From Bacteroidota bacterium (lineage in GTDB: Bacteria; Bacteroidota; Ignavibacteria; Ignavibacteriales; Ignavibacteriaceae): 64,000 nucleotides of DNA. The stretch spans positions 558,001 through 622,000 of the forward strand of contig JAIUOE010000001.1 in NCBI GenBank assembly GCA_020161395.1. Reading direction: 5' to 3'. The first letter of the stretch is position 1. Every line of letters begins with the position of its first letter. This document shows positions 1 through 64,000 of this stretch, piece by piece. The notes under the pieces are model-generated. The model had not been told where the DNA came from. It ran no database searches and saw nothing but the letters and a program-made list of their open reading frames with translations. The position numbers were made by a program, and so were the translations under genes.

Positions 1-1239
1 TGTACCTGCAGGAACATAGGTTTCATTGTTTCTGCGTGCTTTGTGGCAGTTCATACAAAGTTTGCCTTCGCCTGTAACAACAGCGGAGTAGTTGAAACCG
101 TTACCAAGAGTATCACCAACAGCAGGTGTATATCTTAAGCTGGCAGGGTTTGTTGTTCCGTGAGGATCGTGGCACATTGAGCAGCCAAGATCTGTCTGGT
201 TTGCTTCAGTCCAACCGGTTGTGTTGGTTGTTCTGCCATATGAGTAGTTGATGTAACCTTTTGCATCGTGGCAACGGATACAGTTACCCAATGAGTTGTT
301 CTGTGAAGCTGCTGCCTGAGCAAATGAGTTTGACCAAACTGCTACAGAGTGTCTTGTTACAGCAAACTGGTTGTAGGTTCTGTAATAAGGCGGTGAATCA
401 TGGCATCTCATGCAAGCGCCTGCTTCATAGTTGATGGCAATGTTTGCTGTGCTTGGAGCTGCAGCGTGCTGGCTGCCTGCACCGTGGCACATTTCGCAAC
501 CAACATTGGCTGTATTAACAAGTACACCACCATTAACTGCTCTAAGGGTATCCCATTTCAATGGATTTGGAGGTCCTGAATAGACATATCCGTTTGCAGC
601 AGCCAAATCATCAAATCCACCATTTACTGATGCGAGATTATGATCTGTTCCGGTTGTATGGCATTTCAAACATGTTGGTCCAAAATGTGAGTTTGTACCG
701 GTCATTTCTCTCTTTAAAGCAAGACCGTGTTTCGAGTCTTTCCATCTGTTGAAAATGCCGCTGAAGGTCGGGTTTGAAGTGTGGCAGGTCATACATTTTG
801 GGAATGTACCGGCAATACCGTCAAATCCACCAACACCAACATAATTACCGGCTACAAATGTCATTGTGGTGTCATGTGTGCCGCCTGTGGTGGTGACTGA
901 AAGATTAACTACATAGTTACCAACTACATCGGGCTTCAAACCAACCATTGTCGGCAGAAGATTTTCGATTGTAGCTGTGGAACCAGCGGGTTTAGTTGTC
1001 AATGTAAAAGTGAACGCCGTGATCGGTAATGTATTTGCGATATTTCTTGGTGAGAAATAGAAATAAGTACCATTAGCGGTAACTTTGGCTCCGGAAGAAA
1101 CGGAGTTGGTGCTCAAACCTAATGTCGTCAACCTGGCTTCTGACATTGGCTCGGAAAAGATTTTTGCTCTGGGTACTTGCGCGTACACTGCTGCGGTAAA
1201 TGATACAGCTACCAGAATGAAAAGTAGTTTTTTTAGCAT
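1..1239 (-). CDS. Multiheme c-type cytochrome, seven visible hemes, C-terminus off the window
   Basis: Exported electron-transfer protein. Read from the ATG at 1239, the frame stays open for 413 codons to the left edge, so the C-terminus is missing. The first 21 residues are a signal peptide (MLKKLLFILVAVSFTAAVYAQ). Residues of about 40-145 form a beta-rich, heme-free region. Heme-attachment CxxCH motifs then start at about residues 149 (CMTCH), 190 (CLKCH), 248 (CEMCH), 276 (CMRCH), 320 (CIRCH), 353 (CSMCH) and 395 (CMNCH). Wide motif spacing with scattered extra histidines is usual for periplasmic or surface multiheme cytochromes used in respiration. It faces away from its right neighbour, so it has its own promoter in 1240-1460. 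The physiological partner cannot be told from this fragment. Confidence 0.9.
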   Translation of the reverse strand, partial: MLKKLLFILVAVSFTAAVYAQVPRAKIFSEPMSEARLTTLGLSTNSVSSGAKVTANGTYFYFSPRNIANTLPITAFTFTLTTKPAGSTATIENLLPTMVGLKPDVVGNYVVNLSVTTTGGTHDTTMTFVAGNYVGVGGFDGIAGTFPKCMTCHTSNPTFSGIFNRWKDSKHGLALKREMTGTNSHFGPTCLKCHTTGTDHNLASVNGGFDDLAAANGYVYSGPPNPLKWDTLRAVNGGVLVNTANVGCEMCHGAGSQHAAAPSTANIAINYEAGACMRCHDSPPYYRTYNQFAVTRHSVAVWSNSFAQAAASQNNSLGNCIRCHDAKGYINYSYGRTTNTTGWTEANQTDLGCSMCHDPHGTTNPASLRYTPAVGDTLGNGFNYSAVVTGEGKLCMNCHKARRNNETYVPAGT

Positions 1240-1511
1240 TTTTGCCTCTATAAATTAAAGTGCTGGTGTAATTAAGCAATTCTCGTGCCAATGTTGAATT
1301 ATTAAGCATATCCGCTGTAATGGCTTGTTTTGGTGTATAATTTTTTTACAACCCGGGAAAAATTCTAATAATGAAGAAAATTTTTTTCAATAATTGGAAA
1401 TTTTTATCTGATTTGAGAATGTAAGTTGTAACACAGGTTATTTTGTTATGAGGAACATCTTTGCAAGATTTACCTTATGTATATTATGATATTAAAAAAC
1501 AGGAATTTTCC

Positions 1512-1991
1512 ATGACACATACACTACGGATATCACTCTTTTTTTTCATGGTTTATGCTTCGAAAATCCTCGCTCAGGAAACCACACAAATCAAAAACTT
1601 TGGTGAACTTCTCTCCACTCTCGACAAGGGGGCTCAGGTAAGGGTTGTCTTCCACTATGCAAAGTGCCGGCTGGTGATCGATTCCACCGAAGAGAAATCT
1701 CCCGATGTAACCGGGGGAATGGGCATCGACGAATTCGAATACTTCCCCGCGGGTTCAATCAAAAACCCCAAAGGGTATCTCGCATTCAGCAAAGCGGTTC
1801 TCATTTCCCACAGAAAATATGGATATGTCACCAATTATGTGAAGTGTCGCGTATTCGAGGATAACTCGGTGGAAGTAAATGCCCGCTACATCACTCCCGA
1901 TAAATATGAAACTGTAATGAATGAGACATTTTATTGCACCATTGCAAACGGTGAGAACGGTGAAGGGGTGCTCTTCTTTTTGCAGGATTGA
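1512..1991 (+). CDS. VirK-family secreted protein
   Basis: Small exported protein of about 159 residues. I use the ATG at 1512 rather than the in-frame one at 1461, because 1512 follows an AGGAA sequence (1501-1505) and begins the signal peptide (MTHTLRISLFFFMVYASKILAQ). The mature part has a KGAQVRVVFHYAKC segment, a GGMGIDEFEYF segment and a terminal YCTIANGENGEGVLFF segment. This order of conserved blocks is that of the VirK family, first named from a plasmid virulence region of Agrobacterium; its biochemical role is not settled. The gene stands alone between divergent and unrelated neighbours. A hairpin (1994-2020) follows the stop codon. Confidence 0.6.
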   Translation: MTHTLRISLFFFMVYASKILAQETTQIKNFGELLSTLDKGAQVRVVFHYAKCRLVIDSTEEKSPDVTGGMGIDEFEYFPAGSIKNPKGYLAFSKAVLISHRKYGYVTNYVKCRVFEDNSVEVNARYITPDKYETVMNETFYCTIANGENGEGVLFFLQD

Positions 1992-1993
1992 AT

Positions 1994-2020
1994 CCGGGTT
2001 GTTTAAGGGTAAAAACCCGG
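1994..2020 (+). terminator. Hairpin after the VirK-like gene
   Basis: CCGGGTT (1994-2000) pairs perfectly with AACCCGG (2014-2020) across a 13-base loop, just after the stop codon at 1989-1991. The downstream sequence is AT-rich but has no clean run of T, so termination is plausible rather than certain. Confidence 0.45.
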
Positions 2021-2101
2021 GTGAATTTAAACCATTTTTATTCAGGTATTATCTAACAGACATAACAACCATTATTTAATAATTTTCATGCAATATGAAA
2101 C

Positions 2102-2105
2102 GGAG
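2102..2105 (+). promoter_or_regulatory. Ribosome binding site in the wrong frame for the following lipoprotein
   Basis: GGAG lies nine bases before the ATG at 2115, which opens a frame reading MQNRLKALFPH. The long downstream lipoprotein frame begins at 2146, one base out of phase, and has no such signal in front of it. The site therefore argues that 2115 is the true start and that a one-base difference lies in the C tract at 2141-2145. Confidence 0.5.
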
Positions 2106-2145
2106 ACTCTTTCTATGCAAAACAGATTAAAAGCACTTTTCCCCC

Positions 2146-3024
2146 ATGCTTCTGGTTATTCCCCTGTTCCTGACGATTTCAGGATGTAAGAAAGGTGAGA
2201 ATCCAACTGAAGTGCAGGTGGAAGCCGCAGCAACGCAGGACGCCGCAGCATCAATAGCAGCCTCACTGGCAATTAACGACGGTGGAGCGCTCGAACAAAT
2301 GTCTGACATGATGGCAAGTGCTACAAAAGAGGGACTGCAAAACGAGGTTGTCAACTCGCTTTTTGGTTTCCGGAATGGCTCAGTAAATGTTGAAAAAGTC
2401 TATGACTCACTTACAGGCTGGTGGACGGTAACCGTAACCCGCACAAAAGGCGACCCTTCCGGGCTCTATCATGCAAACTATGTTCGCGTGTATAAACACA
2501 GATTTCTGGACAAAAACGGCGTTTTTCAAAAACACTATATTGTCGATCTGAACGGTACACCTGATACTGCCTACACTGTCAATCAGGAAATTGTAAGCGG
2601 AACCGGAGAACTGGTGAGGCCGGGTGTTTCCCGCAAACTTCTCACACTCTCGGCAGGATGGACCACAACAAACGCCAACACTTCCATTGTTACGGTTAAT
2701 ACACTCCCCGCTTCCCCTCTAAGAAGAGCCGTCTCGGATACCATTATCAGAGGAAATGCCGTCCGCACACTCAACAACAACCTCACATTGAACTTTACCA
2801 ATGTTAAGGGTCCAAGATTAAGAACATTGAACTGGCACCGTGCAATCAGCGGAACCATCACCGGTACCTACACGGCGACAGTTACATTTCTGAAAGGTGA
2901 AGTTTACAGGGAGAAGGTTATCAACCGCGAAATAAACATTACGCTCGGCGGTGATAAAATTCAGATGAATGTCGGTGGCACCAAATTCCTCCTCGATCCC
3001 GTAACGGGCGAGCTGACACAATAA
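2146..3024 (+). CDS. Predicted outer-surface lipoprotein, N-terminus probably frameshifted
   Basis: Lipoprotein of unknown function, 292 residues as read. Residues 1-14 (MLLVIPLFLTISGC) are the hydrophobic core and lipobox of a lipoprotein signal, with C14 as the predicted lipidated cysteine, but the usual positively charged start is missing. An upstream ATG at 2115 with its own ribosome binding site encodes MQNRLKALFP, exactly the missing charged part. It joins the main frame if the five-C tract at 2141-2145 is one base shorter. The mature protein has a low-complexity Ala/Gln-rich region (about 22-45) and then a beta-rich Thr/Asn-rich body with no domain I recognise. A rho-independent terminator follows at 3047-3080. 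Confidence 0.7.
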   Translation: MLLVIPLFLTISGCKKGENPTEVQVEAAATQDAAASIAASLAINDGGALEQMSDMMASATKEGLQNEVVNSLFGFRNGSVNVEKVYDSLTGWWTVTVTRTKGDPSGLYHANYVRVYKHRFLDKNGVFQKHYIVDLNGTPDTAYTVNQEIVSGTGELVRPGVSRKLLTLSAGWTTTNANTSIVTVNTLPASPLRRAVSDTIIRGNAVRTLNNNLTLNFTNVKGPRLRTLNWHRAISGTITGTYTATVTFLKGEVYREKVINREINITLGGDKIQMNVGGTKFLLDPVTGELTQ

Positions 3025-3046
3025 GGAAATTTTATTTGAATGGAAA

Positions 3047-3080
3047 AGGCGGGCTGCAAAAAATGTGGTCTGCCTTTTTT
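3047..3080 (+). terminator. Rho-independent terminator between convergent genes
   Basis: AGGCGGGC (3047-3054) pairs with GTCTGCCT (3068-3075), with two G-T wobbles, and is followed by a run of T to 3080. It sits between the lipoprotein gene and the convergent mgtE gene. The A run on its left side could let it act on both strands. Confidence 0.75.
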
Positions 3081-3100
3081 ATTTCGGGACTTGCACCCAT

Positions 3101-4480
3101 TTAAAGAAGTGTACCCCTGAGGAAAAGGGCGGCACAGGTGAAGTAGATGATTATTCCGGTCACATCCACGAGTGTGGAAACGAAGGGAGCTGACGAAGTC
3201 GCCGGATCAAACCCCAGCCTTTTAAGCAACAGCGGCAACATTGCACCCACGAATGTACCCCAAAGAACAACCCCGATCAGGGCACTGGATACACTCAATG
3301 AGATTAAAAACCAGTAATCGAGATGGCTCAGGTTAAGAACTTCGAGTATTGCGATTCTGAAAAATCCGATGCCTGCCAGTATCAGTCCCAGAAACAGTCC
3401 GGTGATAAACTCTTTTTTCATCACTCCCCACCAGTCGCCTATCGATATTTCACCAAGTGAGAGGGCACGGGTGACGAGGGTTGCCGCCTGCGAACCGGAA
3501 TTACCCCCCGAGGCAATCACCAGCGGAATAAAGAGGGAAAGTACCAGTGCCTTCGCGAGCTCCTCTTCAAAAATTCCTATCGCGGACGCGGTAAGACTTC
3601 CGCTGACAAAAAGTACTGCAAGCCAGCCGACCCGTTTTTTTATCATTTGCGGAATTGTAGTATCCACATAAGAATCCTCCAAAGCAGAGACGGCACCCAG
3701 TTTCTGGATATCCTCGGTTGCCTCCTCTTCCGCAACATCCAACACATCATCCACAGTAATGATACCAATCAGCACACCTTGTGAATCAACGACGGGAATT
3801 GAGAGTTTGTCATATTTCTTGAAAACCTCAACCGCCTGCTCCTGATCTTCCGATGCGCTGAGGCAGACAAAGTTGTTATCCATCAGATCATACACTTTTT
3901 TATGAAGTGGATTCAACAGAAATTCCCTGATTCTGATGTCATCCACAAGCTGCCCTCTTTCGTTCACGACATATATCGTGTTCAGAGTTTCAGAATCCTC
4001 ACCGTTTTCGCGGATGTAGTCCAGCACTTCCTTTATCGACCAGTCTTCCTCAACTGCGATGTAATCGGGGGTCATCAGACGGCCAATTGAGTTCTCGGGG
4101 TAACCAAGCAACTGCTTTGCGACAGCCCTTTCCTCCGTTGAGAGGAGGGACATCAGCTGTTTTGTTATGCTTGCCGGAAGTTCTTCGAAAAGTGCGGTAC
4201 GATCATCAGGCGACATTTCATTCAGGATGTTCGAAACCTCTTCATTCCCCATCGCTTTCAGAAGATTCATCTGATCTTCAATCTCGAGGTATTCGAAAGT
4301 TTCTATCTCCACATCTTTGGGGAGTACTCTGAAAAAAACGGCACAATCGGTATCGGGAAGGCAGGAAATGAGGTCAGCCAGGTCTGCAGGAGTCCATTCA
4401 TCTATAAGTTCTTTAATCGGCGAGAGATTCCTTTTACGGATTAACTCGCTGATCTCGGGCTGGAGTATTTTTCCAATCAT
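3101..4480 (-). CDS. mgtE: Magnesium transporter MgtE
   Basis: Inner-membrane magnesium channel/transporter of 459 residues, close to the usual family length. In order: the cytoplasmic MgtE N domain of helical repeats (about 1-135), two CBS domains that sense internal magnesium (about 140-260), a connecting helix, and five membrane segments (about 285-455). The pore signature SGGNSGSQAATLVTRAL and the last-helix signature FDPATSSAPF are both intact. The start is supported by AGGAG a few bases upstream. It is a single gene, divergent from the secreted protein at 4809 and convergent with the lipoprotein gene. Family members are gated by magnesium binding to the N and CBS domains. Confidence 0.97.
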   Translation of the reverse strand: MIGKILQPEISELIRKRNLSPIKELIDEWTPADLADLISCLPDTDCAVFFRVLPKDVEIETFEYLEIEDQMNLLKAMGNEEVSNILNEMSPDDRTALFEELPASITKQLMSLLSTEERAVAKQLLGYPENSIGRLMTPDYIAVEEDWSIKEVLDYIRENGEDSETLNTIYVVNERGQLVDDIRIREFLLNPLHKKVYDLMDNNFVCLSASEDQEQAVEVFKKYDKLSIPVVDSQGVLIGIITVDDVLDVAEEEATEDIQKLGAVSALEDSYVDTTIPQMIKKRVGWLAVLFVSGSLTASAIGIFEEELAKALVLSLFIPLVIASGGNSGSQAATLVTRALSLGEISIGDWWGVMKKEFITGLFLGLILAGIGFFRIAILEVLNLSHLDYWFLISLSVSSALIGVVLWGTFVGAMLPLLLKRLGFDPATSSAPFVSTLVDVTGIIIYFTCAALFLRGTLL

Positions 4481-4808
4481 AGCTTCTCCTGCGTTTTTTT
4501 GAGAAGACGGGAATTAGTTGGCTGCTGTTGGTGATTACACTGGTATTACTGATATCAAATTTTGTCAAAAACAGACTCTAAAATTAAGGAATTTCGGGGC
4601 TACTAAAAAGTCAATTTGAAGTTATTTTTGCATTTACACTTAGTATAATACCTGCTAATTATCATTAGGATTTTAATAAAAAATTTCCGATACTTCAATA
4701 ATTGATTTTTTTCAATAGAATTAACGGACTTCCGAATTTTATTTCGGTATAAGGATTTATCCGGCACAAAATGACTTTTGAACATCACTTTTCATATGCA
4801 GGTAAAAA
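4481..4808. other. AT-rich divergent intergenic region
   Basis: This region separates mgtE from the secreted repeat protein and must hold both promoters. It is very AT-rich with several A and T runs. I see no convincing match to the Bacteroidota promoter consensus, no tRNA and no believable small gene; the reading frame at 4603-4788 is low-complexity and has no ribosome binding site. Confidence 0.4.
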
Positions 4809-6899
4809 ATGAAAGCACAGACTTCACTTCTATTTATTCTCACCTTCTCATCCATTCTTAATGCCCAATGGTTCTGGCAAAATCCGCTTCCTCAGGGCAA
4901 CTGGCTTTTCGATGTAAAATACACTAATCCGGAGACCGCGTTGGCGGTTGGTGCTGATGGCACAATAATAAAGACCACCAATGGCGGCGAGAATTGGCAC
5001 AGGATGGAGGCGAATACAGGTTATTATTTGCATGGCTTGTTTACATTAAACTCACAGATCAGTTTTGCGGTTGGCGACCATGGGACCTTCCTTAAAACCA
5101 CCGATGGCGGCAGTTACTGGGAAGTTTCGGATGCAATTGTGAATAAAGACCTGATTGATGTTTTCTTCATTAACGAAATGACGGGGTGGGCAACTGGGTG
5201 GGGAGGTGTAATCATGAAGACGACTGATGGCGGAACCTCGTGGAGCACTTTCCGTAATCAACCTGAGATCAGGCTGGAATCAATTTTCTTTATCGATCAG
5301 AACACAGGTTGGGCAGCCGGACAGTCAGGTTATATCCTTAAAACAACTGACGGTGGTAATTCCTGGCAAACACAAAACACAGGGACACTGGAGACTTTCT
5401 ATTCCATACAGTTCTTCGATGCACAAAACGGATGGGCGTGCGGAGGTGGTGCCGGAACGATTATGAAAACCACGAATGGTGGAACCTCCTGGACCAGGAT
5501 AACCACGGGTTCGACCCGCTATTTTATGGCGCTCCAATTCATCGATTCCCTGCACGGCTGGGCTCTAAGCGACAAGTTCAATGTGTCAAGAACCACCGAC
5601 GGCGGTAATACATGGAATGAGTCAATAACAGGGGGCACCTGGTTCCTGAGCGGGATGCATTTCGCAAATTCATCAACAGGATGTGTAGTCGGACAGTATG
5701 GTCAGTTGTTTCTTACCTCCGATGGAGGAGCAACATGGAGCTCCAAACCACGGGTTACTTTAGCCACACTTTACTCGTCATGTTTTACGGATTCCCTTAA
5801 CGGCTGGATGGCGGGTCTGGGTGGGACTATAATCCACACATCCAACAGCGGATCAACCTGGGAGGTCCAAAACAGTGGTACAACTCAACATTTGCGGGCG
5901 GTGCAGTTCGTGGATAACATGAATGGATGGGCTGTCGGAGGAGAGGGTTATGTCTGGAATATTCTTAGGACCACGGATGGGGGTGTAAACTGGTCAGTAC
6001 AGGAGAATACTACTGAATACCCTTTACATTCATTGAGTTTTGTTGATTCTCAGACGGGGTGGGTTGCCGGTCACTCTGGAAAGATAAGGAAAACCACTGA
6101 CGGAGGACAAACCTGGATCCCCCAATTCAACGATACTACAAGTTCAATAATGGAGATTAGATTTATAAACAGTCAGACAGGTTGGTGCATTGCAGATGGC
6201 GGAGTGATCTACAAGACAACCAACGGGGGAGAAAACTGGCAGGGCATCTATGTCGCAACCACGACAATGTACTCTTTTTGCTTCGTAAATGAATCAACAG
6301 GTTGGGCATGTGGTTGGAATGGTACGATTCTGAAAACTACAAATGGGGGTATCTCATGGGTTCGTCAGCATTTGGAACTTGGACTTTTGCTCGAATCGAT
6401 CGATTTCGCGGATGAGATGTCTGGTCGGGCAGTCGGTGCAAATGGAACCCTCTTTTTCACCACAGACGGGGGTGACACCTGGGGAAAACAGAATTGTGGA
6501 ACGACTTACGCATTTTATACAGTAGATATGATCAATCGACAGACAGCATGGATTGCGGGGTCTTACGGCTCCATTCTGAAAACCACTGACGGTGGAGGTG
6601 TGGTTTCTGTTGACGATATTGTAACATCCAAGCCGGTCTCATTTGAGCTAGGGCAGAACTACCCAAATCCATTTAATCCGGAAACCGTTATCTCTTACAC
6701 ACTACCTGTCACCGGTGAAGTAACAATAATTGTATATAACACTCTCGGACAAAAAATCGCCACACTTGTTGAAGGCATACAAGAAGCAGGCAATCACCGG
6801 GTCACCTTCAAGGCGGATAACCTGCCAAGCGGGGTCTATTTTTACAGGATGGCATCGGGAAATGTGAGCATAGTGAAGAAGATGGTTGTTATTCGATAG
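4809..6899 (+). CDS. Secreted YCF48/Asp-box repeat protein with type IX secretion sorting domain
   Basis: Exported protein of 696 residues. The signal peptide is MKAQTSLLFILTFSSILNAQ. Residues of about 20-600 hold 14 repeats of roughly 42 residues, each with the pattern TTDGG-x-x-W or TTNGG-x-x-W preceded by a GWA-V/A-G motif. This is the signature of YCF48-like and BNR/Asp-box beta-propellers. The C-terminal ~85 residues form a sorting domain beginning with the PNPFNPETVISYTLP block and ending SGVYFYRMASG...KKMVVIR. That domain directs passage through the type IX secretion system and attachment to the surface. The repeats suggest an extended or double propeller; the ligand is unknown. Transcribed alone. 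Confidence 0.88.
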   Translation: MKAQTSLLFILTFSSILNAQWFWQNPLPQGNWLFDVKYTNPETALAVGADGTIIKTTNGGENWHRMEANTGYYLHGLFTLNSQISFAVGDHGTFLKTTDGGSYWEVSDAIVNKDLIDVFFINEMTGWATGWGGVIMKTTDGGTSWSTFRNQPEIRLESIFFIDQNTGWAAGQSGYILKTTDGGNSWQTQNTGTLETFYSIQFFDAQNGWACGGGAGTIMKTTNGGTSWTRITTGSTRYFMALQFIDSLHGWALSDKFNVSRTTDGGNTWNESITGGTWFLSGMHFANSSTGCVVGQYGQLFLTSDGGATWSSKPRVTLATLYSSCFTDSLNGWMAGLGGTIIHTSNSGSTWEVQNSGTTQHLRAVQFVDNMNGWAVGGEGYVWNILRTTDGGVNWSVQENTTEYPLHSLSFVDSQTGWVAGHSGKIRKTTDGGQTWIPQFNDTTSSIMEIRFINSQTGWCIADGGVIYKTTNGGENWQGIYVATTTMYSFCFVNESTGWACGWNGTILKTTNGGISWVRQHLELGLLLESIDFADEMSGRAVGANGTLFFTTDGGDTWGKQNCGTTYAFYTVDMINRQTAWIAGSYGSILKTTDGGGVVSVDDIVTSKPVSFELGQNYPNPFNPETVISYTLPVTGEVTIIVYNTLGQKIATLVEGIQEAGNHRVTFKADNLPSGVYFYRMASGNVSIVKKMVVIR

Positions 6900-7106
6900 C
6901 ATTGAAAAGATTCCTGTTTGTTAATGGTTTGTGTTCACAGGAGTAGAGGGGAGATTTCTTCTAAAATCGCATTATATCGTCCAAATTTCCGGCTATGATG
7001 CTTCTCGAATTCTATCTTTTCCCCCTTTCAAATTGAACACTTCAATCTTTTGCCACTGTTTTTTCAAATAGACCTCTTTAAATAACGACGGACGCTAAAA
7101 AAACAT
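6900..7106. other. Intergenic region upstream of the tRNA promoter
   Basis: About 200 bases of ordinary intergenic sequence between the secreted protein and the tRNA-Lys promoter. I see no gene, no clear terminator hairpin and no repeat in it. Confidence 0.4.
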
Positions 7107-7137
7107 TTTGAATTTATTTTTCATGTGCTTATATTTG
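7107..7137 (+). promoter_or_regulatory. Bacteroidota-type promoter for the tRNA-Lys region
   Basis: TTTG at 7107-7110 is followed after exactly 19 bases by TATATTTG at 7130-7137. This matches the Bacteroidota housekeeping consensus of TTG, about 19 bases, TAnnTTTG. The predicted transcript starts near 7144, runs through a decayed tRNA-like sequence (7197-7226) and then through the intact tRNA-Lys at 7254. Confidence 0.6.
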
Positions 7138-7175
7138 TAAGCTAATTTTGAAAATGTTTTGAAATTGTAGTCGGG

Positions 7176-7231
7176 ATGAAGTTCGGGAACGGAGTTTCTG
7201 CCTTTTAAGCAGAGGCCCGGTGGTTCAGACC
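7176..7231 (+). pseudogene. Decayed tRNA-Lys-like sequence
   Basis: The anticodon arm of tRNA-Lys is present exactly (18 bases, 7197-7214), followed by a degraded T-arm (CGGTGGTTC at 7218-7226 and then a mismatch). The expected 5' half is not recognisable as a cloverleaf. It lies between the promoter and the intact tRNA-Lys gene, about 80 bases upstream of the equivalent bases there. It is best read as an older remnant of tRNA duplication or of element insertion at this site. Confidence 0.55.
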
Positions 7232-7253
7232 GAAAAAGTTTTTATTGTTTGTT

Positions 7254-7325
7254 GGGCACGTAGCTCAGGGGTAGAGCATCTGCCTTTTAAGCAGAGGGTC
7301 GGTGGTTCGAGCCCACCCGTGCTCA
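7254..7325 (+). tRNA. tRNA-Lys (UUU)
   Basis: Complete cloverleaf of 72 bases. The acceptor stem GGGCACG pairs with CGTGCTC (one G-T), the D-arm is GCTC/GAGC, and the anticodon arm is TCTGC/GCAGA with loop CTTTTAA, giving anticodon TTT. The T-arm is GGTGG/CCACC with loop TTCGAGC. The discriminator base is A and CCA is not encoded. Its 3' part, from 7279, is also the left copy of the 90-bp repeat that bounds the island, so the gene was rebuilt or kept intact after integration. Confidence 0.95.
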
Positions 7326-7368
7326 CGAAAAAAAAGCCTTCAGAGAAATCTGAGGGCTTTTTTGTTTT
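7279..7368 (+). repeat. Left 90-bp direct repeat (candidate attL)
   Basis: Identical over 90 bases to 21871-21960. It covers the tRNA-Lys anticodon arm, variable loop, T-arm, acceptor 3' strand and the whole terminator. A 3'-tRNA direct repeat of this kind is the standard footprint of site-specific integration into a tRNA gene. The bases just outside (7278 and 21870; 7369 and 21961) differ. Confidence 0.85.
7328..7363 (+). terminator. Terminator of tRNA-Lys
   Basis: AAAAAAGCC-T-TCAGA and TCTGA-G-GGCTTTTTT form a long stem around a GAAA loop, ending in a T run. It starts two bases after the mature tRNA end and is duplicated at 21920-21955. Confidence 0.9.
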
Positions 7369-7502
7369 TAAAACTTCCTTTTGTTAGCCAACTGCCCGCC
7401 TTTACTATCGATACCCCTCAAAGATACGATAAAATACTCGCTATTTTCTTTTTAACAGTAATTTTAATAACTTGAAACACCATTTATAAAAATTTTCAAG
7501 GT

Positions 7503-7766
7503 ATGGAATTAACCCCTCACCAAGCTAAATATTTCGCTCTGGAATTAACGAGACGCACTGCATCAGACGATATGCAAAAGCTTGTACCGTCTCTTATGGA
7601 TGCCAAGGTGGATTTAAATCATCCGAATGAGCGAATATTCCCGATTAGTACAATTTCAAAGTTTAGTCTCCGGTCATTAGCCGGCGTTTTCCCTTCCGTC
7701 ACAACATTAGTTGGACCACAACCCGTTTTAAGATATCTCAATCGAGCAAAAAAAGACCAAATATGA
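7503..7766 (+). pseudogene. Remnant of a SNF2-family helicase gene (N-terminus only)
   Basis: An 87-codon frame. Its first ~39 residues (starting MELTPHQAKYFALELTRR and ending MDAKVDLN) look like the extreme N-terminus of long SNF2/RapA-like helicases found in defence loci, including DrmD-like proteins. In those, the next residues normally lead into the ATP-binding motif. Here the similarity stops after DLN, and the remaining ~48 residues resemble nothing I recognise. The frame ends in an ATGA overlap with mod. The helicase gene seems to have been deleted except for its beginning, leaving a fused leftover frame that may still be translated and may couple translation of mod. The family match is from memory of the motif and unverified. 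Confidence 0.5.
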
Positions 7767-9643
7767 ATCAAATCGAAAAATTCCCATTAGACTCAATGAA
7801 TATTAAAGAGGAACAAATCTCACAGTTAAAGCAGCTTTTCCCGGAGGCGTTCACAGAAGGAAATAAAATTGACTGGGAAAGGTTGAGGCTCACACTCGGA
7901 GAAAATGTTGATGTCGGGAAAGAGAGATTTGTGTTGAACTGGGCAGGTAAATCTGAGTGTTTTAAGTTGATCCAACAACCTTCAACAGGTACATTGGTAC
8001 CCTCAAGAGAGGAAAGCATAAATTTTGATACCACAGAAAACCTCTTTATCGAAGGAGACAATCTTGAAGTATTAAAACTCCTCCAGAAGTCATACTTTGG
8101 TAAAGTGAAGATGATCTACATCGACCCCCCCTACAACACCGGAAACGATTTTGTTTACATCGACGATTTTAAGGATAACCTGAAGAATTATCTTGAACTA
8201 ACAGGTCAGGTCGATTCCGAAGGGAAAAAACTCTCCACGAATGTTGAATCCGATGGCAGATTCCACAGCAACTGGTTGAATATGATGTATCCGAGATTGT
8301 TTCTTGCCAAAAACCTTCTCAGGGAAGATGGGGTTATTTTTATCTCCATTGATGATAATGAGGTGCACAATCTAAGAGCTTTGTGCAATGAGATTTTTGG
8401 TGAGGAAAATTTTGTAGGGACTTTCATCTGGAAAAGAAGAGCGTCCTCAGCGTTGGCAGAGATGCGAGTTTCTAGTGATCACGAATATGTAATATGTTTT
8501 CAAAAAGGTTTTCTGACAACTTTTAAAGGGAATTCAAAAGACTATAGTTTTTATAAAAATCCCGATAATGACCCCAGAGGCCCTTGGACACTTGGAGATC
8601 TTACTGTTGGAATGACAAAGGATCAGAGACCCAACCAATTTTACGATCTAATTGACCCTGAAACAAATCTTGTATATTCTCCTAATCCTAACCGAGTTTG
8701 GGCTTATATTCCAAGTAGTATGGAGGTGCTAATACGAGAAAAAAGAGTCTATTTCCCGAAGGATTCTAATCGGAGGCCAATGGCAAAACGATTTAAATCT
8801 GAATTGAAAGCTGAGGTTAATCCAAAATCTACTCTACTCGAAGATGTTGGCATGAATTCGGAGGGTACTCGCCTAATAAGAGATCTCCTCGAAGCTAATT
8901 TCTTTAACTATTCAAAGCCTCTTACACTGTTAACTGAGTTGATCGAGCAGGTAGCCTCAAATGAGGATATCATTATCGATTTTTTTGCTGGTTCTGCTAC
9001 AACTGCCCATGCTGTTCTTAATCTGAATAAGGAAGACGGTGGGAACCGAAAATTCATTTGTGTCCAGATCCCCGAACCAACGGATGAAGCAAGTGAAGCC
9101 TACAAAGCCGGCTACAAAACAATTGCAGACATCGGAAAGGAAAGAATCAGAAGAGTAATAAAGAAAATTGAGGCCGAAAAGGAAAAGCAGGAGCCTGACA
9201 TGTTTGAAGGAGAGAAAAAAGCTCAAGACCTTGGATTCAAAGTTTTCAAACTCCGAAGATCGAATTTTGCCACATGGGATGCAAATGTTGAAAAGAATGT
9301 TGATGCACTCACGGAGCAGTTATTCAAAAATGTGGATCACATCTCCCCCGCTGCTGAACAGGAAGCCATACTCTACGAACTCCTTTTAAAGGCAGGGTTT
9401 GAATTGACAACAGAGATATCAAAACTCACGATAACCGACAAGATAGTTTACAGCGTTATGGATAACGCCCTGCTCATCTGCCTTGAGCGAAACCTGACTC
9501 ACGAGCTCCTAAAAGCTATAGCACAACTAAAACCTGTCAGGTTCATCTGCCTCGATGAAGGCTTCCGCGATAACGACCAGTTAAAATCAAATGCCGTCCT
9601 CTTGATGAAGGAGAACGGAGTTCAAAAATTTCAAACAGTGTGA
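7763..9643 (+). CDS. mod: Type III restriction-modification DNA methyltransferase (Mod)
   Basis: Modification and specificity subunit of a type III system, 626 residues, close to the usual length. It methylates the N6 of adenine in one strand of an asymmetric site, using S-adenosylmethionine. The catalytic motif DPPY is at 121-124 within DPPYNTGNDF, and the cofactor-binding FxGxG-like motif is DFFAGSATTAHA near 406-417. DPPY before the cofactor motif is the beta-class order. The central part (about 220-390) should be the target-recognition domain. The start overlaps the upstream remnant (ATGA) and the end overlaps the next gene, so it is the first complete gene of the operon. Its partner res lies 5 kb downstream, separated by two cargo genes. 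Confidence 0.95.
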   Translation: MNQIEKFPLDSMNIKEEQISQLKQLFPEAFTEGNKIDWERLRLTLGENVDVGKERFVLNWAGKSECFKLIQQPSTGTLVPSREESINFDTTENLFIEGDNLEVLKLLQKSYFGKVKMIYIDPPYNTGNDFVYIDDFKDNLKNYLELTGQVDSEGKKLSTNVESDGRFHSNWLNMMYPRLFLAKNLLREDGVIFISIDDNEVHNLRALCNEIFGEENFVGTFIWKRRASSALAEMRVSSDHEYVICFQKGFLTTFKGNSKDYSFYKNPDNDPRGPWTLGDLTVGMTKDQRPNQFYDLIDPETNLVYSPNPNRVWAYIPSSMEVLIREKRVYFPKDSNRRPMAKRFKSELKAEVNPKSTLLEDVGMNSEGTRLIRDLLEANFFNYSKPLTLLTELIEQVASNEDIIIDFFAGSATTAHAVLNLNKEDGGNRKFICVQIPEPTDEASEAYKAGYKTIADIGKERIRRVIKKIEAEKEKQEPDMFEGEKKAQDLGFKVFKLRRSNFATWDANVEKNVDALTEQLFKNVDHISPAAEQEAILYELLLKAGFELTTEISKLTITDKIVYSVMDNALLICLERNLTHELLKAIAQLKPVRFICLDEGFRDNDQLKSNAVLLMKENGVQKFQTV

Positions 9644-12600
9644 TGGAGATGTCTTTCATTGAAGTGACGATTAACGAGTTGGGAGAGCTGACACCTTCGC
9701 AATTCTCAGAAGTTTTATTGAGGTTATTAAAATTTGAATCTGAAAAATATAACTTTCAAAGTTCCGCTAACATTCTTGTCCCCTTAAATATCAATGTCGC
9801 TGATGAAGGGGAAGATGGCAGAATAGTGTGTGATTCTACAAATGGTTCTCCTTGGATCAGGAATAACTTCACCATTTATCAGATGAAAACATATGATCTC
9901 CAGCCAAAAAAAATCTTTAAAGAATTCTTCACTAAAGACAGTTTAAGAATTCAACCTTCAATTGAGGAAGCACTTGATGAGGGAGGGGAGTATGTACTTT
10001 TTATCAGCAAAGCTTATACTGCAGCTCAACTAAAAAAAAGGATCGAAGCTGCGCATAGGACGATTGAAGAAATCAATAGCAAGTTCCAAAAGAACTACAG
10101 TGTTTACCAGGTCCGGCTACTGGAGGGAAATCAAATAAAAGACTGGGTTAATGATTATTTGTATGTAGTTTTAAGGATTAAAGAGTACCTTAAATCACCA
10201 CTTCCCGAAGGTTTGATGACTATTGAACAACTTGGGAAATATAAAAATTTGACTACTCCAGAATTCGTTTCAAATGACTGGGTTATGAATTTCAAATCTG
10301 TTATTTTACAAGAATTATCTATCGTGAGGAAATCAATCAGATTAGTTGGACACTCGGGCGTGGGGAAGACACGATTAGTATATGAAGTTTTCAAGAATGA
10401 AGGTGAATTTGCGAAAAATGCTATCTACTACGATGCAAGCAATGCCGCACCAGGATTTGTGGGTTTTGTCCATAGAGTTGTTTCTCAAACAAGAACCATT
10501 TTTATAATTGATAATTGTTCGAAAGAGCTTCATGAAAAACTCCAAGCAGAGGTTGAAAGATTTGATTCACAGTGTAGCCTCCTTACAATTTCAAGTAGCG
10601 TTCATGAATTCGAAGATTATTACAATCATTCGGGTGGAGTAAATCTGATATTATATCTCGCAAAAGAGAATGAGGACATTCTACCCAAACTCATTCGTAA
10701 TTTGTATGGTAATCAAATTTTGGATATTGAAGTTGAAAGTGTTCATAGGTTGACTGATAATTATCCTGCAATGGCAATCCGCCTCCATAAAATTAGAAAA
10801 GGAGAAGGGGCACAACAAGTTACGAAAATAATAGATGACGATAAAATAGATAAAATTCTCTACGGTAATTCGCCTCCCAAAAACCGGGATATTAGATTAT
10901 ACACATCAATTATTAAAGTTTTATCAATTTTTGAGTATTTCCCTTCTTATGATATTCTCGTTACCAATCCAATATCACAAACTGTATTAGACACTCAAAT
11001 CAATTTCATCATTGAAAATATTTGTAAAATTGATAAAAGAACTTTCAAGGAAGTATGCCTCTATTTTGTAAAACAAAAAATCTTGATCTCAAGAGGTCGA
11101 TACTTAACAGTAAGTCCTACACCACTTGCAATTAAATTAGCATTGGACTGGTGGAGAGTGCTGCCAAATGATGAGATTGAAAAGTTTTTTGAAGATGTAA
11201 CAAAACATGGGTTAGGTGTTTTCCTTGTCAATCGGCTCAGATACCTTGATGCTAGTCCTGAAGTTCAATCACAGCTTGAGGTAATTATTGGGGAGCTTGG
11301 CCTTCTTGGAAAAACAGAGGTACTCAATACGGAGTTAGGTTCAAGGCTTTTTAGCTCTTTAACAGAAGTGAATCCGGAAGCTTCAATAAGAACCCTTGAA
11401 AAACTTTATTTTAGTACACCTATTTCTGATCTCAGGGATGTCACCGAGGGAAGACAGTATATAGTCTGGAGTCTTCAAAAATTGTGTTTTCGTAAGGAGA
11501 CATTTAATCGAGCAGCCAAGATTCTGTATCGATTTGCTCAAGTTGGAAACGAAGGTTGGATTAATAATGCTCGTGGGATCTTTAAGCAACTATTCAGACC
11601 CCGCTTAGGTGGTACCGAAGCAGACCTAAATGCGAGACTTGAAATATTGCACTTTGCAATAACTCAACCCTTCGTTGGACAGAATGAATTTCTAATTGAA
11701 GCAGTTATGGCCGCTTTTGAAATCCGGGGAGTATCACGGATAATCGGTGCCGAATTCCAGAGTACGAAAGTCCTAAAAGATTACAAACCAAAGGATTCGG
11801 AAATTACTTCTTACTGGGAAGAAATAATAAGAATCCTGAAAAAAATTTGGGCAACTCATTTAGATTTGAGAACACTCATCGAGAAACAATTTTATTTTAA
11901 GTCACTTCAAATTATTTCTTACGGGAAGATTGAGTTAGTAATTGATTTTGTCAATTGGTTGGAATCTAATGAAATTTTTATTCCTTCAAGTTTTTTTAAC
12001 TCACTGATCCGAAAAATGACTTCAGATCGGACTCCTGAAACAATAAAAATAGGAATCAGCACTTTTCTTGAATCTAAGAAGCCCAGAACTAAAAAAGAAA
12101 TATTCATGCGCCAAGTCAGAGATGCAACTTTTCCACACGGGAGAGATCAGAATGGTAAGGAAATTGAACAGACTGAAGAGATAGTTCGGGAAATTGCACA
12201 TCAATTTTATGATGATGGAGTTAGGATTGTTGATATCCTTGACTTGATGCTTCGAGGGCAACAGAGATATACCGAGGTGTTTGTGGCAGAATATTTGAGT
12301 CGCCTTGATCAGAGGGAGTATAATAAATATCTGTGGGATTTATCAGTAGAAGAATTGGTGAAAATAGAAGCAGAAGACCGAAATTGGGCAGTGTTACAAG
12401 GTATTTTGAAAAGTTCACCCAAAGAGGAAAAACTTAATTTAATCTTAAGGCTCGGAGAGATCAAAGGCTTTGAACAGATATTCATTAGATTCGTAAATTA
12501 CCATTTGCTGTCTGTCAATGAACTAGATATGATTTGGGAGTTGATTGTGAGAAGAGATATTAAGCCGGAGATAGTATCTGATCTTAGAATGGGATATTTT

Positions 12601-13470
12601 GCTTACAATGAAAGTTTCGATGCTTCAAGATTTATTTGTGACAAACTCAAGTTCTTCGGAGATCAAGGTTATTGGTCTATTATTGATATCTTAGCTTCCA
12701 GGTTGGTCCATGGGAAAAGAGGAGGTGGTGAAGAATGGGAGTATTGTAGGGAATTATTCTTCCAATTTGATTACTTCAAACTTGATAATAAACCTGAATT
12801 TTTGGATTTATATGACCTCACAGAGATTTCAAAAAAATTGTTGAATAAATTCCCAGATGATGGACTTTTTAATCGGATTGCTGATTGTTTACTTAGTTAC
12901 CTGAAATCTACTCAATCAGTTGAGGATGAGTATCAACTTAGTGAGTTAACAGATCAATTGATTGAACTTAATTTTAAAGCATTTTGGATTAAATTGTCTG
13001 AGGTATTACTTTCATCGGATGTTATGATGTACAATATACATAACATGATTGGCTCAAATCATAGTTTCCCTGGAACATATCGTGAAGGTGTGCTATTTTC
13101 TAATCCCCTATATTATGATACAATAATTGGATGGTGTAAACAAAATATAGACAAGGGGCTTTTAATAATTGCCTATCTAATGCCAATTTATGATTCTGAG
13201 AACAAGACTTGGCACCCTTTTGCAAAAAAAATGATTCATGAATTTGGTGATAATAGTGACTTTCTGACTATTATGAGCTCAAATATGGGTTCCTTTGGGT
13301 TCGTTGGTTCTCCTATAGGGTACTACGAAAATGAGATAAAAATGTATGAACAATTATTGGGACATTCAATTCCACAAGTAAAAGATTTTGCGCTGAAACA
13401 AATTGAAACTATCCACAATTATATTAAAAGGGAAAAATTGGATGAAGAGGAGAGGTTTCTAGGTTTATGA
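9643..13470 (+). CDS. Large STAND-like NTPase with putative N-terminal nuclease domain
   Basis: A 1275-residue protein between mod and res. Residue numbers here count from the GTG at 9640. The frame could start at GTG 9640, ATG 9643 or ATG 9649; I choose 9643 because it forms a TGATG overlap with the mod stop. Residues of about 15-175 contain a D-G-R (59-61) followed by Q-x-K (81-83) in beta strands, which suggests a PD-(D/E)XK-type nuclease fold. A P-loop (GHSGVGKT, 237-244) and a Walker B-like strand (TIFIIDNC, 286-293) define an NTPase. The remaining ~950 residues are helical and probably repeat-like. This layout resembles Avs-type and other STAND defence proteins, in which the C-terminal part senses a phage product and the N-terminal part cuts DNA. 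Known: the NTPase motifs. Inferred: the nuclease and antiphage role. Confidence 0.7.
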   Translation: MEMSFIEVTINELGELTPSQFSEVLLRLLKFESEKYNFQSSANILVPLNINVADEGEDGRIVCDSTNGSPWIRNNFTIYQMKTYDLQPKKIFKEFFTKDSLRIQPSIEEALDEGGEYVLFISKAYTAAQLKKRIEAAHRTIEEINSKFQKNYSVYQVRLLEGNQIKDWVNDYLYVVLRIKEYLKSPLPEGLMTIEQLGKYKNLTTPEFVSNDWVMNFKSVILQELSIVRKSIRLVGHSGVGKTRLVYEVFKNEGEFAKNAIYYDASNAAPGFVGFVHRVVSQTRTIFIIDNCSKELHEKLQAEVERFDSQCSLLTISSSVHEFEDYYNHSGGVNLILYLAKENEDILPKLIRNLYGNQILDIEVESVHRLTDNYPAMAIRLHKIRKGEGAQQVTKIIDDDKIDKILYGNSPPKNRDIRLYTSIIKVLSIFEYFPSYDILVTNPISQTVLDTQINFIIENICKIDKRTFKEVCLYFVKQKILISRGRYLTVSPTPLAIKLALDWWRVLPNDEIEKFFEDVTKHGLGVFLVNRLRYLDASPEVQSQLEVIIGELGLLGKTEVLNTELGSRLFSSLTEVNPEASIRTLEKLYFSTPISDLRDVTEGRQYIVWSLQKLCFRKETFNRAAKILYRFAQVGNEGWINNARGIFKQLFRPRLGGTEADLNARLEILHFAITQPFVGQNEFLIEAVMAAFEIRGVSRIIGAEFQSTKVLKDYKPKDSEITSYWEEIIRILKKIWATHLDLRTLIEKQFYFKSLQIISYGKIELVIDFVNWLESNEIFIPSSFFNSLIRKMTSDRTPETIKIGISTFLESKKPRTKKEIFMRQVRDATFPHGRDQNGKEIEQTEEIVREIAHQFYDDGVRIVDILDLMLRGQQRYTEVFVAEYLSRLDQREYNKYLWDLSVEELVKIEAEDRNWAVLQGILKSSPKEEKLNLILRLGEIKGFEQIFIRFVNYHLLSVNELDMIWELIVRRDIKPEIVSDLRMGYFAYNESFDASRFICDKLKFFGDQGYWSIIDILASRLVHGKRGGGEEWEYCRELFFQFDYFKLDNKPEFLDLYDLTEISKKLLNKFPDDGLFNRIADCLLSYLKSTQSVEDEYQLSELTDQLIELNFKAFWIKLSEVLLSSDVMMYNIHNMIGSNHSFPGTYREGVLFSNPLYYDTIIGWCKQNIDKGLLIIAYLMPIYDSENKTWHPFAKKMIHEFGDNSDFLTIMSSNMGSFGFVGSPIGYYENEIKMYEQLLGHSIPQVKDFALKQIETIHNYIKREKLDEEERFLGL

Positions 13471-13607
13471 AACTAAAATTTGACAGTTCCCATCAGTTCC
13501 AACTGGATGCGATTGCGAGTATTGTTGATCTCTGTGTTGGGAAACATTCAACTAAGTGTTTTGCCTTGTCAAAATTGACTATAATCCAAAAAAATCAGAC
13601 GCTTTGA
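13467..13607 (+). pseudogene. Vestigial 5' end of a second res allele
   Basis: The first 22 codons match the start of the intact res gene at 14652 (MKLKFDSSxQFQLDAIASIV). The first 69 bases differ at only seven positions, all in third codon positions, and six of the seven are silent. After DL the match ends, and the frame closes at 13607 after 46 residues. It overlaps the stop of the STAND gene in an ATGA, exactly as the intact res overlaps the abi gene. It is therefore the beginning of a divergent, once functional res gene that originally followed the STAND gene. Confidence 0.85.
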
Positions 13608-13698
13608 GCCAATGATGACTTTTAAATGAAAAAATTATGAAGATTACTGAAATAAAATTGTTTATTTACAAAATAATTCCTATTTTTGCACCAACATA

Positions 13699-13750
13699 CC
13701 TGCCAAGCCTATGTCCGGGAAACCGGTTACGCTCAAATGGGCAGGTTTTT
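13699..13750 (+). terminator. Probable terminator between the STAND and abi genes
   Basis: CCTGCC (13699-13704) pairs with GGCAGG (13740-13745). An inner CCGG/CCGG pair lies within the loop, and TTTTTCTTTTT follows. It lies after the res remnant and just before the abi gene, so the abi-res part probably has its own promoter, or receives only read-through from mod. Confidence 0.5.
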
Positions 13751-13761
13751 CTTTTTAAACC

Positions 13762-14655
13762 ATGAAGATAAATTACACAAAGACACCACTTCTTTACAGC
13801 GAACAAGTTCAACTGCTAAAAAGCCGCGGATTGAACATCGCCGATGATTCCTACGCTGAAGCATGCCTTTCGGACATCAGCTATTACAGGTTATCCGCTT
13901 ATTTTTATCCTTTCCTCGCAGATAAGAAAAACCATGTCTTCAAGCCCGGTTCCGATTTTGAGTCCGTGATAAAACTTTATCGTTTTGACAATGAATTTAG
14001 ACTTTTGTTATTCAATGCGATTACTCTTATTGAAGTATCAGTACGCACGAAATTGACCTACGAACTTTCACACAAATATGGTGCATTCTGGTTGGAGAAC
14101 GAAACTCTTTACCGGGATAAGGGGAAGACAAAGCAACTTCTTTCAAAACTCAAGGAGGAACTTGGCAGATCCGATGAGGAATATCTCGAGCATTACAGAA
14201 ACAAATATTTGGAGGATATTCCACCTGCGTGGATATCATTGGAAATATCATCTTTTGGGTTAGTCTCACAACTTTATATGAATCTTTCAAGTTTCAAAGA
14301 TAAAAAAGAAATAGCCCGGCATTTTGGGTTTCACCTTCCGGTTTTTCAATCATTTCTTCACTCCCTGACAGTTGTCAGAAATATATGTGCTCATCACTCA
14401 AGAATTTGGAATAAAGTGCTGAGTGTCCAGCCTGTCATACCGAAGGGATCAATTCAGTCAATGGTGGACACCAATAAAGTGAAAAGAGACAGGATTTCAA
14501 TTATAGTCCTGATGATGACAGAAATATTAAGTAAAATTTCAATTGCCAATGATTTTCGTAAAGAGTTTGAAAGTCTGCTAATGAAATATCCTGACATTGA
14601 CCTGTGGGCAATGGGTTTTATGGAAAATATATTTGATAAAAACCGGACGATATGA
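13762..14655 (+). CDS. Abi_2 family abortive-infection protein (AbiD/AbiF-like)
   Basis: A 297-residue cytoplasmic protein of the Abi_2 family. The N-terminal block SYYRLSAYFYPF (about 40-51) and the segment around YRFDNEFRLLLFNAI (about 83-97) are typical of the family. The late motif R-N-x-C-A-H-H (206-212) corresponds to the R-x4-6-H motif of HEPN ribonucleases. Family members in lactococci stop phage growth at the cost of the cell; RNA cleavage is the likely mechanism. The stop codon overlaps the start of res (ATGA), so the two are translationally coupled. It occupies the same position relative to res as the STAND gene does to the res remnant. The family call is firm; the phage target is unknown. 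Confidence 0.88.
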   Translation: MKINYTKTPLLYSEQVQLLKSRGLNIADDSYAEACLSDISYYRLSAYFYPFLADKKNHVFKPGSDFESVIKLYRFDNEFRLLLFNAITLIEVSVRTKLTYELSHKYGAFWLENETLYRDKGKTKQLLSKLKEELGRSDEEYLEHYRNKYLEDIPPAWISLEISSFGLVSQLYMNLSSFKDKKEIARHFGFHLPVFQSFLHSLTVVRNICAHHSRIWNKVLSVQPVIPKGSIQSMVDTNKVKRDRISIIVLMMTEILSKISIANDFRKEFESLLMKYPDIDLWAMGFMENIFDKNRTI

Positions 14656-17573
14656 AACTAAAATTTGACAGTTCCCAACAGTTCCAGCTTGATGCCATAG
14701 CGAGTATCGTTGACCTCTTCGATGGTCAGCCGTTGAACAAGGGAGACTTCTCCGTAGAGATTGAATTGGGACAAAATGCCCTTTTTCAAACAGAACTAGG
14801 GTTTGGGAACCTGCTTCAGATCTCAGAGGAAGCCATATATGAAAATCTTGTAAAGATTCAGGAGAGAAACGACCTCGATATCACCGGATTGGATGAATTC
14901 AGTGCCAACGGGTTAAACTTCACAGTCGAGATGGAGACAGGAACCGGAAAGACCTATGTCTATCTAAGAACAATCTTTGAGTTGAATAAAAAATACGGTT
15001 TCAAAAAGTTTGTTGTCGTTGTGCCAAGCATTGCCATCAGAGAAGGTACACTTAAAAACATCGAAATTACCCGTGATCATTTCAGAGCTCTATACAATAA
15101 TGTTGAATTCGAGTATTTCGTTTATGACGGCAAAAAGGCAAACAGACTCAGGAACTTTGCCACAAGTAATCAAATCCAGATAATGATCATCAACATTGAT
15201 TCATTCCGGAAGGATTTCTCCGACAGTGAGGATGATAAAAAGAGCAATGTGATATTTAAGGAGAATGACAAACTATCAGGGAGAAAACCGATAGAGTTCA
15301 TTCAAAGCACCAACCCTTTCGTGATAATTGATGAACCTCAGAGTGTTGATAATACACCAAAAGCAAAGGAAGGGATACAATCACTAAAACCACTCTGCAT
15401 TTTCCGGTATTCAGCCACACATCGTGAACTTTACAATCAGGTTTACAAACTTGACCCCATCCGTGCGTTTGAGTTGAAACTGGTTAAACAAATCGTTGTT
15501 GCACAGGTCTCAACTTCGAGTACCCTGAATGAGGCTTTTGTAAAACTGAAGGAAGTGGATAATAAATCAGGGATCAGAGCGAAGATCACTATTCAGGTTC
15601 AGCAGAAAGATGGTGTAAAGGAAAAAGATTTTTGGGTAAAACCGGGTCATGATCTATATACTCTCTCCAACGAAAGGGCTCATTATCAGGACGGATATCA
15701 GGTCATCGAGATTAGTGCTGCCAAAGGGGAGGAATATATTGAACTCGGAGTCGGAAGAGTCTGGCTTGGGGAAACAAAAGGGGGAATGAAAGACGAAATA
15801 ATTGAGAATCAGATACGAAACACAATACAAAAGCACCTCGAGAAGGAATTGCAGGTTGTTAAGAAAGGGATTAAAGTCCTTTCCCTCTTCTTTATAGACA
15901 GGGTACACAACTACAGAGCCTATGACGAAGCCGGAAAACCCGCTAAAGGGAAATTTGCGCAGATTTTCGAAGAACAATACAACGATTTGATCGCTTCTCC
16001 CCGGTACAAAGAACTGGATAAATTTGATGTGTCGGCTATCCACGACGGTTATTTTTCACAAGACAACAAAGGAATTCTGAAGGATACTTCCGGAATTACT
16101 GCACTTGATTACAGTACCTACGACAGGATTATGAAAGAGAAGGAAAAACTCCTTTCACTCGATGATCCGTTGAAGTTTATATTCTCCCACTCCGCCCTGA
16201 GGGAAGGATGGGATAATCCGAATGTTTTTCAAATATGTACTCTGAACGAAACAAAATCGACACTTCGAAAAAGGCAGGAGATAGGAAGAGGCCTTCGATT
16301 ACCCGTTGATCAGGAAGGTAACAGAGTATTTGACGAAGTGATTAACAGACTGACAGTCGTGGCAAATGAGAGCTATGATGAATTTGCAAAGACTCTTCAG
16401 AGAGAGTATGAGGATGATTGCGGCGTAACATTTGGAAAGATTTCAAAGTTTGCCTTCAGTCAGTTGCATGCGGGCGAAAATGATCCCGAAGCAAAGGTTG
16501 GCAGAGTTCGATCAGAGTTTATTTGGAATGATCTGGTTCAGAACGGCATACTTGACGGAAACGGGAAGATCACTCACAAGTTTAACCCCTCCTCCCCCGG
16601 ATTCACTTTGGGAGTCAGAAATATAGACCCCTCAATGGAAGCAGAAATAATTGAAACCATAGAATCGTATCAAATCGACAGGCACATCAAAAAAGATGAG
16701 GAGCCAAAGAAGCTTCGATTAAAATCAGAAAAAGAACTCGTAGAACAGGATCTCAATGAAGACTTTCGTGCTTTGTGGGAAAAGATCAGACAAAAGACCT
16801 CCTTCAAAGTTGAATTTGACACGAATGTGCTGATAAACAATTGCGTCAGAATGATCAAATCGATGGCGACAGTGGAAAAGGTAAAGATCAAATACACCGA
16901 AGCTGAATTGACAGTGGATAAAAGGGGTGTGACAGGTGATGTTACACGGGTCAGGGAAAGACTTTCATCCTATATCGGACCTCTTCCCGATGTCATCGCC
17001 TACCTTCAAAGAGAAACCGAACTCACAAGGAGGACTCTCGTAACAATCTTAACGGAGTCGGGCAGATTGCAGGAATTTATCGTAAATCCTCAGAAATTCA
17101 TGGAGCAGGTAACCAATATCATAAACCGTGAAAAACAGAAGCTGATCATTGACGGAATAAAATATGAGAAAATCGCCGGTGAAGTGTATCAGATGGAATT
17201 GTTTGAGCAAAAGGAAATCGACAGTTATCTGAGTAACCGGCTTGCTGTGAGGAAGTCAATCTACGACTATGTAGTTTACGACAGCAGTATCGAAAAGAAA
17301 TTCGCCGAAGCACTGGATAAACGGGAGGATGTGAAACTCTTCCTGAAACTTCCGAACTGGTTTACCGTAACCACCCCCATCGGTGAATACAATCCTGATT
17401 GGGCAATCGTGAAGCATGACCAGTCAAAAGTATATCTCGTTCGGGAAACCAAAGGAAACAAAGACCGTTCAAAACTTCGCCCCTCTGAAGCCGAAAAGAT
17501 CGAGTGCGCCGAGAAACACTTTAATACCCTCGGCGTAAGTTTTGATGTAGTTGTGGATGCGGGGGAGGTATAA
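14652..17573 (+). CDS. res: Type III restriction endonuclease subunit (Res)
   Basis: ATP-dependent restriction subunit, 973 residues, the usual family size. It needs Mod for site recognition and cuts after meeting a second complex. An SF2 helicase core comes first: Walker A GTGKT (97-101), motif II DEPQ (227-230), motif III SATH (254-257), and motif VI in the region RKRQEIGRGLRLP. The endonuclease domain is at the extreme C-terminus, with PD (915-916) and E-x-K (932-934) forming the PD-(D/E)XK centre. All catalytic residues are present, so the enzyme is probably active. It starts inside the abi stop codon. The first 23 codons are duplicated in diverged form at 13467. Confidence 0.95.
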   Translation: MKLKFDSSQQFQLDAIASIVDLFDGQPLNKGDFSVEIELGQNALFQTELGFGNLLQISEEAIYENLVKIQERNDLDITGLDEFSANGLNFTVEMETGTGKTYVYLRTIFELNKKYGFKKFVVVVPSIAIREGTLKNIEITRDHFRALYNNVEFEYFVYDGKKANRLRNFATSNQIQIMIINIDSFRKDFSDSEDDKKSNVIFKENDKLSGRKPIEFIQSTNPFVIIDEPQSVDNTPKAKEGIQSLKPLCIFRYSATHRELYNQVYKLDPIRAFELKLVKQIVVAQVSTSSTLNEAFVKLKEVDNKSGIRAKITIQVQQKDGVKEKDFWVKPGHDLYTLSNERAHYQDGYQVIEISAAKGEEYIELGVGRVWLGETKGGMKDEIIENQIRNTIQKHLEKELQVVKKGIKVLSLFFIDRVHNYRAYDEAGKPAKGKFAQIFEEQYNDLIASPRYKELDKFDVSAIHDGYFSQDNKGILKDTSGITALDYSTYDRIMKEKEKLLSLDDPLKFIFSHSALREGWDNPNVFQICTLNETKSTLRKRQEIGRGLRLPVDQEGNRVFDEVINRLTVVANESYDEFAKTLQREYEDDCGVTFGKISKFAFSQLHAGENDPEAKVGRVRSEFIWNDLVQNGILDGNGKITHKFNPSSPGFTLGVRNIDPSMEAEIIETIESYQIDRHIKKDEEPKKLRLKSEKELVEQDLNEDFRALWEKIRQKTSFKVEFDTNVLINNCVRMIKSMATVEKVKIKYTEAELTVDKRGVTGDVTRVRERLSSYIGPLPDVIAYLQRETELTRRTLVTILTESGRLQEFIVNPQKFMEQVTNIINREKQKLIIDGIKYEKIAGEVYQMELFEQKEIDSYLSNRLAVRKSIYDYVVYDSSIEKKFAEALDKREDVKLFLKLPNWFTVTTPIGEYNPDWAIVKHDQSKVYLVRETKGNKDRSKLRPSEAEKIECAEKHFNTLGVSFDVVVDAGEV

Positions 17574-17601
17574 TTTGAATTTTTCAGGAAAAAGACACTA
17601 A

Positions 17602-20600
17602 ATGGGAAAGAAGACCAAAGTGGCAAGGACCACAAACCATTCCGAGGAAGATATCAAGATTAAAATCATTCTACCGATCTTAAAGGATCTTGGATTTAGC
17701 GAAGACCAATTGTCTTTCGAGGATAAATTTACTATCACTCTTGGCCATAACCTATTGGATATTAAGCAGAGCGTCGACGGCTATTCTGATATACTTTGCA
17801 AATCCCCAGATGGTAAACGTAATCTCTTCGTAATAGAGGTAAAGAGAGATGATGTTAAGTTTACCGAAAAGGAAATTGAACAGGTCATCTCTTATGCCAG
17901 ACTGGTTCACCCTATAGCCCCTCTTTCAATACTGACAAATGGGAATGAATTGTTAGTCTATGACACATATACTAAAGAGTTGTACGAAAACAACATAGAC
18001 TTTAGTGACCCTACCAAATTGAAAATACACCATGGATTGAAAGAAGATATTGAGTATCGATATGAAGCACTAAAATTTCTTGTAGGTTACAATTTAATCA
18101 ATCTAAAAGCTTTTGTTGAAGAACAGCAAAAAACACGAATGGCCTCATTTTTTGGGGATATTTCTAATCTAAGTAAAAAATATATACCTGAACTCTATCA
18201 AGCTCCCTCCGACTTAGCCCCCCTGTTTAAAGAATTTCTCACTGATGCCAAATCAGTTTTTCTAATAATTGGTGAGCAGGGGGTCGGTAAAACAAATGCA
18301 ATGTGTTATTTAGCTCAAAAGCACCTTATTGATCAGATACCGTTTTTTTATGCAGGACATCTTATTTCAGAAGATGTACTTGAACTTATTAAGAAAGATT
18401 GCAACTGGTTCTTCTCATCCCACCTTGAGGCTGATCAGATTGTAGATAGGTTAGCAAGTCTGACTTTGCCCGAAAGGAAATTAATCATCTTCATTGATGC
18501 TATTGATGAAGTAATAATTCAAAATTTCCCCAGTTTTCCCAGACAACTAAATGAATTGGTTGTTAAATTCAAGAAATTTCCGAATGTAAAAATAGTAATC
18601 AGTTCCAAAACAAACACCGCCTACAGATTTTTGAAAATCGGGGGTGAACCCTCCGATATTTTGGAACAATTATTCATATCTGGTGGGAATGAGGTTGAGC
18701 CCGGCAAAAAAAACGAGTATAGTTTTAAAGTTGAGTTGTTCAATAACCATGATTTCAAAGATGTTTATTCTCTTTATTGTAATCGTTTGAGTATAAATGG
18801 AGCACCTCCTGCCAGCATACTTGATGAATTGCATCGTGGTATTGCACTCAAAGTATTTTGCATTGTTTTTCAGGGTAAACAGGTAGATCATAAAATAGAT
18901 TTTAAAGAATTGTTTGAACTTTATCTGGAAAATATTCTTTCCAAAATTAAAAATCCAGCACATGTAATAAGAATTTTACACCAATTAAGCAAGTGCATAT
19001 TTGAAAAGAACGAAGAAGAATCACACGAAAATTATTCTCTAGATTTTATTGAGGAAGAGGAATTCCGAAACTATCTAAAGTTTGGAATTAATGATGAAAT
19101 CCCTCACGAGTTATTTGACTATAACATTCTGACACGCCAATCAAACTATACAAAAACACCTTCAGTTGGTTTTTACTATACAATGGTCAGAGACTTTTTG
19201 ATGGTCTCAAAAACAATGGATATTTACTCAATGAATTTCGATTCCTTCAAGGTCAAAATTGAAGAACTTTCACAATTTGGTCTTGGAAAAGATCTAATTT
19301 CTGTGATTAATCTTTTTTTAGATGTTCAGAGAAAAGTATGGTTAGTGACTATCTATGAAGGCAAATGTGAACAATTTTCGAATGAAATGGTGCGCATTAC
19401 CGAACTAGCTAACCCAAAACTAAAAAACTTCTTATTTCCAGGACTTAAAAACAGCATAGGTTTTGTGTTCGGCAAGGGTATAGCTTCACCTTATCGTGGA
19501 GTAAGAGAAAAACAGAGGAATGAGCCTTTGGTGAGCTATTTTAATGGAGAGTTTGATTACGAGGTATGGTTTGGGAGCATGAGACTTTTCGATTTTAGGA
19601 TTGACAGCCCTATCCTGATCCTCAAGGACCCTATTGGATTAGCTCATAAAGAGATGATTGAGAGAATAACAAAGGTTGTAAATTCTGGTCTACTTATTGA
19701 AACTGAATGCAAAACAATTGAGATCGAGGTATTGTTTAGATTGATACAAAACAATCAAGACAAATTAGGATTGAATCTGGTGAAGTTATCTTCGTTTGCA
19801 CAAAAAAATCATGGTAAATTGACATTGGATCGTACGGATATTCTTCGGAGGACGAAAAAATATTTTGCACTTAAGCACTTTCAGAATCTATCACCTCAAA
19901 ATTTGCATCGAGAGTTTCAAAAAATAAACACCCATTGGCCGGGCACCAACAATAACTTAAATTTTAGTCAATTATCACTCCAAGATATTATTGAAGGATT
20001 TCAACACGAAATTCTAGATGAATATGCAAATCGATTCAGACTTGGAGATGAAATGGAGATGAAAAGAATATTTGATATCCTGATGAGGTGGGATGATCTC
20101 AAATTTAGCCCTCCACTTAACCATAATTTTCCTAATTGGAATCAAAACAACCAAATTGTGATAGGAAATCAGCATGATTTTAGTGCATCGTTACTAGACT
20201 CAATCTTAAACTCATTCTCAACGGATCAGATTGAAGAATACTTAACAACTTTTTTTAATTGCTTTATCGAAAGCTACCGTGATCTTATAAAATCTAATTT
20301 TGAGAGTCTTTCGGATAGATTCGAGTTATACAAAGAACTACCCGTTGATTTACTTTTTTCGGTTGATTACAAGTCGGGAGCTGTTATGTATGGTTTAAGC
20401 AAAAATGGTTCAAATTCTGTGAGAAGTGTCGAAAAAATAGGTTTTGATGGAGATATATTCGCTGGCGCAGGTTGTCGGCTAGCAGATTTTTTTGTAAGTG
20501 AAACATCCTATCCCTTTTTACATGATAAAACTGAGAAAATAAGTAATTCGGCTGTAATAAGGAATTTTGTTTACCGGCGGATTGAGAGTGAGATTAAAAG

Positions 20601-20619
20601 CTCGAATTTTAAATTCTGA
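17602..20619 (+). CDS. HsdR_N nuclease-NACHT NTPase fusion
   Basis: A 1005-residue protein with two recognisable parts. Residues of about 15-170 resemble the N-terminal domain of type I restriction R subunits: D63, and E79-x-K81 in IEVKR, are the expected PD-(D/E)XK catalytic residues. Residues of about 215-400 are a NACHT-like NTPase with P-loop GEQGVGKT (224-231) and the diagnostic Walker B D299-A-I-D302-E303. The C-terminal ~550 residues are unassigned and are the likely sensor. Such nuclease-NTPase fusions are known among bacterial NACHT/STAND antiphage proteins. The start is supported by AGGAAAAAG about eight bases upstream. It follows res by 28 bases, so it is probably co-transcribed. 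The trigger and DNA target are inferences left open. Confidence 0.78.
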   Translation: MGKKTKVARTTNHSEEDIKIKIILPILKDLGFSEDQLSFEDKFTITLGHNLLDIKQSVDGYSDILCKSPDGKRNLFVIEVKRDDVKFTEKEIEQVISYARLVHPIAPLSILTNGNELLVYDTYTKELYENNIDFSDPTKLKIHHGLKEDIEYRYEALKFLVGYNLINLKAFVEEQQKTRMASFFGDISNLSKKYIPELYQAPSDLAPLFKEFLTDAKSVFLIIGEQGVGKTNAMCYLAQKHLIDQIPFFYAGHLISEDVLELIKKDCNWFFSSHLEADQIVDRLASLTLPERKLIIFIDAIDEVIIQNFPSFPRQLNELVVKFKKFPNVKIVISSKTNTAYRFLKIGGEPSDILEQLFISGGNEVEPGKKNEYSFKVELFNNHDFKDVYSLYCNRLSINGAPPASILDELHRGIALKVFCIVFQGKQVDHKIDFKELFELYLENILSKIKNPAHVIRILHQLSKCIFEKNEEESHENYSLDFIEEEEFRNYLKFGINDEIPHELFDYNILTRQSNYTKTPSVGFYYTMVRDFLMVSKTMDIYSMNFDSFKVKIEELSQFGLGKDLISVINLFLDVQRKVWLVTIYEGKCEQFSNEMVRITELANPKLKNFLFPGLKNSIGFVFGKGIASPYRGVREKQRNEPLVSYFNGEFDYEVWFGSMRLFDFRIDSPILILKDPIGLAHKEMIERITKVVNSGLLIETECKTIEIEVLFRLIQNNQDKLGLNLVKLSSFAQKNHGKLTLDRTDILRRTKKYFALKHFQNLSPQNLHREFQKINTHWPGTNNNLNFSQLSLQDIIEGFQHEILDEYANRFRLGDEMEMKRIFDILMRWDDLKFSPPLNHNFPNWNQNNQIVIGNQHDFSASLLDSILNSFSTDQIEEYLTTFFNCFIESYRDLIKSNFESLSDRFELYKELPVDLLFSVDYKSGAVMYGLSKNGSNSVRSVEKIGFDGDIFAGAGCRLADFFVSETSYPFLHDKTEKISNSAVIRNFVYRRIESEIKSSNFKF

Positions 20620-21007
20620 ATAGGGACAACTACTGCTGATGTAATGTGCTAACTTGACAATGTAAGTGTTATTTGTGAAAACTACTACTGACCGTATCCC
20701 GTGGTGTACATTTTCCCATGGTGAATTACAAAATAAAAGGAACAATTGGGACAACCCGAAAGTGCGAAGACAAACCATATAATTATCCTGCAAATTTGAG
20801 GCAATGAACGGACATGAAACATTTGAGATTACAAAAGTAATTGCGAGTAATTTAGCAGTCATTGATGGAATCAAAGGTGCTAAAAAGATTTCCAAAGATT
20901 TCTTAAACGAATATCCATCAAAGTATTAAAAACTTGAGAACATTTACGGGTAGCTTGGGATTTAATTAATTACCATTTTACTAAATAACCAAAAAGCGAA
21001 TTTTTTA
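20620..21007. other. Gene-poor stretch inside the island
   Basis: About 390 bases between the NACHT gene and the DUF2971 gene. Two tiny frames overlap in an ATGA (20718-20807, 29 codons, and 20804-20929, 41 codons). Otherwise I see no gene, no repeat and no clear terminator. It may be the remains of a deleted gene. Confidence 0.4.
20804..20929 (+). CDS. Possible small protein or gene remnant, 41 residues
   Basis: Frame starting MNGHETFEITKVIASNLAV and ending YPSKY. It has normal amino-acid composition with a predicted helix but no family I recognise, and only a weak GAGG-like sequence before the start. It could be the C-terminal leftover of a larger defence gene. Low confidence that it is functional. 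Confidence 0.25.
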   Translation: MNGHETFEITKVIASNLAVIDGIKGAKKISKDFLNEYPSKY

Positions 21008-21772
21008 ATGGCAACATACAAAGAGTATTCCAGAAACTTCCTGAACTTCAGGACGCAAATAGAAGCAGATACACCAGTATACAGAGTGATTCCTATAAAA
21101 AGGTTGTTGGATTTAATCCAAAATAAAACAAATGTTTTGGTGCATCCGTCGATGTGGGATGACCCCTATGAGAATTTTCTATTGAAATCTAAATTTAAAT
21201 GGAATGGATTCAATATTGATGTTTCTAATCTTCGGGACAGAGTTTTTGGACAGTGCTGGACGCTTAACAGTCAAGAAACTGACGCACTGTGGCGGATTTA
21301 CTCACCTGAGAAAGATGGCGTACGTTTAAAAAGTAGTATAAAACAAGTATTTGCCCCACTCGTGGCGCAAAATAATGATTGGTATATAAGTGCCTACTTT
21401 GGAAAAGTACGATATTTTAATCAGGAAAGAATGAAAAAAGTGATGCAAAACTATGTACTTAAGAGCCTCAATTTTGGACTTACGAATGGTATAGATATTA
21501 TTTACTCACTGATGTCGAAAAGAGAAGCATTTAAACATGAAAAAGAGGTCCGACTAGTTTATCGAGGAACACCAAATCGCAGTGATAAACTTCATGGATA
21601 TAGCATTAATCCACAAAAGTTTATTCATGAATTACTTTTTGACCCAAGAATTGATGAGCAAGATTATCAGAATTATAAGGAACAGTTGCAGATATTGATT
21701 CCGAAATGCCTTATTTCACACTCAGATCTTTATAAAGGGCCGGATTTTACCGTTATTATTAAAGATGAATAA
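21008..21772 (+). CDS. DUF2971 domain protein
   Basis: A 254-residue cytoplasmic protein. It contains the DUF2971 pattern: an N-terminal YRVIPIKRLLDLI segment, NVLVHPSMWDDPYENFLL, then a CWTLNSQETDALWRIY block (about 80-95) and a later EVRLVY block. DUF2971 proteins are common next to defence and mobile genes, but their activity is not established. It is the last gene of the island, about 100 bases before the right direct repeat. The ribosome binding site is weak, as is usual in Bacteroidota. Confidence 0.7.
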   Translation: MATYKEYSRNFLNFRTQIEADTPVYRVIPIKRLLDLIQNKTNVLVHPSMWDDPYENFLLKSKFKWNGFNIDVSNLRDRVFGQCWTLNSQETDALWRIYSPEKDGVRLKSSIKQVFAPLVAQNNDWYISAYFGKVRYFNQERMKKVMQNYVLKSLNFGLTNGIDIIYSLMSKREAFKHEKEVRLVYRGTPNRSDKLHGYSINPQKFIHELLFDPRIDEQDYQNYKEQLQILIPKCLISHSDLYKGPDFTVIIKDE

Positions 21773-21870
21773 ATTAAGTAAAACCTAGTCATTGAACTTC
21801 AAACTCCGCAACAATGACAGCAACAACAATTCTTAACTCCTTATATAATAAGCACTTATAGCTCTGACCC

Positions 21871-21960
21871 TCTGCCTTTTAAGCAGAGGGTCGGTGGTTC
21901 GAGCCCACCCGTGCTCACGAAAAAAAAGCCTTCAGAGAAATCTGAGGGCTTTTTTGTTTT
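21871..21960 (+). repeat. Right 90-bp direct repeat (candidate attR)
   Basis: Exact copy of 7279-7368: the 3' half of tRNA-Lys and its terminator. The sequence just before it (around 21851-21870, containing GCAC and TAGCTC) looks like a shrunken tRNA 5' half lacking the D-loop and one side of the D-stem, so this copy cannot fold as a working tRNA. It marks the right end of the island; the chromosome resumes at about 21961. Confidence 0.85.
21920..21955 (+). terminator. Duplicated tRNA-Lys terminator
   Basis: Same hairpin and T run as at 7328-7363, carried within the right direct repeat. It would stop transcripts leaving the island on the plus strand. Confidence 0.85.
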
Positions 21961-22034
21961 AAATATTCAAACTAAAACCAATAGAAGCCAGTTTGAAATC
22001 CTCTTTTGCAAAAGAGAACCATTCTTTTACACTC

Positions 22035-22382
22035 TCACCCCCCCTTTTCATACAAAACAATTCCTTCTTTAAGAGCTGAGAAATAAATATATCCTTTTAC
22101 AGTTCGATAAAGATCAATATCTGTTTCTGTTGCAGCCACAAAATCAACAGGTACTGCTCCACTTCGAACTTTACGATACAGGAGTTGTGCGGTCTCCCTT
22201 CTGTGAGAGCCGTCATCAACGACAATAAGCAAATCGATATCGTTGTACTTGTCGACTTCTTTCCTTGCGGCAGAACCAAACAGTATGATTTTCTTCGGAG
22301 ATACGACCTCGACGACTTGTGGAATTAACATTCTGAGTATCTCTCCAACTTGAAAACTGTTGATGGAAAAATCAGATTTCAT
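22035..22382 (-). CDS. MNT-type nucleotidyltransferase domain protein
   Basis: A 115-residue protein of the minimal nucleotidyltransferase fold. The catalytic pattern G-S-A-A-R then D-I-D-L is present in ILFGSAARKE...NDIDLLIV (about residues 34-52). A third acidic residue is plausible in VPVDFVA. Proteins of this type often pair with a HEPN protein as toxin and antitoxin, the MNT partner adding AMP to the toxin. I see no HEPN gene on either side here, so it is an orphan or has another role. It lies just outside the island. Confidence 0.8.
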   Translation of the reverse strand: MKSDFSINSFQVGEILRMLIPQVVEVVSPKKIILFGSAARKEVDKYNDIDLLIVVDDGSHRRETAQLLYRKVRSGAVPVDFVAATETDIDLYRTVKGYIYFSALKEGIVLYEKGG

Positions 22383-22510
22383 TAAAGCAAATTCACTTTT
22401 ATCATTGAATAATCAAAGTATGTTTTTCTTAATGTAACTCTTCGAAAACCCAAATATACAAAAAAGGTCTTTAACAGATTTTGGATGTTCCGGTTTCGTG
22501 ATTGGTAGAA

Positions 22511-22847
22511 AAATACCTCAACCATCCGGTTACTTGAAGTGATGCTTTGGATTGGTTTTTCGTGAAAACTTATATTTGGGAGGTTCCGGCTCTATTTCAG
22601 CTTCCACGGAAACCTCTGGTTCTGATTCCTCTTCCGACAGTGATTCTTCTTCGAAAGCGACCAGATCGGGATTAATCGACATGCTTTCGATTGTTTCCGG
22701 GTCGAGAAAAGAGTCTTTCTGCTTCCTGAAGAGGGCAATGCTGACGGGAGGGACAACGATAAAAAAGATAAGCGTTAAGATTATTACAAGAGTGTCGCTC
22801 ATATTAAACCGGGAAGATTACAAAATTATACTATTCAAAATTAAAAA
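22511..22847 (-). repeat. 337-bp duplicated segment, copy 1
   Basis: Matches 24669-25005 without gaps at an offset of 2158 bases, with about four mismatches. It holds the whole small membrane gene plus its upstream region. Weaker similarity continues upstream of the gene for another ~40 bases after a 16-base length difference. Confidence 0.9.
22530..22802 (-). CDS. Small single-pass membrane protein, copy 1
   Basis: A 90-residue protein. Residues of about 4-25 form one hydrophobic segment (LVIILTLIFFIVVPPVSIAL), followed by a basic KQK. A long acidic tail rich in Glu and Pro comes next (about 35-75), and then a basic end (YKFSRKTNPKHHFK). I do not recognise the family. The layout suggests a membrane-anchored cytoplasmic tail. 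It differs from copy 2 at 24688 by one residue (Glu versus Gly in the LS-x-EESEPE stretch). Conservation of the reading frame between copies supports a real gene. Confidence 0.7.
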   Translation of the reverse strand: MSDTLVIILTLIFFIVVPPVSIALFRKQKDSFLDPETIESMSINPDLVAFEEESLSEEESEPEVSVEAEIEPEPPKYKFSRKTNPKHHFK

Positions 22848-23085
22848 GAAACTGTTATACAGAATTGCCACTAATTTGATGATTAGCAGTATTAGTCTTC
22901 GACGGCCTTCGAGATTACGGAATCTACGACAACTAATAAATCAGATGATGACCCCGGCCTATTAATCACACGATGATCGTGTGACTGTGCTCACAGCCCG
23001 GAGTGACACGATTAAACCGGACCAATTCTGAAAATGTCATATAAACGAATCAGTTTAATATTTATTCATTTAACCGGAGATAAAA

Positions 23086-24654
23086 ATGAGATCCTTGGTT
23101 CTCTTTCTTCTGTTTTCAGGAATCCTTTATCCGCAGACGCACGGCACCCATTCAGCATGGTCGTCCGCTGAAGTTGTACCATTATCACAGACCGGAGCTT
23201 CCGCGGGCGGTGGCGTACCCAACACCTTGATTGCGTTGGGAGAGGGGAAGATACTCGTTTTTTACACTGAGCAGTTTCCGTTTCCCGGAGGTCCCGTCAA
23301 GCCTTTTTTCGCGGGATCGACAGACAACGGTCAGACATGGAGTGCTCCCTCTGCCACTCTCATCCCTCCCGTTGCAAAAACGACAGCAATCGCAGGTTCG
23401 CTCGGAGCAGCTAAGCTTGCATCGGGAAATGTGGCGGTTTCATGGGCTTCTGCCAACCCTCAGGGTATCTTCTCCGCTATCTATAACCCCGCCACCGCCT
23501 CCTGGGGTGACACGGTAAGGGTATCGCAGTATGTGCTGAGATCGACCGGATACCAGTTCACTACAGCGGACAGGAAAGGAAGGATTCACATAGTCTGGTC
23601 TGATGGCCGCATCGAGCCCGGATCGGTTCAGGAGATTTATTATTCCCGATCAACCGATGGCGGTGCGAGCTGGTCGGAACAAAAAATGTTGAGCAGTGAC
23701 GACGGACGCCACTCTTCTTTCCCTTGTGGTGATTTCACGGGCACTTATTCTGACACTCTCGCTTTCGCATGGCGTGACAGCATATCGGGACCCAAAAACT
23801 GGGATGTCAATATCGTCGTATCAACCGACGGCGGGGTGAGCTGGCAGACCCCGAAAGCACTCACCTCATCAACCCTGATGCAGAGTGATCCACAGGTGAT
23901 AGTTGATAAACACGGGGGTTTTTATCTGATCTTTCATGAGTACTCGACCGCGTGTGCCGGCGGATACTGTGCCTCAGTTTATTTCGGGTACAGTTCTGAT
24001 GGAGGTGCATCATGGGGTTCAGGGTTCCGTAAGATATCCCCGGAAAATATCCGCTCCCACCTGTGTAAATCTGCTTACGACTATGCAAACGACCGCTTTT
24101 GGGCGTTCTGGAAGGACGAGCGCGACTTCAACTTCACAACTGGAAATCCTGAGGCGGACATTGTCGGCAGAAGTTTTGAAAGCAGGGGAAGTGTTGCCCC
24201 GGACACTCTCGAGTTCATTTCGGATATGGGGGATATGGAGGCGGCGTTCCATAATTTTTCCGCCGGGGCAGACGGGTCTCTTTATGCCGTATGGTATGCC
24301 GACTATTCGCAGTCGGCTCAGCCAAGAAAAATGTATTTTTCACGCCGTGTCGCAGTAACCGGGCTTAAGGCTGAGGAAACTGTAAACACGATCGGGGAAT
24401 TGGAGCCTTTGGCATATCCGAATCCGTTCAATCCCTCAACGGTAATAGCTTTCTCACTGAATCAACCTGCGCTTGCAAGTGTCTCAATTTATGACATGAC
24501 AGGAAGCAAAACCATGGAAATATTCTCCGGTTATCTTGACGCTGGGACACACAGTTTTCAGTTCGATGCGCGCTCCCTCTCAGCGGGTATTTATATATGT
24601 CAGGTTGCAACACCCGTTACGAGAAAACACCTGAAACTCGCCCTGGTGAAGTGA
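23086..24654 (+). CDS. Secreted sialidase-fold Asp-box protein with type IX sorting domain
   Basis: A 522-residue exported protein. The signal peptide is MRSLVLFLLFSGILYPQ. Asp-box motifs of the S-x-D-x-G-x-x-W type recur (STDNGQTW, STDGGASW, STDGGVSW, SSDGGASW), giving a six-bladed beta-propeller like BNR/sialidase proteins. I do not see a full set of sialidase catalytic residues, so enzyme activity is not claimed. The C-terminal ~80 residues form a sorting domain (PNPFNPSTVIAFSL ... LSAGIYICQV). It lies between the two copies of the duplicated small membrane gene, which point the other way. Confidence 0.82.
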   Translation: MRSLVLFLLFSGILYPQTHGTHSAWSSAEVVPLSQTGASAGGGVPNTLIALGEGKILVFYTEQFPFPGGPVKPFFAGSTDNGQTWSAPSATLIPPVAKTTAIAGSLGAAKLASGNVAVSWASANPQGIFSAIYNPATASWGDTVRVSQYVLRSTGYQFTTADRKGRIHIVWSDGRIEPGSVQEIYYSRSTDGGASWSEQKMLSSDDGRHSSFPCGDFTGTYSDTLAFAWRDSISGPKNWDVNIVVSTDGGVSWQTPKALTSSTLMQSDPQVIVDKHGGFYLIFHEYSTACAGGYCASVYFGYSSDGGASWGSGFRKISPENIRSHLCKSAYDYANDRFWAFWKDERDFNFTTGNPEADIVGRSFESRGSVAPDTLEFISDMGDMEAAFHNFSAGADGSLYAVWYADYSQSAQPRKMYFSRRVAVTGLKAEETVNTIGELEPLAYPNPFNPSTVIAFSLNQPALASVSIYDMTGSKTMEIFSGYLDAGTHSFQFDARSLSAGIYICQVATPVTRKHLKLALVK

Positions 24655-24668
24655 TGTTTTTTTGTGTT

Positions 24669-25005
24669 AAATACTTCAACCATCCGGTTACTTGAAGTGA
24701 TGCTTTGGATTGGTTTTTCGTGAAAACTTATATTTGGGAGGTTCCGGCTCTATTTCAGCTTCCACGGAAACCTCTGGTTCTGATTCCTCTCCCGACAGTG
24801 ATTCTTCTTCGAAAGCGACCAGATCGGGATTAATCGACATGCTTTCGATTGTTTCCGGATCGAGAAAAGAGTCTTTCTGCTTCCTGAAGAGGGCAATGCT
24901 GACGGGCGGGACAACGATAAAAAAGATAAGCGTTAAGATTATTACAAGAGTGTCGCTCATATTAAACCGGGAAGATTACAAAATTATACTATTCAAAATT
25001 AAAAA
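24669..25005 (-). repeat. 337-bp duplicated segment, copy 2
   Basis: Second copy of 22511-22847, in the same orientation, about four mismatches. Together the two copies bracket the secreted Asp-box gene as direct repeats, so recombination between them could delete or amplify that gene. Confidence 0.9.
24688..24960 (-). CDS. Small single-pass membrane protein, copy 2
   Basis: A 90-residue near-identical copy of the protein at 22530-22802, with one substitution (Gly for Glu in the acidic tail). Membrane segment, acidic tail and basic end are as in copy 1. Function unknown. The few silent changes between copies suggest a fairly recent duplication. Confidence 0.7.
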   Translation of the reverse strand: MSDTLVIILTLIFFIVVPPVSIALFRKQKDSFLDPETIESMSINPDLVAFEEESLSGEESEPEVSVEAEIEPEPPKYKFSRKTNPKHHFK

Positions 25006-25218
25006 TAAATTAGTAAATCTACTAACTTTTATACAGAATTAACACTAATTTAATGATAAACGGTAGTGTTATGCTGAAATCATGTAGAAACTGATGTCCC
25101 TTCCTCCCCTGCAGGATTGTAATGCAAAGAATATTTTGTAACTTTAGTTGTCTTTAAATTTATTATGTTTGACCGGATGAAGCGAGATCAGTTTCGTTCA
25201 CAAACAAGAGATGAAAAA

Positions 25219-26277
25219 ATGAAAAATCTCATTAATTCAGTTAAAATTTCCCTTCTTTTTCTTTCCGTGATCCTCAATTTATCCTGCTCAAAGGAGAACT
25301 CCTCCAATCCTGTAGAACCGGTGGATCAGACAAAACTTGACGCAGCTTTTTCACGGGCAGCCGGTATGACAAATCTTAAAAGTCTTGTTGTCTCCAGAAA
25401 TGGAACGATAGTAAAAGAGGCGTATTTTAACGGTGGAGGCGCTGATCTTACACATGATGTAAGGTCTGTAACAAAAAGTGTGGTTGCCATTCTGACAGGA
25501 ATTGCAATCGATAAGGGATTGATACAATCCGCTGAGCAGCCAATCGACAGCTTCATCAGGCCCCTGGTTCCGGACCTCTCAACCGAAAAAGGAAAAATCA
25601 CCATTGGCAACCTCCTCTCGATGAGCAGCGGTTTCGAGTGGGATGAATTAAATTCTGAATTCGGATACAACAACTGGGTGCTTGCTGAAAATCAGGTTCA
25701 ATATCTTTTTGCAAAGCCGCTGACCTCGCTGCCGGGGCTGACTTTTACATACAACTCTGCAGCTTTGCATATCCTGTCGGTGATTATTTCCCGTGCAGCC
25801 AAAATGCAAACCCTTGAATTTGCAAATATCCATTTTTTTGAAAAACTTGAAACGGGTGCGAGAAACTGGCAGACAGACCGGCAGGGTTACAACAACGGTG
25901 GTGCCGGATTGGAACTCACTCCCCGGGAAATGATAAAAATTGGAAACCTGATTCTCGACAAGGGTGAGTATATGGGACGGCGAATAGTTTCTCAGGAGTG
26001 GATCACCCGAATGAAAGGCCACCAGATTTCCCTTGCAGACAATACGATGAATTATGCAAACGGCTACGGATTTGGCTGGTGGACAGGGGAAGGTTCGAAA
26101 GGGAACTATGTTTTCGCAAACGGTTGGGGAGGGCAGTTTATCGTGGTTGTACCGGACTATAAACTGGTGATTACGGCGACAAATAAATGGAGCGGTGTTG
26201 GTTCCCCGGTGGCTAATCAGCAGTGGCTGGCAACAATTAACCTCATTATGTCGGATGTCCTGGGTGCTTTTAATTGA
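25219..26277 (+). CDS. Beta-lactamase-family serine hydrolase, lipoprotein
   Basis: A protein of 352 residues from the chosen start. The frame opens at 25165, but I prefer ATG 25219: it begins a normal signal (MKNLINSVKISLLFLSVILNL) ending at a lipid-type SC, and it has AGAG about ten bases upstream. The ATG at 25165 also falls inside a possible TATGTTTG promoter element (25164-25171). The catalytic S-x-x-K is in RSVTKSVVAIL, the Tyr-Asn-Ser motif is in FTYNSAALHIL, and a late ANGWGGQF segment replaces the third beta-lactamase motif. The family includes esterases and D-peptidases; substrate unknown. Confidence 0.82.
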   Translation: MKNLINSVKISLLFLSVILNLSCSKENSSNPVEPVDQTKLDAAFSRAAGMTNLKSLVVSRNGTIVKEAYFNGGGADLTHDVRSVTKSVVAILTGIAIDKGLIQSAEQPIDSFIRPLVPDLSTEKGKITIGNLLSMSSGFEWDELNSEFGYNNWVLAENQVQYLFAKPLTSLPGLTFTYNSAALHILSVIISRAAKMQTLEFANIHFFEKLETGARNWQTDRQGYNNGGAGLELTPREMIKIGNLILDKGEYMGRRIVSQEWITRMKGHQISLADNTMNYANGYGFGWWTGEGSKGNYVFANGWGGQFIVVVPDYKLVITATNKWSGVGSPVANQQWLATINLIMSDVLGAFN

Positions 26278-26337
26278 AATCCCTCACCAATTCTTTTTAT
26301 TTTTGACTGATCATTTAACAATTATTCAGAGATCAAA

Positions 26338-27366
26338 ATGTTTGAAAAAATAAACAGACTCCCGATAGCCAATCTTCCAACTCCACTGGAGCCCGCCGAA
26401 AAACTTGCGGCACATCTCGGGCTGGAATCTTTTCTCTTTAAAAGGGATGACCTGACGGGGCTGGCGATGGGAGGGAACAAAGCCCGAAAACTTGAATTTG
26501 AACTGGCAGGAATTGTCGCCGACGGGTATGATACAATTATCACGGTGGGAGGACAGCAGTCGAACCATGCGAGAATGACAGCCGCAGCCTGCCGGAAACT
26601 CGGAATTGATGTCAAACTGGTTCTCGGTGGAAAAGATTTTACTGAGTTTAAGGGAAATCTGCTTCTCGATACTCTTTTTGGTGCCGATATCAGATATATT
26701 TCCGGAAGTGATGAGGATGATGATCTTCAGACGCTTCAAATGAAGTGGTGCGACGAACTGAAGGCAGCCGGTAAAAAGCCGTATGCGCTTCCTCTCGGTG
26801 GCTCAACTCCCCTCGGAACGCTTGGATATGTAAAAGCCATGGAAGAGTTGAGAGGTCAACTCGAGGATGACAAGGTGCAGATATTTTGTCCCGTTGGTTC
26901 ATGCGGAACTCTTGCCGGAACTGTTTTGGGAGTTGCACTTTTCCTGCCCGGAGCAGAGGTATATGGAATCAGTGTTTCCCGTAACAAAGAGGACATCTTC
27001 AGAAGGACAAGGGAATTAATGAGGGAAGCTGCCCTGTTAATCGATGCTGACCCTGCCCTGTCGGAAAGAGAGTTTTTTGTCTATGACTGCTACCACGAGG
27101 AATACGCAAAACATATCCAAATTGCGAAAGATGCTGCGGAGGTTTGTGCCATGCTCGAAGGGATTATAGTCGATCAGGTTTACACAGGTAAGGCGATGGC
27201 GGGGCTCTTTGATCTCGCGGTAAAGGGGGTGTTGAAGAAAGAGGAACCCGTGATATTCCTTCACACAGGAGGAATGCCCGAGGTGTTTTCAGATACTCTT
27301 CTGTATGGAGAATACGAAAAATGCCGGAAGTACAGTGTCGAAGATGTGCAGGAGATGAAAAAATGA
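26338..27366 (+). CDS. PLP-dependent D-cysteine desulfhydrase / ACC-deaminase family enzyme
   Basis: A 342-residue cytoplasmic enzyme of the tryptophan-synthase beta fold. The cofactor lysine is K48 in GGNKARKLEF, followed by the GGQQSNHARM motif that contacts the cofactor and substrate carboxylate. Relatives break down D-cysteine to pyruvate, hydrogen sulfide and ammonia, or open the ring of 1-aminocyclopropane-1-carboxylate. D-cysteine desulfhydrase is the more likely activity for a free-living bacterium, but the sequence alone does not decide. The stop overlaps the start of the next gene (ATGA), so the two are co-expressed. Confidence 0.85.
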   Translation: MFEKINRLPIANLPTPLEPAEKLAAHLGLESFLFKRDDLTGLAMGGNKARKLEFELAGIVADGYDTIITVGGQQSNHARMTAAACRKLGIDVKLVLGGKDFTEFKGNLLLDTLFGADIRYISGSDEDDDLQTLQMKWCDELKAAGKKPYALPLGGSTPLGTLGYVKAMEELRGQLEDDKVQIFCPVGSCGTLAGTVLGVALFLPGAEVYGISVSRNKEDIFRRTRELMREAALLIDADPALSEREFFVYDCYHEEYAKHIQIAKDAAEVCAMLEGIIVDQVYTGKAMAGLFDLAVKGVLKKEEPVIFLHTGGMPEVFSDTLLYGEYEKCRKYSVEDVQEMKK

Positions 27367-28475
27367 TTTGGTGGCGTTTCCCCGGCTATTGCAGGCTTTT
27401 GTTTGCGGTTACAATTCTGTGGATTTGTGCTTTTGAAGCATACGGACAGGAGGGCAAATCAACCGAAGAAGTGATAGCCAAAGTTGACAGCATGATACCG
27501 GCTCTTCAAAAAGAGTATAAAGTGCCCGGAGTCTCATTGGTTCTTATCAGGGATAACCGGATAGTATATTCGTCCGGTTTTGGTGTAAAGGATGCGCGGA
27601 CCAATGAACCCGTGACGGATGAAACGATGTTTGAAGCCTGTTCGATGACGAAACCGGTGTTTGCATACCTTGCGATGAAGCAGGTGGAAGCGGGAAATCT
27701 TCGACTTGATACTCCCGTCTGGACAATCTTTGACGATCCCTCATTTCAGGGACAGGATTTGAGAAAGAAGATTACTGTAAGGATGCTCCTCTCACACACC
27801 TCAGGTCTGCCAAACTGGCGTCCGGGTGATGATGAAGAGAACGGTTATCTCCCCATTGAGTTTGAACCCGGTACAAAATTCGGCTACTCGGGGGAGGGGA
27901 TGTATTATCTTCAAAAAGTTGTCGAGAAAATAACCGGAAAATCTCTCGAAGTGCTGGCAAAAGAAACACTTTTCAACAGAAACCTGATGAAGAATTCGAG
28001 CTTTATATATCTTCCCGAATTTGAAACAAAGCTGGCTTCAGGTCACGATACTTCCGGCAATTTCAAGAAAAAAACCTCCTATTCAAGAGCAAATGCTGGC
28101 TATTCCCTCTACTGTTCAGCGAAGGACTACGCTTTGTTCCTCCTGGATGTGATGGCGAATGACCGTTCCGGTGGAGATGCCCTCTCATCAGAATTTATCG
28201 ATCAAATGCTCACTCCACAGATAAAAGTAACGACCAGAGAACCACAGGTGAGACCCGGAAATGCAAACGGAATTGAGACTTTTCGCGGACTTGGCTGGGT
28301 AATCGATTCCACTCTCGAGGGGGATATCTGCTACCACAGCGGTGCCAATGGTTCAGGATTCAAATGCTACTCGCAGTTTAACCGCAAAAAAGGTTCAGGA
28401 ATTGTTATTATGACAAACAGTTCAGGCGGTCTCGGTGTTTGGGATAGTGTGATAAGAGCGATAGGGGATATTTAA
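27363..28475 (+). CDS. Exported beta-lactamase-family serine hydrolase
   Basis: A 370-residue protein from the start at 27363, chosen over the in-frame 27321 because it opens a signal peptide (MIWWRFPGYCRLLFAVTILW, cleavage after YGQ) and overlaps the previous stop as ATGA. The catalytic S-x-x-K is SMTK, Y-S-G is in FGYSGEGMYYL, and H-S-G is in CYHSGANGSGF. All three class C/esterase motifs are present. Coupling with the PLP enzyme hints at a role in D-amino-acid or D-peptide metabolism, for example a D-aminopeptidase releasing D-residues, but that is inference. Confidence 0.85.
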   Translation: MIWWRFPGYCRLLFAVTILWICAFEAYGQEGKSTEEVIAKVDSMIPALQKEYKVPGVSLVLIRDNRIVYSSGFGVKDARTNEPVTDETMFEACSMTKPVFAYLAMKQVEAGNLRLDTPVWTIFDDPSFQGQDLRKKITVRMLLSHTSGLPNWRPGDDEENGYLPIEFEPGTKFGYSGEGMYYLQKVVEKITGKSLEVLAKETLFNRNLMKNSSFIYLPEFETKLASGHDTSGNFKKKTSYSRANAGYSLYCSAKDYALFLLDVMANDRSGGDALSSEFIDQMLTPQIKVTTREPQVRPGNANGIETFRGLGWVIDSTLEGDICYHSGANGSGFKCYSQFNRKKGSGIVIMTNSSGGLGVWDSVIRAIGDI

Positions 28476-28877
28476 ATGAAATTTTATTGACCGGGTCAAA
28501 AATAATTCAGTAAATGTGATCAATAATACTTGTTTTTTTATAATTTATAATTATTTTTACTCCCGGGTATTTATTTCACTTGCCCGTGGTTTATGGTGGA
28601 GTTTGTATAATCGTGAGGGTTATTTTCCGGAGAAACCTGTTTAACCCGTTGCACTCTTGGGTGCTTTCTTCTCCAAATGCTTTAGTCGCCTTTCTAATCA
28701 TCATCATCTGACCGTGGTGGACAGTCTTATCTGCAATTTTGCAAAAACTGTTCTTCCCGTCTCTTGTTTTTAATCTCCAATCCCTAACTGTGTGTCATCG
28801 ACCATCAATTTTTATTGAGTGATGACTTTTTTCGTGGTGAGACGACAGGGGTGCTCGCTTAAGAGAAGGAGAATAAA
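28476..28877. other. Long leader region of the LamG gene
   Basis: About 400 bases with no believable gene on either strand. A short palindrome TTGACC-G-GGTCAA (near 28497) follows the upstream stop. AGAAGGAG just before 28878 is the ribosome binding site of the next gene. I do not recognise a riboswitch. Confidence 0.4.
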
Positions 28878-31496
28878 ATGAAAAGAATTTCACTGATTTT
28901 GTTTGTACTGTTGGCTTTATCGGGTCACCTGCCTGCACAGATCGGCGGTTATGCAGTCGATTTGGATGGCACCGATGACTATATCGACCTGCCTGACGGA
29001 GTATATTTCGATGACAATACCTATACTATTGAAGCATGGGTATACCTGCGGGATGCCGGATTTCAAAAGCGACTCATTGACTTTGCCAACGGCCCCAGTT
29101 CAAACAATGTGATTCTCTCGTTGCGGGGGACTAATGAGTATCCCCGGTTTGAAATTTACAATAACAATCTGTTCACAAGCGGGGTTTCGGGAAATACACA
29201 AATACCCCTGAATCAATGGACGCACATTGCGTTGGCTTGTTCCAGCGGGTATGCCAGAATGTATATGAACGGATTGCTCATAGGGGAAGTTGCAACAAGC
29301 GGTCTAAGGGCTATATCCCGTTCATCAAACTTTATCGGTAAAAGTAACTGGTCTGGCGATGGAAGCGCGAATATGAAAATAGACGAGTTCAGGTTCTGGA
29401 AAACGGGCAGAACTGCCGAAGAAATAAAAAGGTACATGTATAAAGAACTCACCGGTAGTGAAGACAGCCTTCTTGTTTACTACAAAATGAGTAACGGTTC
29501 GGGAACCACTGTTTCTGATAATAAAACCGGCGGTACTACCAATGGTACCCTTGTCAACGGGCCCGTATGGAAAGCATCAGGATGCTTTGCGAATCCTACA
29601 CAGGCGTTGGAATTCGACGGCACACAATATGTCTCAGCCACTTTGAATACTGCCATTGGAGCATCTTTCACTGAAGAGGTGTGGATATATCCTACTAATT
29701 CGTCTTTACAGTACCTTGGAATTATTGGATATCACCCGGGCACTCCACCCTCCCGAACACCCAGTATCTACCAGTACGGCTATAATGTCCACTGGGGATT
29801 TGGCAATGGAACCATTTGGTACAGCGATGAGACCACAACCAACCCGTTAACCATGAACAAGTGGAACCACATTGCTACAACCTTTGACGGCACCAATTAC
29901 CGGCTATATGTCAATGGTAAAGAGGAAAAAAATTATACCGGTGCATCTGGCAAGACACCGGTAAATACGACAGCTTTCAGGATTGGTATCGTCGATAACA
30001 ATTACATCGGTAAAATTGATGAAGTCAGGGTATGGTCTGCCGTGCGCACTCCACAGGAAATCAGGGATAATATGATGCGTCCTTTAAGAGGTGATGAAAC
30101 AAACCTGAAGGCTTATTACAGATTCGAAGAACGGGAAGGAAATACCGTTTACGAACTTGTTTCCGCGTCACAAAACGGCACGATGAACGGCATGAATCCT
30201 GCGACAGACCGCGTGACATCAACGGCTTACAACACATGGATTGGAAGTGAAAGCAGTGTCTGGACAAACACTGCAAACTGGAGTCTCGGTACCGCTCCTG
30301 ATAACACTCAAAATGCAGGTGCCTACAAGTGGAATCTTGGTAACGAATTGAATTTTAGTGGCACACCGGCAGTAAACAATCTTTTGGTCTCTTCAGGTTC
30401 TGCGCCTGTACTTGGTTCGGCTCTCTCCATAGCCGGGAATTTTGTACTCGAAAGCGACCTCAACCTCAATGGACAGCAGATTTCTCTTGGATCGACAGGA
30501 TATCTTGTTGAAGGATCAGGCAGGCTCTTCGGAACCACAGGAAGTATCACTGCCAGCAGAACCCTGTCTAATATCACCTCCGAAAATGTAGCAGGACTTG
30601 GCGCCGTAATTACCTCCTCTGCAAATATGGGAGTTACTACCATAACCAGGGGGCACTCATCAAGAATTGCTCACGGTACAGGGAGTGTGTTGAGGTGGTA
30701 CGATATCAGTCCTGCGACCAACATCGGGTTGGATGCGACCCTCGTTTTCAACTACAACTCCCTTGAACTCGGATCTGTTACGGAAAGCAAACTCGTTCTC
30801 TTCAAGTCGATCAACAGTGGAACCGACTGGACAAAAATGAATGGAACTGTTGATGTGGATAATAACAGAGTAACACTCTCCGGCATTGGTAGTTTCTCTT
30901 TGTGGACTGCTGCCGACTCTGACAATCCTCTTCCAGTTGAGCTGGTGAATTTTACCACATCTGTTTCCGGCAAAACTGTAATGCTGAACTGGGAAACAAA
31001 AACAGAGGTGATGAACGCCGGTTTCGAAGTTGAAAGGAAAACTCCGGGTTCAGATTGGCAGAAAATAGCTTTCGTCGAAGGTAACTACACCACCAATTCA
31101 CCAAAATACTATTCTTTCTCCGATCAGCCGGCTGTGAACGGTACCGTTTTTTATCGCTTGAAACAAGTGGATACCGACGGCAGTTTTGAATATTCCGCGG
31201 AAGTAAAAGTTGATCTTGGTCTGCCGGCGCAGTTTGCCATCGATCAAAACTTCCCGAATCCGTTTAATCCTTCGACCACAGTTAATTATTCGTTGCCGGT
31301 TGAAGGAATAGTGAATATAAAACTTTACAACTCACAGGGCAGGGAAGTAGCAACGATTCTTAACGAGTTAAAAGAGGCAGGATACCACAGTATCACGATT
31401 GATGCAGCAAAACTTTCCCTTGCATCAGGTGTTTACTTCTACAGAATCTCGGCAGGTGGTTTTACCAAAACCAGGAAAATGCTTCTTTTGCAATAG
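28878..31496 (+). CDS. Secreted protein with two LamG domains and type IX sorting domain
   Basis: An 872-residue exported protein. The signal peptide is MKRISLILFVLLALSGHLPAQ. Two concanavalin/LamG-type jelly-roll domains follow: residues of about 25-190, starting DLDGTDDYIDLP with an IEAWVYL strand, and about 245-405, starting LEFDGTQYVSAT. Each ends with an IDEFRFW or IDEVRVW block. A middle region (about 430-650) is Ser/Thr/Asn-rich and beta-rich, and an immunoglobulin-like domain leads to the C-terminal sorting domain (PNPFNPSTTVNYSLP ... SGVYFYRIS). LamG domains usually bind sugars or proteins. It is likely to be a surface adhesin or binding protein. Confidence 0.87.
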   Translation: MKRISLILFVLLALSGHLPAQIGGYAVDLDGTDDYIDLPDGVYFDDNTYTIEAWVYLRDAGFQKRLIDFANGPSSNNVILSLRGTNEYPRFEIYNNNLFTSGVSGNTQIPLNQWTHIALACSSGYARMYMNGLLIGEVATSGLRAISRSSNFIGKSNWSGDGSANMKIDEFRFWKTGRTAEEIKRYMYKELTGSEDSLLVYYKMSNGSGTTVSDNKTGGTTNGTLVNGPVWKASGCFANPTQALEFDGTQYVSATLNTAIGASFTEEVWIYPTNSSLQYLGIIGYHPGTPPSRTPSIYQYGYNVHWGFGNGTIWYSDETTTNPLTMNKWNHIATTFDGTNYRLYVNGKEEKNYTGASGKTPVNTTAFRIGIVDNNYIGKIDEVRVWSAVRTPQEIRDNMMRPLRGDETNLKAYYRFEEREGNTVYELVSASQNGTMNGMNPATDRVTSTAYNTWIGSESSVWTNTANWSLGTAPDNTQNAGAYKWNLGNELNFSGTPAVNNLLVSSGSAPVLGSALSIAGNFVLESDLNLNGQQISLGSTGYLVEGSGRLFGTTGSITASRTLSNITSENVAGLGAVITSSANMGVTTITRGHSSRIAHGTGSVLRWYDISPATNIGLDATLVFNYNSLELGSVTESKLVLFKSINSGTDWTKMNGTVDVDNNRVTLSGIGSFSLWTAADSDNPLPVELVNFTTSVSGKTVMLNWETKTEVMNAGFEVERKTPGSDWQKIAFVEGNYTTNSPKYYSFSDQPAVNGTVFYRLKQVDTDGSFEYSAEVKVDLGLPAQFAIDQNFPNPFNPSTTVNYSLPVEGIVNIKLYNSQGREVATILNELKEAGYHSITIDAAKLSLASGVYFYRISAGGFTKTRKMLLLQ

Positions 31497-31510
31497 TTTC
31501 ACACGATACT

Positions 31511-31538
31511 CCGGGCAGGTATTTAAATGCCTGTCCGG
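31511..31538. terminator. Bidirectional hairpin between convergent genes
   Basis: CCGGGCAGG (31511-31519) pairs with CCTGTCCGG (31530-31538), nine pairs with one wobble. It sits between the end of the LamG gene and the convergent membrane-protein operon. The T run is poor, so it may be a stall hairpin. Confidence 0.5.
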
Positions 31539-31558
31539 GGTGTTCATCCGGGTACCGG

Positions 31559-31843
31559 CTACAAATCCCTCGGCAGTTTTTGGATGATGTTGTCGAACAC
31601 CCTGTCCCTGAGTGATTTGTATTGGGGTATGAAGTTAATCAGAACACCTGAAAGAATCAGTATTACGCCAACAGCTACAACTTTTGTGCTGATAAATATT
31701 CCCAAAGCAACCAGGGCTATAGATGGCAGATAGTAAATCATAAACTCTACAAATCCTCTAAGCATGATTACTGACATTTTCCATAAAACATATAAAATGC
31801 CAATACCGAGAAGAATCCCCAAAGATATGAGTACCGCTTCCAT
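31559..31843 (-). CDS. Small multi-pass membrane protein
   Basis: A 94-residue protein with two or three hydrophobic segments (about 3-22, 34-51 and 55-72) and a basic end. I do not recognise the family. It is the last gene of a three-gene operon; its start overlaps the stop of the two-module protein by one base (TAATG). Likely partner of the PH-like membrane proteins encoded just upstream. Confidence 0.65.
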   Translation of the reverse strand: MEAVLISLGILLGIGILYVLWKMSVIMLRGFVEFMIYYLPSIALVALGIFISTKVVAVGVILILSGVLINFIPQYKSLRDRVFDNIIQKLPRDL

Positions 31844-32913
31844 TATGCTGCCTCCAATCCCCGGACAATATTGGATATCATGTTCAGTTTTTTAATAAAT
31901 GCTCTCAACTCACTTTTTGAATAAAGTTTGACGCTTACCTCGGTTGTTCCGCCCGGGTAGTCGATTTGAAACAGCTTGTCTTTTCGTAAAAAATAGAGTA
32001 TCAGATAAAACACTCCGAATAAAAATAACGGGTAAATGGGAAAGGTTAGTCCCAGACAAATGATAGCCCGGATCAGATAGGGAGTAGGTTTATATTCGAT
32101 GAATTTTGCCCCTCTGATATCTTTAAGCTCCACTATCTGGCTGCCTGAAAGTTTGAGCCCGCCTTTATACAACCTTCCATATGCGTAAACTCTTTTGTTT
32201 GAAACCACCATTATATTTTTTGAGAGACTCCCCTTTAGCAGTCCCGTTATGTATCCCTCGCCCAAAGCGAAGACAGCTCTCTCGTCCCGATCGTGCAACA
32301 TTTTTCTGATATTAACATCTGAGGGAAGAGAGACAGAATCGGGGAACACCCTGTTGATTGCAGGGTTGCTGTTCCCTTCGGCCATAATTGATCTCTCAAT
32401 GAAGACACAATGTTGAAAATCATATAACTCGGCCGCAGAGAAAAATTTGGCAAGGGTGGCAATTGACCCGCCGGGGTATTCAATAATGAACATTTTCTGT
32501 TTCCCAAAAAATGCGTCAAATAAAAAACCAATCGAAAGTTGAATAAACAGGACGGTAAGCCCTATAACAACCATGTGCAAACCAAAATTATGATGGAAAT
32601 TGTTGCTTAAAGAGAGAGCTATACCGGCTATACCAAGAGGTAAAAAAATCAATCCCAGTATCTTGCGAATCCAAAACTCTGTAGTAACAAACTTTACACC
32701 GGTAACTTTACGAAGAGGGACAATTTTATTCTCTGTCGCCCGGTTCAGAGGCAGGGAAAATTGCACACCCCTGAAGTATATTCGTTTGTCGGTAAGGATT
32801 ATAAAAGTGGAAGCCAGTGACCCGTCCATCAATGAGGCAATATAGCCTTGTCCGACAACCTTGATGATTCTTTCTTCAGGGTCGAGTAAAACCTTTGAAA
32901 AATCTGTCGCCAT
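31843..32913 (-). CDS. Membrane protein with two PH-like modules
   Basis: A 356-residue protein made of two related modules (about 1-185 and 195-350). Each module has a GY-I-A/T-x-L-x-x-G-S-L start, a strand ending D-K-R-I-Y or N-K-R-V-Y, a V-T-G-x-K-F or I-R-G-A-K-F strand, a hydrophobic hairpin, then I-x-Y-P-G-G and a closing amphipathic helix. The strand pattern resembles bacterial PH-like domains that sit on membranes, here interrupted by a membrane hairpin. The neighbour at 32927 is a third copy of the module. Function unknown; the resemblance is by pattern and not proven. Confidence 0.6.
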   Translation of the reverse strand: MATDFSKVLLDPEERIIKVVGQGYIASLMDGSLASTFIILTDKRIYFRGVQFSLPLNRATENKIVPLRKVTGVKFVTTEFWIRKILGLIFLPLGIAGIALSLSNNFHHNFGLHMVVIGLTVLFIQLSIGFLFDAFFGKQKMFIIEYPGGSIATLAKFFSAAELYDFQHCVFIERSIMAEGNSNPAINRVFPDSVSLPSDVNIRKMLHDRDERAVFALGEGYITGLLKGSLSKNIMVVSNKRVYAYGRLYKGGLKLSGSQIVELKDIRGAKFIEYKPTPYLIRAIICLGLTFPIYPLFLFGVFYLILYFLRKDKLFQIDYPGGTTEVSVKLYSKSELRAFIKKLNMISNIVRGLEAA

Positions 32914-32926
32914 TGTTTCCCCGCAG

Positions 32927-33364
32927 TTACCGGTAAGCTTGCCGGCTGTCTTGAAGTTTGTAAATGGCCTTTTGGAACTCCCTTATCTCTCTCGGCTCAT
33001 ACCAACTTGCTTTTACGGCGACATATCCACCCGGGTACTCAATTATAAAGAGTCTCTTGCGAAAAATAAAGTAAAGAATCAAAGGAATGATCAAAAAGAA
33101 TAAGATCAAAAGCCGTGGATTGCTCAACTGGACATACCTGGTACCCGTGATATCGGCGACATTGATTATCGATTCCGAATAAAAACTTTGTCCAAACAGG
33201 TTGAAGACCCGCCCCTTCTGGTATACCCTCTCGTTACTAAGCAACAGAACCCCGCTGCTTACATCTCCCTGCAGAATACTTGCGACATAACTCTGCCCCA
33301 GGACAGACACAAACTGCTCGTTCTGTGTGACAAAAATCTTATTAAGTTGTTCATTTGTAATCAT
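32927..33364 (-). CDS. Membrane protein with one PH-like module
   Basis: A 145-residue protein with a single copy of the module seen twice in the next gene: GQSYVASILQGDVSSG, then LLSNERVYQKG, ADITGTRYV, a hydrophobic hairpin (about 88-106), and FIIEYPGGYVAV followed by a helix. It is the first gene of the operon, 13 bases before the two-module gene. The three modules probably arose by tandem duplication. Function unknown. Confidence 0.6.
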   Translation of the reverse strand: MITNEQLNKIFVTQNEQFVSVLGQSYVASILQGDVSSGVLLLSNERVYQKGRVFNLFGQSFYSESIINVADITGTRYVQLSNPRLLILFFLIIPLILYFIFRKRLFIIEYPGGYVAVKASWYEPREIREFQKAIYKLQDSRQAYR

Positions 33365-33471
33365 ATCTCTTCCGGAAAATATTTATGCAAAGTTTTAACT
33401 TCCTGAAGAGAATATAGAATGAAAAGAAGCTTATTCGGAAAAGATGGATTATATGCCGGAAAATAAATTCT

Positions 33472-35133
33472 CTACTTCAAAAGCAAAATCTTCTGAGTCA
33501 GTCTGTTTTTTGCCGAGATTGCCTGCACGAAATAGACTCCCGAGGAGAGCCCCAATCCGTCAATGGAGAAGTGGTGGGTTCCCGGTTCCTTCGTTCCGTT
33601 GAAAATCGATTTAATGAGTGTCCCACGGCTGTCGAACAGGGTAATGTGAATATCAGACGACACGGGGATATCGAGTGTGAAGCCTGTCTGTGGATTAAAG
33701 GGATTCGGTGTCGCATTTCCCATTCTGAAGTCAGCCGGGATTTCCGAATGCTTTTCCTCAACTCCAACAGCAGTAAGAGGGATTTTAATTGTTTGAATCT
33801 GATAGATTCCCGAACGGTTGTCCATCCAGAAAGGATGAAGGGTGTTTTGCCGGTAAACTATTGAGATGTTGTCTCCCTGATATCCCTGTCCCAACCCGCC
33901 AATCGGGGTTGGTTTAAAATTTCTGTCAGAAATCTCATACTCCGTCCAGGTGTTACCATTGTCGAGAGACCTTGCGAGAAAAACACCTGCGGAGTCGGAA
34001 GTTGTCGCTCTGTCATCGTAATAAATCACATTAATTCCTCCGAATTCATCCACGGTCATCGCAGGAAAGAATTGTATTTTCCCATTGTTCAATGGATCCT
34101 GATTTACTCGAATTCCACCTGACCAGGTTGCTCCCCCGTCCGTCGAACGGTTGAATATGATATCTGGATCAGACCCCGCCACTGAGGTATTTTTTTGGGT
34201 GGTGATTACATAAAGCCAGCCGTTTGATGCTCCACCCGAAAGATCAATGGCAAGCTGAGGATTGCTGTTCACCCGGATATTCTGTTTTGTGGGGAGTACT
34301 CCCTGAATACCGTTGGTTACAAAAGCATTCTCGGTTACAGTCCATGAAGTGCCGCCGTTTGTTGATTTTGCAAAGCCTGTGTATTTTTCAGTAAACGGCG
34401 AGACAGATGTAACGGCTGCCCAGACTGCATAGACCACTCCTGAGTTGTCAACCACAAGTCCACCACCGTAGTTTCTGTCAGTTGGTGAATTGATTTGCTG
34501 CACTGCCGACCAGTTTTGTCCACCATCGTCGGAATAAACAAAAACCAAGGGGTAAGGGGGGCTGTATCTCACCCATGCGACATAAATTCTTCCATAATAA
34601 GGACTTGCAGGGGAATTATCGGAAGCCAGCCATGCCCTCTCGAGTTCAACATTTGTAATTGATTTTGCATTCGACCATGTTTTCCCCTGATCGGTTGATC
34701 TGTGCGAGTAGAGTCCGTAAAGGGGTATCTTGCCGTTACGAGTCAGCACAAATGTGCCGTTTTTATCGATTACCACTCCGGGGTCGCCACCGTGAAATGC
34801 TATCGAGGGACCACCCGAACATGTATCGCTGCCGAAAAAGGAGGTTCCACCATTGGTCGAGACATAAATACCCTCACTGACAAAAAACTGCGGGGAAAAA
34901 CTGATGGCATTTGCCGATACAAATATCATGTCAGGGAAGTTGTGATTAACGGTAGCCACCACTTCTGTTTGCGTGACTGCGGAAGGAAATACCGGATAGT
35001 TGGGGATACCGAGATGAATGTAATTTTGAGCAGGTGTTACTGTCATTAAACAGAAAATTCCGTAAAATGCAAATGAAAAGCATCTCTTTCTAATTAAAAG
35101 ATTCAAAAAATTCTTGTTCTGTTTATTTGGCAT
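33472..35133 (-). CDS. Secreted sialidase-fold Asp-box protein with type IX sorting domain
   Basis: A 553-residue exported protein. The N-terminus has a longer basic lead and then a hydrophobic segment ending near TPAQ. Asp-box motifs (STDQGKTW, SDDGGQNW, STNGGTSW, STDGGATW, SLDNGNTW) define a beta-propeller similar to the product at 23086. The sorting domain begins TPNPFNPQTGFTLDIP and ends LSSGVYFVQA...KILLLK. No sialidase catalytic set is evident. Monocistronic. Confidence 0.83.
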   Translation of the reverse strand: MPNKQNKNFLNLLIRKRCFSFAFYGIFCLMTVTPAQNYIHLGIPNYPVFPSAVTQTEVVATVNHNFPDMIFVSANAISFSPQFFVSEGIYVSTNGGTSFFGSDTCSGGPSIAFHGGDPGVVIDKNGTFVLTRNGKIPLYGLYSHRSTDQGKTWSNAKSITNVELERAWLASDNSPASPYYGRIYVAWVRYSPPYPLVFVYSDDGGQNWSAVQQINSPTDRNYGGGLVVDNSGVVYAVWAAVTSVSPFTEKYTGFAKSTNGGTSWTVTENAFVTNGIQGVLPTKQNIRVNSNPQLAIDLSGGASNGWLYVITTQKNTSVAGSDPDIIFNRSTDGGATWSGGIRVNQDPLNNGKIQFFPAMTVDEFGGINVIYYDDRATTSDSAGVFLARSLDNGNTWTEYEISDRNFKPTPIGGLGQGYQGDNISIVYRQNTLHPFWMDNRSGIYQIQTIKIPLTAVGVEEKHSEIPADFRMGNATPNPFNPQTGFTLDIPVSSDIHITLFDSRGTLIKSIFNGTKEPGTHHFSIDGLGLSSGVYFVQAISAKNRLTQKILLLK

Positions 35134-35282
35134 TATTGACCTGTTTTTACATTAAACCACAGAGCACACAGAGTGCACAGAGGAAAAAACCGCAGAGATC
35201 GCAAAGACCGCAAGGGGGCACGAATGCCCCTCATACGGAAAATTATTGGATTACTGCATTATTGCATTATTGGATTACTGCA
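35134..35282. repeat. Intergenic CACAGAG-type repeat and short tandem repeat
   Basis: The stretch contains a run of related CACAGAG, CACACAG and GCAGAG units, followed by GCAAAG and CGCAAG. It then has ATTGGATTACTGCATT repeated (35248-35283 area) around a shorter ATTGCATT. I recall degenerate CACAGAG runs from intergenic regions of this bacterial group; their role is unknown. No gene lies here. Confidence 0.5.
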
Positions 35283-37409
35283 TTAAAACCTGTATCCCGT
35301 TGTAAAAGATATAAACGCATTTCTTGGTTCACCGAGTTCATAAAATCTGGCAGAAGTTGAGTTAATGTTCAGGAATGCTGCATATCTTTTATCGAGGATA
35401 TTGTTTACACCACCCGAGAGCATGAAATTGAGATTCTTAACCTTCAGATCGAGACCAAAAACTGAATTCAACAGAGTGTAGGAGGGGTTGCTTTCCGAAT
35501 TTGCATCGTCGGTGTACATGTCAGAAATATGGACTACAGATCCTTTTATAAATCCTGTAAGATTTTCTGTCAGGTCTTTGCTCCAGGCTGCCGAGAAGTA
35601 AAAATTGTGCTTCGGAACCGAGGGCACAATCTTACCCGAAAAATCTTTATCCTGGGTTACAAAGTTACCTTGATTATCCAGTTTTATCACTCTCGCCGTA
35701 TATGTGTCGTAGTTGAAACTGCTGAAAGTGTAGGAAAACTTGAACATAAGAGCTTTCAGAATGGCGGTTTCGGCACCAAGTTCGATACCTGTTCTGTTTG
35801 TTTTTGCTGAATTACGATAGAAGACACTTCCCAAAACTTCAAAAGGAACGATTTCGTTATCGATCATGATGTTGAAAAAAGTACCTTCGAAGAAGAGGTA
35901 GTTGAATAGCCCCTGTGAGAAAATCAGGTTGCCCTTGACACCAAATTCAAAGTTTTTTGACTTCTGTGCCTCGAGATCAGGGTTGTAGATTTTTCCCTGG
36001 TTCGAACTCGTCGGATAGTTGTCAAGTTCATTGCCGGCAGGGGAGTCGAAACTGAGTCCATATGAAGTATAAAGGGAAAGATATGGGGTCAGTTTATAGT
36101 TCAAAGCGAGTTTGGGTGTGAATGCCTCATATTTTTTTCTGTCATCCTGGGAGCCCAAAAGTCTGTTTTTAGCCGCAAATGTTACATTATCATATCTGCC
36201 CGTCAGAAGGAGAGCAAATTTGTCAGGGATAAATTCGAATCTTTCCTGGAGGAAGAAGCCCGCATTCTGAATGGTTTCATCAACGAGGGTAAGGAGATTG
36301 TCGCCCTTCAGACCGTTGATGTTGTTGTATTCTTCAATGGGACCTGTCTGGTAGAAAAGGTCGCCGCCGACTGAAAAAGTGTTGCTTAATCCGACGATTT
36401 TTGACTTGTTGGTAAATCTCGTTGAAGCACCCATACCATAGCGGTTGAAGATTCTGACGGTTTTTTGGGCTCTTTCGAAATATTTTAGAGTGACATATCC
36501 CGTTATTTCAAATTCGTTGTTCCGTTTTTCATCAAACGAAGTCTCGAATTTGATGCCCAGCCTCCCTTTGTTTGAGAGTCTGTAGTAATCATAATCTTTT
36601 TCGGTTTTGGCAGCCTGATAGGGGTCGAGATCGAATTCAGATTTTTTCAGTGAGCCCGGAAGTTTGATAACTCCTGTTGCCGAATAACCGAAAAGGGAAA
36701 GTTTTGATACATCATTCAGTTTGGTTTCGAGCACTGTGTTAAGAATGTTCCAGAAGTCTTCGGAATGTTGTCTGTAACCCGCAAAATTGTGGTAATTGTA
36801 TGAAACCATAAATTTTGTATCATCCGATTTTATCCCGAGCTTTACCCCGTTTCTCCTTAGACCGAATTCCCCGAATTCATTGAACTGTGTGACAAACGAT
36901 GAGGGGAAATTGATCTCGTTGATGAAATTCACAACTCCACCGGGGGCGTTTGTATAGAGAGAGGACGCACTTCCGCGGACAAGTTCTATCGATCCGATTG
37001 AATTGAAGTCTATTGCCTCGATGCGGGTTTGTCCATCGGGTTCCGATTCGGGGATACCGTCCAGAAGAATTCTAATGCCTCTGATTCCGGAGTTTGAACG
37101 GCTTCCGAATCCTCTGATTGACATTCTTACATCATGATTTCCGTAGCGGGATTGCATGAAGAGCCCCGGGACACCCGCCAAAACCTCATTTACAGAAGTT
37201 TTTTTATCGAATGTATATGCACTGTTGTCCATTCTGTAAACAGGGTAGGGGATATCAATAATTTTTTCACCGACTCTTGTTGCCGTAATAACAACATCAT
37301 CGAGGCGGTATTTCATCTCGATGGTGTCTTTCGGCGCTTTGGTCTCTTTTTGTGCAAATACTGCACTTAAACCAAGTACAAAAATGACTAAAAAGAAAAG
37401 TTTTTTCAT
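35283..37409 (-). CDS. TonB-dependent outer-membrane receptor
   Basis: A 708-residue outer-membrane transporter. The signal peptide is MKKLFFLVIFVLGLSAVFAQ. The plug domain (about 30-160) starts at DDVVITATRVGEK, includes the RGFGSRSNSGIRGIRILLDG segment, and is followed by a 22-strand-type barrel ending in ISFTTGYRF with the terminal aromatic residue expected for barrel insertion. The plug sequence is closest in feel to siderophore or metal-chelate receptors of the FecA/IutA type. The ligand is unknown. No TonB, periplasmic binding protein or Fur-like site is visible nearby. Confidence 0.9.
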   Translation of the reverse strand: MKKLFFLVIFVLGLSAVFAQKETKAPKDTIEMKYRLDDVVITATRVGEKIIDIPYPVYRMDNSAYTFDKKTSVNEVLAGVPGLFMQSRYGNHDVRMSIRGFGSRSNSGIRGIRILLDGIPESEPDGQTRIEAIDFNSIGSIELVRGSASSLYTNAPGGVVNFINEINFPSSFVTQFNEFGEFGLRRNGVKLGIKSDDTKFMVSYNYHNFAGYRQHSEDFWNILNTVLETKLNDVSKLSLFGYSATGVIKLPGSLKKSEFDLDPYQAAKTEKDYDYYRLSNKGRLGIKFETSFDEKRNNEFEITGYVTLKYFERAQKTVRIFNRYGMGASTRFTNKSKIVGLSNTFSVGGDLFYQTGPIEEYNNINGLKGDNLLTLVDETIQNAGFFLQERFEFIPDKFALLLTGRYDNVTFAAKNRLLGSQDDRKKYEAFTPKLALNYKLTPYLSLYTSYGLSFDSPAGNELDNYPTSSNQGKIYNPDLEAQKSKNFEFGVKGNLIFSQGLFNYLFFEGTFFNIMIDNEIVPFEVLGSVFYRNSAKTNRTGIELGAETAILKALMFKFSYTFSSFNYDTYTARVIKLDNQGNFVTQDKDFSGKIVPSVPKHNFYFSAAWSKDLTENLTGFIKGSVVHISDMYTDDANSESNPSYTLLNSVFGLDLKVKNLNFMLSGGVNNILDKRYAAFLNINSTSARFYELGEPRNAFISFTTGYRF

Positions 37410-37803
37410 TTATTTTACTTTCATAAAAAAATATTGTGCGGAATTAAACTTAAGGATATTTTGTGAAATTGAGTTTGAAGTGAACAAAAAATACCCTGAT
37501 TTACGGGAGAAGTTTAGTGGTGAAAAAGGGAGCTATACGGGTTATGGTAACTTAAAAACACCTGTTGTTCTATTTTCATTCATTTTTCCAATATTTAACT
37601 GAACTTAATAGATTTCCTGAAAGATGATGAAAAAATAACTCGGTAAATATCTGACCTTCAGGAACCTTGACAAATATGAAAACCTGAAAGCCTTCCTCAT
37701 TCTGTTTCTTAACAACAAATCCGCAATTTTTGAAGTCGGAGGAAAAGAGTCGGCCTGAAGCTTTTATTCAATCAAAGTTTTCAATTAAACTTATACTGAA
37801 ATT
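37410..37803. other. Intergenic region between two minus-strand genes
   Basis: About 390 bases holding the TonB-receptor promoter. A 39-codon open stretch without a start codon (ending at the TGA near 37757) has protein-like composition and may be a relic. I see nothing else. Confidence 0.35.
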
Positions 37804-39852
37804 TTATTTCCCTAAAACAAACTTCCCGGTCAGTCTTTTGATGCTGCCTTCCAATCCTGCGGCTTCGACCGTATAGAAGTATACTCCCGACGGGGATTGT
37901 GACATGTCCAGACTGATATCATGCATTCCTTTTTGTGTCAATCCCGCTTTAAGTGATTTTACGATTTCTCCGGTGGCAGACCAGATATTCAGAGTAACAA
38001 ATGCCGTTTCAGGGAGGGTGTACCTGATTACAGTAGAGGGATTAAACGGATTCGGGAAGTTGCCCACAAGCTCAAATGATGAAATGCCGGCAGGTTCCGC
38101 CTCCACAGATTTGGAGTAGTGGTGTGTTCCGTCGAAATCGGTTTGATTCAGTCTGTATAAAACTTTCCCTGAGAGATTTTTTGCGGAAATGTCGGTAAAT
38201 GAATATTCTTTTAGTTGAGTTGTGGTTCCGGAGCCGGTAACCGACCCGATTTCAGTCCAAGATTTGTCTGACCCGGTTTTTCTTTCTATTCTGAATTCCT
38301 TGTTGTTGGTTTCGGATGCTGTTGTCCAAGTCAGGGAGACACCCTCATTCGTTGCAGAGGCGGAGAAAGAAACCAGTTCAACTGGAACAGGAGTCAACTG
38401 ATTCAGAAAGAGGACTATCGGAGTGCGTGCCGTGCCGACTGCAAGATCGAGCATGCCGTCACCGTTCACATCACCGTAGGCAATCGAATTAAGTGAAGAC
38501 GCACCGATGTATGTCCACGAAGGAGTGACCGGAAGTGTACCATTGTCGTTCAGGTAGATTTCAACCCTCGGTGGTGAGAAACTCACTGTTGATACATCGG
38601 GATATCCGTCGTTATTCACATCATTTACTATCAGTTCCTGTACTCCGGGGGTTGGACTGGTCTGAGATGTCCAAAAGGGGGAGGAACCCAGGGTTCCCGA
38701 GGTGTTTTTGTACATTACATTTTGATTCGTGTTGCCTCCTATCACAAAATCAGCGTATCCGTCGAGGTCAAAATCACCCCAGCCACAACCTTTTTGCGAA
38801 ATGGTGTTCCCGACTGTCCACGCGGGAGTACCCGACATTCCTCCCATGTAGTTGAGGTAAACACCTGATGCGAAATTTACCCATTTTGAAACACCCAAAT
38901 CCCCTTTTTTCACATGAGTATAATCAACGGAAATGGTTCCACCCTGCGGAAGGATGCCACCGGCAGAGACAAACGCACCAACCGGGTCGTAACAGTAGTT
39001 GAAGACTTCCACTCCATTCACTTTAACCGAATGTACTTTCACCACGGGTGTTTTTGAGAGATGAACCGCCCCTTTTCCCGTTTCGGAGATTATGAAAGAC
39101 TCCTGCACTCTTGTAAGGTCGCTTTTGTCGAGATCTGTGAACGCAACAGAGTTGGTGATCATTCCGTCGTTCGAAGTGTAGGTCGGGGATGTTGTGAAGC
39201 CCGTTCCCTGGTTGATGTAGTAGAAAATTGGCTTATACGGATCGGAAGTGTTGCCCTGATTTCCGACTGCCAGATCAGGAAGCCCGTCTCCGTTAATGTC
39301 GCCGAAGGCTGTTCCAACAGTCCATGCCAGACCGGCAAAGGTGAAGGAAGGTGTGGTTGGCACTCCGGTTCCGGTGTTCAGATAGATAGTGGAAGGTGCA
39401 TAGCCGCCGTCGCCGTTTCCCGAGAAGAGGTCGGGCTTTCCGTCGTTGTTGATATCCGCCCACTTGATGTCGGTGGTTGATCTCGAGTCAGCCGAATACC
39501 AGACGGGATTCACCGTGAGGACACCATTGTCGTTTCTGAAAATCAGATTGTTATAGTCAGGGATAGGGGGAAATGAGTTGCTGAAGTAGCATCCCGCAGC
39601 GAGGTCGAGGTCGCCATCCATGTCAAAATCGCCGAAAGCGAGCCCTCCGATTTGCCTTTCGAGACCGGCTGTCCAGGCAGGTGTTGTTCCAAAAGGAGCC
39701 TGTGGAGTCCGGTAAACCATCTCTTTCATATCACTCTTTATATATATGTGGGTCGATTTACCGTCAGGACTGATGTCGGTAATCTTTTTTAAGTCCTGAG
39801 AAATCAATGAGATTGTCAGTAAAAGAGAAAAGGCAAATAATCTTTGTAACAT
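37804..39852 (-). CDS. Secreted FG-GAP/VCBS repeat protein with type IX sorting domain
   Basis: A 682-residue exported protein. The signal peptide is MLQRLFAFSLLLTISLISQ. Six calcium-binding FG-GAP-like motifs of the D-x-D-x-D-G-x-x-D type are visible (FDMDGDLD, INNDGKPD, INGDGLPD, FDLDGYAD, VNNDGYPD, VNGDGMLD), which fits an integrin-alpha-like propeller. A fibronectin-like region follows (about 490-590), and then the sorting domain (FPNPFNPSTVIRYTLP ... SGVYFYTVEA). The ATG is preceded by a GGAG-like sequence. Probably a calcium-dependent surface protein. Confidence 0.85.
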   Translation of the reverse strand: MLQRLFAFSLLLTISLISQDLKKITDISPDGKSTHIYIKSDMKEMVYRTPQAPFGTTPAWTAGLERQIGGLAFGDFDMDGDLDLAAGCYFSNSFPPIPDYNNLIFRNDNGVLTVNPVWYSADSRSTTDIKWADINNDGKPDLFSGNGDGGYAPSTIYLNTGTGVPTTPSFTFAGLAWTVGTAFGDINGDGLPDLAVGNQGNTSDPYKPIFYYINQGTGFTTSPTYTSNDGMITNSVAFTDLDKSDLTRVQESFIISETGKGAVHLSKTPVVKVHSVKVNGVEVFNYCYDPVGAFVSAGGILPQGGTISVDYTHVKKGDLGVSKWVNFASGVYLNYMGGMSGTPAWTVGNTISQKGCGWGDFDLDGYADFVIGGNTNQNVMYKNTSGTLGSSPFWTSQTSPTPGVQELIVNDVNNDGYPDVSTVSFSPPRVEIYLNDNGTLPVTPSWTYIGASSLNSIAYGDVNGDGMLDLAVGTARTPIVLFLNQLTPVPVELVSFSASATNEGVSLTWTTASETNNKEFRIERKTGSDKSWTEIGSVTGSGTTTQLKEYSFTDISAKNLSGKVLYRLNQTDFDGTHHYSKSVEAEPAGISSFELVGNFPNPFNPSTVIRYTLPETAFVTLNIWSATGEIVKSLKAGLTQKGMHDISLDMSQSPSGVYFYTVEAAGLEGSIKRLTGKFVLGK

Positions 39853-39989
39853 TTTTTCGCTCCGGGGAAAAATTATTGCAGAAAATTACAAAAAAATCCC
39901 GACAGTTCATATATCTTTACAACCGTTTGTGGAATCCGGAAAAACACAACAACGGTTTTATCTCAATCATGATGAGAAAAGAGGAGTAA

Positions 39990-40373
39990 TCAGCCCCCGA
40001 TAATTGCAGTGGCTTCTATTTCCACAAGCATGTCGGGGTCGACGAGGGAACTTACAGCCACCAGGGTTGAGGCAGGTTTGATCGTTCCAAACACCTCACC
40101 GTGGGCTCTCCCGACATCTTCCCACATTGCGATATCCACCACATATATTCTAGTTCTGACGATATCGGTCATTGCGGCACCTGCATCAATAAGAGCCTGT
40201 TCTATCTTCTTCAGAATAATTTTCGTCTGGTAATATGGTTCTCCGAGACCTCTGACTTTGCCATCCTTCATCGATGTCGTTCCCGCCACTTCCACGATAT
40301 TGCCAACCCGTACGGCGCGGGAGTAGCCGACTTTATCCTCATATTCACTCCCGGATGGGATGTTTCTTCTCAT
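39990..40373 (-). CDS. ridA: RidA family (YjgF/YER057c/UK114) protein
   Basis: A 127-residue protein of the Rid family, which hydrolyses reactive enamines and imines released by PLP enzymes. The conserved late segment IVRTRIYVVDIAMWEDVG carries the arginine that binds the substrate carboxylate, and the C-terminal VEIEATAI strand is typical. It may be one of the Rid subfamilies rather than strict RidA, so the symbol is tentative. It lies 58 bases after uvrA on the same strand and may be read through from it. Confidence 0.85.
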   Translation of the reverse strand: MRRNIPSGSEYEDKVGYSRAVRVGNIVEVAGTTSMKDGKVRGLGEPYYQTKIILKKIEQALIDAGAAMTDIVRTRIYVVDIAMWEDVGRAHGEVFGTIKPASTLVAVSSLVDPDMLVEIEATAIIGG

Positions 40374-40431
40374 AAATCAACCTTTTCTGACTGTAAATAA
40401 TGGTTTGATAAAATTTGTAACTGCATTTCGT

Positions 40432-43263
40432 TCAATTCACCTGTTCCCAGCCCGAATCCTGAATGAACGGCTTCAGATATTTTCCCGTCCACGATTCAGG
40501 ACATGCAGCAATCTCTTCGGGGGTTCCCGTAGCCACGATGTAGCCTCCCTTGTCACCCGCTTCGGGTCCAAGGTCTATAACATGATCGGCACACTTGATT
40601 ACATCGAGATTATGCTCGATCAGCAGAACTGAATTGTTGTTTTCGATCAGCAGATGGAACGATTTCAGCAGTTTAGAAATGTCGTCAAAGTGCAATCCCG
40701 TTGTCGGCTCGTCAAATATAAAGAGGGTATGCCGGTTGTCTTTCCTTTGGCTGAGGTGTAGAGCAAGCTTTATTCTTTGAGCTTCACCCCCCGATAAAGT
40801 GTTGGCGGGCTGACCAAGTTTCATATAATCCAGCCCAACATCCGAGAGCACCTGAAGCGGTTTTGTGATTTTGTTGTAACCCTCAAAGTGGTGCAGCGCC
40901 TCATCAACAGTCATTTCCAGCACTTCCACGAGGTTTTTGCCCCGAAGAGTGATGTCTCTTACTTCCTTTTTGTACCGGGTGCCCTTGCAGTCCTCACATT
41001 CGAGGTAAATATCGGCGAGAAACTGCATCTCAACTTTAATGAACCCCTCTCCCTGACAGGTTTCGCATCTGCCACCGGGGATGTTGAAGGAGAAAAAGCC
41101 GGGCGAAAATCCTTTTTGCTTTGCCTGATGTGTAGCCGAAAAAGCCTCCCGTATGTGTTCAAACGCCTTCACATAGCTTGCAGGGTTTGAGCGGGGTGAT
41201 TTCCCAATCGGCGACTGATCAACAATTTCGATCGAATCGAGATACACTTCGCCTGTTATTGAATCGCATTTCCCCGGATTCGAAACAGCGCCACCGAGAT
41301 TTTTGGCTATGTTCCCGTAGATTACATCGTGTACAAGAGTGCTTTTCCCCGAACCGCTTACACCTGTTATCACAACAAATTTATTCAACGGTATCTCGAC
41401 ATCAACATCTTTCAGGTTGTTCTCTCTCGCTCCCTTCACGACAATGGAAAAACCCTTTTCTGTGTTTCGTTTGGCGGGAATCGGGATGCTTCTTGCACCC
41501 GAGAGATAGGCTCCTGTGAGTGATTTTGGATTCGCCAGTATCTCGCTGTATGTCCCCTGTGCGACGATCTCACCGCCGTTCAAGCCCGCTTTCGGACCCA
41601 TGTCCACGATAAGGTCGGCACTCTCCATCATTTCTGAATCGTGTTCAACCACAAGAACGGAGTTGCCGATATCCCTCAGATTTTTCAATATTTTTATCAG
41701 TCGTGAATTGTCGCGGGGATGAAGCCCGATCGACGGTTCGTCAAGTACATAGAGAGTGCCGACGAGTGCCGACCCCAGAGCTGTCGCAAGGTTGATCCTC
41801 TGCGATTCTCCCCCGGAGAGGGTTGAACTCACCCTGTCCATCGTGAGGTAGCCGAGCCCCACATCGTTCAAAAATGTGAGCCTTTTGATCAGTTCTTTTA
41901 ATATCCTGTCGGCTATCTGATTTTCATAATCCGTAAGCTGAAGCCCCGAGAAGAATTTCAGGCTCTGCTCTATCGGCATTATCACCACTTCGTGAATCGA
42001 TTTTTTGTCGATTTTTACCTGAAGAGCTTCCCTCCTTAGCCGGGTTCCTTTGCATGCTGTGCAGTTGGTGTAACCCCTGTACCGGGCGAGGAAAATCCTG
42101 ATTTGCATCTTGTAGTTGTCTTTTTCGAGCTCGTCGAAGAAAGCCTGCAGCCCCGTAAATTCAGGTGCACCGCTTACTATCAGGTTTACATGTTCCTCAC
42201 TCAGATATCTGAACGGTTCATTGATCGGGATGTTGTATTTCTTTGCTGCACCGATAAGTGCCCTGTTGTAATGACTGAATTTGGGACTTTTCCACGGGGC
42301 AATTGCGCTGTTTACTATCGAAAGGTTGTCGTTCGGAACCACAAGATTCATGTCGATTCCGTACATTTTTGAAAATCCCTGACAAACGGGACATGCACCG
42401 AACGGGTTGTTAAAAGAGAAAAACCGCGGTTCGGGTTCCTCGTATCTGATTCCACAGCACTCGTAGAATGTATTAAAATCGTATTGCTTTGATGCCGGAT
42501 TGCCGGAATCTTCGGAGGCTGTGTCATCCCCTGAAAGGATCACCCTTAACCTTTGCTCACCCTCCTTGAAACACATTTCTATTGAATCGGCAAGGCGGTC
42601 GCGCATCTCCCCTTTTTTTATTTTGAAGCGTTCTGCGATGACTGTAATTTTGTCCTTCTCATCGGGAAGCGGGGTTTCGTCGGCAAGTTCGTACATTTTG
42701 CCATCGAAGAAAACCCTGAAAAAGCCTCTTTTTCTTATAAGGTCAATCTCTTCAGCTACACTTCTTCCCTCGTGTTTGTGAAGAGGAAATCCCAGGAACC
42801 ACTTCCCCCCCTCCTCCTGAGTTTCGAGGAAATCGCAAACCGTTGTGGTTGATGCCCGCTTCACTTCCTTCCCGCAGACGAAACATTCCGTCCTGCCGAT
42901 TCTCGCAAAAAGGAGACGGAGATAATCGTAAACCTCTGTTGTTGTGCCGACGGTCGAGCGGGTATTTTTCGAAATGGTCTTTTGTTCAATCGATACGGCG
43001 GGTGAGATGCCCGTTATCAGGTCCACATCAGGTTTATTGATCCGTTCGAGGAACTGGCGTGCATAGGATGAGAGGGATTCCACATAGCGTCTCTGTCCCT
43101 CGGCGTAAATCGTATCGAACACCAGGGATGACTTACCCGATCCGCTAACTCCCGTAAAAACAATAAGTTTCCCCGAAGGAATCTCAAGATCGATATTCTT
43201 TAAATTATGTTCTCTTGCGCCTTTTACAACAATGTTCCGGTCTTTGGCTTCGTGCTTCTTCAT
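40432..43263 (-). CDS. uvrA: Excinuclease ABC subunit A (UvrA)
   Basis: DNA-damage recognition ATPase of nucleotide excision repair, 943 residues, full length. The first ABC half has P-loop GVSGSGKSSLVFDTIYAEG and signature LSGGESQRINLATALGS. The second has P-loop GVSGSGKSTLVHDVIYG and signature LSGGEAQRIKLALHL. The zinc-binding cysteines around CFVCG and CECEDCKGTR-type segments are present (for example CLECEDC as read in YLECEDCKGTRY). The conserved start region REHNLKNIDLEIP follows directly. It works with UvrB and UvrC, which are not in this window. Confidence 0.98.
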   Translation of the reverse strand: MKKHEAKDRNIVVKGAREHNLKNIDLEIPSGKLIVFTGVSGSGKSSLVFDTIYAEGQRRYVESLSSYARQFLERINKPDVDLITGISPAVSIEQKTISKNTRSTVGTTTEVYDYLRLLFARIGRTECFVCGKEVKRASTTTVCDFLETQEEGGKWFLGFPLHKHEGRSVAEEIDLIRKRGFFRVFFDGKMYELADETPLPDEKDKITVIAERFKIKKGEMRDRLADSIEMCFKEGEQRLRVILSGDDTASEDSGNPASKQYDFNTFYECCGIRYEEPEPRFFSFNNPFGACPVCQGFSKMYGIDMNLVVPNDNLSIVNSAIAPWKSPKFSHYNRALIGAAKKYNIPINEPFRYLSEEHVNLIVSGAPEFTGLQAFFDELEKDNYKMQIRIFLARYRGYTNCTACKGTRLRREALQVKIDKKSIHEVVIMPIEQSLKFFSGLQLTDYENQIADRILKELIKRLTFLNDVGLGYLTMDRVSSTLSGGESQRINLATALGSALVGTLYVLDEPSIGLHPRDNSRLIKILKNLRDIGNSVLVVEHDSEMMESADLIVDMGPKAGLNGGEIVAQGTYSEILANPKSLTGAYLSGARSIPIPAKRNTEKGFSIVVKGARENNLKDVDVEIPLNKFVVITGVSGSGKSTLVHDVIYGNIAKNLGGAVSNPGKCDSITGEVYLDSIEIVDQSPIGKSPRSNPASYVKAFEHIREAFSATHQAKQKGFSPGFFSFNIPGGRCETCQGEGFIKVEMQFLADIYLECEDCKGTRYKKEVRDITLRGKNLVEVLEMTVDEALHHFEGYNKITKPLQVLSDVGLDYMKLGQPANTLSGGEAQRIKLALHLSQRKDNRHTLFIFDEPTTGLHFDDISKLLKSFHLLIENNNSVLLIEHNLDVIKCADHVIDLGPEAGDKGGYIVATGTPEEIAACPESWTGKYLKPFIQDSGWEQVN

Positions 43264-43622
43264 TCAAGTATATGCTAAATCTGTAAAAATGTGACTTTAA
43301 ATTTACTTATAAATGCCAACAAAATGAGAGAAGAAATAGTTTGAAGGCTGAATAAAGAGGTCAGAAGTTTGAGGTATGAACTATGATCTATGAACTATTA
43401 GCTGACCTGAAGATTGAATTTCGGAAAAGGAGCGACAATCGTCTCGATTGTCCCACCGACAAAAAATAATAAATAATAACTCATAATTAATAAATCCTCG
43501 AAGCGGTTTACATGTTTGAAAAAAAATTAAAAAATATTTTTTTACATTTCCGGAAAAACTCTGGTTTAATTACTCTCTCTATGTAGAGGGTGAATTTACA
43601 GATTTTCAAAAGGAGAGAAAAA
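43264..43622. other. Intergenic region with inverted repeat
   Basis: Divergent region between uvrA and the 43623 gene. It contains a perfect inverted repeat GACAATCG-TCT-CGATTGTC at 43434-43452 and an AT-rich tail with repeated ATAATAAATAATAA-like units. AGGAG for the next gene lies at 43611-43615. No gene is visible. Confidence 0.45.
43434..43452. repeat. Perfect 8-bp inverted repeat, 3-base loop
   Basis: GACAATCG (43434-43441) and CGATTGTC (43445-43452) flank TCT. No T run follows, so it is not a typical terminator. It could be an intergenic repeat unit or a regulator site upstream of the 43623 cluster. Confidence 0.4.
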
Positions 43623-44393
43623 ATGGATATGAAACAGATAACAATTCAAAAACAGGGAGAAGATGGTTTTAAGGTATTAAGGAATGGTCTTGAACTTAAA
43701 ACCCACCGGGACGACTCTTTCCCTCCGCTTCAGGAGGATATTGCAACCATACTCGCCGATGATCTGAACTATATTTATGACAATGTTAAAGGTCCCGATG
43801 TAAGAATGAGCATGGTTTACTGTGTTCTTTCAACCCTGTACCACACTAATAAGAGCAGGGGTTGCAATGGATGTAGTGGCAAACCCGATCCTTATGATCT
43901 CTCTGTGGAAATTGTTCACCTCATTCAATGGGACCGTTGCTTCAGGATCAGCCCGAACCCCGAGTTCGCCATTCCGCAGCGATGGGCGAATGACCCTGTT
44001 GTCACCTTCCTTGGTGAAGACTGGGTTGACCTTCCCGTGAACTTTTGTTCCACTACAGAGCAGATGATGGATAATCCCTCCAACCCCGGTTTTGTACCGA
44101 GGAAAACGATCAAAAAATTTGAGGAAGTGTTGAATGCTTTCACCCGTGCCCAAAGATTTTCCGTCACGCTGGTCGGAGACATGTTTGGTGACTTCTCGGT
44201 CTCCCTTACTACACTTCTTATCGCAAAGCTTGTCTCACCTGAAGACTACTTCCTTGCGATGCTGATATTTCGATATGAAAAAACGAGTGACCGGCTTAAG
44301 AAGCAAGAAAAACTGGAGAGGGATATTTTCATTAATAAAATGAACAACCTTCTTAAAGCTCTCGATTCAGAGGGGCTGCAGCAACTGATCTGA
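43623..44393 (+). CDS. Unrecognised cytoplasmic protein, first gene of an unknown cluster
   Basis: A 256-residue protein from ATG 43623, preferred over 43590 because AGGAGAG (43611-43617) lies five bases before it. No signal or membrane segment. It has a CNGCSGKPDPYD cysteine pair near residues 79-82, a WANDPVVTFLGEDWVDLP block in the middle and a charged helical C-terminus. I do not recognise the family. The next genes on the same strand are also unfamiliar, which suggests a functional unit. A hairpin (44392-44409) overlaps its stop. Confidence 0.7.
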   Translation: MDMKQITIQKQGEDGFKVLRNGLELKTHRDDSFPPLQEDIATILADDLNYIYDNVKGPDVRMSMVYCVLSTLYHTNKSRGCNGCSGKPDPYDLSVEIVHLIQWDRCFRISPNPEFAIPQRWANDPVVTFLGEDWVDLPVNFCSTTEQMMDNPSNPGFVPRKTIKKFEEVLNAFTRAQRFSVTLVGDMFGDFSVSLTTLLIAKLVSPEDYFLAMLIFRYEKTSDRLKKQEKLERDIFINKMNNLLKALDSEGLQQLI

Positions 44394-44409
44394 TTCCGTA
44401 ACCGGAATC
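44392..44409 (+). terminator. Hairpin at the end of the 43623 gene
   Basis: GATTCCG (44392-44398) pairs perfectly with CGGAATC (44403-44409) around TAAC, followed by GTTTGTT. It starts inside the stop codon, so it may only partly stop transcription. Confidence 0.4.
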
Positions 44410-44466
44410 GTTTGTTACGATGACATTAACTGATTAAAAAAATCTTAACCATAACGGGGTCCGCAT

Positions 44467-44607
44467 ATGATACTTATATTAAAAATCATTGAGCATCTGC
44501 TGTCCGACATTCCGACCTTCTTCTACGATTTCGAGGATTTTATGACCGATCTGGTTATCCTGGGATTCCTCAAGTTCGTGATGTATGTCTTTGTCTCTAT
44601 GGCTTGA
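44467..44607 (+). CDS. Possible small hydrophobic protein, 46 residues
   Basis: Frame beginning MILILKIIEHLLSDIPTFF and ending FVMYVFVSMA, with an N- and a C-terminal hydrophobic stretch around acidic residues. It lies between two cluster genes on the same strand. Only a weak GGGGT precedes it, so it may be chance. Not recognised. Confidence 0.3.
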   Translation: MILILKIIEHLLSDIPTFFYDFEDFMTDLVILGFLKFVMYVFVSMA

Positions 44608-44692
44608 AAAAATATTTTCGGGAATTCGGAAAAACGAGAATTTTTTTACTCTATTATAACATAAGCATTTCAAACAAAAAAAGAGGTTAGCC

Positions 44693-45382
44693 GTGTACGG
44701 AAGAACATACGCAATCGAACCGGTTGATGATCATATAATTGTAAAGATGGACGGACTTAATGTCCTTGTTGATACCGGTTCTCCCGGATCATTTGCGAAA
44801 AATCCCTCCTTTACCTACAACGGCGTGACCGAAACTTTGCCTTCATCCCTCCTGGGAATGACAGACATCCATCAGGTGGGTGAACTTCTTGGTCACCCGG
44901 TGGATGTGCTGCTTGGCGCCGATCTTCTCTCCCGTCATCCCGTACGAATCGATCTGAAAAAGAATTCGTTCACCATCCTTGAAGACATTTCCGGGGAAGG
45001 GGCGGCAGTTGTACCGTTTCGCCAAACCATGGGAGGAGTCATTTTCGACATGGAGTTGAACGGTGAGCTGCATCCCGTCATTCTCGACAGCGGAGCCAAG
45101 ATATCCTACATTTCTGTGGATAACCCGGTTGCAAAGAGCTTTACGGAACAAAAAACCGACTTTCACCCGATGACTGGCAACTTTGAAACCATTGTTGGCG
45201 AAGTTCCCGTAAGAATTGCAGGAAAGGAACTGACCTTCACATTCGGTACACTTCCCGATATGCTTGAGATGCTCCTTGGATTGATCGGTGTGCCCAATAT
45301 TGTCGGCAGCGATCTCTTCAAAAACTTCGAAGTCGTCATCGACTATGCAAACAGCAGAATGCTCCTCCGGGAAAACAACTAA
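44693..45382 (+). CDS. Two-lobed retropepsin-like aspartic protease candidate
   Basis: A 229-residue protein that starts at GTG 44693, with AAGAGG about seven bases upstream. Two aspartic-protease active-site motifs are present, one in each half: LVDTGSPGSF (about residues 23-32) and VILDSGAKISYI (about 129-140). Each is followed by a hydrophobic strand and, later, an LLGADLLSR or IVGSDLF segment that corresponds to the second conserved hydrophobic-Gly element. Pepsin-like bilobal enzymes or fused retropepsin dimers have this layout, unlike the single-motif bacterial retropepsins. No signal peptide, so it should act in the cytoplasm. The substrate could be a neighbouring gene product, but that is a guess. 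Confidence 0.6.
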   Translation: MYGRTYAIEPVDDHIIVKMDGLNVLVDTGSPGSFAKNPSFTYNGVTETLPSSLLGMTDIHQVGELLGHPVDVLLGADLLSRHPVRIDLKKNSFTILEDISGEGAAVVPFRQTMGGVIFDMELNGELHPVILDSGAKISYISVDNPVAKSFTEQKTDFHPMTGNFETIVGEVPVRIAGKELTFTFGTLPDMLEMLLGLIGVPNIVGSDLFKNFEVVIDYANSRMLLRENN

Positions 45383-45408
45383 ATATTAACCAAATAAAAG
45401 GATACAAA

Positions 45409-46443
45409 ATGGGAATCTCACTGACAAGATTAAAACAGGAAATAAACGCCACAGATGCCGAAAAGATCAACGGTGGCTTCCATGAAACCGGATTCAACGA
45501 TTATGAGTTGATTATCGGTCATTTTGAGGGCACTCCGGGGAAGTGTCTTCCAATTTACAACGCCAAAGAAGATAAATGGTATGGCAGCGATGATACCGAT
45601 TCAGAGGAAACCAGGGATATCGAAGTCCAGTTTGATAGCACGGGTGAAGTGGTGCTGTTAGAAGACTACGGTGACCCAATCGACACTCTAAAAATCAGGA
45701 ACCTTTACGAGTTCCTGCAATACTTTAACAACCTGGATGGCTTTACAAACGAGGTCCTCAATGCACCTGTTAAGTTCAGGGAGTTCCCTTTGAGCGAAGT
45801 GGTGGAGGATGTGTACATCTCCGTAAACTACCCCGAGGATGAATCGATCCCGAAGGAAACATTCAGATTTGCGAAGAGAAGCGACCTCGAACCGGTAATC
45901 GGAAAGAAAACAATGGCATCACTTCTTGCCTGCATTTTCAACGACAAATTCAGTTTCCTCACTGACATCGGCAGTTGGTCACAGTTTTGCGAAGAGCACA
46001 AACTGCTTGAAAAGCTCGAAACAGTATCCTTTTCCGAAATCCCGGTATTCTATCACAACGAAGTCATTTCCAACTGTGATAACAGACTGTTCGCCGCCAT
46101 GCCCTATGCCGGTTTCAGACTGAAGCAAACATTCTCGGCACAATACTTTTTCGACTTTCTCACCACTTCATCCGAAGGAGAGAAATTCTTAAAAACCCTC
46201 TCGAAAAAGATCCGTAAAGGGGAATTCCCTGCCGATTACGGAATTGTTGCGCCCGATTCGCTCGTTTCGCAAATCAGATACTCGATCGAGCTGAGGGATC
46301 AAAAAAGGCTCCTCACCAATACCGTCAACCGTTTTATTCCGGCAGACCCTGCCACTGTGACCGGTCTGAAATCGCGACTCAAAAAGAGAAACGACAGCCT
46401 CGGCAATTTTGTATCCTCATACCTCGAAAACAACAAAGACTAA
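45409..46443 (+). CDS. Unrecognised protein of the 43.6-47.2 kb cluster
   Basis: A 344-residue cytoplasmic protein with no signal or membrane segment. It begins MGISLTRLKQEINATDAEKI, then has an acidic region (about 60-80) and a helical second half ending in a Lys/Asn-rich tail. It follows the protease-like gene by 26 bases with AAAGGA upstream, and precedes the next gene by 11 bases, so it is clearly in the same operon. No family recognised. Confidence 0.7.
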   Translation: MGISLTRLKQEINATDAEKINGGFHETGFNDYELIIGHFEGTPGKCLPIYNAKEDKWYGSDDTDSEETRDIEVQFDSTGEVVLLEDYGDPIDTLKIRNLYEFLQYFNNLDGFTNEVLNAPVKFREFPLSEVVEDVYISVNYPEDESIPKETFRFAKRSDLEPVIGKKTMASLLACIFNDKFSFLTDIGSWSQFCEEHKLLEKLETVSFSEIPVFYHNEVISNCDNRLFAAMPYAGFRLKQTFSAQYFFDFLTTSSEGEKFLKTLSKKIRKGEFPADYGIVAPDSLVSQIRYSIELRDQKRLLTNTVNRFIPADPATVTGLKSRLKKRNDSLGNFVSSYLENNKD

Positions 46444-46454
46444 AGGAGAAGGAA

Positions 46455-47249
46455 ATGGAAGAGAAATCAAAAGTTGAGCAGTTTGAAGAGAAGCTGGAGG
46501 AGTTTTTCAGGAATGAGGATGTGCAGGTTACTATTACACACGAATTCGACGAACCGGCAAAGGAGTTGATCGAAAAACTCGAACCAACTCCGGAAGAGCG
46601 GAAGGAGATGAAAGATATTCTTTATGATTATGAAGAGGCTGAACGAGATGCCCTTGAGGATATGCTCATTCAAGAACTGACCGAAAAAGTCGGCAGGTAT
46701 GGCGGAAACACTAATATCGTCAGGGATTGTGTAGCCTACTACAGAAGGCATGGTTATGCTGAGGATTCTGCACTTGAGACTTACGCCGACTTCGCCGAAC
46801 TTCCCGATGATGATGAAGACATATATTGGGGGAATTACTTCAAATTCTTCCCCGATGCAAAGATACCTGAAGGGATGGCAACCTATGATTACCTGAAGAT
46901 GCAGTATGAGATACGGCGTGAAAGAGATCACACATTCTTCGTCATTGACTGGTTTTTAATGGATGTGTGCTACAGGATTATTGAACTCAGATTCGGCAAA
47001 GCCCTCAGCAAGGATGATATCAGAACAATATACCGGGCAAACGATTTCAAAAACTTCTACCCCGAGTTTATCGAAGCATATAAGGGAGCTGCCTCTGCCT
47101 CCAAAGAGAAATCCAAAGAGATCGCCAGGGAATACTCCAAACTGCAATCAAAAACTAAAAGCACCGCCCGCCGTTTGTTGAAAATAACCCCCGAGCTGAA
47201 GATACCGGAGGAGGTGAAGCGGAGAATTCGGGGGGATTCAAATCCGTAA
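46455..47249 (+). CDS. Unrecognised highly charged helical protein, last gene of the cluster
   Basis: A 264-residue protein rich in Glu, Lys and Asp, almost all predicted helix. The first ~75 residues are strongly acidic and may form a coiled coil. The middle has YWGNYFKFFPDAKIPEG, and the C-terminus is basic (KSTARRLLKITPELKIPEE). AGGAGAAGG directly precedes the ATG. Function unknown; it may bind nucleic acid or another protein through the basic end. Confidence 0.7.
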   Translation: MEEKSKVEQFEEKLEEFFRNEDVQVTITHEFDEPAKELIEKLEPTPEERKEMKDILYDYEEAERDALEDMLIQELTEKVGRYGGNTNIVRDCVAYYRRHGYAEDSALETYADFAELPDDDEDIYWGNYFKFFPDAKIPEGMATYDYLKMQYEIRRERDHTFFVIDWFLMDVCYRIIELRFGKALSKDDIRTIYRANDFKNFYPEFIEAYKGAASASKEKSKEIAREYSKLQSKTKSTARRLLKITPELKIPEEVKRRIRGDSNP

Positions 47250-47258
47250 TAAGTTTAT

Positions 47259-47285
47259 GAGGGAGAGGGAGGAATCCCTCCCCTC
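47259..47285. terminator. Strong hairpin between convergent genes
   Basis: GAGGG(A)GAGGGA pairs with TCCCTCCCCTC around a GGAA loop, eleven pairs with one bulged A. It separates the 46455 gene from the convergent zinc-ribbon gene and probably ends both transcripts. Confidence 0.65.
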
Positions 47286-47300
47286 AAACAATTGTTTAAT

Positions 47301-47474
47301 CTACTTAGTTACTCTATAAATCTGTCCCTGACGGAACTCAATCCTGAATGTTTTGTGGCATTGCCGGCATTGAGCAGGGGATGACCCCGACCCTTTACTG
47401 CCTTCCGAAATACCAATTGTGAACTGCCCTGTGCTTCCACAGTGCGGACATGGGACGACTACTTTTTGTGACAT
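47301..47474 (-). CDS. Small zinc-ribbon protein
   Basis: A 57-residue protein from ATG 47474; a TTG at 47507 would add 11 residues but is less likely. Two cysteine pairs, CPHC and CRQC, about 28 residues apart, make a zinc ribbon, and the rest is polar and basic. Such proteins bind zinc and often nucleic acid or protein. It is the last minus-strand gene below the defence locus and may or may not belong to it. Confidence 0.6.
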   Translation of the reverse strand: MSQKVVVPCPHCGSTGQFTIGISEGSKGSGSSPAQCRQCHKTFRIEFRQGQIYRVTK

Positions 47475-47568
47475 TTTGGATACATCTATTGTTTTATTTA
47501 TAATCAAAATTTTAATTTGCGCTGTGGATTAATACAAGTCATCAATACTAATATTTTATCGAACCAAT

Positions 47569-47841
47569 TTATTCAGTTCCAGATTTTCGAATGATTATTT
47601 GAAAATTCAATGCGTGCGATATTCTTTCGAGATAGTCAACCGAGATTGCAAAATTTCCGTTTTCGATTTTTGAAAGTGTCGATCTGCTAATACCAAGAAC
47701 TTCAGCCAATTGTTTCTGATTATATCCTTTTGACCTTCGAATCTCCATGATTGCCGTTCCAATTTCTTTTCTTAGTATCTTGGAACCCTTGGAATCAGGG
47801 TACAAAACCACAACATCATGTTCCGAAGACATAAAAGCCAT
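47569..47841 (-). CDS. XRE-family helix-turn-helix regulator
   Basis: A 90-residue DNA-binding protein. The helix-turn-helix is NQKQLAEVLGISRSTLSKIE (about 41-60), preceded by IMEIRRSKGY and followed by the usual ISVDYLERISHAL helix. Starts at residue 1 or at M4 are both possible. It overlaps the end of the upstream 133-residue gene by 26 bases, so they form a pair. It lies at the 3' side of the DISARM-like operon, and class 2 DISARM loci are often accompanied by such regulators; control of the operon is inferred. Confidence 0.85.
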   Translation of the reverse strand: MAFMSSEHDVVVLYPDSKGSKILRKEIGTAIMEIRRSKGYNQKQLAEVLGISRSTLSKIENGNFAISVDYLERISHALNFQIIIRKSGTE

Positions 47842-48217
47842 CGTGCTGTATGCCGGATTTATCTATTATTGTAAGTTGACAATTTGTAATTACCTTCCGC
47901 TCATCTCTGGACATTTCAAGAAATATTTCTTTGTCCTTGGCTGATATTACCCTTCCGTTAACCTCACTACCATCTCTTTTAATCAATGAGACTGTTTCAC
48001 CAATCATTTCGGTGGCTGATACTCTGACTTCTTCCAAATGGGAACTCTTGACCGTTAAGACAGGTGGAAATTGAAAATTAAAATTCAATGGTTTGATTGC
48101 AGCACGATTTGAGGTTTCATCATCCGAAATTTCAACGATGACATAGATTTGTGTCGGGTCTTCGTCGGGAAGAGGTGTGTGAAATCGAACTATCTGACCA
48201 GCTTTTAAAGTCTTCAT
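47816..48217 (-). CDS. Unrecognised 133-residue protein paired with the XRE regulator
   Basis: Beta-rich protein starting MKTLKAGQIVRFHTPLPDED. The first half reads like a small barrel (IYVIVEISDDE, RAAIKPLNFNFQFPP). The second half, with ETVSLIKRDGSEVNGRVIS, resembles an Sm/SH3-like strand set, and it ends with a short ITNCQLTIIDKSGI strand pair. Small proteins of this kind next to XRE regulators occur in Bacteroidota, so they may act together as an antitoxin-like or sensor pair. Its start lies 123 bases below drmB. Confidence 0.55.
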   Translation of the reverse strand: MKTLKAGQIVRFHTPLPDEDPTQIYVIVEISDDETSNRAAIKPLNFNFQFPPVLTVKSSHLEEVRVSATEMIGETVSLIKRDGSEVNGRVISAKDKEIFLEMSRDERKVITNCQLTIIDKSGIQHDGFYVFGT

Positions 48218-48340
48218 ATAAATTCTCTTGGATTATAAAAAAATGTTATGTGCAATATATTGAACATGCTGCAAAAAGTCAAAATCTTTCAACTTAACAT
48301 GAAATTTTGTTGACCTGATATTGAATCCAAAGATTCTGGA

Positions 48341-50551
48341 TTACAATAAATCCTTAAAAAAACCGAATTTCTCATCAATGAGTGCTCGCCGGTCTAAAGA
48401 GAGATTCATTTCTTCACAGGCAGTTTCAGAAACCATCGAACACGAAAAACAAGAGGCTAAGTTTAAATTATACAATCCGTTTGGCTCATTCAACCAGCAA
48501 AGCGGGTCTGCTGAACATGACATAGCTCTCCTGAGACTTTTACCAAACAAGTTGGAAAAAAGGGAAGGTGTTGCCTGCTGTATCAACCCACCCATACTCC
48601 CTTCCGAACCATCTACTGTATAAATAAGGAAGCCACTCATGGTGTCAGAGATGTACAATCTTTCTACGAGGCTCGCGGTCGGGTAACCGCATGAGTATTC
48701 AAGCTCTCGCATCAAAAGATGTGATAAGGTGTGAATCAATAACTTTTTGGGACCTTTATTTAGAAGATCTTGTTTTAGGTGATAACCAGACTCATTTGAA
48801 TCAAGTTGCCGATTGAAGAAATATTCATATACATCCTGAGGCAGATTACTCTCCCATTCCTTTATTTTATTCTGGTCAAGTACAACGAAAATGCCTTCGC
48901 CATAACTTACCCATCCGGGGATAGCGTAAACTTCTTCTGGTACACCCGAGTAAATTGGCCTAAGAGATCCATTCCTATGGGTGGCACCGTTAACCTCAAT
49001 CTCATAATACGGGGTAACTCTGGAAAAACCAGCCTGTACTTTAGTAACACAAAGTTTACCAATTCTTTTAATCTGTGCAAAATAGCTCATAAGACTTTCA
49101 GGTAAATCGACATTGTCGTAGGTTAATTTAGCATCAGAATAAGAATCTTTATTTGAAAAAAATGTATATTCCTGAGCACGATATTCTTCATCGTTGAGAG
49201 CGTTAGTCGCCTCTGCATTTAAAAATGAAATTCTTAACTCTTCGATGATGGCATCAAGACTCCCAATCTCCAAACCATTGTCCAATGCGTAATCCATTCT
49301 ATCCGCTGGCTCAAGGAAGATTTTATCATAATAGCTATTCCAGATTTGAACTCGGCTGAGTGTGGGATCATTTTCGATTCTTCTCTTGTAAAATACTTCT
49401 ATCGGTCGGAGAAGAAAATGGTTGATTTCCTCCGTTCTGGGAATAAAAAGGCTCGATTTCCCAAGGGGGAAATATACGCTGTTACCTGTAACTAAGGATA
49501 CCTGCATATGCTCAGATTGACCAGGATTTCCTGCACAATGACAATTATCATTGTTCCAGCTTATACCCCATTCCCATGGTTTCTCTCCTATGCAAAAAGG
49601 TTTAAGATTGTTAATTCCATCAAGCGAGACTTTCGGAGAATTATCTTCACCGGAGCCCATTTTACAAGCGGTACACTCTAAAAAAACACTCCCGAATCCT
49701 TCTCCTCTGGTTTTGCTTTCACTCCATTTTAACTCAGGTCTACTACAACAGTCCTTCATCCTAAAAAGAAAGCTACCATTATCATTTTGCTCATTTTCAA
49801 GGTTATTTAGTAACAATTGAGTTTTCCACCGCAAATATTTTGACCAAGGGATATCGGACAAATGTCCATTTCGACAAATCAGAATTAAATTTAACTGTTC
49901 CAGTTGTCGATAAAGTTTTATTTGCTTGTCAAAGTATTTGACAGATATATCCTTCCCGCCCTTTTTAACAATACCATTTGAATCCCTTGGTGGAACAAAG
50001 GCTGCTTCAGGTAACAATCGATTCAGTAGTGTATCGTGTTTACTTGTCCACTCTATTTTCCACTTATCATATTTCATTAATCGACCAAATCCATTCTTAA
50101 ACCATTTTGGGAAATGGGACGCGGTTAACATAAAGCTAGTTGCCTTTACCTCTTCCGGCAATATTTGTCTTATTGGATGATTTTCCCAATTTGGTTCATT
50201 AGAATAGTCAATAAGAGACATTGATGGTATCTCGATGAGAGATGTCAGATTATTAAGACCGAGAGAAGTGCGAAGATATTCAATGAATCTGAAGTCATCA
50301 ATAATGGTTATGCCTTGTCCGATCAAAGATGAACGGGCAGCTTTGTAAGCTTGAAAATTAGAACCACGAGCAGCTTCTATCGCTGTCCTTATTAAAGGTT
50401 TTGCATTCCGAATGAAAGGCCAGTGGTCGATTGAATCTATAAGAAAATAATAACCCATTTTGGACACAATAATCGATCCTACACCTGAAGTCGAAGAAAT
50501 AATTTTACTCTTGTCAACCGGTTCGTTATACTGGGTAGATTTCACTATCAT
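48341..50551 (-). CDS. drmB: DISARM DrmB-like protein (DUF1998)
   Basis: A 736-residue protein. The DUF1998 domain is at the C-terminus, with HTLSHLLMRELEYSCGYPTA from about residue 607, then GSEGSMGGLIQQA, and a cysteine cluster at about 679, 685, 701, 704 and 712 that probably binds zinc. A further cysteine set lies around CCSRPELKW and LECTACKMG in the middle. DrmB partners the DrmA helicase in all described DISARM systems, where the pair loads on unmethylated incoming DNA. The start is four bases after drmA. Length and domain place it firmly in the family. Confidence 0.85.
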   Translation of the reverse strand: MIVKSTQYNEPVDKSKIISSTSGVGSIIVSKMGYYFLIDSIDHWPFIRNAKPLIRTAIEAARGSNFQAYKAARSSLIGQGITIIDDFRFIEYLRTSLGLNNLTSLIEIPSMSLIDYSNEPNWENHPIRQILPEEVKATSFMLTASHFPKWFKNGFGRLMKYDKWKIEWTSKHDTLLNRLLPEAAFVPPRDSNGIVKKGGKDISVKYFDKQIKLYRQLEQLNLILICRNGHLSDIPWSKYLRWKTQLLLNNLENEQNDNGSFLFRMKDCCSRPELKWSESKTRGEGFGSVFLECTACKMGSGEDNSPKVSLDGINNLKPFCIGEKPWEWGISWNNDNCHCAGNPGQSEHMQVSLVTGNSVYFPLGKSSLFIPRTEEINHFLLRPIEVFYKRRIENDPTLSRVQIWNSYYDKIFLEPADRMDYALDNGLEIGSLDAIIEELRISFLNAEATNALNDEEYRAQEYTFFSNKDSYSDAKLTYDNVDLPESLMSYFAQIKRIGKLCVTKVQAGFSRVTPYYEIEVNGATHRNGSLRPIYSGVPEEVYAIPGWVSYGEGIFVVLDQNKIKEWESNLPQDVYEYFFNRQLDSNESGYHLKQDLLNKGPKKLLIHTLSHLLMRELEYSCGYPTASLVERLYISDTMSGFLIYTVDGSEGSMGGLIQQATPSLFSNLFGKSLRRAMSCSADPLCWLNEPNGLYNLNLASCFSCSMVSETACEEMNLSLDRRALIDEKFGFFKDLL

Positions 50552-50555
50552 TTGA

Positions 50556-53500
50556 TTACCTCAATTCAATTTTAATTGCTGCTTGTTGTTCTATTATCCT
50601 CAATGATTGGTTAACCTTCCAAATCTGACTGTGAACATTATCTTCATATTCATCAATGTCAACATAAAGAGCCGTCTGATTTCGTGATGGGGAGTTGAAT
50701 ACAAACCGTTGACTATCTTGAACAGAATTCGCTTTATTTGCCCAGTCGTCCAACATCTGATTTATCAGATTTTCAATTTGTTCAAGAACTCCTTCGTTCA
50801 AAAGCGACCTGATTGAATCCTGAAAACCGTTAGCATTATCTGTAACGAAACGGTATCTTCTTTTAAATTCCTCGAGAAACCTTGAGACAAAGTCCACCCT
50901 CTCTTGCAAATCATTAAGGCTGCTTATATTTGAGGCATTGTTCCTGTCTGTAAAATTTGACTCTAAATGTCTCAACATTGTTGCAAAATAAAGTGGAAAA
51001 TACTTTTCCAAAGCCTTGGGAGTGAAAGGGGTAATGGAAATCGGCTCTACAAAGCTATATATTTTACTGTGAAAACCTGAGAAGCGCTCGAAATGAGAAA
51101 TATCTCTTGCCCTAAATGGATTGTGTAAAGTCACTACCAATCCGGGATTCTCACGGGCGACCCTGCTTGAAGCCTGAATATACTCTGATAAGTTTCTCGG
51201 CATAGAATTGACTAACATAGTGTTTAATCGTGGTACATCGATTCCCACGGAAATCATGTTCGTTGCCAAGACTATGTCTGTTACTTTTGAATAACCTGCT
51301 TCTGTCAATTGCGTCCAAGGTTTTTTCAATTTTTCTAAATTATTTTTAACCTTATAGCCTTCGATTCTCCCTGTCATTTCAGTAGGATCAAGGGCAAAAG
51401 TATAAAGACCTTGGAGTAGTTTATTAGGCCTCACAACTCTATGGAAAACCTTTCTCACTTCTTTGATCAAATAAGAGGAAGTTTGTGCATCAGTTTTTCC
51501 TAAATCCTTAAGACTGTTGAAGTAGGCGATGACCGTGTGAAAGTTATCCATTACTTTATTGAAGTCAGCACTTGTTTCTTCGCCGGAAACCGGGTAATGT
51601 TTCATCAGAGTAACTGCACGATGGGTAAGTAAAATGGCTAAAATTCTCATTTGCGACCATATCTGAGTCCTGCCGGTTGGTAGCACACCTAAATATCTTC
51701 TTTTGGATTCATATTCATGCGTGCTTAAATCTGCAGTGTTAAAATTTCTCTTATAAAATGCAAAAAAAGAATCATCAATATCAATGCCTGGTTTTGGGAA
51801 AATATTTAGCCTTCTGTTATACAATGCGACAATTTGTAGTTCTGTGTTTCTTGTTGTTGCCGTAGACGAAATTATTTTCGGTCGTTTACCATCCTCCCTT
51901 TCGCAGAGTTTGTCAATCACTGTTTCAAACAAAGCTACTGCGGTTCCAAGTGGACCCAGTAACAAGTGAAGTTCGTCTTGGATAATCAGTTCTGGTGGTA
52001 TATACCCATCCATTGGTCTCCAATTTTCCCAATTCCCTCGTCCAAAAAGCCGTCTGGAATCATCACCTCTGCTTGTCCTCTCGGATGAGGCTTTGTGAGC
52101 CAATTGAGCAAATTTATCTACCGTTCCAAATAGAAGGGTGGGTGGATTTTCATAAATATCCTCATCGCACAAAGTCACCGGTATTGGGCCTTGAAAATAT
52201 TGGTCGGCGTGATCAGGAATGTCAAAATTAAAACTGCAAAAAGAGTTCGAACACTTTAATAATAGCTTATGCTCAAGGAAATTATTACCAACATCCCCAG
52301 GTAGTTGCGTCTCACCAGCTAATCCAGATCCACACCATAGACATTGTTCCAAAGGGATTTTTGATGGTTTATTGTCCCGTAATTTTTGCATTTCAACCGC
52401 GAGTGATTTGTCACCGATCCTTTTATTCGGAAGTGATTCTTTCCCCAGCCATAACCCGATAGTTACAGGTTCGACACCCAGAATACCGGGTTCCCATCTT
52501 CTAAGAAGTTCTAAAGCCATTATCAAGGTGGTGGCTCTTTGAAATTGTTGTAATGTGAGCAATCGGAGGGTATATCTCATCAATACTGCAGTACCACCCC
52601 CGCGTATTCCAAATGTTTTTCGACGGTTTATGATTGACAAAGCTATTAAACCAAGATAGGCTTCTGTTTTGCCACCACCTGTCGGGAACCACACGAGATC
52701 AACGAAATCATTTCTTGTACAATACTCTTCAGTTTCAAATATGCCATCCAGATTTAAAAGTATGAAAGCCAACTGGAACGGACGCCAGGATACCATCGAA
52801 TTACCGAAAATTAGCTCAGATTGATTTGAGTAAAAATTCGAATCGAAATTTTCGAACTCTTCTGTCAGAAGTGGTTTAACTTTATCATTCTTCACACTGG
52901 CTGAATGCCAAAGCTGCATAAACATTGCTGAATTCATCAGCCTGAATGAGTTCATCCGATTGTCATCACCAAGAAAATAATCAAGATTTCTTGACATCCT
53001 GTTATAATCAGCTCGGCATAAGTCCAGATTTGATAAGACAGGTGACAAGGAATCCTCAGCATTGGCTCGCCCTCTTGTTTTATCAATCCAGGATAAGTAA
53101 GCATCTACAAAACTTCTAAGTGATTCTCGAATTTGCTGATTGGTGGTCTCAGAAAAAGTTGACAGCCATTTAAATCTTAGAGAATTTGTGTCGAATTCAA
53201 ATTTTTTCGGTTTTCTCGCCTCTCCTTCGATTGTAACTTCTAATTTGTTTCTTGGGGTTGTATCTACATCCGGTACATCATAAGAAGGTAAATATTCTGT
53301 ATGAACAGTCATTTTCCCCTCCTGACTTTTATACCACGCAACTGAACATCCATGACCAGTTCCATATTCTTTAAACTCGCGATAGAGAATCTGTTCTCTT
53401 AATTCTTCAGCATCATCTCCAATTTCTTCATAGCCATTGTTGTTTACTGGTAAAATTGAAGAACTCGAGACATATAAAATGGTTCCAAAGAAACTACGAG

Positions 53501-54716
53501 AATTCACATCATCCTGTACAACTGAATAATAACTTTCGTTTTCTGGTCCCCCCTGAAAAGGAGTGCTGCTGTTAACTAACTGTAACTTAACATAATAACT
53601 ATGCTCATTATGAATATGAGACCGAGTAATTCTGATGTTCATTGAGATAGAAGATTTTTCACCATCTCGGAGCTCTTCTGAATATAAGTTCAATTTTGCA
53701 TTTTTTCCAAAAGTAAAATTTTTTGATCTTTCCCCATCTCTAAACTTAATTTCATTTGGATTCACCAAGTCACTAAATTTCCGCTCGACCAAAATTCTGT
53801 CACACTCCCAGATTCCTTTTCCTCCAGAGAAACTCGCTAACTTTAGAGCGTCCTTAATATGAGCGCTTGCGTTTTCAAAAAGTTCTATCTCTTGTGCAAT
53901 CTTGATGAAGTCGGCAGAATTCTGATGTTCGGAACTTATCAAATAAAAACACTTTTTGTAAATGGTTGAAAGTTGAGCTTTCTCTGGCAACCCTAATCCA
54001 AGATTATTCAAAGCTGGGATTAAATGAGAGGCTCTCCGAGATTCCAACTCTTCAAGCTTTTTCCACATATTTTTGTGTGTTTCACCCTTGTCTTTCGGTA
54101 CTTGGATTAAATAATTTTTACCGAATTCCACTAAGAGAATTTGGTTATCAGATTGATATCCTTCGTTTACCTCTCCGACCAATTTACTCATATATTCAAT
54201 CGGACATTCAACCAATAAATAAAATGGATTTGTATCCTTTACCGAAAGAGAACTTATTTTTCTGTATCGGCGAGCTTCTACTTTAATTTCGACATCGTTC
54301 CAACTGACATCGCTTTTAACGGAGAATGTCAATCCCATTGAAATGGGGTAGAGTTGCGATGCCTCAGTTATCTCATAAAATTCTTCAACCGGTTCATCAT
54401 TACCGGGATTGTCTTCTTGTTCTTCGCCTACAGATTCTCCGTTAACAGTATCCTCATCTTGTTCTGTGGTTTTCGGTACTGAAAGGCTGTTAAAAATTTC
54501 TTGAGGTGCAGCGGGAGGAAACAATATTCCAGTACTGTAAATACTGGCTGGCGGTAAATCAAGAATTTCATAAAAGTTATTAAGTGGGCTATCATCAATA
54601 ATCCTGCTATTTTCGTTGTGTTTCAATCTATTGATGATTCTGTATCCCATGGCTCCTGGACCCATAGTTTGTTCTCTGATAAACTTACAAAGTTCATCTC
54701 TTTTTTCTCTAATCAT
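50556..54716 (-). CDS. drmA: DISARM DrmA-like helicase
   Basis: A 1386-residue SF2 helicase-like protein. Walker A is FPTGGGKT at 677-684, motif II is QDELH at 913-917 (a DEAH variant typical of DrmA), motif III is SSTAT, and motif VI is QASSRVAR from 1181. The N-terminal ~650 residues are unassigned and beta-rich, with an acidic low-complexity stretch near 90-120. DrmA is the core ATPase of DISARM. It overlaps the upstream 834-residue gene by eight bases, so the genes are coupled. Catalytic motifs look intact. Confidence 0.87.
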   Translation of the reverse strand: MIREKRDELCKFIREQTMGPGAMGYRIINRLKHNENSRIIDDSPLNNFYEILDLPPASIYSTGILFPPAAPQEIFNSLSVPKTTEQDEDTVNGESVGEEQEDNPGNDEPVEEFYEITEASQLYPISMGLTFSVKSDVSWNDVEIKVEARRYRKISSLSVKDTNPFYLLVECPIEYMSKLVGEVNEGYQSDNQILLVEFGKNYLIQVPKDKGETHKNMWKKLEELESRRASHLIPALNNLGLGLPEKAQLSTIYKKCFYLISSEHQNSADFIKIAQEIELFENASAHIKDALKLASFSGGKGIWECDRILVERKFSDLVNPNEIKFRDGERSKNFTFGKNAKLNLYSEELRDGEKSSISMNIRITRSHIHNEHSYYVKLQLVNSSTPFQGGPENESYYSVVQDDVNSRSFFGTILYVSSSSILPVNNNGYEEIGDDAEELREQILYREFKEYGTGHGCSVAWYKSQEGKMTVHTEYLPSYDVPDVDTTPRNKLEVTIEGEARKPKKFEFDTNSLRFKWLSTFSETTNQQIRESLRSFVDAYLSWIDKTRGRANAEDSLSPVLSNLDLCRADYNRMSRNLDYFLGDDNRMNSFRLMNSAMFMQLWHSASVKNDKVKPLLTEEFENFDSNFYSNQSELIFGNSMVSWRPFQLAFILLNLDGIFETEEYCTRNDFVDLVWFPTGGGKTEAYLGLIALSIINRRKTFGIRGGGTAVLMRYTLRLLTLQQFQRATTLIMALELLRRWEPGILGVEPVTIGLWLGKESLPNKRIGDKSLAVEMQKLRDNKPSKIPLEQCLWCGSGLAGETQLPGDVGNNFLEHKLLLKCSNSFCSFNFDIPDHADQYFQGPIPVTLCDEDIYENPPTLLFGTVDKFAQLAHKASSERTSRGDDSRRLFGRGNWENWRPMDGYIPPELIIQDELHLLLGPLGTAVALFETVIDKLCEREDGKRPKIISSTATTRNTELQIVALYNRRLNIFPKPGIDIDDSFFAFYKRNFNTADLSTHEYESKRRYLGVLPTGRTQIWSQMRILAILLTHRAVTLMKHYPVSGEETSADFNKVMDNFHTVIAYFNSLKDLGKTDAQTSSYLIKEVRKVFHRVVRPNKLLQGLYTFALDPTEMTGRIEGYKVKNNLEKLKKPWTQLTEAGYSKVTDIVLATNMISVGIDVPRLNTMLVNSMPRNLSEYIQASSRVARENPGLVVTLHNPFRARDISHFERFSGFHSKIYSFVEPISITPFTPKALEKYFPLYFATMLRHLESNFTDRNNASNISSLNDLQERVDFVSRFLEEFKRRYRFVTDNANGFQDSIRSLLNEGVLEQIENLINQMLDDWANKANSVQDSQRFVFNSPSRNQTALYVDIDEYEDNVHSQIWKVNQSLRIIEQQAAIKIELR

Positions 54717-57213
54717 TTTTATTCCTTGGGGTTATATTATCAACAGGTTTTAGTTTAATTCTTGGTTTAATCCAGTTTACGAAACTTATTAAGGATTCTT
54801 CAACTGCTTCATCATCATAACATCCGATTAATTCCAAATCGTGTTTACCTAAATATTTTTCTTTGTTTTTACCTATAATGAATTCATAATCAGTCTCATC
54901 TTCCATGACCCGATCTTGAACAAGATCCCTCAAAATATCAATAAGTTGCCTGTTAGAATCTTTTACTAAAAGAGTCTCTGTTTTTTTAAGCTCTCTCATT
55001 TTTTGGTAATAATCTTTACCTAAGTTTAAAACTGTTATGCATAAAAATTTGAACAATCTTTTATCTCTAGGCAAAAATGCTTTTGCAGAATCGCACATCC
55101 AATAAGAAATAAAAGTGTGTTTACTGACAAGACTAAATCCAAATTTGTTACACAATTCAGAGATTTTATTATAATATACATCAATATCAGCATCATTATT
55201 TTTGATAAGAACTTTTCGCCAAATATTTTTATTATCTGTTTCATTTTCGAGTCGGTGAACTTCTTTCAGATGTGAAAAATCATAATAGTCTTCTTCTTTT
55301 TTCGATGTCATTTCGGAGATGAATTCTTTCAATATTTCCTCCACCGATTGAAGTTTCACAACTTCTCCACCCCTTTTTTTTTCGATTTCATTCAATCGAT
55401 TAATCTTTAGACCTGGTTTGGACTCTGTACTATAAAAATGGTAAGTGAAGGGATAAAAGTTCTGTGAACTATTATCAGAGAACTGTACCTGGTATATGAG
55501 GCTCTCATTTTGGTACTCTGTGCTATCATCATAGGTTGAATCAAAATCATTGTAAATTTGATTCTGGTAAACGATATCTTTGAAATTGACCCCTAAACCC
55601 TTACGAAAAAGCCCGTCCTCTTTTTTAGCAATTTCTATAAGATTATCATGAATATTCTTTTCGAATATAGATTTAAACAAAAACGATAAATAGATTGCCT
55701 CTTTTTTGCCCTGTCGTAATTTACTATTAACAACATTATGTGTATAAGTGAATGGGTAGGGCCCCGTATCACGATATTCAAGAATTACAGTATCAGTCCT
55801 TTCAATTTTTTCAATTTCGCGAATACTTTTAAATTCGTTTTGACCGTTAAATTCTTTTTTTACATTATCCATAATATCCCGGTCGTTCAGAACAAACTGG
55901 GGTAAGATTATGATATTGTTGTTCCTCATTTTTTTCCGTATTTCTGAAAGCCAATTTAATTTTAAGATTTCAGTTAATACTCTCCCCAATGATTCTTTTA
56001 CTTCGTTCTTCATGGTAGCATCCAAATTATGGATTGTATCCCTAAGACAACCATCCAAGATCTGGTTATGGCACTCATCGAAAACAATTTTCAATATTTT
56101 CTGTTTAATTTGTTCTGAAATACAGAGAGAGTAAAGTCTCCTCATTTTAACACCCACCAGTTTTTCAAGACCGGGCATAAGTTCTACTAGATACATGAAA
56201 TCATCCCATGAATCATTGTTAGCATTACCTATAAATGTCACATTTACTCTTTTGTTCATTATTTTCGATTCTTCTGGTAATAACAACTGAATCTCCTGAG
56301 GGAGAATCGTGTATCGCACAAATTTCAGATTGTCAATAGATCCTAAATATTCCAGTGACTTTTTGTATGAGCGTTGAAATGCCTCATATTTAAGTATTTC
56401 ATTATGAAAAGATAATAGCATTAATCCTTTGAAAGAATTTGAGACTCTTATATTATTATTCCTTTCTTGAAGATACCCACATTTCCAACGATTATGCAGA
56501 TTTTTTGGTATATTCATTGTATCATAATTCACAACATATTTTAGATTTTCGATTATAAAACCATCCATTCCATATTGCTTCTCTATTTTGGCAATATCAT
56601 TCATAGAAAAATTTCGATTAAGCAGTACATAAGAGAAATCAGGATTAGCTTGACCATTCATCTCACAAATAAAGGGCTTATTATCAAGAAGTTCGTGTAT
56701 ACTATCTTCGTTCATTTTTATGTTGACTATAACTGATGGAACAAATGAAGCATTATTATTGAGTGCAGCAAATTCTCTATAAAACCGCAATTTTTTATCA
56801 CATATGTTACGCTCTGCATTTATCTCAGCAATGGATTTGGGATTCCTGTCAAGGTCCCAAACCTGATTCCTGAAAAATTCCAGTCGAGAAATTACTTCGG
56901 ATAGAATAGAATTACCTCTATTGTCAGATGATAGTTCCGACATGAAAAATTTAATTACAAGAAATGATAAAATAATACTCCGATATTCTTTTTTTAAATC
57001 ACAGATGTGAATATGGAGTCCTCTCACAAAACCAGATTCCTCTTGTTTCAATATGCTCTCGTCTATTATTCTGTTAATATAGACTAACAAATTTTTTATC
57101 TGATCTTTATCCTTTGAAACAATATACGAGTAAATTTGCTCAAAATTTTCATCCGGTTTTGATACTATGCTATCTAATCTTTCCCTTAACTTCTCTTGAT
57201 CAATTCCTGTCAT
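54709..57213 (-). CDS. Unrecognised 834-residue protein in the DISARM-like operon
   Basis: Large cytoplasmic protein, rich in Lys, Asn and Ile, with no P-loop, no phospholipase-D HKD motif and no methyltransferase motif. A DECH string at 379-382 lies in a predicted helix without an accompanying Walker A, so I do not count it as a helicase. It occupies the place where class 2 DISARM has DrmE, whose size is comparable, so it is a candidate DrmE-like protein; I cannot confirm this from sequence alone. It overlaps both neighbours (14 bases with the SF1 helicase, 8 with drmA), so it belongs to the operon. Confidence 0.65.
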   Translation of the reverse strand: MTGIDQEKLRERLDSIVSKPDENFEQIYSYIVSKDKDQIKNLLVYINRIIDESILKQEESGFVRGLHIHICDLKKEYRSIILSFLVIKFFMSELSSDNRGNSILSEVISRLEFFRNQVWDLDRNPKSIAEINAERNICDKKLRFYREFAALNNNASFVPSVIVNIKMNEDSIHELLDNKPFICEMNGQANPDFSYVLLNRNFSMNDIAKIEKQYGMDGFIIENLKYVVNYDTMNIPKNLHNRWKCGYLQERNNNIRVSNSFKGLMLLSFHNEILKYEAFQRSYKKSLEYLGSIDNLKFVRYTILPQEIQLLLPEESKIMNKRVNVTFIGNANNDSWDDFMYLVELMPGLEKLVGVKMRRLYSLCISEQIKQKILKIVFDECHNQILDGCLRDTIHNLDATMKNEVKESLGRVLTEILKLNWLSEIRKKMRNNNIIILPQFVLNDRDIMDNVKKEFNGQNEFKSIREIEKIERTDTVILEYRDTGPYPFTYTHNVVNSKLRQGKKEAIYLSFLFKSIFEKNIHDNLIEIAKKEDGLFRKGLGVNFKDIVYQNQIYNDFDSTYDDSTEYQNESLIYQVQFSDNSSQNFYPFTYHFYSTESKPGLKINRLNEIEKKRGGEVVKLQSVEEILKEFISEMTSKKEEDYYDFSHLKEVHRLENETDNKNIWRKVLIKNNDADIDVYYNKISELCNKFGFSLVSKHTFISYWMCDSAKAFLPRDKRLFKFLCITVLNLGKDYYQKMRELKKTETLLVKDSNRQLIDILRDLVQDRVMEDETDYEFIIGKNKEKYLGKHDLELIGCYDDEAVEESLISFVNWIKPRIKLKPVDNITPRNKND

Positions 57214-58930
57214 AAACGAAAATCCTTAAATGGTTGATAGCTCTTGTTACACCTATAAAAATTTCATACTGATTAAAAAAAGATAACTGGTTCACAACTA
57301 AAATCACATTCGGTCTTTCAAGTCCTTTAAATTTTAATATTGATGTATATTGAAGATTGTGGGTTTCTTTTCCGATGTTTGATGGATCCATTTCCTCAAA
57401 ACCAGGTACGGTGATAAGAGTAGTCAAATCATACTGGTCTGGCGTTACATGATTAATAATAGTAGATTCAATTAGTAGAACGCAGTCTCCTGCAATTAAA
57501 GATGAGGTGGAATCCTTAAAATTAAGTACATACTCGCTCATTAATTTTCTTTTGATTTCCTTCAGGTTCTTATGAATTGTTACCAGTAGACTACTGTCGT
57601 TTAGTCCCTCATGCAAGGAAAACCCCCTTTCCCACAATCTATTGCTCAATTCAATTATCCTGGGTGCTTGCAACTGCCTTTTAATTGAAACCAGCCGGAA
57701 ATGTGCATAATGCTCACTAAGTAACTTTGACACCTCAAAAGCTTCTTGATAACCGGATCTGTGAGCTTGTTCAATATCATAAAGGATAAGCGAATCGCCT
57801 TCCGTCAAACCTTTGCTGTTATATCCACAAAGTCTGTTTATGACCGCTTCAATCCCGCGATTAAATATGTCTTGACCCTCATCAATCACCATATAATCGT
57901 ATTGCGGAAGATTGTTGTTCCGCATGGTTTTATAAACCAATTCTGAAAATTCTTCGGGGTCAAACTTAATGACTGTTCGATAGTTAATTTTATTATTTAA
58001 TTTTATTAGCAATCGTGTTAATGTAGTAACCTCGACTGAATTGTTTAGCCCTCTCTTGTCCAGCATTTTTTGAGTATAAGCCATCAAAAGATTATTCCAA
58101 CATATGTATATTCCTCTTTTACCTTTCTTCCTATCCAGATAACCCTTTGCAATAGTTGTCTTACCACTTCCCGGCGGTCCCTCTATCATTATTCTTTTAT
58201 TCTCGTAAAGTGCATCGAGTATATCGAGGTTCTCGATTTGTAACCACTCTAGAGTAGAGGATTTAGGAAGAGTATTATGGTCATAAATTGTCGGGGAGAG
58301 GTTATCTTTAATCACACTTAGTTCATGGTCAGTCAGATTACGATATTTCCTACCCTGCGTCTGATGCCTGCTCTGAACTTCGTTAAAAACTCCGATTATG
58401 AAACTTTCTATTGAATTATTGTATTCCGATTCTCCTCTGAATAAAGTCCACAAGTAGGCATCATTTATTAATTTTAAATTTAGCCGAAATTGTACATCTG
58501 GAAAAGCAACGGCATGGCAAAACAAAGAATGGGAAAAAGGTGATAAAACACCTTTCAACAAAGTATATTTATATCCTTCAGCCTGCTGAAACGGGTCCTG
58601 GTTCATTTTTTTATCAAAATTATTTCCATAGAAAAAAGTACCGTCACTAATGGAAATATCTCCACCCTTAACTTCAAGAACTAAAATACCGCGCTGACAA
58701 ACAATCAGAAAGTCTATTTGAGCGCTAATTTTTTTGTAGGGATTAAAGTCGAGATTGTGATGTGAAAGATTTAAATCATGCCATACAAAATATTTTTCTT
58801 CACTTTTCCCTAAGTCCCGCAATAGTAACTTGTATACTGATATTTCGCCTCTATTCGGTCTGCCATCCTGATTAAGAATAATAGTGTCCAAGCGGGAAAC
58901 ATCTTTATTTGGGAAAAAATTGACTGGCAT
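57200..58930 (-). CDS. NERD nuclease-SF1 (UvrD-like) helicase
   Basis: A 576-residue protein. The N-terminal NERD domain (about 25-130) has D73 in QIDFLIV and E86-x-K88 in LVLEVKGG, the PD-(D/E)XK catalytic pattern. A compact SF1 helicase follows: Walker A GPPGSGKT (251-258), motif II DEGQD (350-354), and a late VTRA (561-564). No long 1B/2B insertions are seen, so the helicase may be reduced. A nuclease-helicase inside a DISARM-type operon is not part of the described class 1 or 2 sets. It starts 11 bases after the methyltransferase gene and overlaps the next gene. Confidence 0.83.
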   Translation of the reverse strand: MPVNFFPNKDVSRLDTIILNQDGRPNRGEISVYKLLLRDLGKSEEKYFVWHDLNLSHHNLDFNPYKKISAQIDFLIVCQRGILVLEVKGGDISISDGTFFYGNNFDKKMNQDPFQQAEGYKYTLLKGVLSPFSHSLFCHAVAFPDVQFRLNLKLINDAYLWTLFRGESEYNNSIESFIIGVFNEVQSRHQTQGRKYRNLTDHELSVIKDNLSPTIYDHNTLPKSSTLEWLQIENLDILDALYENKRIMIEGPPGSGKTTIAKGYLDRKKGKRGIYICWNNLLMAYTQKMLDKRGLNNSVEVTTLTRLLIKLNNKINYRTVIKFDPEEFSELVYKTMRNNNLPQYDYMVIDEGQDIFNRGIEAVINRLCGYNSKGLTEGDSLILYDIEQAHRSGYQEAFEVSKLLSEHYAHFRLVSIKRQLQAPRIIELSNRLWERGFSLHEGLNDSSLLVTIHKNLKEIKRKLMSEYVLNFKDSTSSLIAGDCVLLIESTIINHVTPDQYDLTTLITVPGFEEMDPSNIGKETHNLQYTSILKFKGLERPNVILVVNQLSFFNQYEIFIGVTRAINHLRIFVYDRN

Positions 58931-58941
58931 ACCTGTCTCTG

Positions 58942-60738
58942 CTAAATAATTTTCATTTTTTGATAATATTTCCTCGTCATCTCCGCTTTGTCTTCCCTTA
59001 AATCGGTTTCAATTTGTTCTTCAGATGAAACTGTTTTTTTTATTGTATTAAGGTGAGTAGATACAACATTAATCATATACATTGCAAAAAGTTGCTGCCT
59101 CGGAATCCTTGATTTGGGGAGCTGAAATATCTCATTATCCCAATCAATCAATTCTTCCTTTGAAGAGTAGCGGATGATTAATTTCTCCAACCCAGAAATA
59201 AACATGGTTGGCTCTAAATAGCTGTTTATCCCTTCTTGAGCCTCGTACATCTCTTGGAAAGTCACTGAATCAGCCAAACGCATCAAAATGGTTCTATTGA
59301 ATTCAGAAATGATAGCTTTTCCATTTTCCTGCTTCAGAATCAAGTCAAATATTCTCTTGTGCAAATGGTCGGGCATGTTTTTTGAGAAGAAACCCAATCC
59401 AGTCCCACATTGAACTGAGCTAAACCATTTCCCGATATATTTTGAATTTTCACCTATGTCATAATTTGACAGAGAAACTGTTATTCCTCCTGCCTTAACC
59501 GGATGTCGACGGAATCTAGCTCCTGGTTTTTTTCTTCTAATTCTAATTTCGTCAACTCTTTTCTTACCTTTTAATTCTGTGTCCCAAGTAATTTCCCGTC
59601 TAGTTAGCAGAGGTAGATTTTCTACTTTCCGGCCCTCCAAGATATTTATTTGATTTGCATAGGCCCTGCTAACCGATGGGCAGACAGCATTTCCTACAAG
59701 TCGAATTTTCGCGGTAAGACCCCCTAAAAACTGGAAATCAATCGGAAATCCCATTAGAGAAGCCGATTCTCTCACTGTAGGGAGTCGAAACATTGCAGCT
59801 CCGTTATGATAATCTCTGCTTTTTATTATTAGAGATTCTCTGGATGTTCCAATATGCGTAGCAGTTACCGTTCTTGACGGCTTGTTTTCATCTTCAGGGA
59901 AACTCATTCTACCCATATACGGATGGTTTGTTTTAAGGAACCTTGATGTTTCCCACTCAACACTTGTTAGTCCGGTATCGTAAAAGTGGTCTGTTAACTG
60001 ATCAGAACAAAGTTCGAGACCATTGAAATTCGGATCCTTAATCTTATAGATTGAGTCGTGTATATTAATATTTGGTGAAGGGAATGAATCAATTACTTGA
60101 CCAAGGGTTCGAAACGGTAATTTTCCGTTTTTTATTATTTGCGAGTGAGAAGGTACCGGAGAGAATGGTTTGCCATCGCTTACTCGTTCAGTTACGATAG
60201 CTCTTTTTCTAATTTGAGGTGAGCCAAACTCTGCAGAATTAACAACTTTGTGATTGTCAAAAATATTGATCGCGATAGTTTCTGGATCAATTTCATTGGC
60301 AATTGCCCATTCTGATAAATCCAGTTGTTCAAAAGTATAATATGGAGGAAGATGCCTGATGGAGTTAGGAACATTTTCCATGACCCAATACTTAAGCATT
60401 GATCCTGATTGGAATTTTTTTACAGAGATAATGCGCAGAAATGCTTCCGTCAGCCGCATTCCCAAAGATTTATCGGCTTTACCAGATTTATTCGAAGATG
60501 AAAAACTTACACAAGGCGGGCTGCCAATTATAATATCTGTATCGGGTAAAGCAATAATTTTGGCAACATCTGTTCCCAAGTCAAGAATGTTTATTTTTTT
60601 GCATGTTTGATGAAAGTTGTGGTTGTAGGTATTGACAGCCGGCTCCCAGTTGTCAAACCCGCCAATAATCTTAAAACCGGCTTGTTGAAAACCTTCAGAG
60701 AAGCCGCCTGCACCACAAAAGAAATCTAATACGGTCAT
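58942..60738 (-). CDS. drmMII: C5 cytosine DNA methyltransferase, DrmMII-like
   Basis: A 598-residue methyltransferase, first gene of the operon. Motif I is DFFCGAGGFSEGF (5-17), motif IV is GSPPCVSFS with catalytic C76, motif VI is ENV (121-123), motif VIII is in SPQIRKRAI, and motif X is GNAV (349-352). All catalytic parts are intact. About 230 residues beyond motif X form an unassigned C-terminal region with a basic KGKKRVDEIRIRRKK segment. In DISARM the methyltransferase marks self DNA; the recognition sequence here is unknown. The upstream region holds inverted repeats that may control it. Confidence 0.88.
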   Translation of the reverse strand: MTVLDFFCGAGGFSEGFQQAGFKIIGGFDNWEPAVNTYNHNFHQTCKKINILDLGTDVAKIIALPDTDIIIGSPPCVSFSSSNKSGKADKSLGMRLTEAFLRIISVKKFQSGSMLKYWVMENVPNSIRHLPPYYTFEQLDLSEWAIANEIDPETIAINIFDNHKVVNSAEFGSPQIRKRAIVTERVSDGKPFSPVPSHSQIIKNGKLPFRTLGQVIDSFPSPNINIHDSIYKIKDPNFNGLELCSDQLTDHFYDTGLTSVEWETSRFLKTNHPYMGRMSFPEDENKPSRTVTATHIGTSRESLIIKSRDYHNGAAMFRLPTVRESASLMGFPIDFQFLGGLTAKIRLVGNAVCPSVSRAYANQINILEGRKVENLPLLTRREITWDTELKGKKRVDEIRIRRKKPGARFRRHPVKAGGITVSLSNYDIGENSKYIGKWFSSVQCGTGLGFFSKNMPDHLHKRIFDLILKQENGKAIISEFNRTILMRLADSVTFQEMYEAQEGINSYLEPTMFISGLEKLIIRYSSKEELIDWDNEIFQLPKSRIPRQQLFAMYMINVVSTHLNTIKKTVSSEEQIETDLREDKAEMTRKYYQKMKII

Positions 60739-60900
60739 TTTTTATCCGGATTTCTGCTCATCGTGAGCAGGTCCAATACTGTACAATGATTCAAACCATA
60801 TCCCATCGCGATCGCCTTATCTTTAAAACATTAAAGTATTATTTTGTTCTGTTAAATTATTGATAATTGTACAAATGACAAAGAAAAAAATAATTTTTTT
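60739..60900 (-). promoter_or_regulatory. Control region of the DISARM-like operon
   Basis: Three symmetrical elements lie upstream of the methyltransferase start. CTGCTCA-TCG-TGAGCAG is a perfect inverted repeat at 60754-60770, 15 bases before the start codon. TGTACAAT (60780-60787) and its exact reverse complement ATTGTACA (60866-60873) flank the putative promoter. GCGATCGC (60808-60815) is an eight-base palindrome. They could be an attenuator or an operator for the methyltransferase or the XRE regulator. Function is inferred. Confidence 0.45.
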
Positions 60901-61575
60901 TCACCCGTCCAGTTCCCCGCTTTTTTGCCATCTGATGTAATCATCGTCGGGGGTATTGATGGCGTACCTTACCCGTTTGGAGTATCTTCTGAGACTTCGC
61001 CATGTTTCAAGTTTGTTGGTGAGTTTTATCCTGCGGTTGTCCAGATTTCTGATGATTTCGTTCACGAATGCTACGCTAACATTCTGATTCAGGAGTTCTT
61101 CAAACCGTGTATTAACAAGTTCTGCAAATGATTCGGGAAAGTGGGCACAAAGTCTCTTCAGATATTCTGCTCTTTTACGCTCGGACAGAGTTGCATCCAT
61201 GAATCGTTCTATCAGTATCTCTTCAGTGAAACCGGAGTTTGGAAGCAATTTTTCAATCTGTTCCATATCGTAATTTTTGAGATGAGGTCGCCCTGTCTCT
61301 AAAATTTGTTTGTGAAGTTGTGTGGCAAAATCTGTAAGCTTTTCAGGAGAGCCTGATTCCAGATACAATTGTGTCATCAGCGAAGGAGAGTGGTGAAATT
61401 TGGTTGAATCTCTCTTAATCAGCAAATCGCTGATTTTGCTCTGGATGATTGATGCAAAAAAGAGTCTGTCAGGTTCGGGCAATGAAACAATATAATAGAA
61501 AAATTCTCTGAGCTCCTCAAATGTAACGGCAAGGAGATTTGAGTCGTCCGGTGTGTGGAGGTTTTCGGTTTTCAT
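60901..61575 (-). CDS. Unknown protein, paralogue of the 61572 gene
   Basis: A 224-residue cytoplasmic helical protein. It shares with its neighbour the pattern F-x-x-x-x-x-LP-x-x-x-R-x-FF-x-x-I near the start (REFFYYIVSLPEPDRLFFASI) and an SGSPEKLTDFA block near 80. It overlaps the upstream gene in an ATGA. No known family recognised. It ends right beside the DISARM control region but faces the same way, so it might supply read-through transcription. Confidence 0.65.
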   Translation of the reverse strand: MKTENLHTPDDSNLLAVTFEELREFFYYIVSLPEPDRLFFASIIQSKISDLLIKRDSTKFHHSPSLMTQLYLESGSPEKLTDFATQLHKQILETGRPHLKNYDMEQIEKLLPNSGFTEEILIERFMDATLSERKRAEYLKRLCAHFPESFAELVNTRFEELLNQNVSVAFVNEIIRNLDNRRIKLTNKLETWRSLRRYSKRVRYAINTPDDDYIRWQKSGELDG

Positions 61576-62258
61576 TTTGTTTCCCCTTTGTTTAAGAAAG
61601 CACCTTGTGTGATCAGTCTGTTATAATCACTGTTATGGGTTACAACCGGTTTTTCGGCATGAATTGAGTAGTCATGGATCGCCTTAAATGTTGCAAATTG
61701 ATCGATCAACTCGTCGTCATAAGCAAAAATCTTATCAATGACAATATTGATGAATTTGCGGTGTGCCTTATTCTCCTGCAGAAATTCGGACAGGTGTTCA
61801 TGGAAGTAGAGGAAGATATCTTTCCGGAAGTCGTCAACCAAAGTTAACAGGGCATCTTCTCTTATGGTGATGCTTTTACCTGTGTCGGTGAAGAGACTGA
61901 AGAGCCGCTCTTTTTCCGTTTCATCATTTTCATACATGTCATCCAGAATTCTGGTTGCATACATGTCATCCCAGTCCCCGTTTTTGGCGGTTGCCCAATC
62001 GCGTGCATTTACGGCAAATTCCTTCAGGGTCTTCGGAGAGCCCAGTTTCCGATAGAGTATGTCCACATTGAGAGGGTCATAACCTTTGTGATATCCGTCT
62101 TTTTCATAATTGAAAAATAACCAGTTTAGCCCTTCAAGGATATCGGAAAAAAACACTCTTTCCCTGTGAGGCAGATTTGATATTTTTTCGAAAAAATTTT
62201 CTATCCGGTTAAAGGATTCTGCTGTTTTGTTTGATGAATTTGATACGCCGGTTCCCAT
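61572..62258 (-). CDS. Unknown protein, paralogue of the 60901 gene
   Basis: A 228-residue cytoplasmic helical protein beginning MGTGVSNSSNKTAESFNRIE. The related blocks are FFEKISNLPHRERVFFSDIL and KLGSPKTLKEFA. Together with the 60901 gene it forms a translationally coupled pair from an old tandem duplication. No function can be assigned. Confidence 0.65.
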   Translation of the reverse strand: MGTGVSNSSNKTAESFNRIENFFEKISNLPHRERVFFSDILEGLNWLFFNYEKDGYHKGYDPLNVDILYRKLGSPKTLKEFAVNARDWATAKNGDWDDMYATRILDDMYENDETEKERLFSLFTDTGKSITIREDALLTLVDDFRKDIFLYFHEHLSEFLQENKAHRKFINIVIDKIFAYDDELIDQFATFKAIHDYSIHAEKPVVTHNSDYNRLITQGAFLNKGETK

Positions 62259-62318
62259 CGCTGTTGCCTTTTAGTTAAAGCTTGCTGTATTATTTTATTT
62301 AGTCTTGTTCCCTTCCCC

Positions 62319-62621
62319 TCACTCCTCCAGAAAGCTTTTCCTGTTTTTATACTTTTTCAGGTCTGTGATTTCGTAGCGGCAGCGGAAGGTGGTGTCTCCA
62401 TTCCAGGTTTCGAACCTTACATGAGTGTTGTCGTAACTGATGATCCTGTCGGTAACAAAATCCTGCCCCATATCGGGATACTCAGGAAAGTGATACACAG
62501 TGACGGTGTATTCGGGGAGAAAGCCGATATCAATCCCTTTTCTTGAAAAGGCGTGATCGATTACGGTCATGAGGTAGATCCCCACGGCAATAAGAACGAA
62601 TCCTCTTAACAGACAACCCAT
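62319..62621 (-). CDS. Small exported or membrane-anchored protein
   Basis: A 100-residue protein with an N-terminal hydrophobic segment (MGCLLRGFVLIAVGIYLMTV) that serves as signal or anchor, followed by a beta-rich domain of about 75 residues (YTVTVYHFPEYPD, VRFETWNGDTTFRCRYE). AGGAGG lies a few bases before the start. Family unknown. Confidence 0.6.
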   Translation of the reverse strand: MGCLLRGFVLIAVGIYLMTVIDHAFSRKGIDIGFLPEYTVTVYHFPEYPDMGQDFVTDRIISYDNTHVRFETWNGDTTFRCRYEITDLKKYKNRKSFLEE

Positions 62622-62668
62622 ATTTTCCTCCTGTTTTGTTTGATTCCGGCAGGAACCACTCCCGCCGG

Positions 62669-64000
62669 TTATTTTGTGCTGTTTTCTTCCTGATATGTGT
62701 AGATGTTGCGGCTGAATTTGATGCCAAGCTGCATCAGATTCGGCATATTAATGTCGTGATACTTCTGATCGAGTTTTACGAGCCAGGTGCAGAGTGACGG
62801 GTGATCGATACCCGTTTTGCTGAAACGGATAATAGAGACAATTATTTTGTTTCGTGGCCAGTTTTTGCAGATTACGGCTTCCTCTTCGCTTCCGGGAAAC
62901 CGGGTGACCAGAAATCTTTCATCTGAGCGGATTGTTTCCACCACTTTTTTAGTGTTAAATCCTGCAAATCCGGCTATGATGTCGTCAATGCCTGTTTTTG
63001 GATGAAGCGTTTCGAGCATGTAGCTGCAGATAAAATCGGGGGTCTGGCTTAACAATTGCCTGTTTTTTTTATCCGGTGCCTTGAAACCATAATAGTTCCC
63101 TTCATAATATTGAATCAGTTTGATACTTTTCAGATTTGAAGTAAATCCCTCACTGCTATAGGAACGATAATTAGAAACATATTGATAAATTTGATCTTTA
63201 CTGGCTATCCCACCTTGCGATTTAAGAATCTCAGAGACCAAATGTGGCAGCGTTTTTATTTTTGAGATATCAACTGAAGAGTGCGCAAACAATCTTCCGG
63301 CTGAATTTTGGATATTGTGAGCCCTCCTAAGGATGAAACCTAGCTCTTCTTTAGTTCTGAGTTTGTCAAAGACTTTTATGGTTTCTTCATATAAAAGAGC
63401 TAAATCTACAATTTTCTTTTCCCTTTCGAGAATTGCTTCCGCAAATTTTCTGATTGAATCCCATTCCTCGGGAGGGTAAATGGCGTGCCTGGCTATCCCA
63501 AAAACTTCATCACTTAACTGAAGAATCTCCCGGTTTGCACGCAGTGAGGAGAGGGCATCTGATTTATTACTTGGGATTCTGAAATTATGAGGTTTGAGTA
63601 TTTCGAGAATTTCATCCAAACTTAATGCCCTGTCGCAGTGTTTGATAATTTTTTCCGCCAGATCCGAAAAATCAGCCCAATGGACGAGAAATAATTTCCC
63701 TTTTTCCTTTCTCGACGATATATATGGCGAATGAAGGAGGAACCTTATGCCGTGGAGCCTGGCAGATAATTCAGACCCGGTGATTGAGATATCTTCTTCT
63801 CTCAAAGGTATTTTTGCCATCCAGTCAATTACCTCAGTTACAGGAATCATGAACCGATGCTCAAATAATCGTTCGCATCTCTGCCTGTATTGAAAATATG
63901 GAAGATTGGAAAAACGCGAATAATTCCGGCTTACATTATGACGGGTTGGCAAATCGTTATAAAGATCAGACAACAACCCCGACAAAAACTCACTCGGGCA
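62669..64000 (-). CDS. Winged-helix repeat protein, 5' end off the window
   Basis: The frame is open to the right edge (codons continue upstream of the TTG at 63985 with no stop), so the N-terminus is missing; at least 443 residues are present. Several wHTH-like units are suggested. The clearest, around LVSEILKSQGGIASKDQIY...YYGFK in the second third, resembles the HARE-HTH/FokI-type winged helix. Others lie around LSLDEILEILKPHNF and SYMLETLHPKTGIDDII. It could be a DNA-binding regulator or a sigma/RNA-polymerase-like adaptor; function not assigned. Confidence 0.6.
   Translation of the reverse strand, partial: CPSEFLSGLLSDLYNDLPTRHNVSRNYSRFSNLPYFQYRQRCERLFEHRFMIPVTEVIDWMAKIPLREEDISITGSELSARLHGIRFLLHSPYISSRKEKGKLFLVHWADFSDLAEKIIKHCDRALSLDEILEILKPHNFRIPSNKSDALSSLRANREILQLSDEVFGIARHAIYPPEEWDSIRKFAEAILEREKKIVDLALLYEETIKVFDKLRTKEELGFILRRAHNIQNSAGRLFAHSSVDISKIKTLPHLVSEILKSQGGIASKDQIYQYVSNYRSYSSEGFTSNLKSIKLIQYYEGNYYGFKAPDKKNRQLLSQTPDFICSYMLETLHPKTGIDDIIAGFAGFNTKKVVETIRSDERFLVTRFPGSEEEAVICKNWPRNKIIVSIIRFSKTGIDHPSLCTWLVKLDQKYHDINMPNLMQLGIKFSRNIYTYQEENSTK

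What the first reader, a model, noticed from the sequence alone, without database searches (positions are those of the whole stretch)
47569..60738. DISARM-like operon without DrmC and with a NERD-SF1 helicase
The gene order is C5 methyltransferase, NERD-SF1 helicase, 834-residue unknown, DrmA-like, DrmB-like, then a small protein and an XRE regulator. Described DISARM systems have the DrmABC core plus DrmMII/DrmE or DrmMI/DrmD. Here no phospholipase-D motif exists anywhere in the locus, and a nuclease-helicase takes part instead. It may be a new DISARM subtype in which the NERD nuclease replaces DrmC.
Basis: partly seen in the sequence, partly recalled or inferred. Interest (0 to 1): 0.8.

Follow-up and report, generated by a model that had tools for sequence, protein, structure and literature searches.

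The report
DISARM-like defence with helicase-nuclease, no DrmC
This bacterium carries a five-gene, DISARM-like operon, presumably against phages, in which the usual DrmC nuclease was not found and a fused nuclease-helicase is a fixed member; the same operon recurs across distant Bacteroidota, which gives a concrete candidate for how DrmC-less DISARM systems might cut phage DNA.

Summary
On the minus strand, 60738-48341, lie a C5 methyltransferase, a NERD-SF1 helicase, an 834-residue protein, DrmA and DrmB, almost without gaps. The same order recurs in the 15 related Bacteroidota loci found, as far as their contigs reach; 11 show all five genes. I found no DrmC in the operon, in the parts of those loci in view or in the genome (class-I DrmC model). 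NERD and helicase motifs are intact and the five genes diverged together, so the NERD gene is no chance neighbour. The 834-residue protein is predicted to hold a Walker-less SF2-helicase-like fold and is perhaps a very diverged DrmE. Among 20 DrmB-bearing Bacteroidota genomes, NERD-SF1 helicases accompany DrmAB in 12 (2 on another contig) and DrmC in 2, never both; that exclusivity is not significant (p = 0.15). NERD genes of other DISARM-like loci form separate lineages. Verdict: a new variant of DISARM in which NERD-SF1 probably, but not demonstrably, does the cutting. The 133-residue protein and XRE regulator are not conserved parts.

The parts
58942..60738 (-). C5-cytosine DNA methyltransferase (DrmMII-like), 598 aa, with a conserved C-terminal extension (about residues 400-598) of unassigned fold
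   Evidence: PF00145 4.3e-37; PADLOC DrmMII 3.2e-25, general MTase_II models higher, 9.5e-47; 45-49% identity to 15 homologues; C-terminal model pLDDT 83.9, only weak matches, Z up to 3.6
57200..58930 (-). NERD nuclease domain fused to SF1 helicase, 576 aa; D73, E86, K88 and the Walker A lysine invariant in 15 of 15 aligned
   Evidence: PF08378 1.4e-12; PADLOC RTasNERD-Hel 8.5e-23; alignment A7; own clade 100/100 in the NERD-SF1 tree
54709..57213 (-). 834 aa protein, perhaps a strongly diverged DrmE: Walker-less SF2-helicase-like N-terminal fold plus a C-terminal part weakly like that of proteins at the DrmE position of other loci
   Evidence: no library hit; model pLDDT 73.5, pTM 0.52; VIA Z 11.6 to Mss116, model residues 10-318, rmsd 4.1, 212 aligned; no Walker A in 14 of 14; hhalign test
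50556..54716 (-). DrmA, DISARM SF2 (YprA-type) helicase, 1386 aa, with an acidic segment at about residues 83-122
   Evidence: NF038325 3.9e-226, 753.7 bits (cut-off 950); PADLOC DrmA 1e-178; acidic segment in the window and 10 of 10 other loci examined
48341..50551 (-). DrmB, DUF1998/MZB protein, 736 aa
   Evidence: NF038324 253.1 bits, over cut-off 240; PADLOC DrmB 1.1e-46
47816..48217 (-). 133 aa protein of unknown function, overlapping the XRE gene; local, no counterpart beside the related operons
   Evidence: no family hit in PADLOC, Pfam, PHROGs, only sub-cut-off NCBIfam hits; no blastp match in the related loci
47569..47841 (-). XRE-type regulator, 90 aa; local
   Evidence: HTH_3 3.9e-16; no blastp match in the 15 related loci

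Best explanation
It is a DISARM variant: DrmMII-type MTase, NERD-SF1 helicase, a probable diverged DrmE, DrmA and DrmB, without DrmC. Proposed mechanism: the MTase marks host DNA (inferred from the family). DrmAB, held inactive by an acidic loop in DrmA (inferred), loads on exposed single-stranded or 5'-overhang unmethylated phage DNA (shown for Serratia DrmAB in PMC9142583; inferred here). The DrmE-like protein, a helicase fold without an ATP-binding motif, acts as scaffold or adaptor (inferred). NERD-SF1 is recruited as translocating nuclease and degrades the bound phage DNA, the job proposed for DrmC elsewhere (inferred). Shown here: gene content, order, co-divergence, intact catalytic motifs, and no DrmC found.
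For: Same order in 15 of 15 related loci as far as contigs reach; all five genes visible in 11 of 15. Gaps of -38 to +11 bases in the window and 10 loci measured, and Spearman correlations of pairwise identity of 0.85-0.95 between all gene pairs, 0 of 1000 permutations as high. NERD D/E/K and Walker A residues invariant in 15 of 15; in the 27 proteins the printed match shows the NERD motif in 24, and the other three are in the set. DrmA of the window and 11 loci forms one group (SH-aLRT 97). No DrmC profile hit in these loci (sequence downstream of DrmB is in view in 10 of 15, about 0.7-1.1 kb each) or in the genome. NERD-SF1 with 12 of 20 DrmB-bearing genomes among 395 Bacteroidota. DrmE reading: 4 of 16 candidate proteins match the 834 aa family at P < 0.01 against 0 of 208 background ORFs; L083, in the sister branch, matches the DrmE_fam C-terminal part at 9.1e-9, below its cut-off.
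Against: No functional test exists. DrmC is dispensable in studied DISARM, so a missing DrmC need not be replaced. NERD/DrmC exclusivity is not significant. For DrmE: 12 of 16 candidates did not reach P < 0.01, and 69 of 208 background best hits fall in the same part of the 834 aa family (residues 640-830), so location alone says little; neither the window protein nor L065, L066, L069, L077, L082 hits DrmE_fam. DrmA is below the equivalog cut-off and was not compared with an experimentally studied class-2 DrmA. The acidic loop was picked as the most acidic 40 residues near the N-terminus, without a control. The genome holds another PLD nuclease, NgoFVII-type, which DrmAB could in principle borrow. 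A NERD domain in PglW has been called a possible red herring (PMC9009780, one passage).
Confidence: 0.55

Rival explanations
1. NERD-SF1 is a conserved DISARM component but not the effector nuclease: it remodels or unwinds DNA (or regulates the MTase), while DrmAB blocks phage replication by loading and translocating, without any cutting.
For: DrmC is dispensable in studied systems and blocking without cutting has been proposed (PMC9142583, passages). Some DrmAB loci carry an SF1 helicase without NERD (L074, L080, L064), others no NERD or DrmC that I could find (L066, L069), so the helicase part may matter more than the nuclease.
Against: D73, E86 and K88 are invariant in 15 of 15 NERD proteins of this clade, unexpected if the nuclease were idle.
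Confidence: 0.25
2. Two adjacent modules: a NERD-SF1/MTase restriction unit and a separate 834 aa-DrmAB unit that are transcribed together but act independently.
For: DrmAB with a large protein before DrmA but no NERD exists in the same DrmA branch (L065, L066, L069, L082, L083). NERD-SF1 helicases occur outside DISARM (L029, L100).
Against: No NERD-SF1 of this clade was found without the operon: of 395 Bacteroidota genomes (3 candidates scored in each), the three with this type (G000, G053, G245) all have DrmAB. The NERD gene lies between MTase and 834 aa gene, mostly with overlapping or touching ends.
Confidence: 0.12
3. The 834 aa protein is not DrmE but a new component; the system is then a distinct DISARM class rather than a class-2 derivative.
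For: No DrmE_fam hit; profile comparison with one DrmE-family protein negative; it is the fastest-evolving gene, 21% mean identity of the window copy to the other 10 against 44-47% for the other four genes.
Against: Same size and same place before DrmA as the large proteins of sister loci, one of which (L083) carries a sub-cut-off DrmE_fam C-terminal match, and C-terminal profile matches above background for 4 of 16.
Confidence: 0.35

Closest known systems
DISARM class 2 (DrmMII, DrmE, DrmA, DrmB, DrmC)
   Same: C5 MTase, DrmA and DrmB, a protein of about 800 aa before DrmA
   Different: No DrmC found; NERD-SF1 helicase between MTase and the 834 aa gene; the 834 aa protein is not recognised by DrmE models; MTase has an extra C-terminal domain. 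PADLOC's type II definition requires DrmC and DrmE (PMC9252829, passage read)
DISARM class 1 (DrmD, DrmMI, DrmA, DrmB, DrmC)
   Same: DrmA and DrmB core
   Different: No DrmD, DrmMI or DrmC hit among the 10 proteins scanned
Other DrmAB loci with NERD-SF1 helicases (L024, L025, L026, L028, L031, L057-L060, L062, L063, L079)
   Same: NERD-SF1 beside DrmAB, no DrmC profile hit in view (Pfam NERD confirmed for L026, L031, L057, L058, L079)
   Different: Different gene order, the gene before NERD often split in two, or an UvrD gene instead; NERD and DrmA in separate lineages. The paper searches listed nothing that I saw to describe them
TALON (Bell et al. 2025, PMC12458937; abstract, passages and section 8 read)
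   Same: YprA-type helicase with a NERD-type nuclease
   Different: TALON has an ARMADA-like YprA with TPR-CSD and TBP genes, largely in Chloroflexota; no such families were hit here
DISARM-like operons with ShdA/RmuC (PMC10270631; passages read)
   Same: DISARM-like core with an extra partner gene
   Different: Partner is an RmuC-domain protein, not NERD-SF1
DISARM-like cassettes beside McrBC (PMC11090510 and PMC12458937; passages read)
   Same: DISARM-like core in a larger assemblage
   Different: No McrBC family hit among the proteins scanned here
PADLOC RTasNERD-Hel (DRT-associated NERD helicase)
   Same: NERD-SF1 architecture (8.5e-23)
   Different: No reverse transcriptase among the proteins scanned

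Membership tests
DISARM (core) | DrmA helicase | tested here: met
   PADLOC DrmA 1e-178; NCBIfam DrmAS 3.9e-226 but 753.7 bits, below the equivalog cut-off of 950
DISARM (core) | DrmB, DUF1998 protein | tested here: met
   NF038324 253.1 bits over cut-off 240
DISARM (core) | DNA methyltransferase in the operon | tested here: met
   PF00145 4.3e-37
DISARM (core) | DrmC, PLD nuclease (required by PADLOC's definitions; often missing from annotated operons according to PMC9142583) | tested here: not met
   No PLD or DrmC family among the 10 proteins; no DrmC profile hit in the related loci as far as in view; none in the genome with NF038319 (DrmC_I), which rang in 10 of 14 control genomes; PF13091 hits are other proteins
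DISARM class 2 | DrmE | tested here: inconclusive
   No DrmE model hit; position, size and weak C-terminal profile matches point to DrmE
DISARM class 2 | DrmMII C5 methyltransferase | tested here: met
   C5 MTase; PADLOC DrmMII models hit, though general MTase_II models score higher
DISARM class 1 | DrmD and DrmMI | tested here: not met
   No hit among the 10 proteins of and around the operon
DISARM | protects against phage | not testable with these tools
   needs an experiment
TALON | ARMADA-like YprA helicase with TPR-CSD and TBP genes | tested here: not met
   DrmA and DrmB are separate genes of DISARM families; no TPR, CSD or TBP family among the 10 proteins scanned
DRT-associated NERD helicase system | reverse transcriptase gene | tested here: not met
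   no reverse transcriptase family among the 10 proteins scanned

The most novel reading that the evidence does not exclude
DrmAB is a sensor and loading platform with exchangeable effector nucleases: NERD-SF1 helicase-nucleases were recruited more than once in place of the PLD nuclease DrmC (here with a pseudo-helicase, perhaps DrmE, as adaptor), and other effectors such as a PIWI-domain Argonaute with an AAA_5 protein (G057, L103) occupy the same slot. The 'missing nuclease' of DrmC-less DISARM would thereby be identified.
Probability: 0.4. Interest if true: 0.78.

Novelty: new variant of a known kind. Interest (0 to 1): 0.6.

Why it matters
How DISARM disposes of phage DNA is open: DrmC is dispensable and often missing from annotated operons, and a borrowed PLD nuclease has been proposed (PMC9142583, passages). 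A conserved NERD-SF1 nuclease-helicase with intact motifs, built into DrmC-less operons, is a direct, testable alternative. A definition that requires DrmC and DrmE (PMC9252829) would not report such loci as DISARM type II, so they may be under-counted.

Tried and rejected
Scans of genome contigs and viral contigs with the 834 aa protein: no relative; plasmids: none. Viral contigs with the NERD alignment: none. 834 aa family against one DrmE-family protein by profile: no match. 834 aa model against viral proteins: nothing below E 0.001, helicases among the top rows. Fold search of the MTase C-terminal domain: nothing reliable; PUR-alpha, Whirly and PC4 type single-strand-binding folds recur at Z 2.2-3.5, under a top row of Z 3.6, too weak to use. 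A nuclease hidden in that extension: no family hit, left open. Another PLD of the genome as DrmC: the PF13091 hits are a polyphosphate kinase, an NgoFVII-type restriction enzyme and a PfkB kinase; other PLD families were not searched. Promoter and terminator scan: 64 against 46.1 (sd 8.2) expected for promoters, 8 against 8.7 for terminators, not used. Mutual exclusion of NERD and DrmC as proof: p = 0.15 (20 loci) and 0.27 (36 loci), rejected as proof. L077 as a class-2 reference: its layout fits (C5 MTase, 801 aa, helicase, DUF1998), but the 801 aa protein has no DrmE hit and its DrmA is a long branch, so it is dropped as a reference.

In the DrmA tree two rows labelled 'none' are mislabelled: L067 (G245), whose NERD gene and MTase are on another contig, and L073, whose NERD match lies just before the end of the circular record, next to its start (H17). 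The NERD label of the two groups together was not counted on the tree, so 'more than one recruitment' is a reading of separate branches; one early gain with many losses is not excluded. L076, counted as 'neither', has a UvrD-type helicase beside DrmA. Of the 16 candidates one (L058, 584 aa) lies downstream of DrmB, not at the DrmE position, and one background ORF (L060) is in truth a near copy of a candidate (L059).
Full report
WHAT IS THERE. Pfam, PADLOC and NCBIfam identify a C5 methyltransferase, a NERD-SF1 helicase, DrmA, DrmB and an XRE regulator; the 834 aa protein has no hit and the 133 aa protein only sub-cut-off ones. DrmB passes the NCBIfam cut-off; DrmA scores 753.7 bits against an equivalog cut-off of 950, so it is DrmA-like but off the modelled types. 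G+C of 47569-60738 is 0.365 against 0.423 in the rest of the window. The window lies in a genome of 4.07 Mb in 21 contigs. G053, of the same phylum, has a contig of the same length and proteins 99.8-100% identical to the Psychroflexus curvus record L014, so the phylum is Bacteroidota.

CONSERVATION. Among 395 genomes of the phylum (two candidates scored in each listed genome), the own genome and G053 match the 834 aa protein. G053 shows the same five genes in the same order, with 45-48% identity for four of them and 24% for the 834 aa protein. A genome-contig scan with the NERD alignment gave 15 loci (L005-L019, L014 being the Psychroflexus record), from Flavobacteriaceae, Weeksellaceae, Crocinitomicaceae, Cytophagaceae, Spirosomataceae, Sphingobacteriaceae, Saprospiraceae, Marinilabiliaceae, Prolixibacteraceae and others. 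The scan uses short patterns and so favours close relatives. In all 15 the order is MTase, NERD-SF1, 834-type, DrmA, DrmB as far as the contig reaches: all five in 11 (DrmB cut by the contig end in L009), four with DrmA cut in L010 and L012, the first two in L006 and L019. In the window and 10 loci, gaps run from -38 to +11 bases and pairwise identities of all gene pairs correlate at 0.85-0.95 (0 of 1000 permutations as high). What follows DrmB varies: of 9 such ORFs scanned from these loci, NUDIX (L005), Mrr_cat_2 (L011), HNH_2 (L014), a type I restriction remnant (L015), a zinc ribbon (L016), no family in 4. The 133 aa and XRE genes have no blastp counterpart there.

NO DrmC FOUND. A DrmC profile made from three DrmC proteins finds none in the 15 loci; sequence after DrmB is in view in 10 of them, about 0.7-1.1 kb each, which covers the usual place of DrmC but not more. 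The DISARM_DrmC_I family has no match in the own genome although it rings in 10 of 14 control genomes. The PLDc_2 matches of the genome are a polyphosphate kinase, an NgoFVII-type restriction enzyme and a PfkB protein.

WIDER SURVEY. DrmB_fam occurs in 20 of 395 phylum genomes. With stretches of up to 20 kb around them, annotated: NERD-SF1 beside DrmAB in 10 (G000, G053, G028, G104, G143, G179, G205, G241, G374, G386), and on a separate contig in 2 (G058, a fragment next to a DrmE_fam gene; G245, where the MTase and a NERD gene with an internal stop lie on one short contig and DrmA-DrmB on another). DrmC in 2 (G165, G207, both with DrmMI), an SF1 helicase without NERD in 1 (G167), neither in 5 (G057, G071, G263; G361 and G319 at contig ends). 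Of 16 plasmid loci that I chose from 55 records: NERD 2 (L079; L073 across the record start), DrmC 1 (L087), SF1 only 3 (L074, L080; L084 by profile and annotation), neither 10 (some reach a record end). Loci L026-L031 came from a NERD search and are left out of these counts. None of the 36 has both; Fisher p = 0.27, and 0.15 for the 20. Outside DISARM, NERD-SF1 proteins occur too (L029, L100).

TREES. In the DrmA tree of 46 rows (quick method, SH-aLRT only) the window and 11 related loci form one group (97), with L067 next (100) and then L065, L066, L069, L082, L083 (99); DrmC loci lie elsewhere, with loci that have an N6-MTase gene. Two 'none' labels there are wrong (L067, L073). Rooting is by midpoint only. 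In the NERD tree (27 rows) this clade is separated by a 100/100 branch of length 2.7 from the NERD proteins of other DrmAB loci, among which the three non-DISARM ones fall. The simplest reading is more than one recruitment; one gain with losses is not excluded.

THE 834 aa PROTEIN. The model (14 sequences, pLDDT 73.5, pTM 0.52) matches SF2 helicase cores: Foldseek E 6.9e-5 for MDA5 with low TM-scores; VIA Z 11.6, rmsd 4.1, 212 residues for Mss116 over residues 10-318. No Walker A motif occurs in 14 of 14 members. By profile, 4 of 16 candidate proteins (L082, L069, L023, L072) match its C-terminal part at P below 0.01, against 0 of 208 background ORFs; the other 12 do not, and 69 of 208 background best hits also fall in residues 640-830. 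L023, L072 and, in the sister branch, L083 carry DrmE_fam matches over that model's C-terminal part (80.9, 65.2 and 34.1 bits; cut-off 80), while L077 and L082 have none, nor L065, L066, L069. I take the 834 aa protein as a diverged DrmE at about 0.6.

MECHANISM. From Serratia DrmAB (PMC9142583; passages read): an autoinhibitory trigger loop, preference for 5'-overhang DNA, ATPase lowered by methylated DNA, and the open question of the nuclease, since DrmC is dispensable and often missing. Here DrmA has an acidic segment (net -11 to -15 in 40 residues, window and 10 of 10 loci, no control) that could play the loop's part, by inference. NERD-SF1 has intact nuclease and ATPase motifs and is the most economical candidate for the nuclease. 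None of this was tested at the bench.

NOVELTY. In the listings and passages that I saw from searches for DISARM with DrmA/DrmB, DISARM with NERD, DrmE, NERD with DUF1998, DrmC, NERD domain with antiphage, and DISARM subtypes no such operon is described. Bell et al. 2025 (PMC12458937) mention many uncharacterised DISARM-like classes and NERD only for TALON; their supplements were not read, so a listing there is possible. DISARM-like operons with ShdA (PMC10270631) and beside McrBC (PMC11090510) are reported. Subscription papers, among them the original DISARM report, were not read. I file it as a new variant of a known kind.

Noticed in passing
L103:434-7974 and L065:6437-14420 (G057): DISARM-like operon with N6/N4 MTase, C5 MTase, AAA_5 protein, 559 aa unknown, a PIWI-domain Argonaute (PF02171 1.7e-15), an 816 aa protein, DrmA and DrmB: an Argonaute where DrmC or NERD would be.
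   Followed up: partly
window 7763-20619: A second defence-like cluster: N6/N4 MTase, 1276 aa unknown, Abi_2 protein, Res subunit with RE_endonuc domain, and a 1005 aa protein with HSDR_N_2.
   Followed up: no
L101 (MT837356.1, human faecal contig labelled as phage, unverified): A 471 aa unknown, a NERD-SF1 helicase (33% to L003's) and a 794 aa protein matching the C-terminal half of the 834 aa family (25%, 1.4e-10): a more distant form of the same pair.
   Followed up: partly
window 58942-59643 (MTase residues about 366-598): Conserved C-terminal extension of the MTase, confident model (pLDDT 83.9) but no reliable fold match; weak single-strand-binding-type matches.
   Followed up: partly
L074, L080, L084, L064: DrmAB loci with an SF1 helicase without a NERD domain (Pfam run on L074, L080, L064), so the helicase half may be the more general partner.
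   Followed up: no
window 60901-62258: Two adjacent proteins (224 and 228 aa) without a family hit over cut-off, directly upstream of the operon.
   Followed up: no
L099:3-1673 (G245): NERD-SF1 gene of this type interrupted by one stop codon, next to a full-length MTase; a possibly decayed copy or an assembly fault near the contig end.
   Followed up: no
window 25165-26277: Protein with a Beta-lactamase (serine hydrolase) family domain, PF00144 2.7e-24; family membership only, no resistance implied.
   Followed up: no
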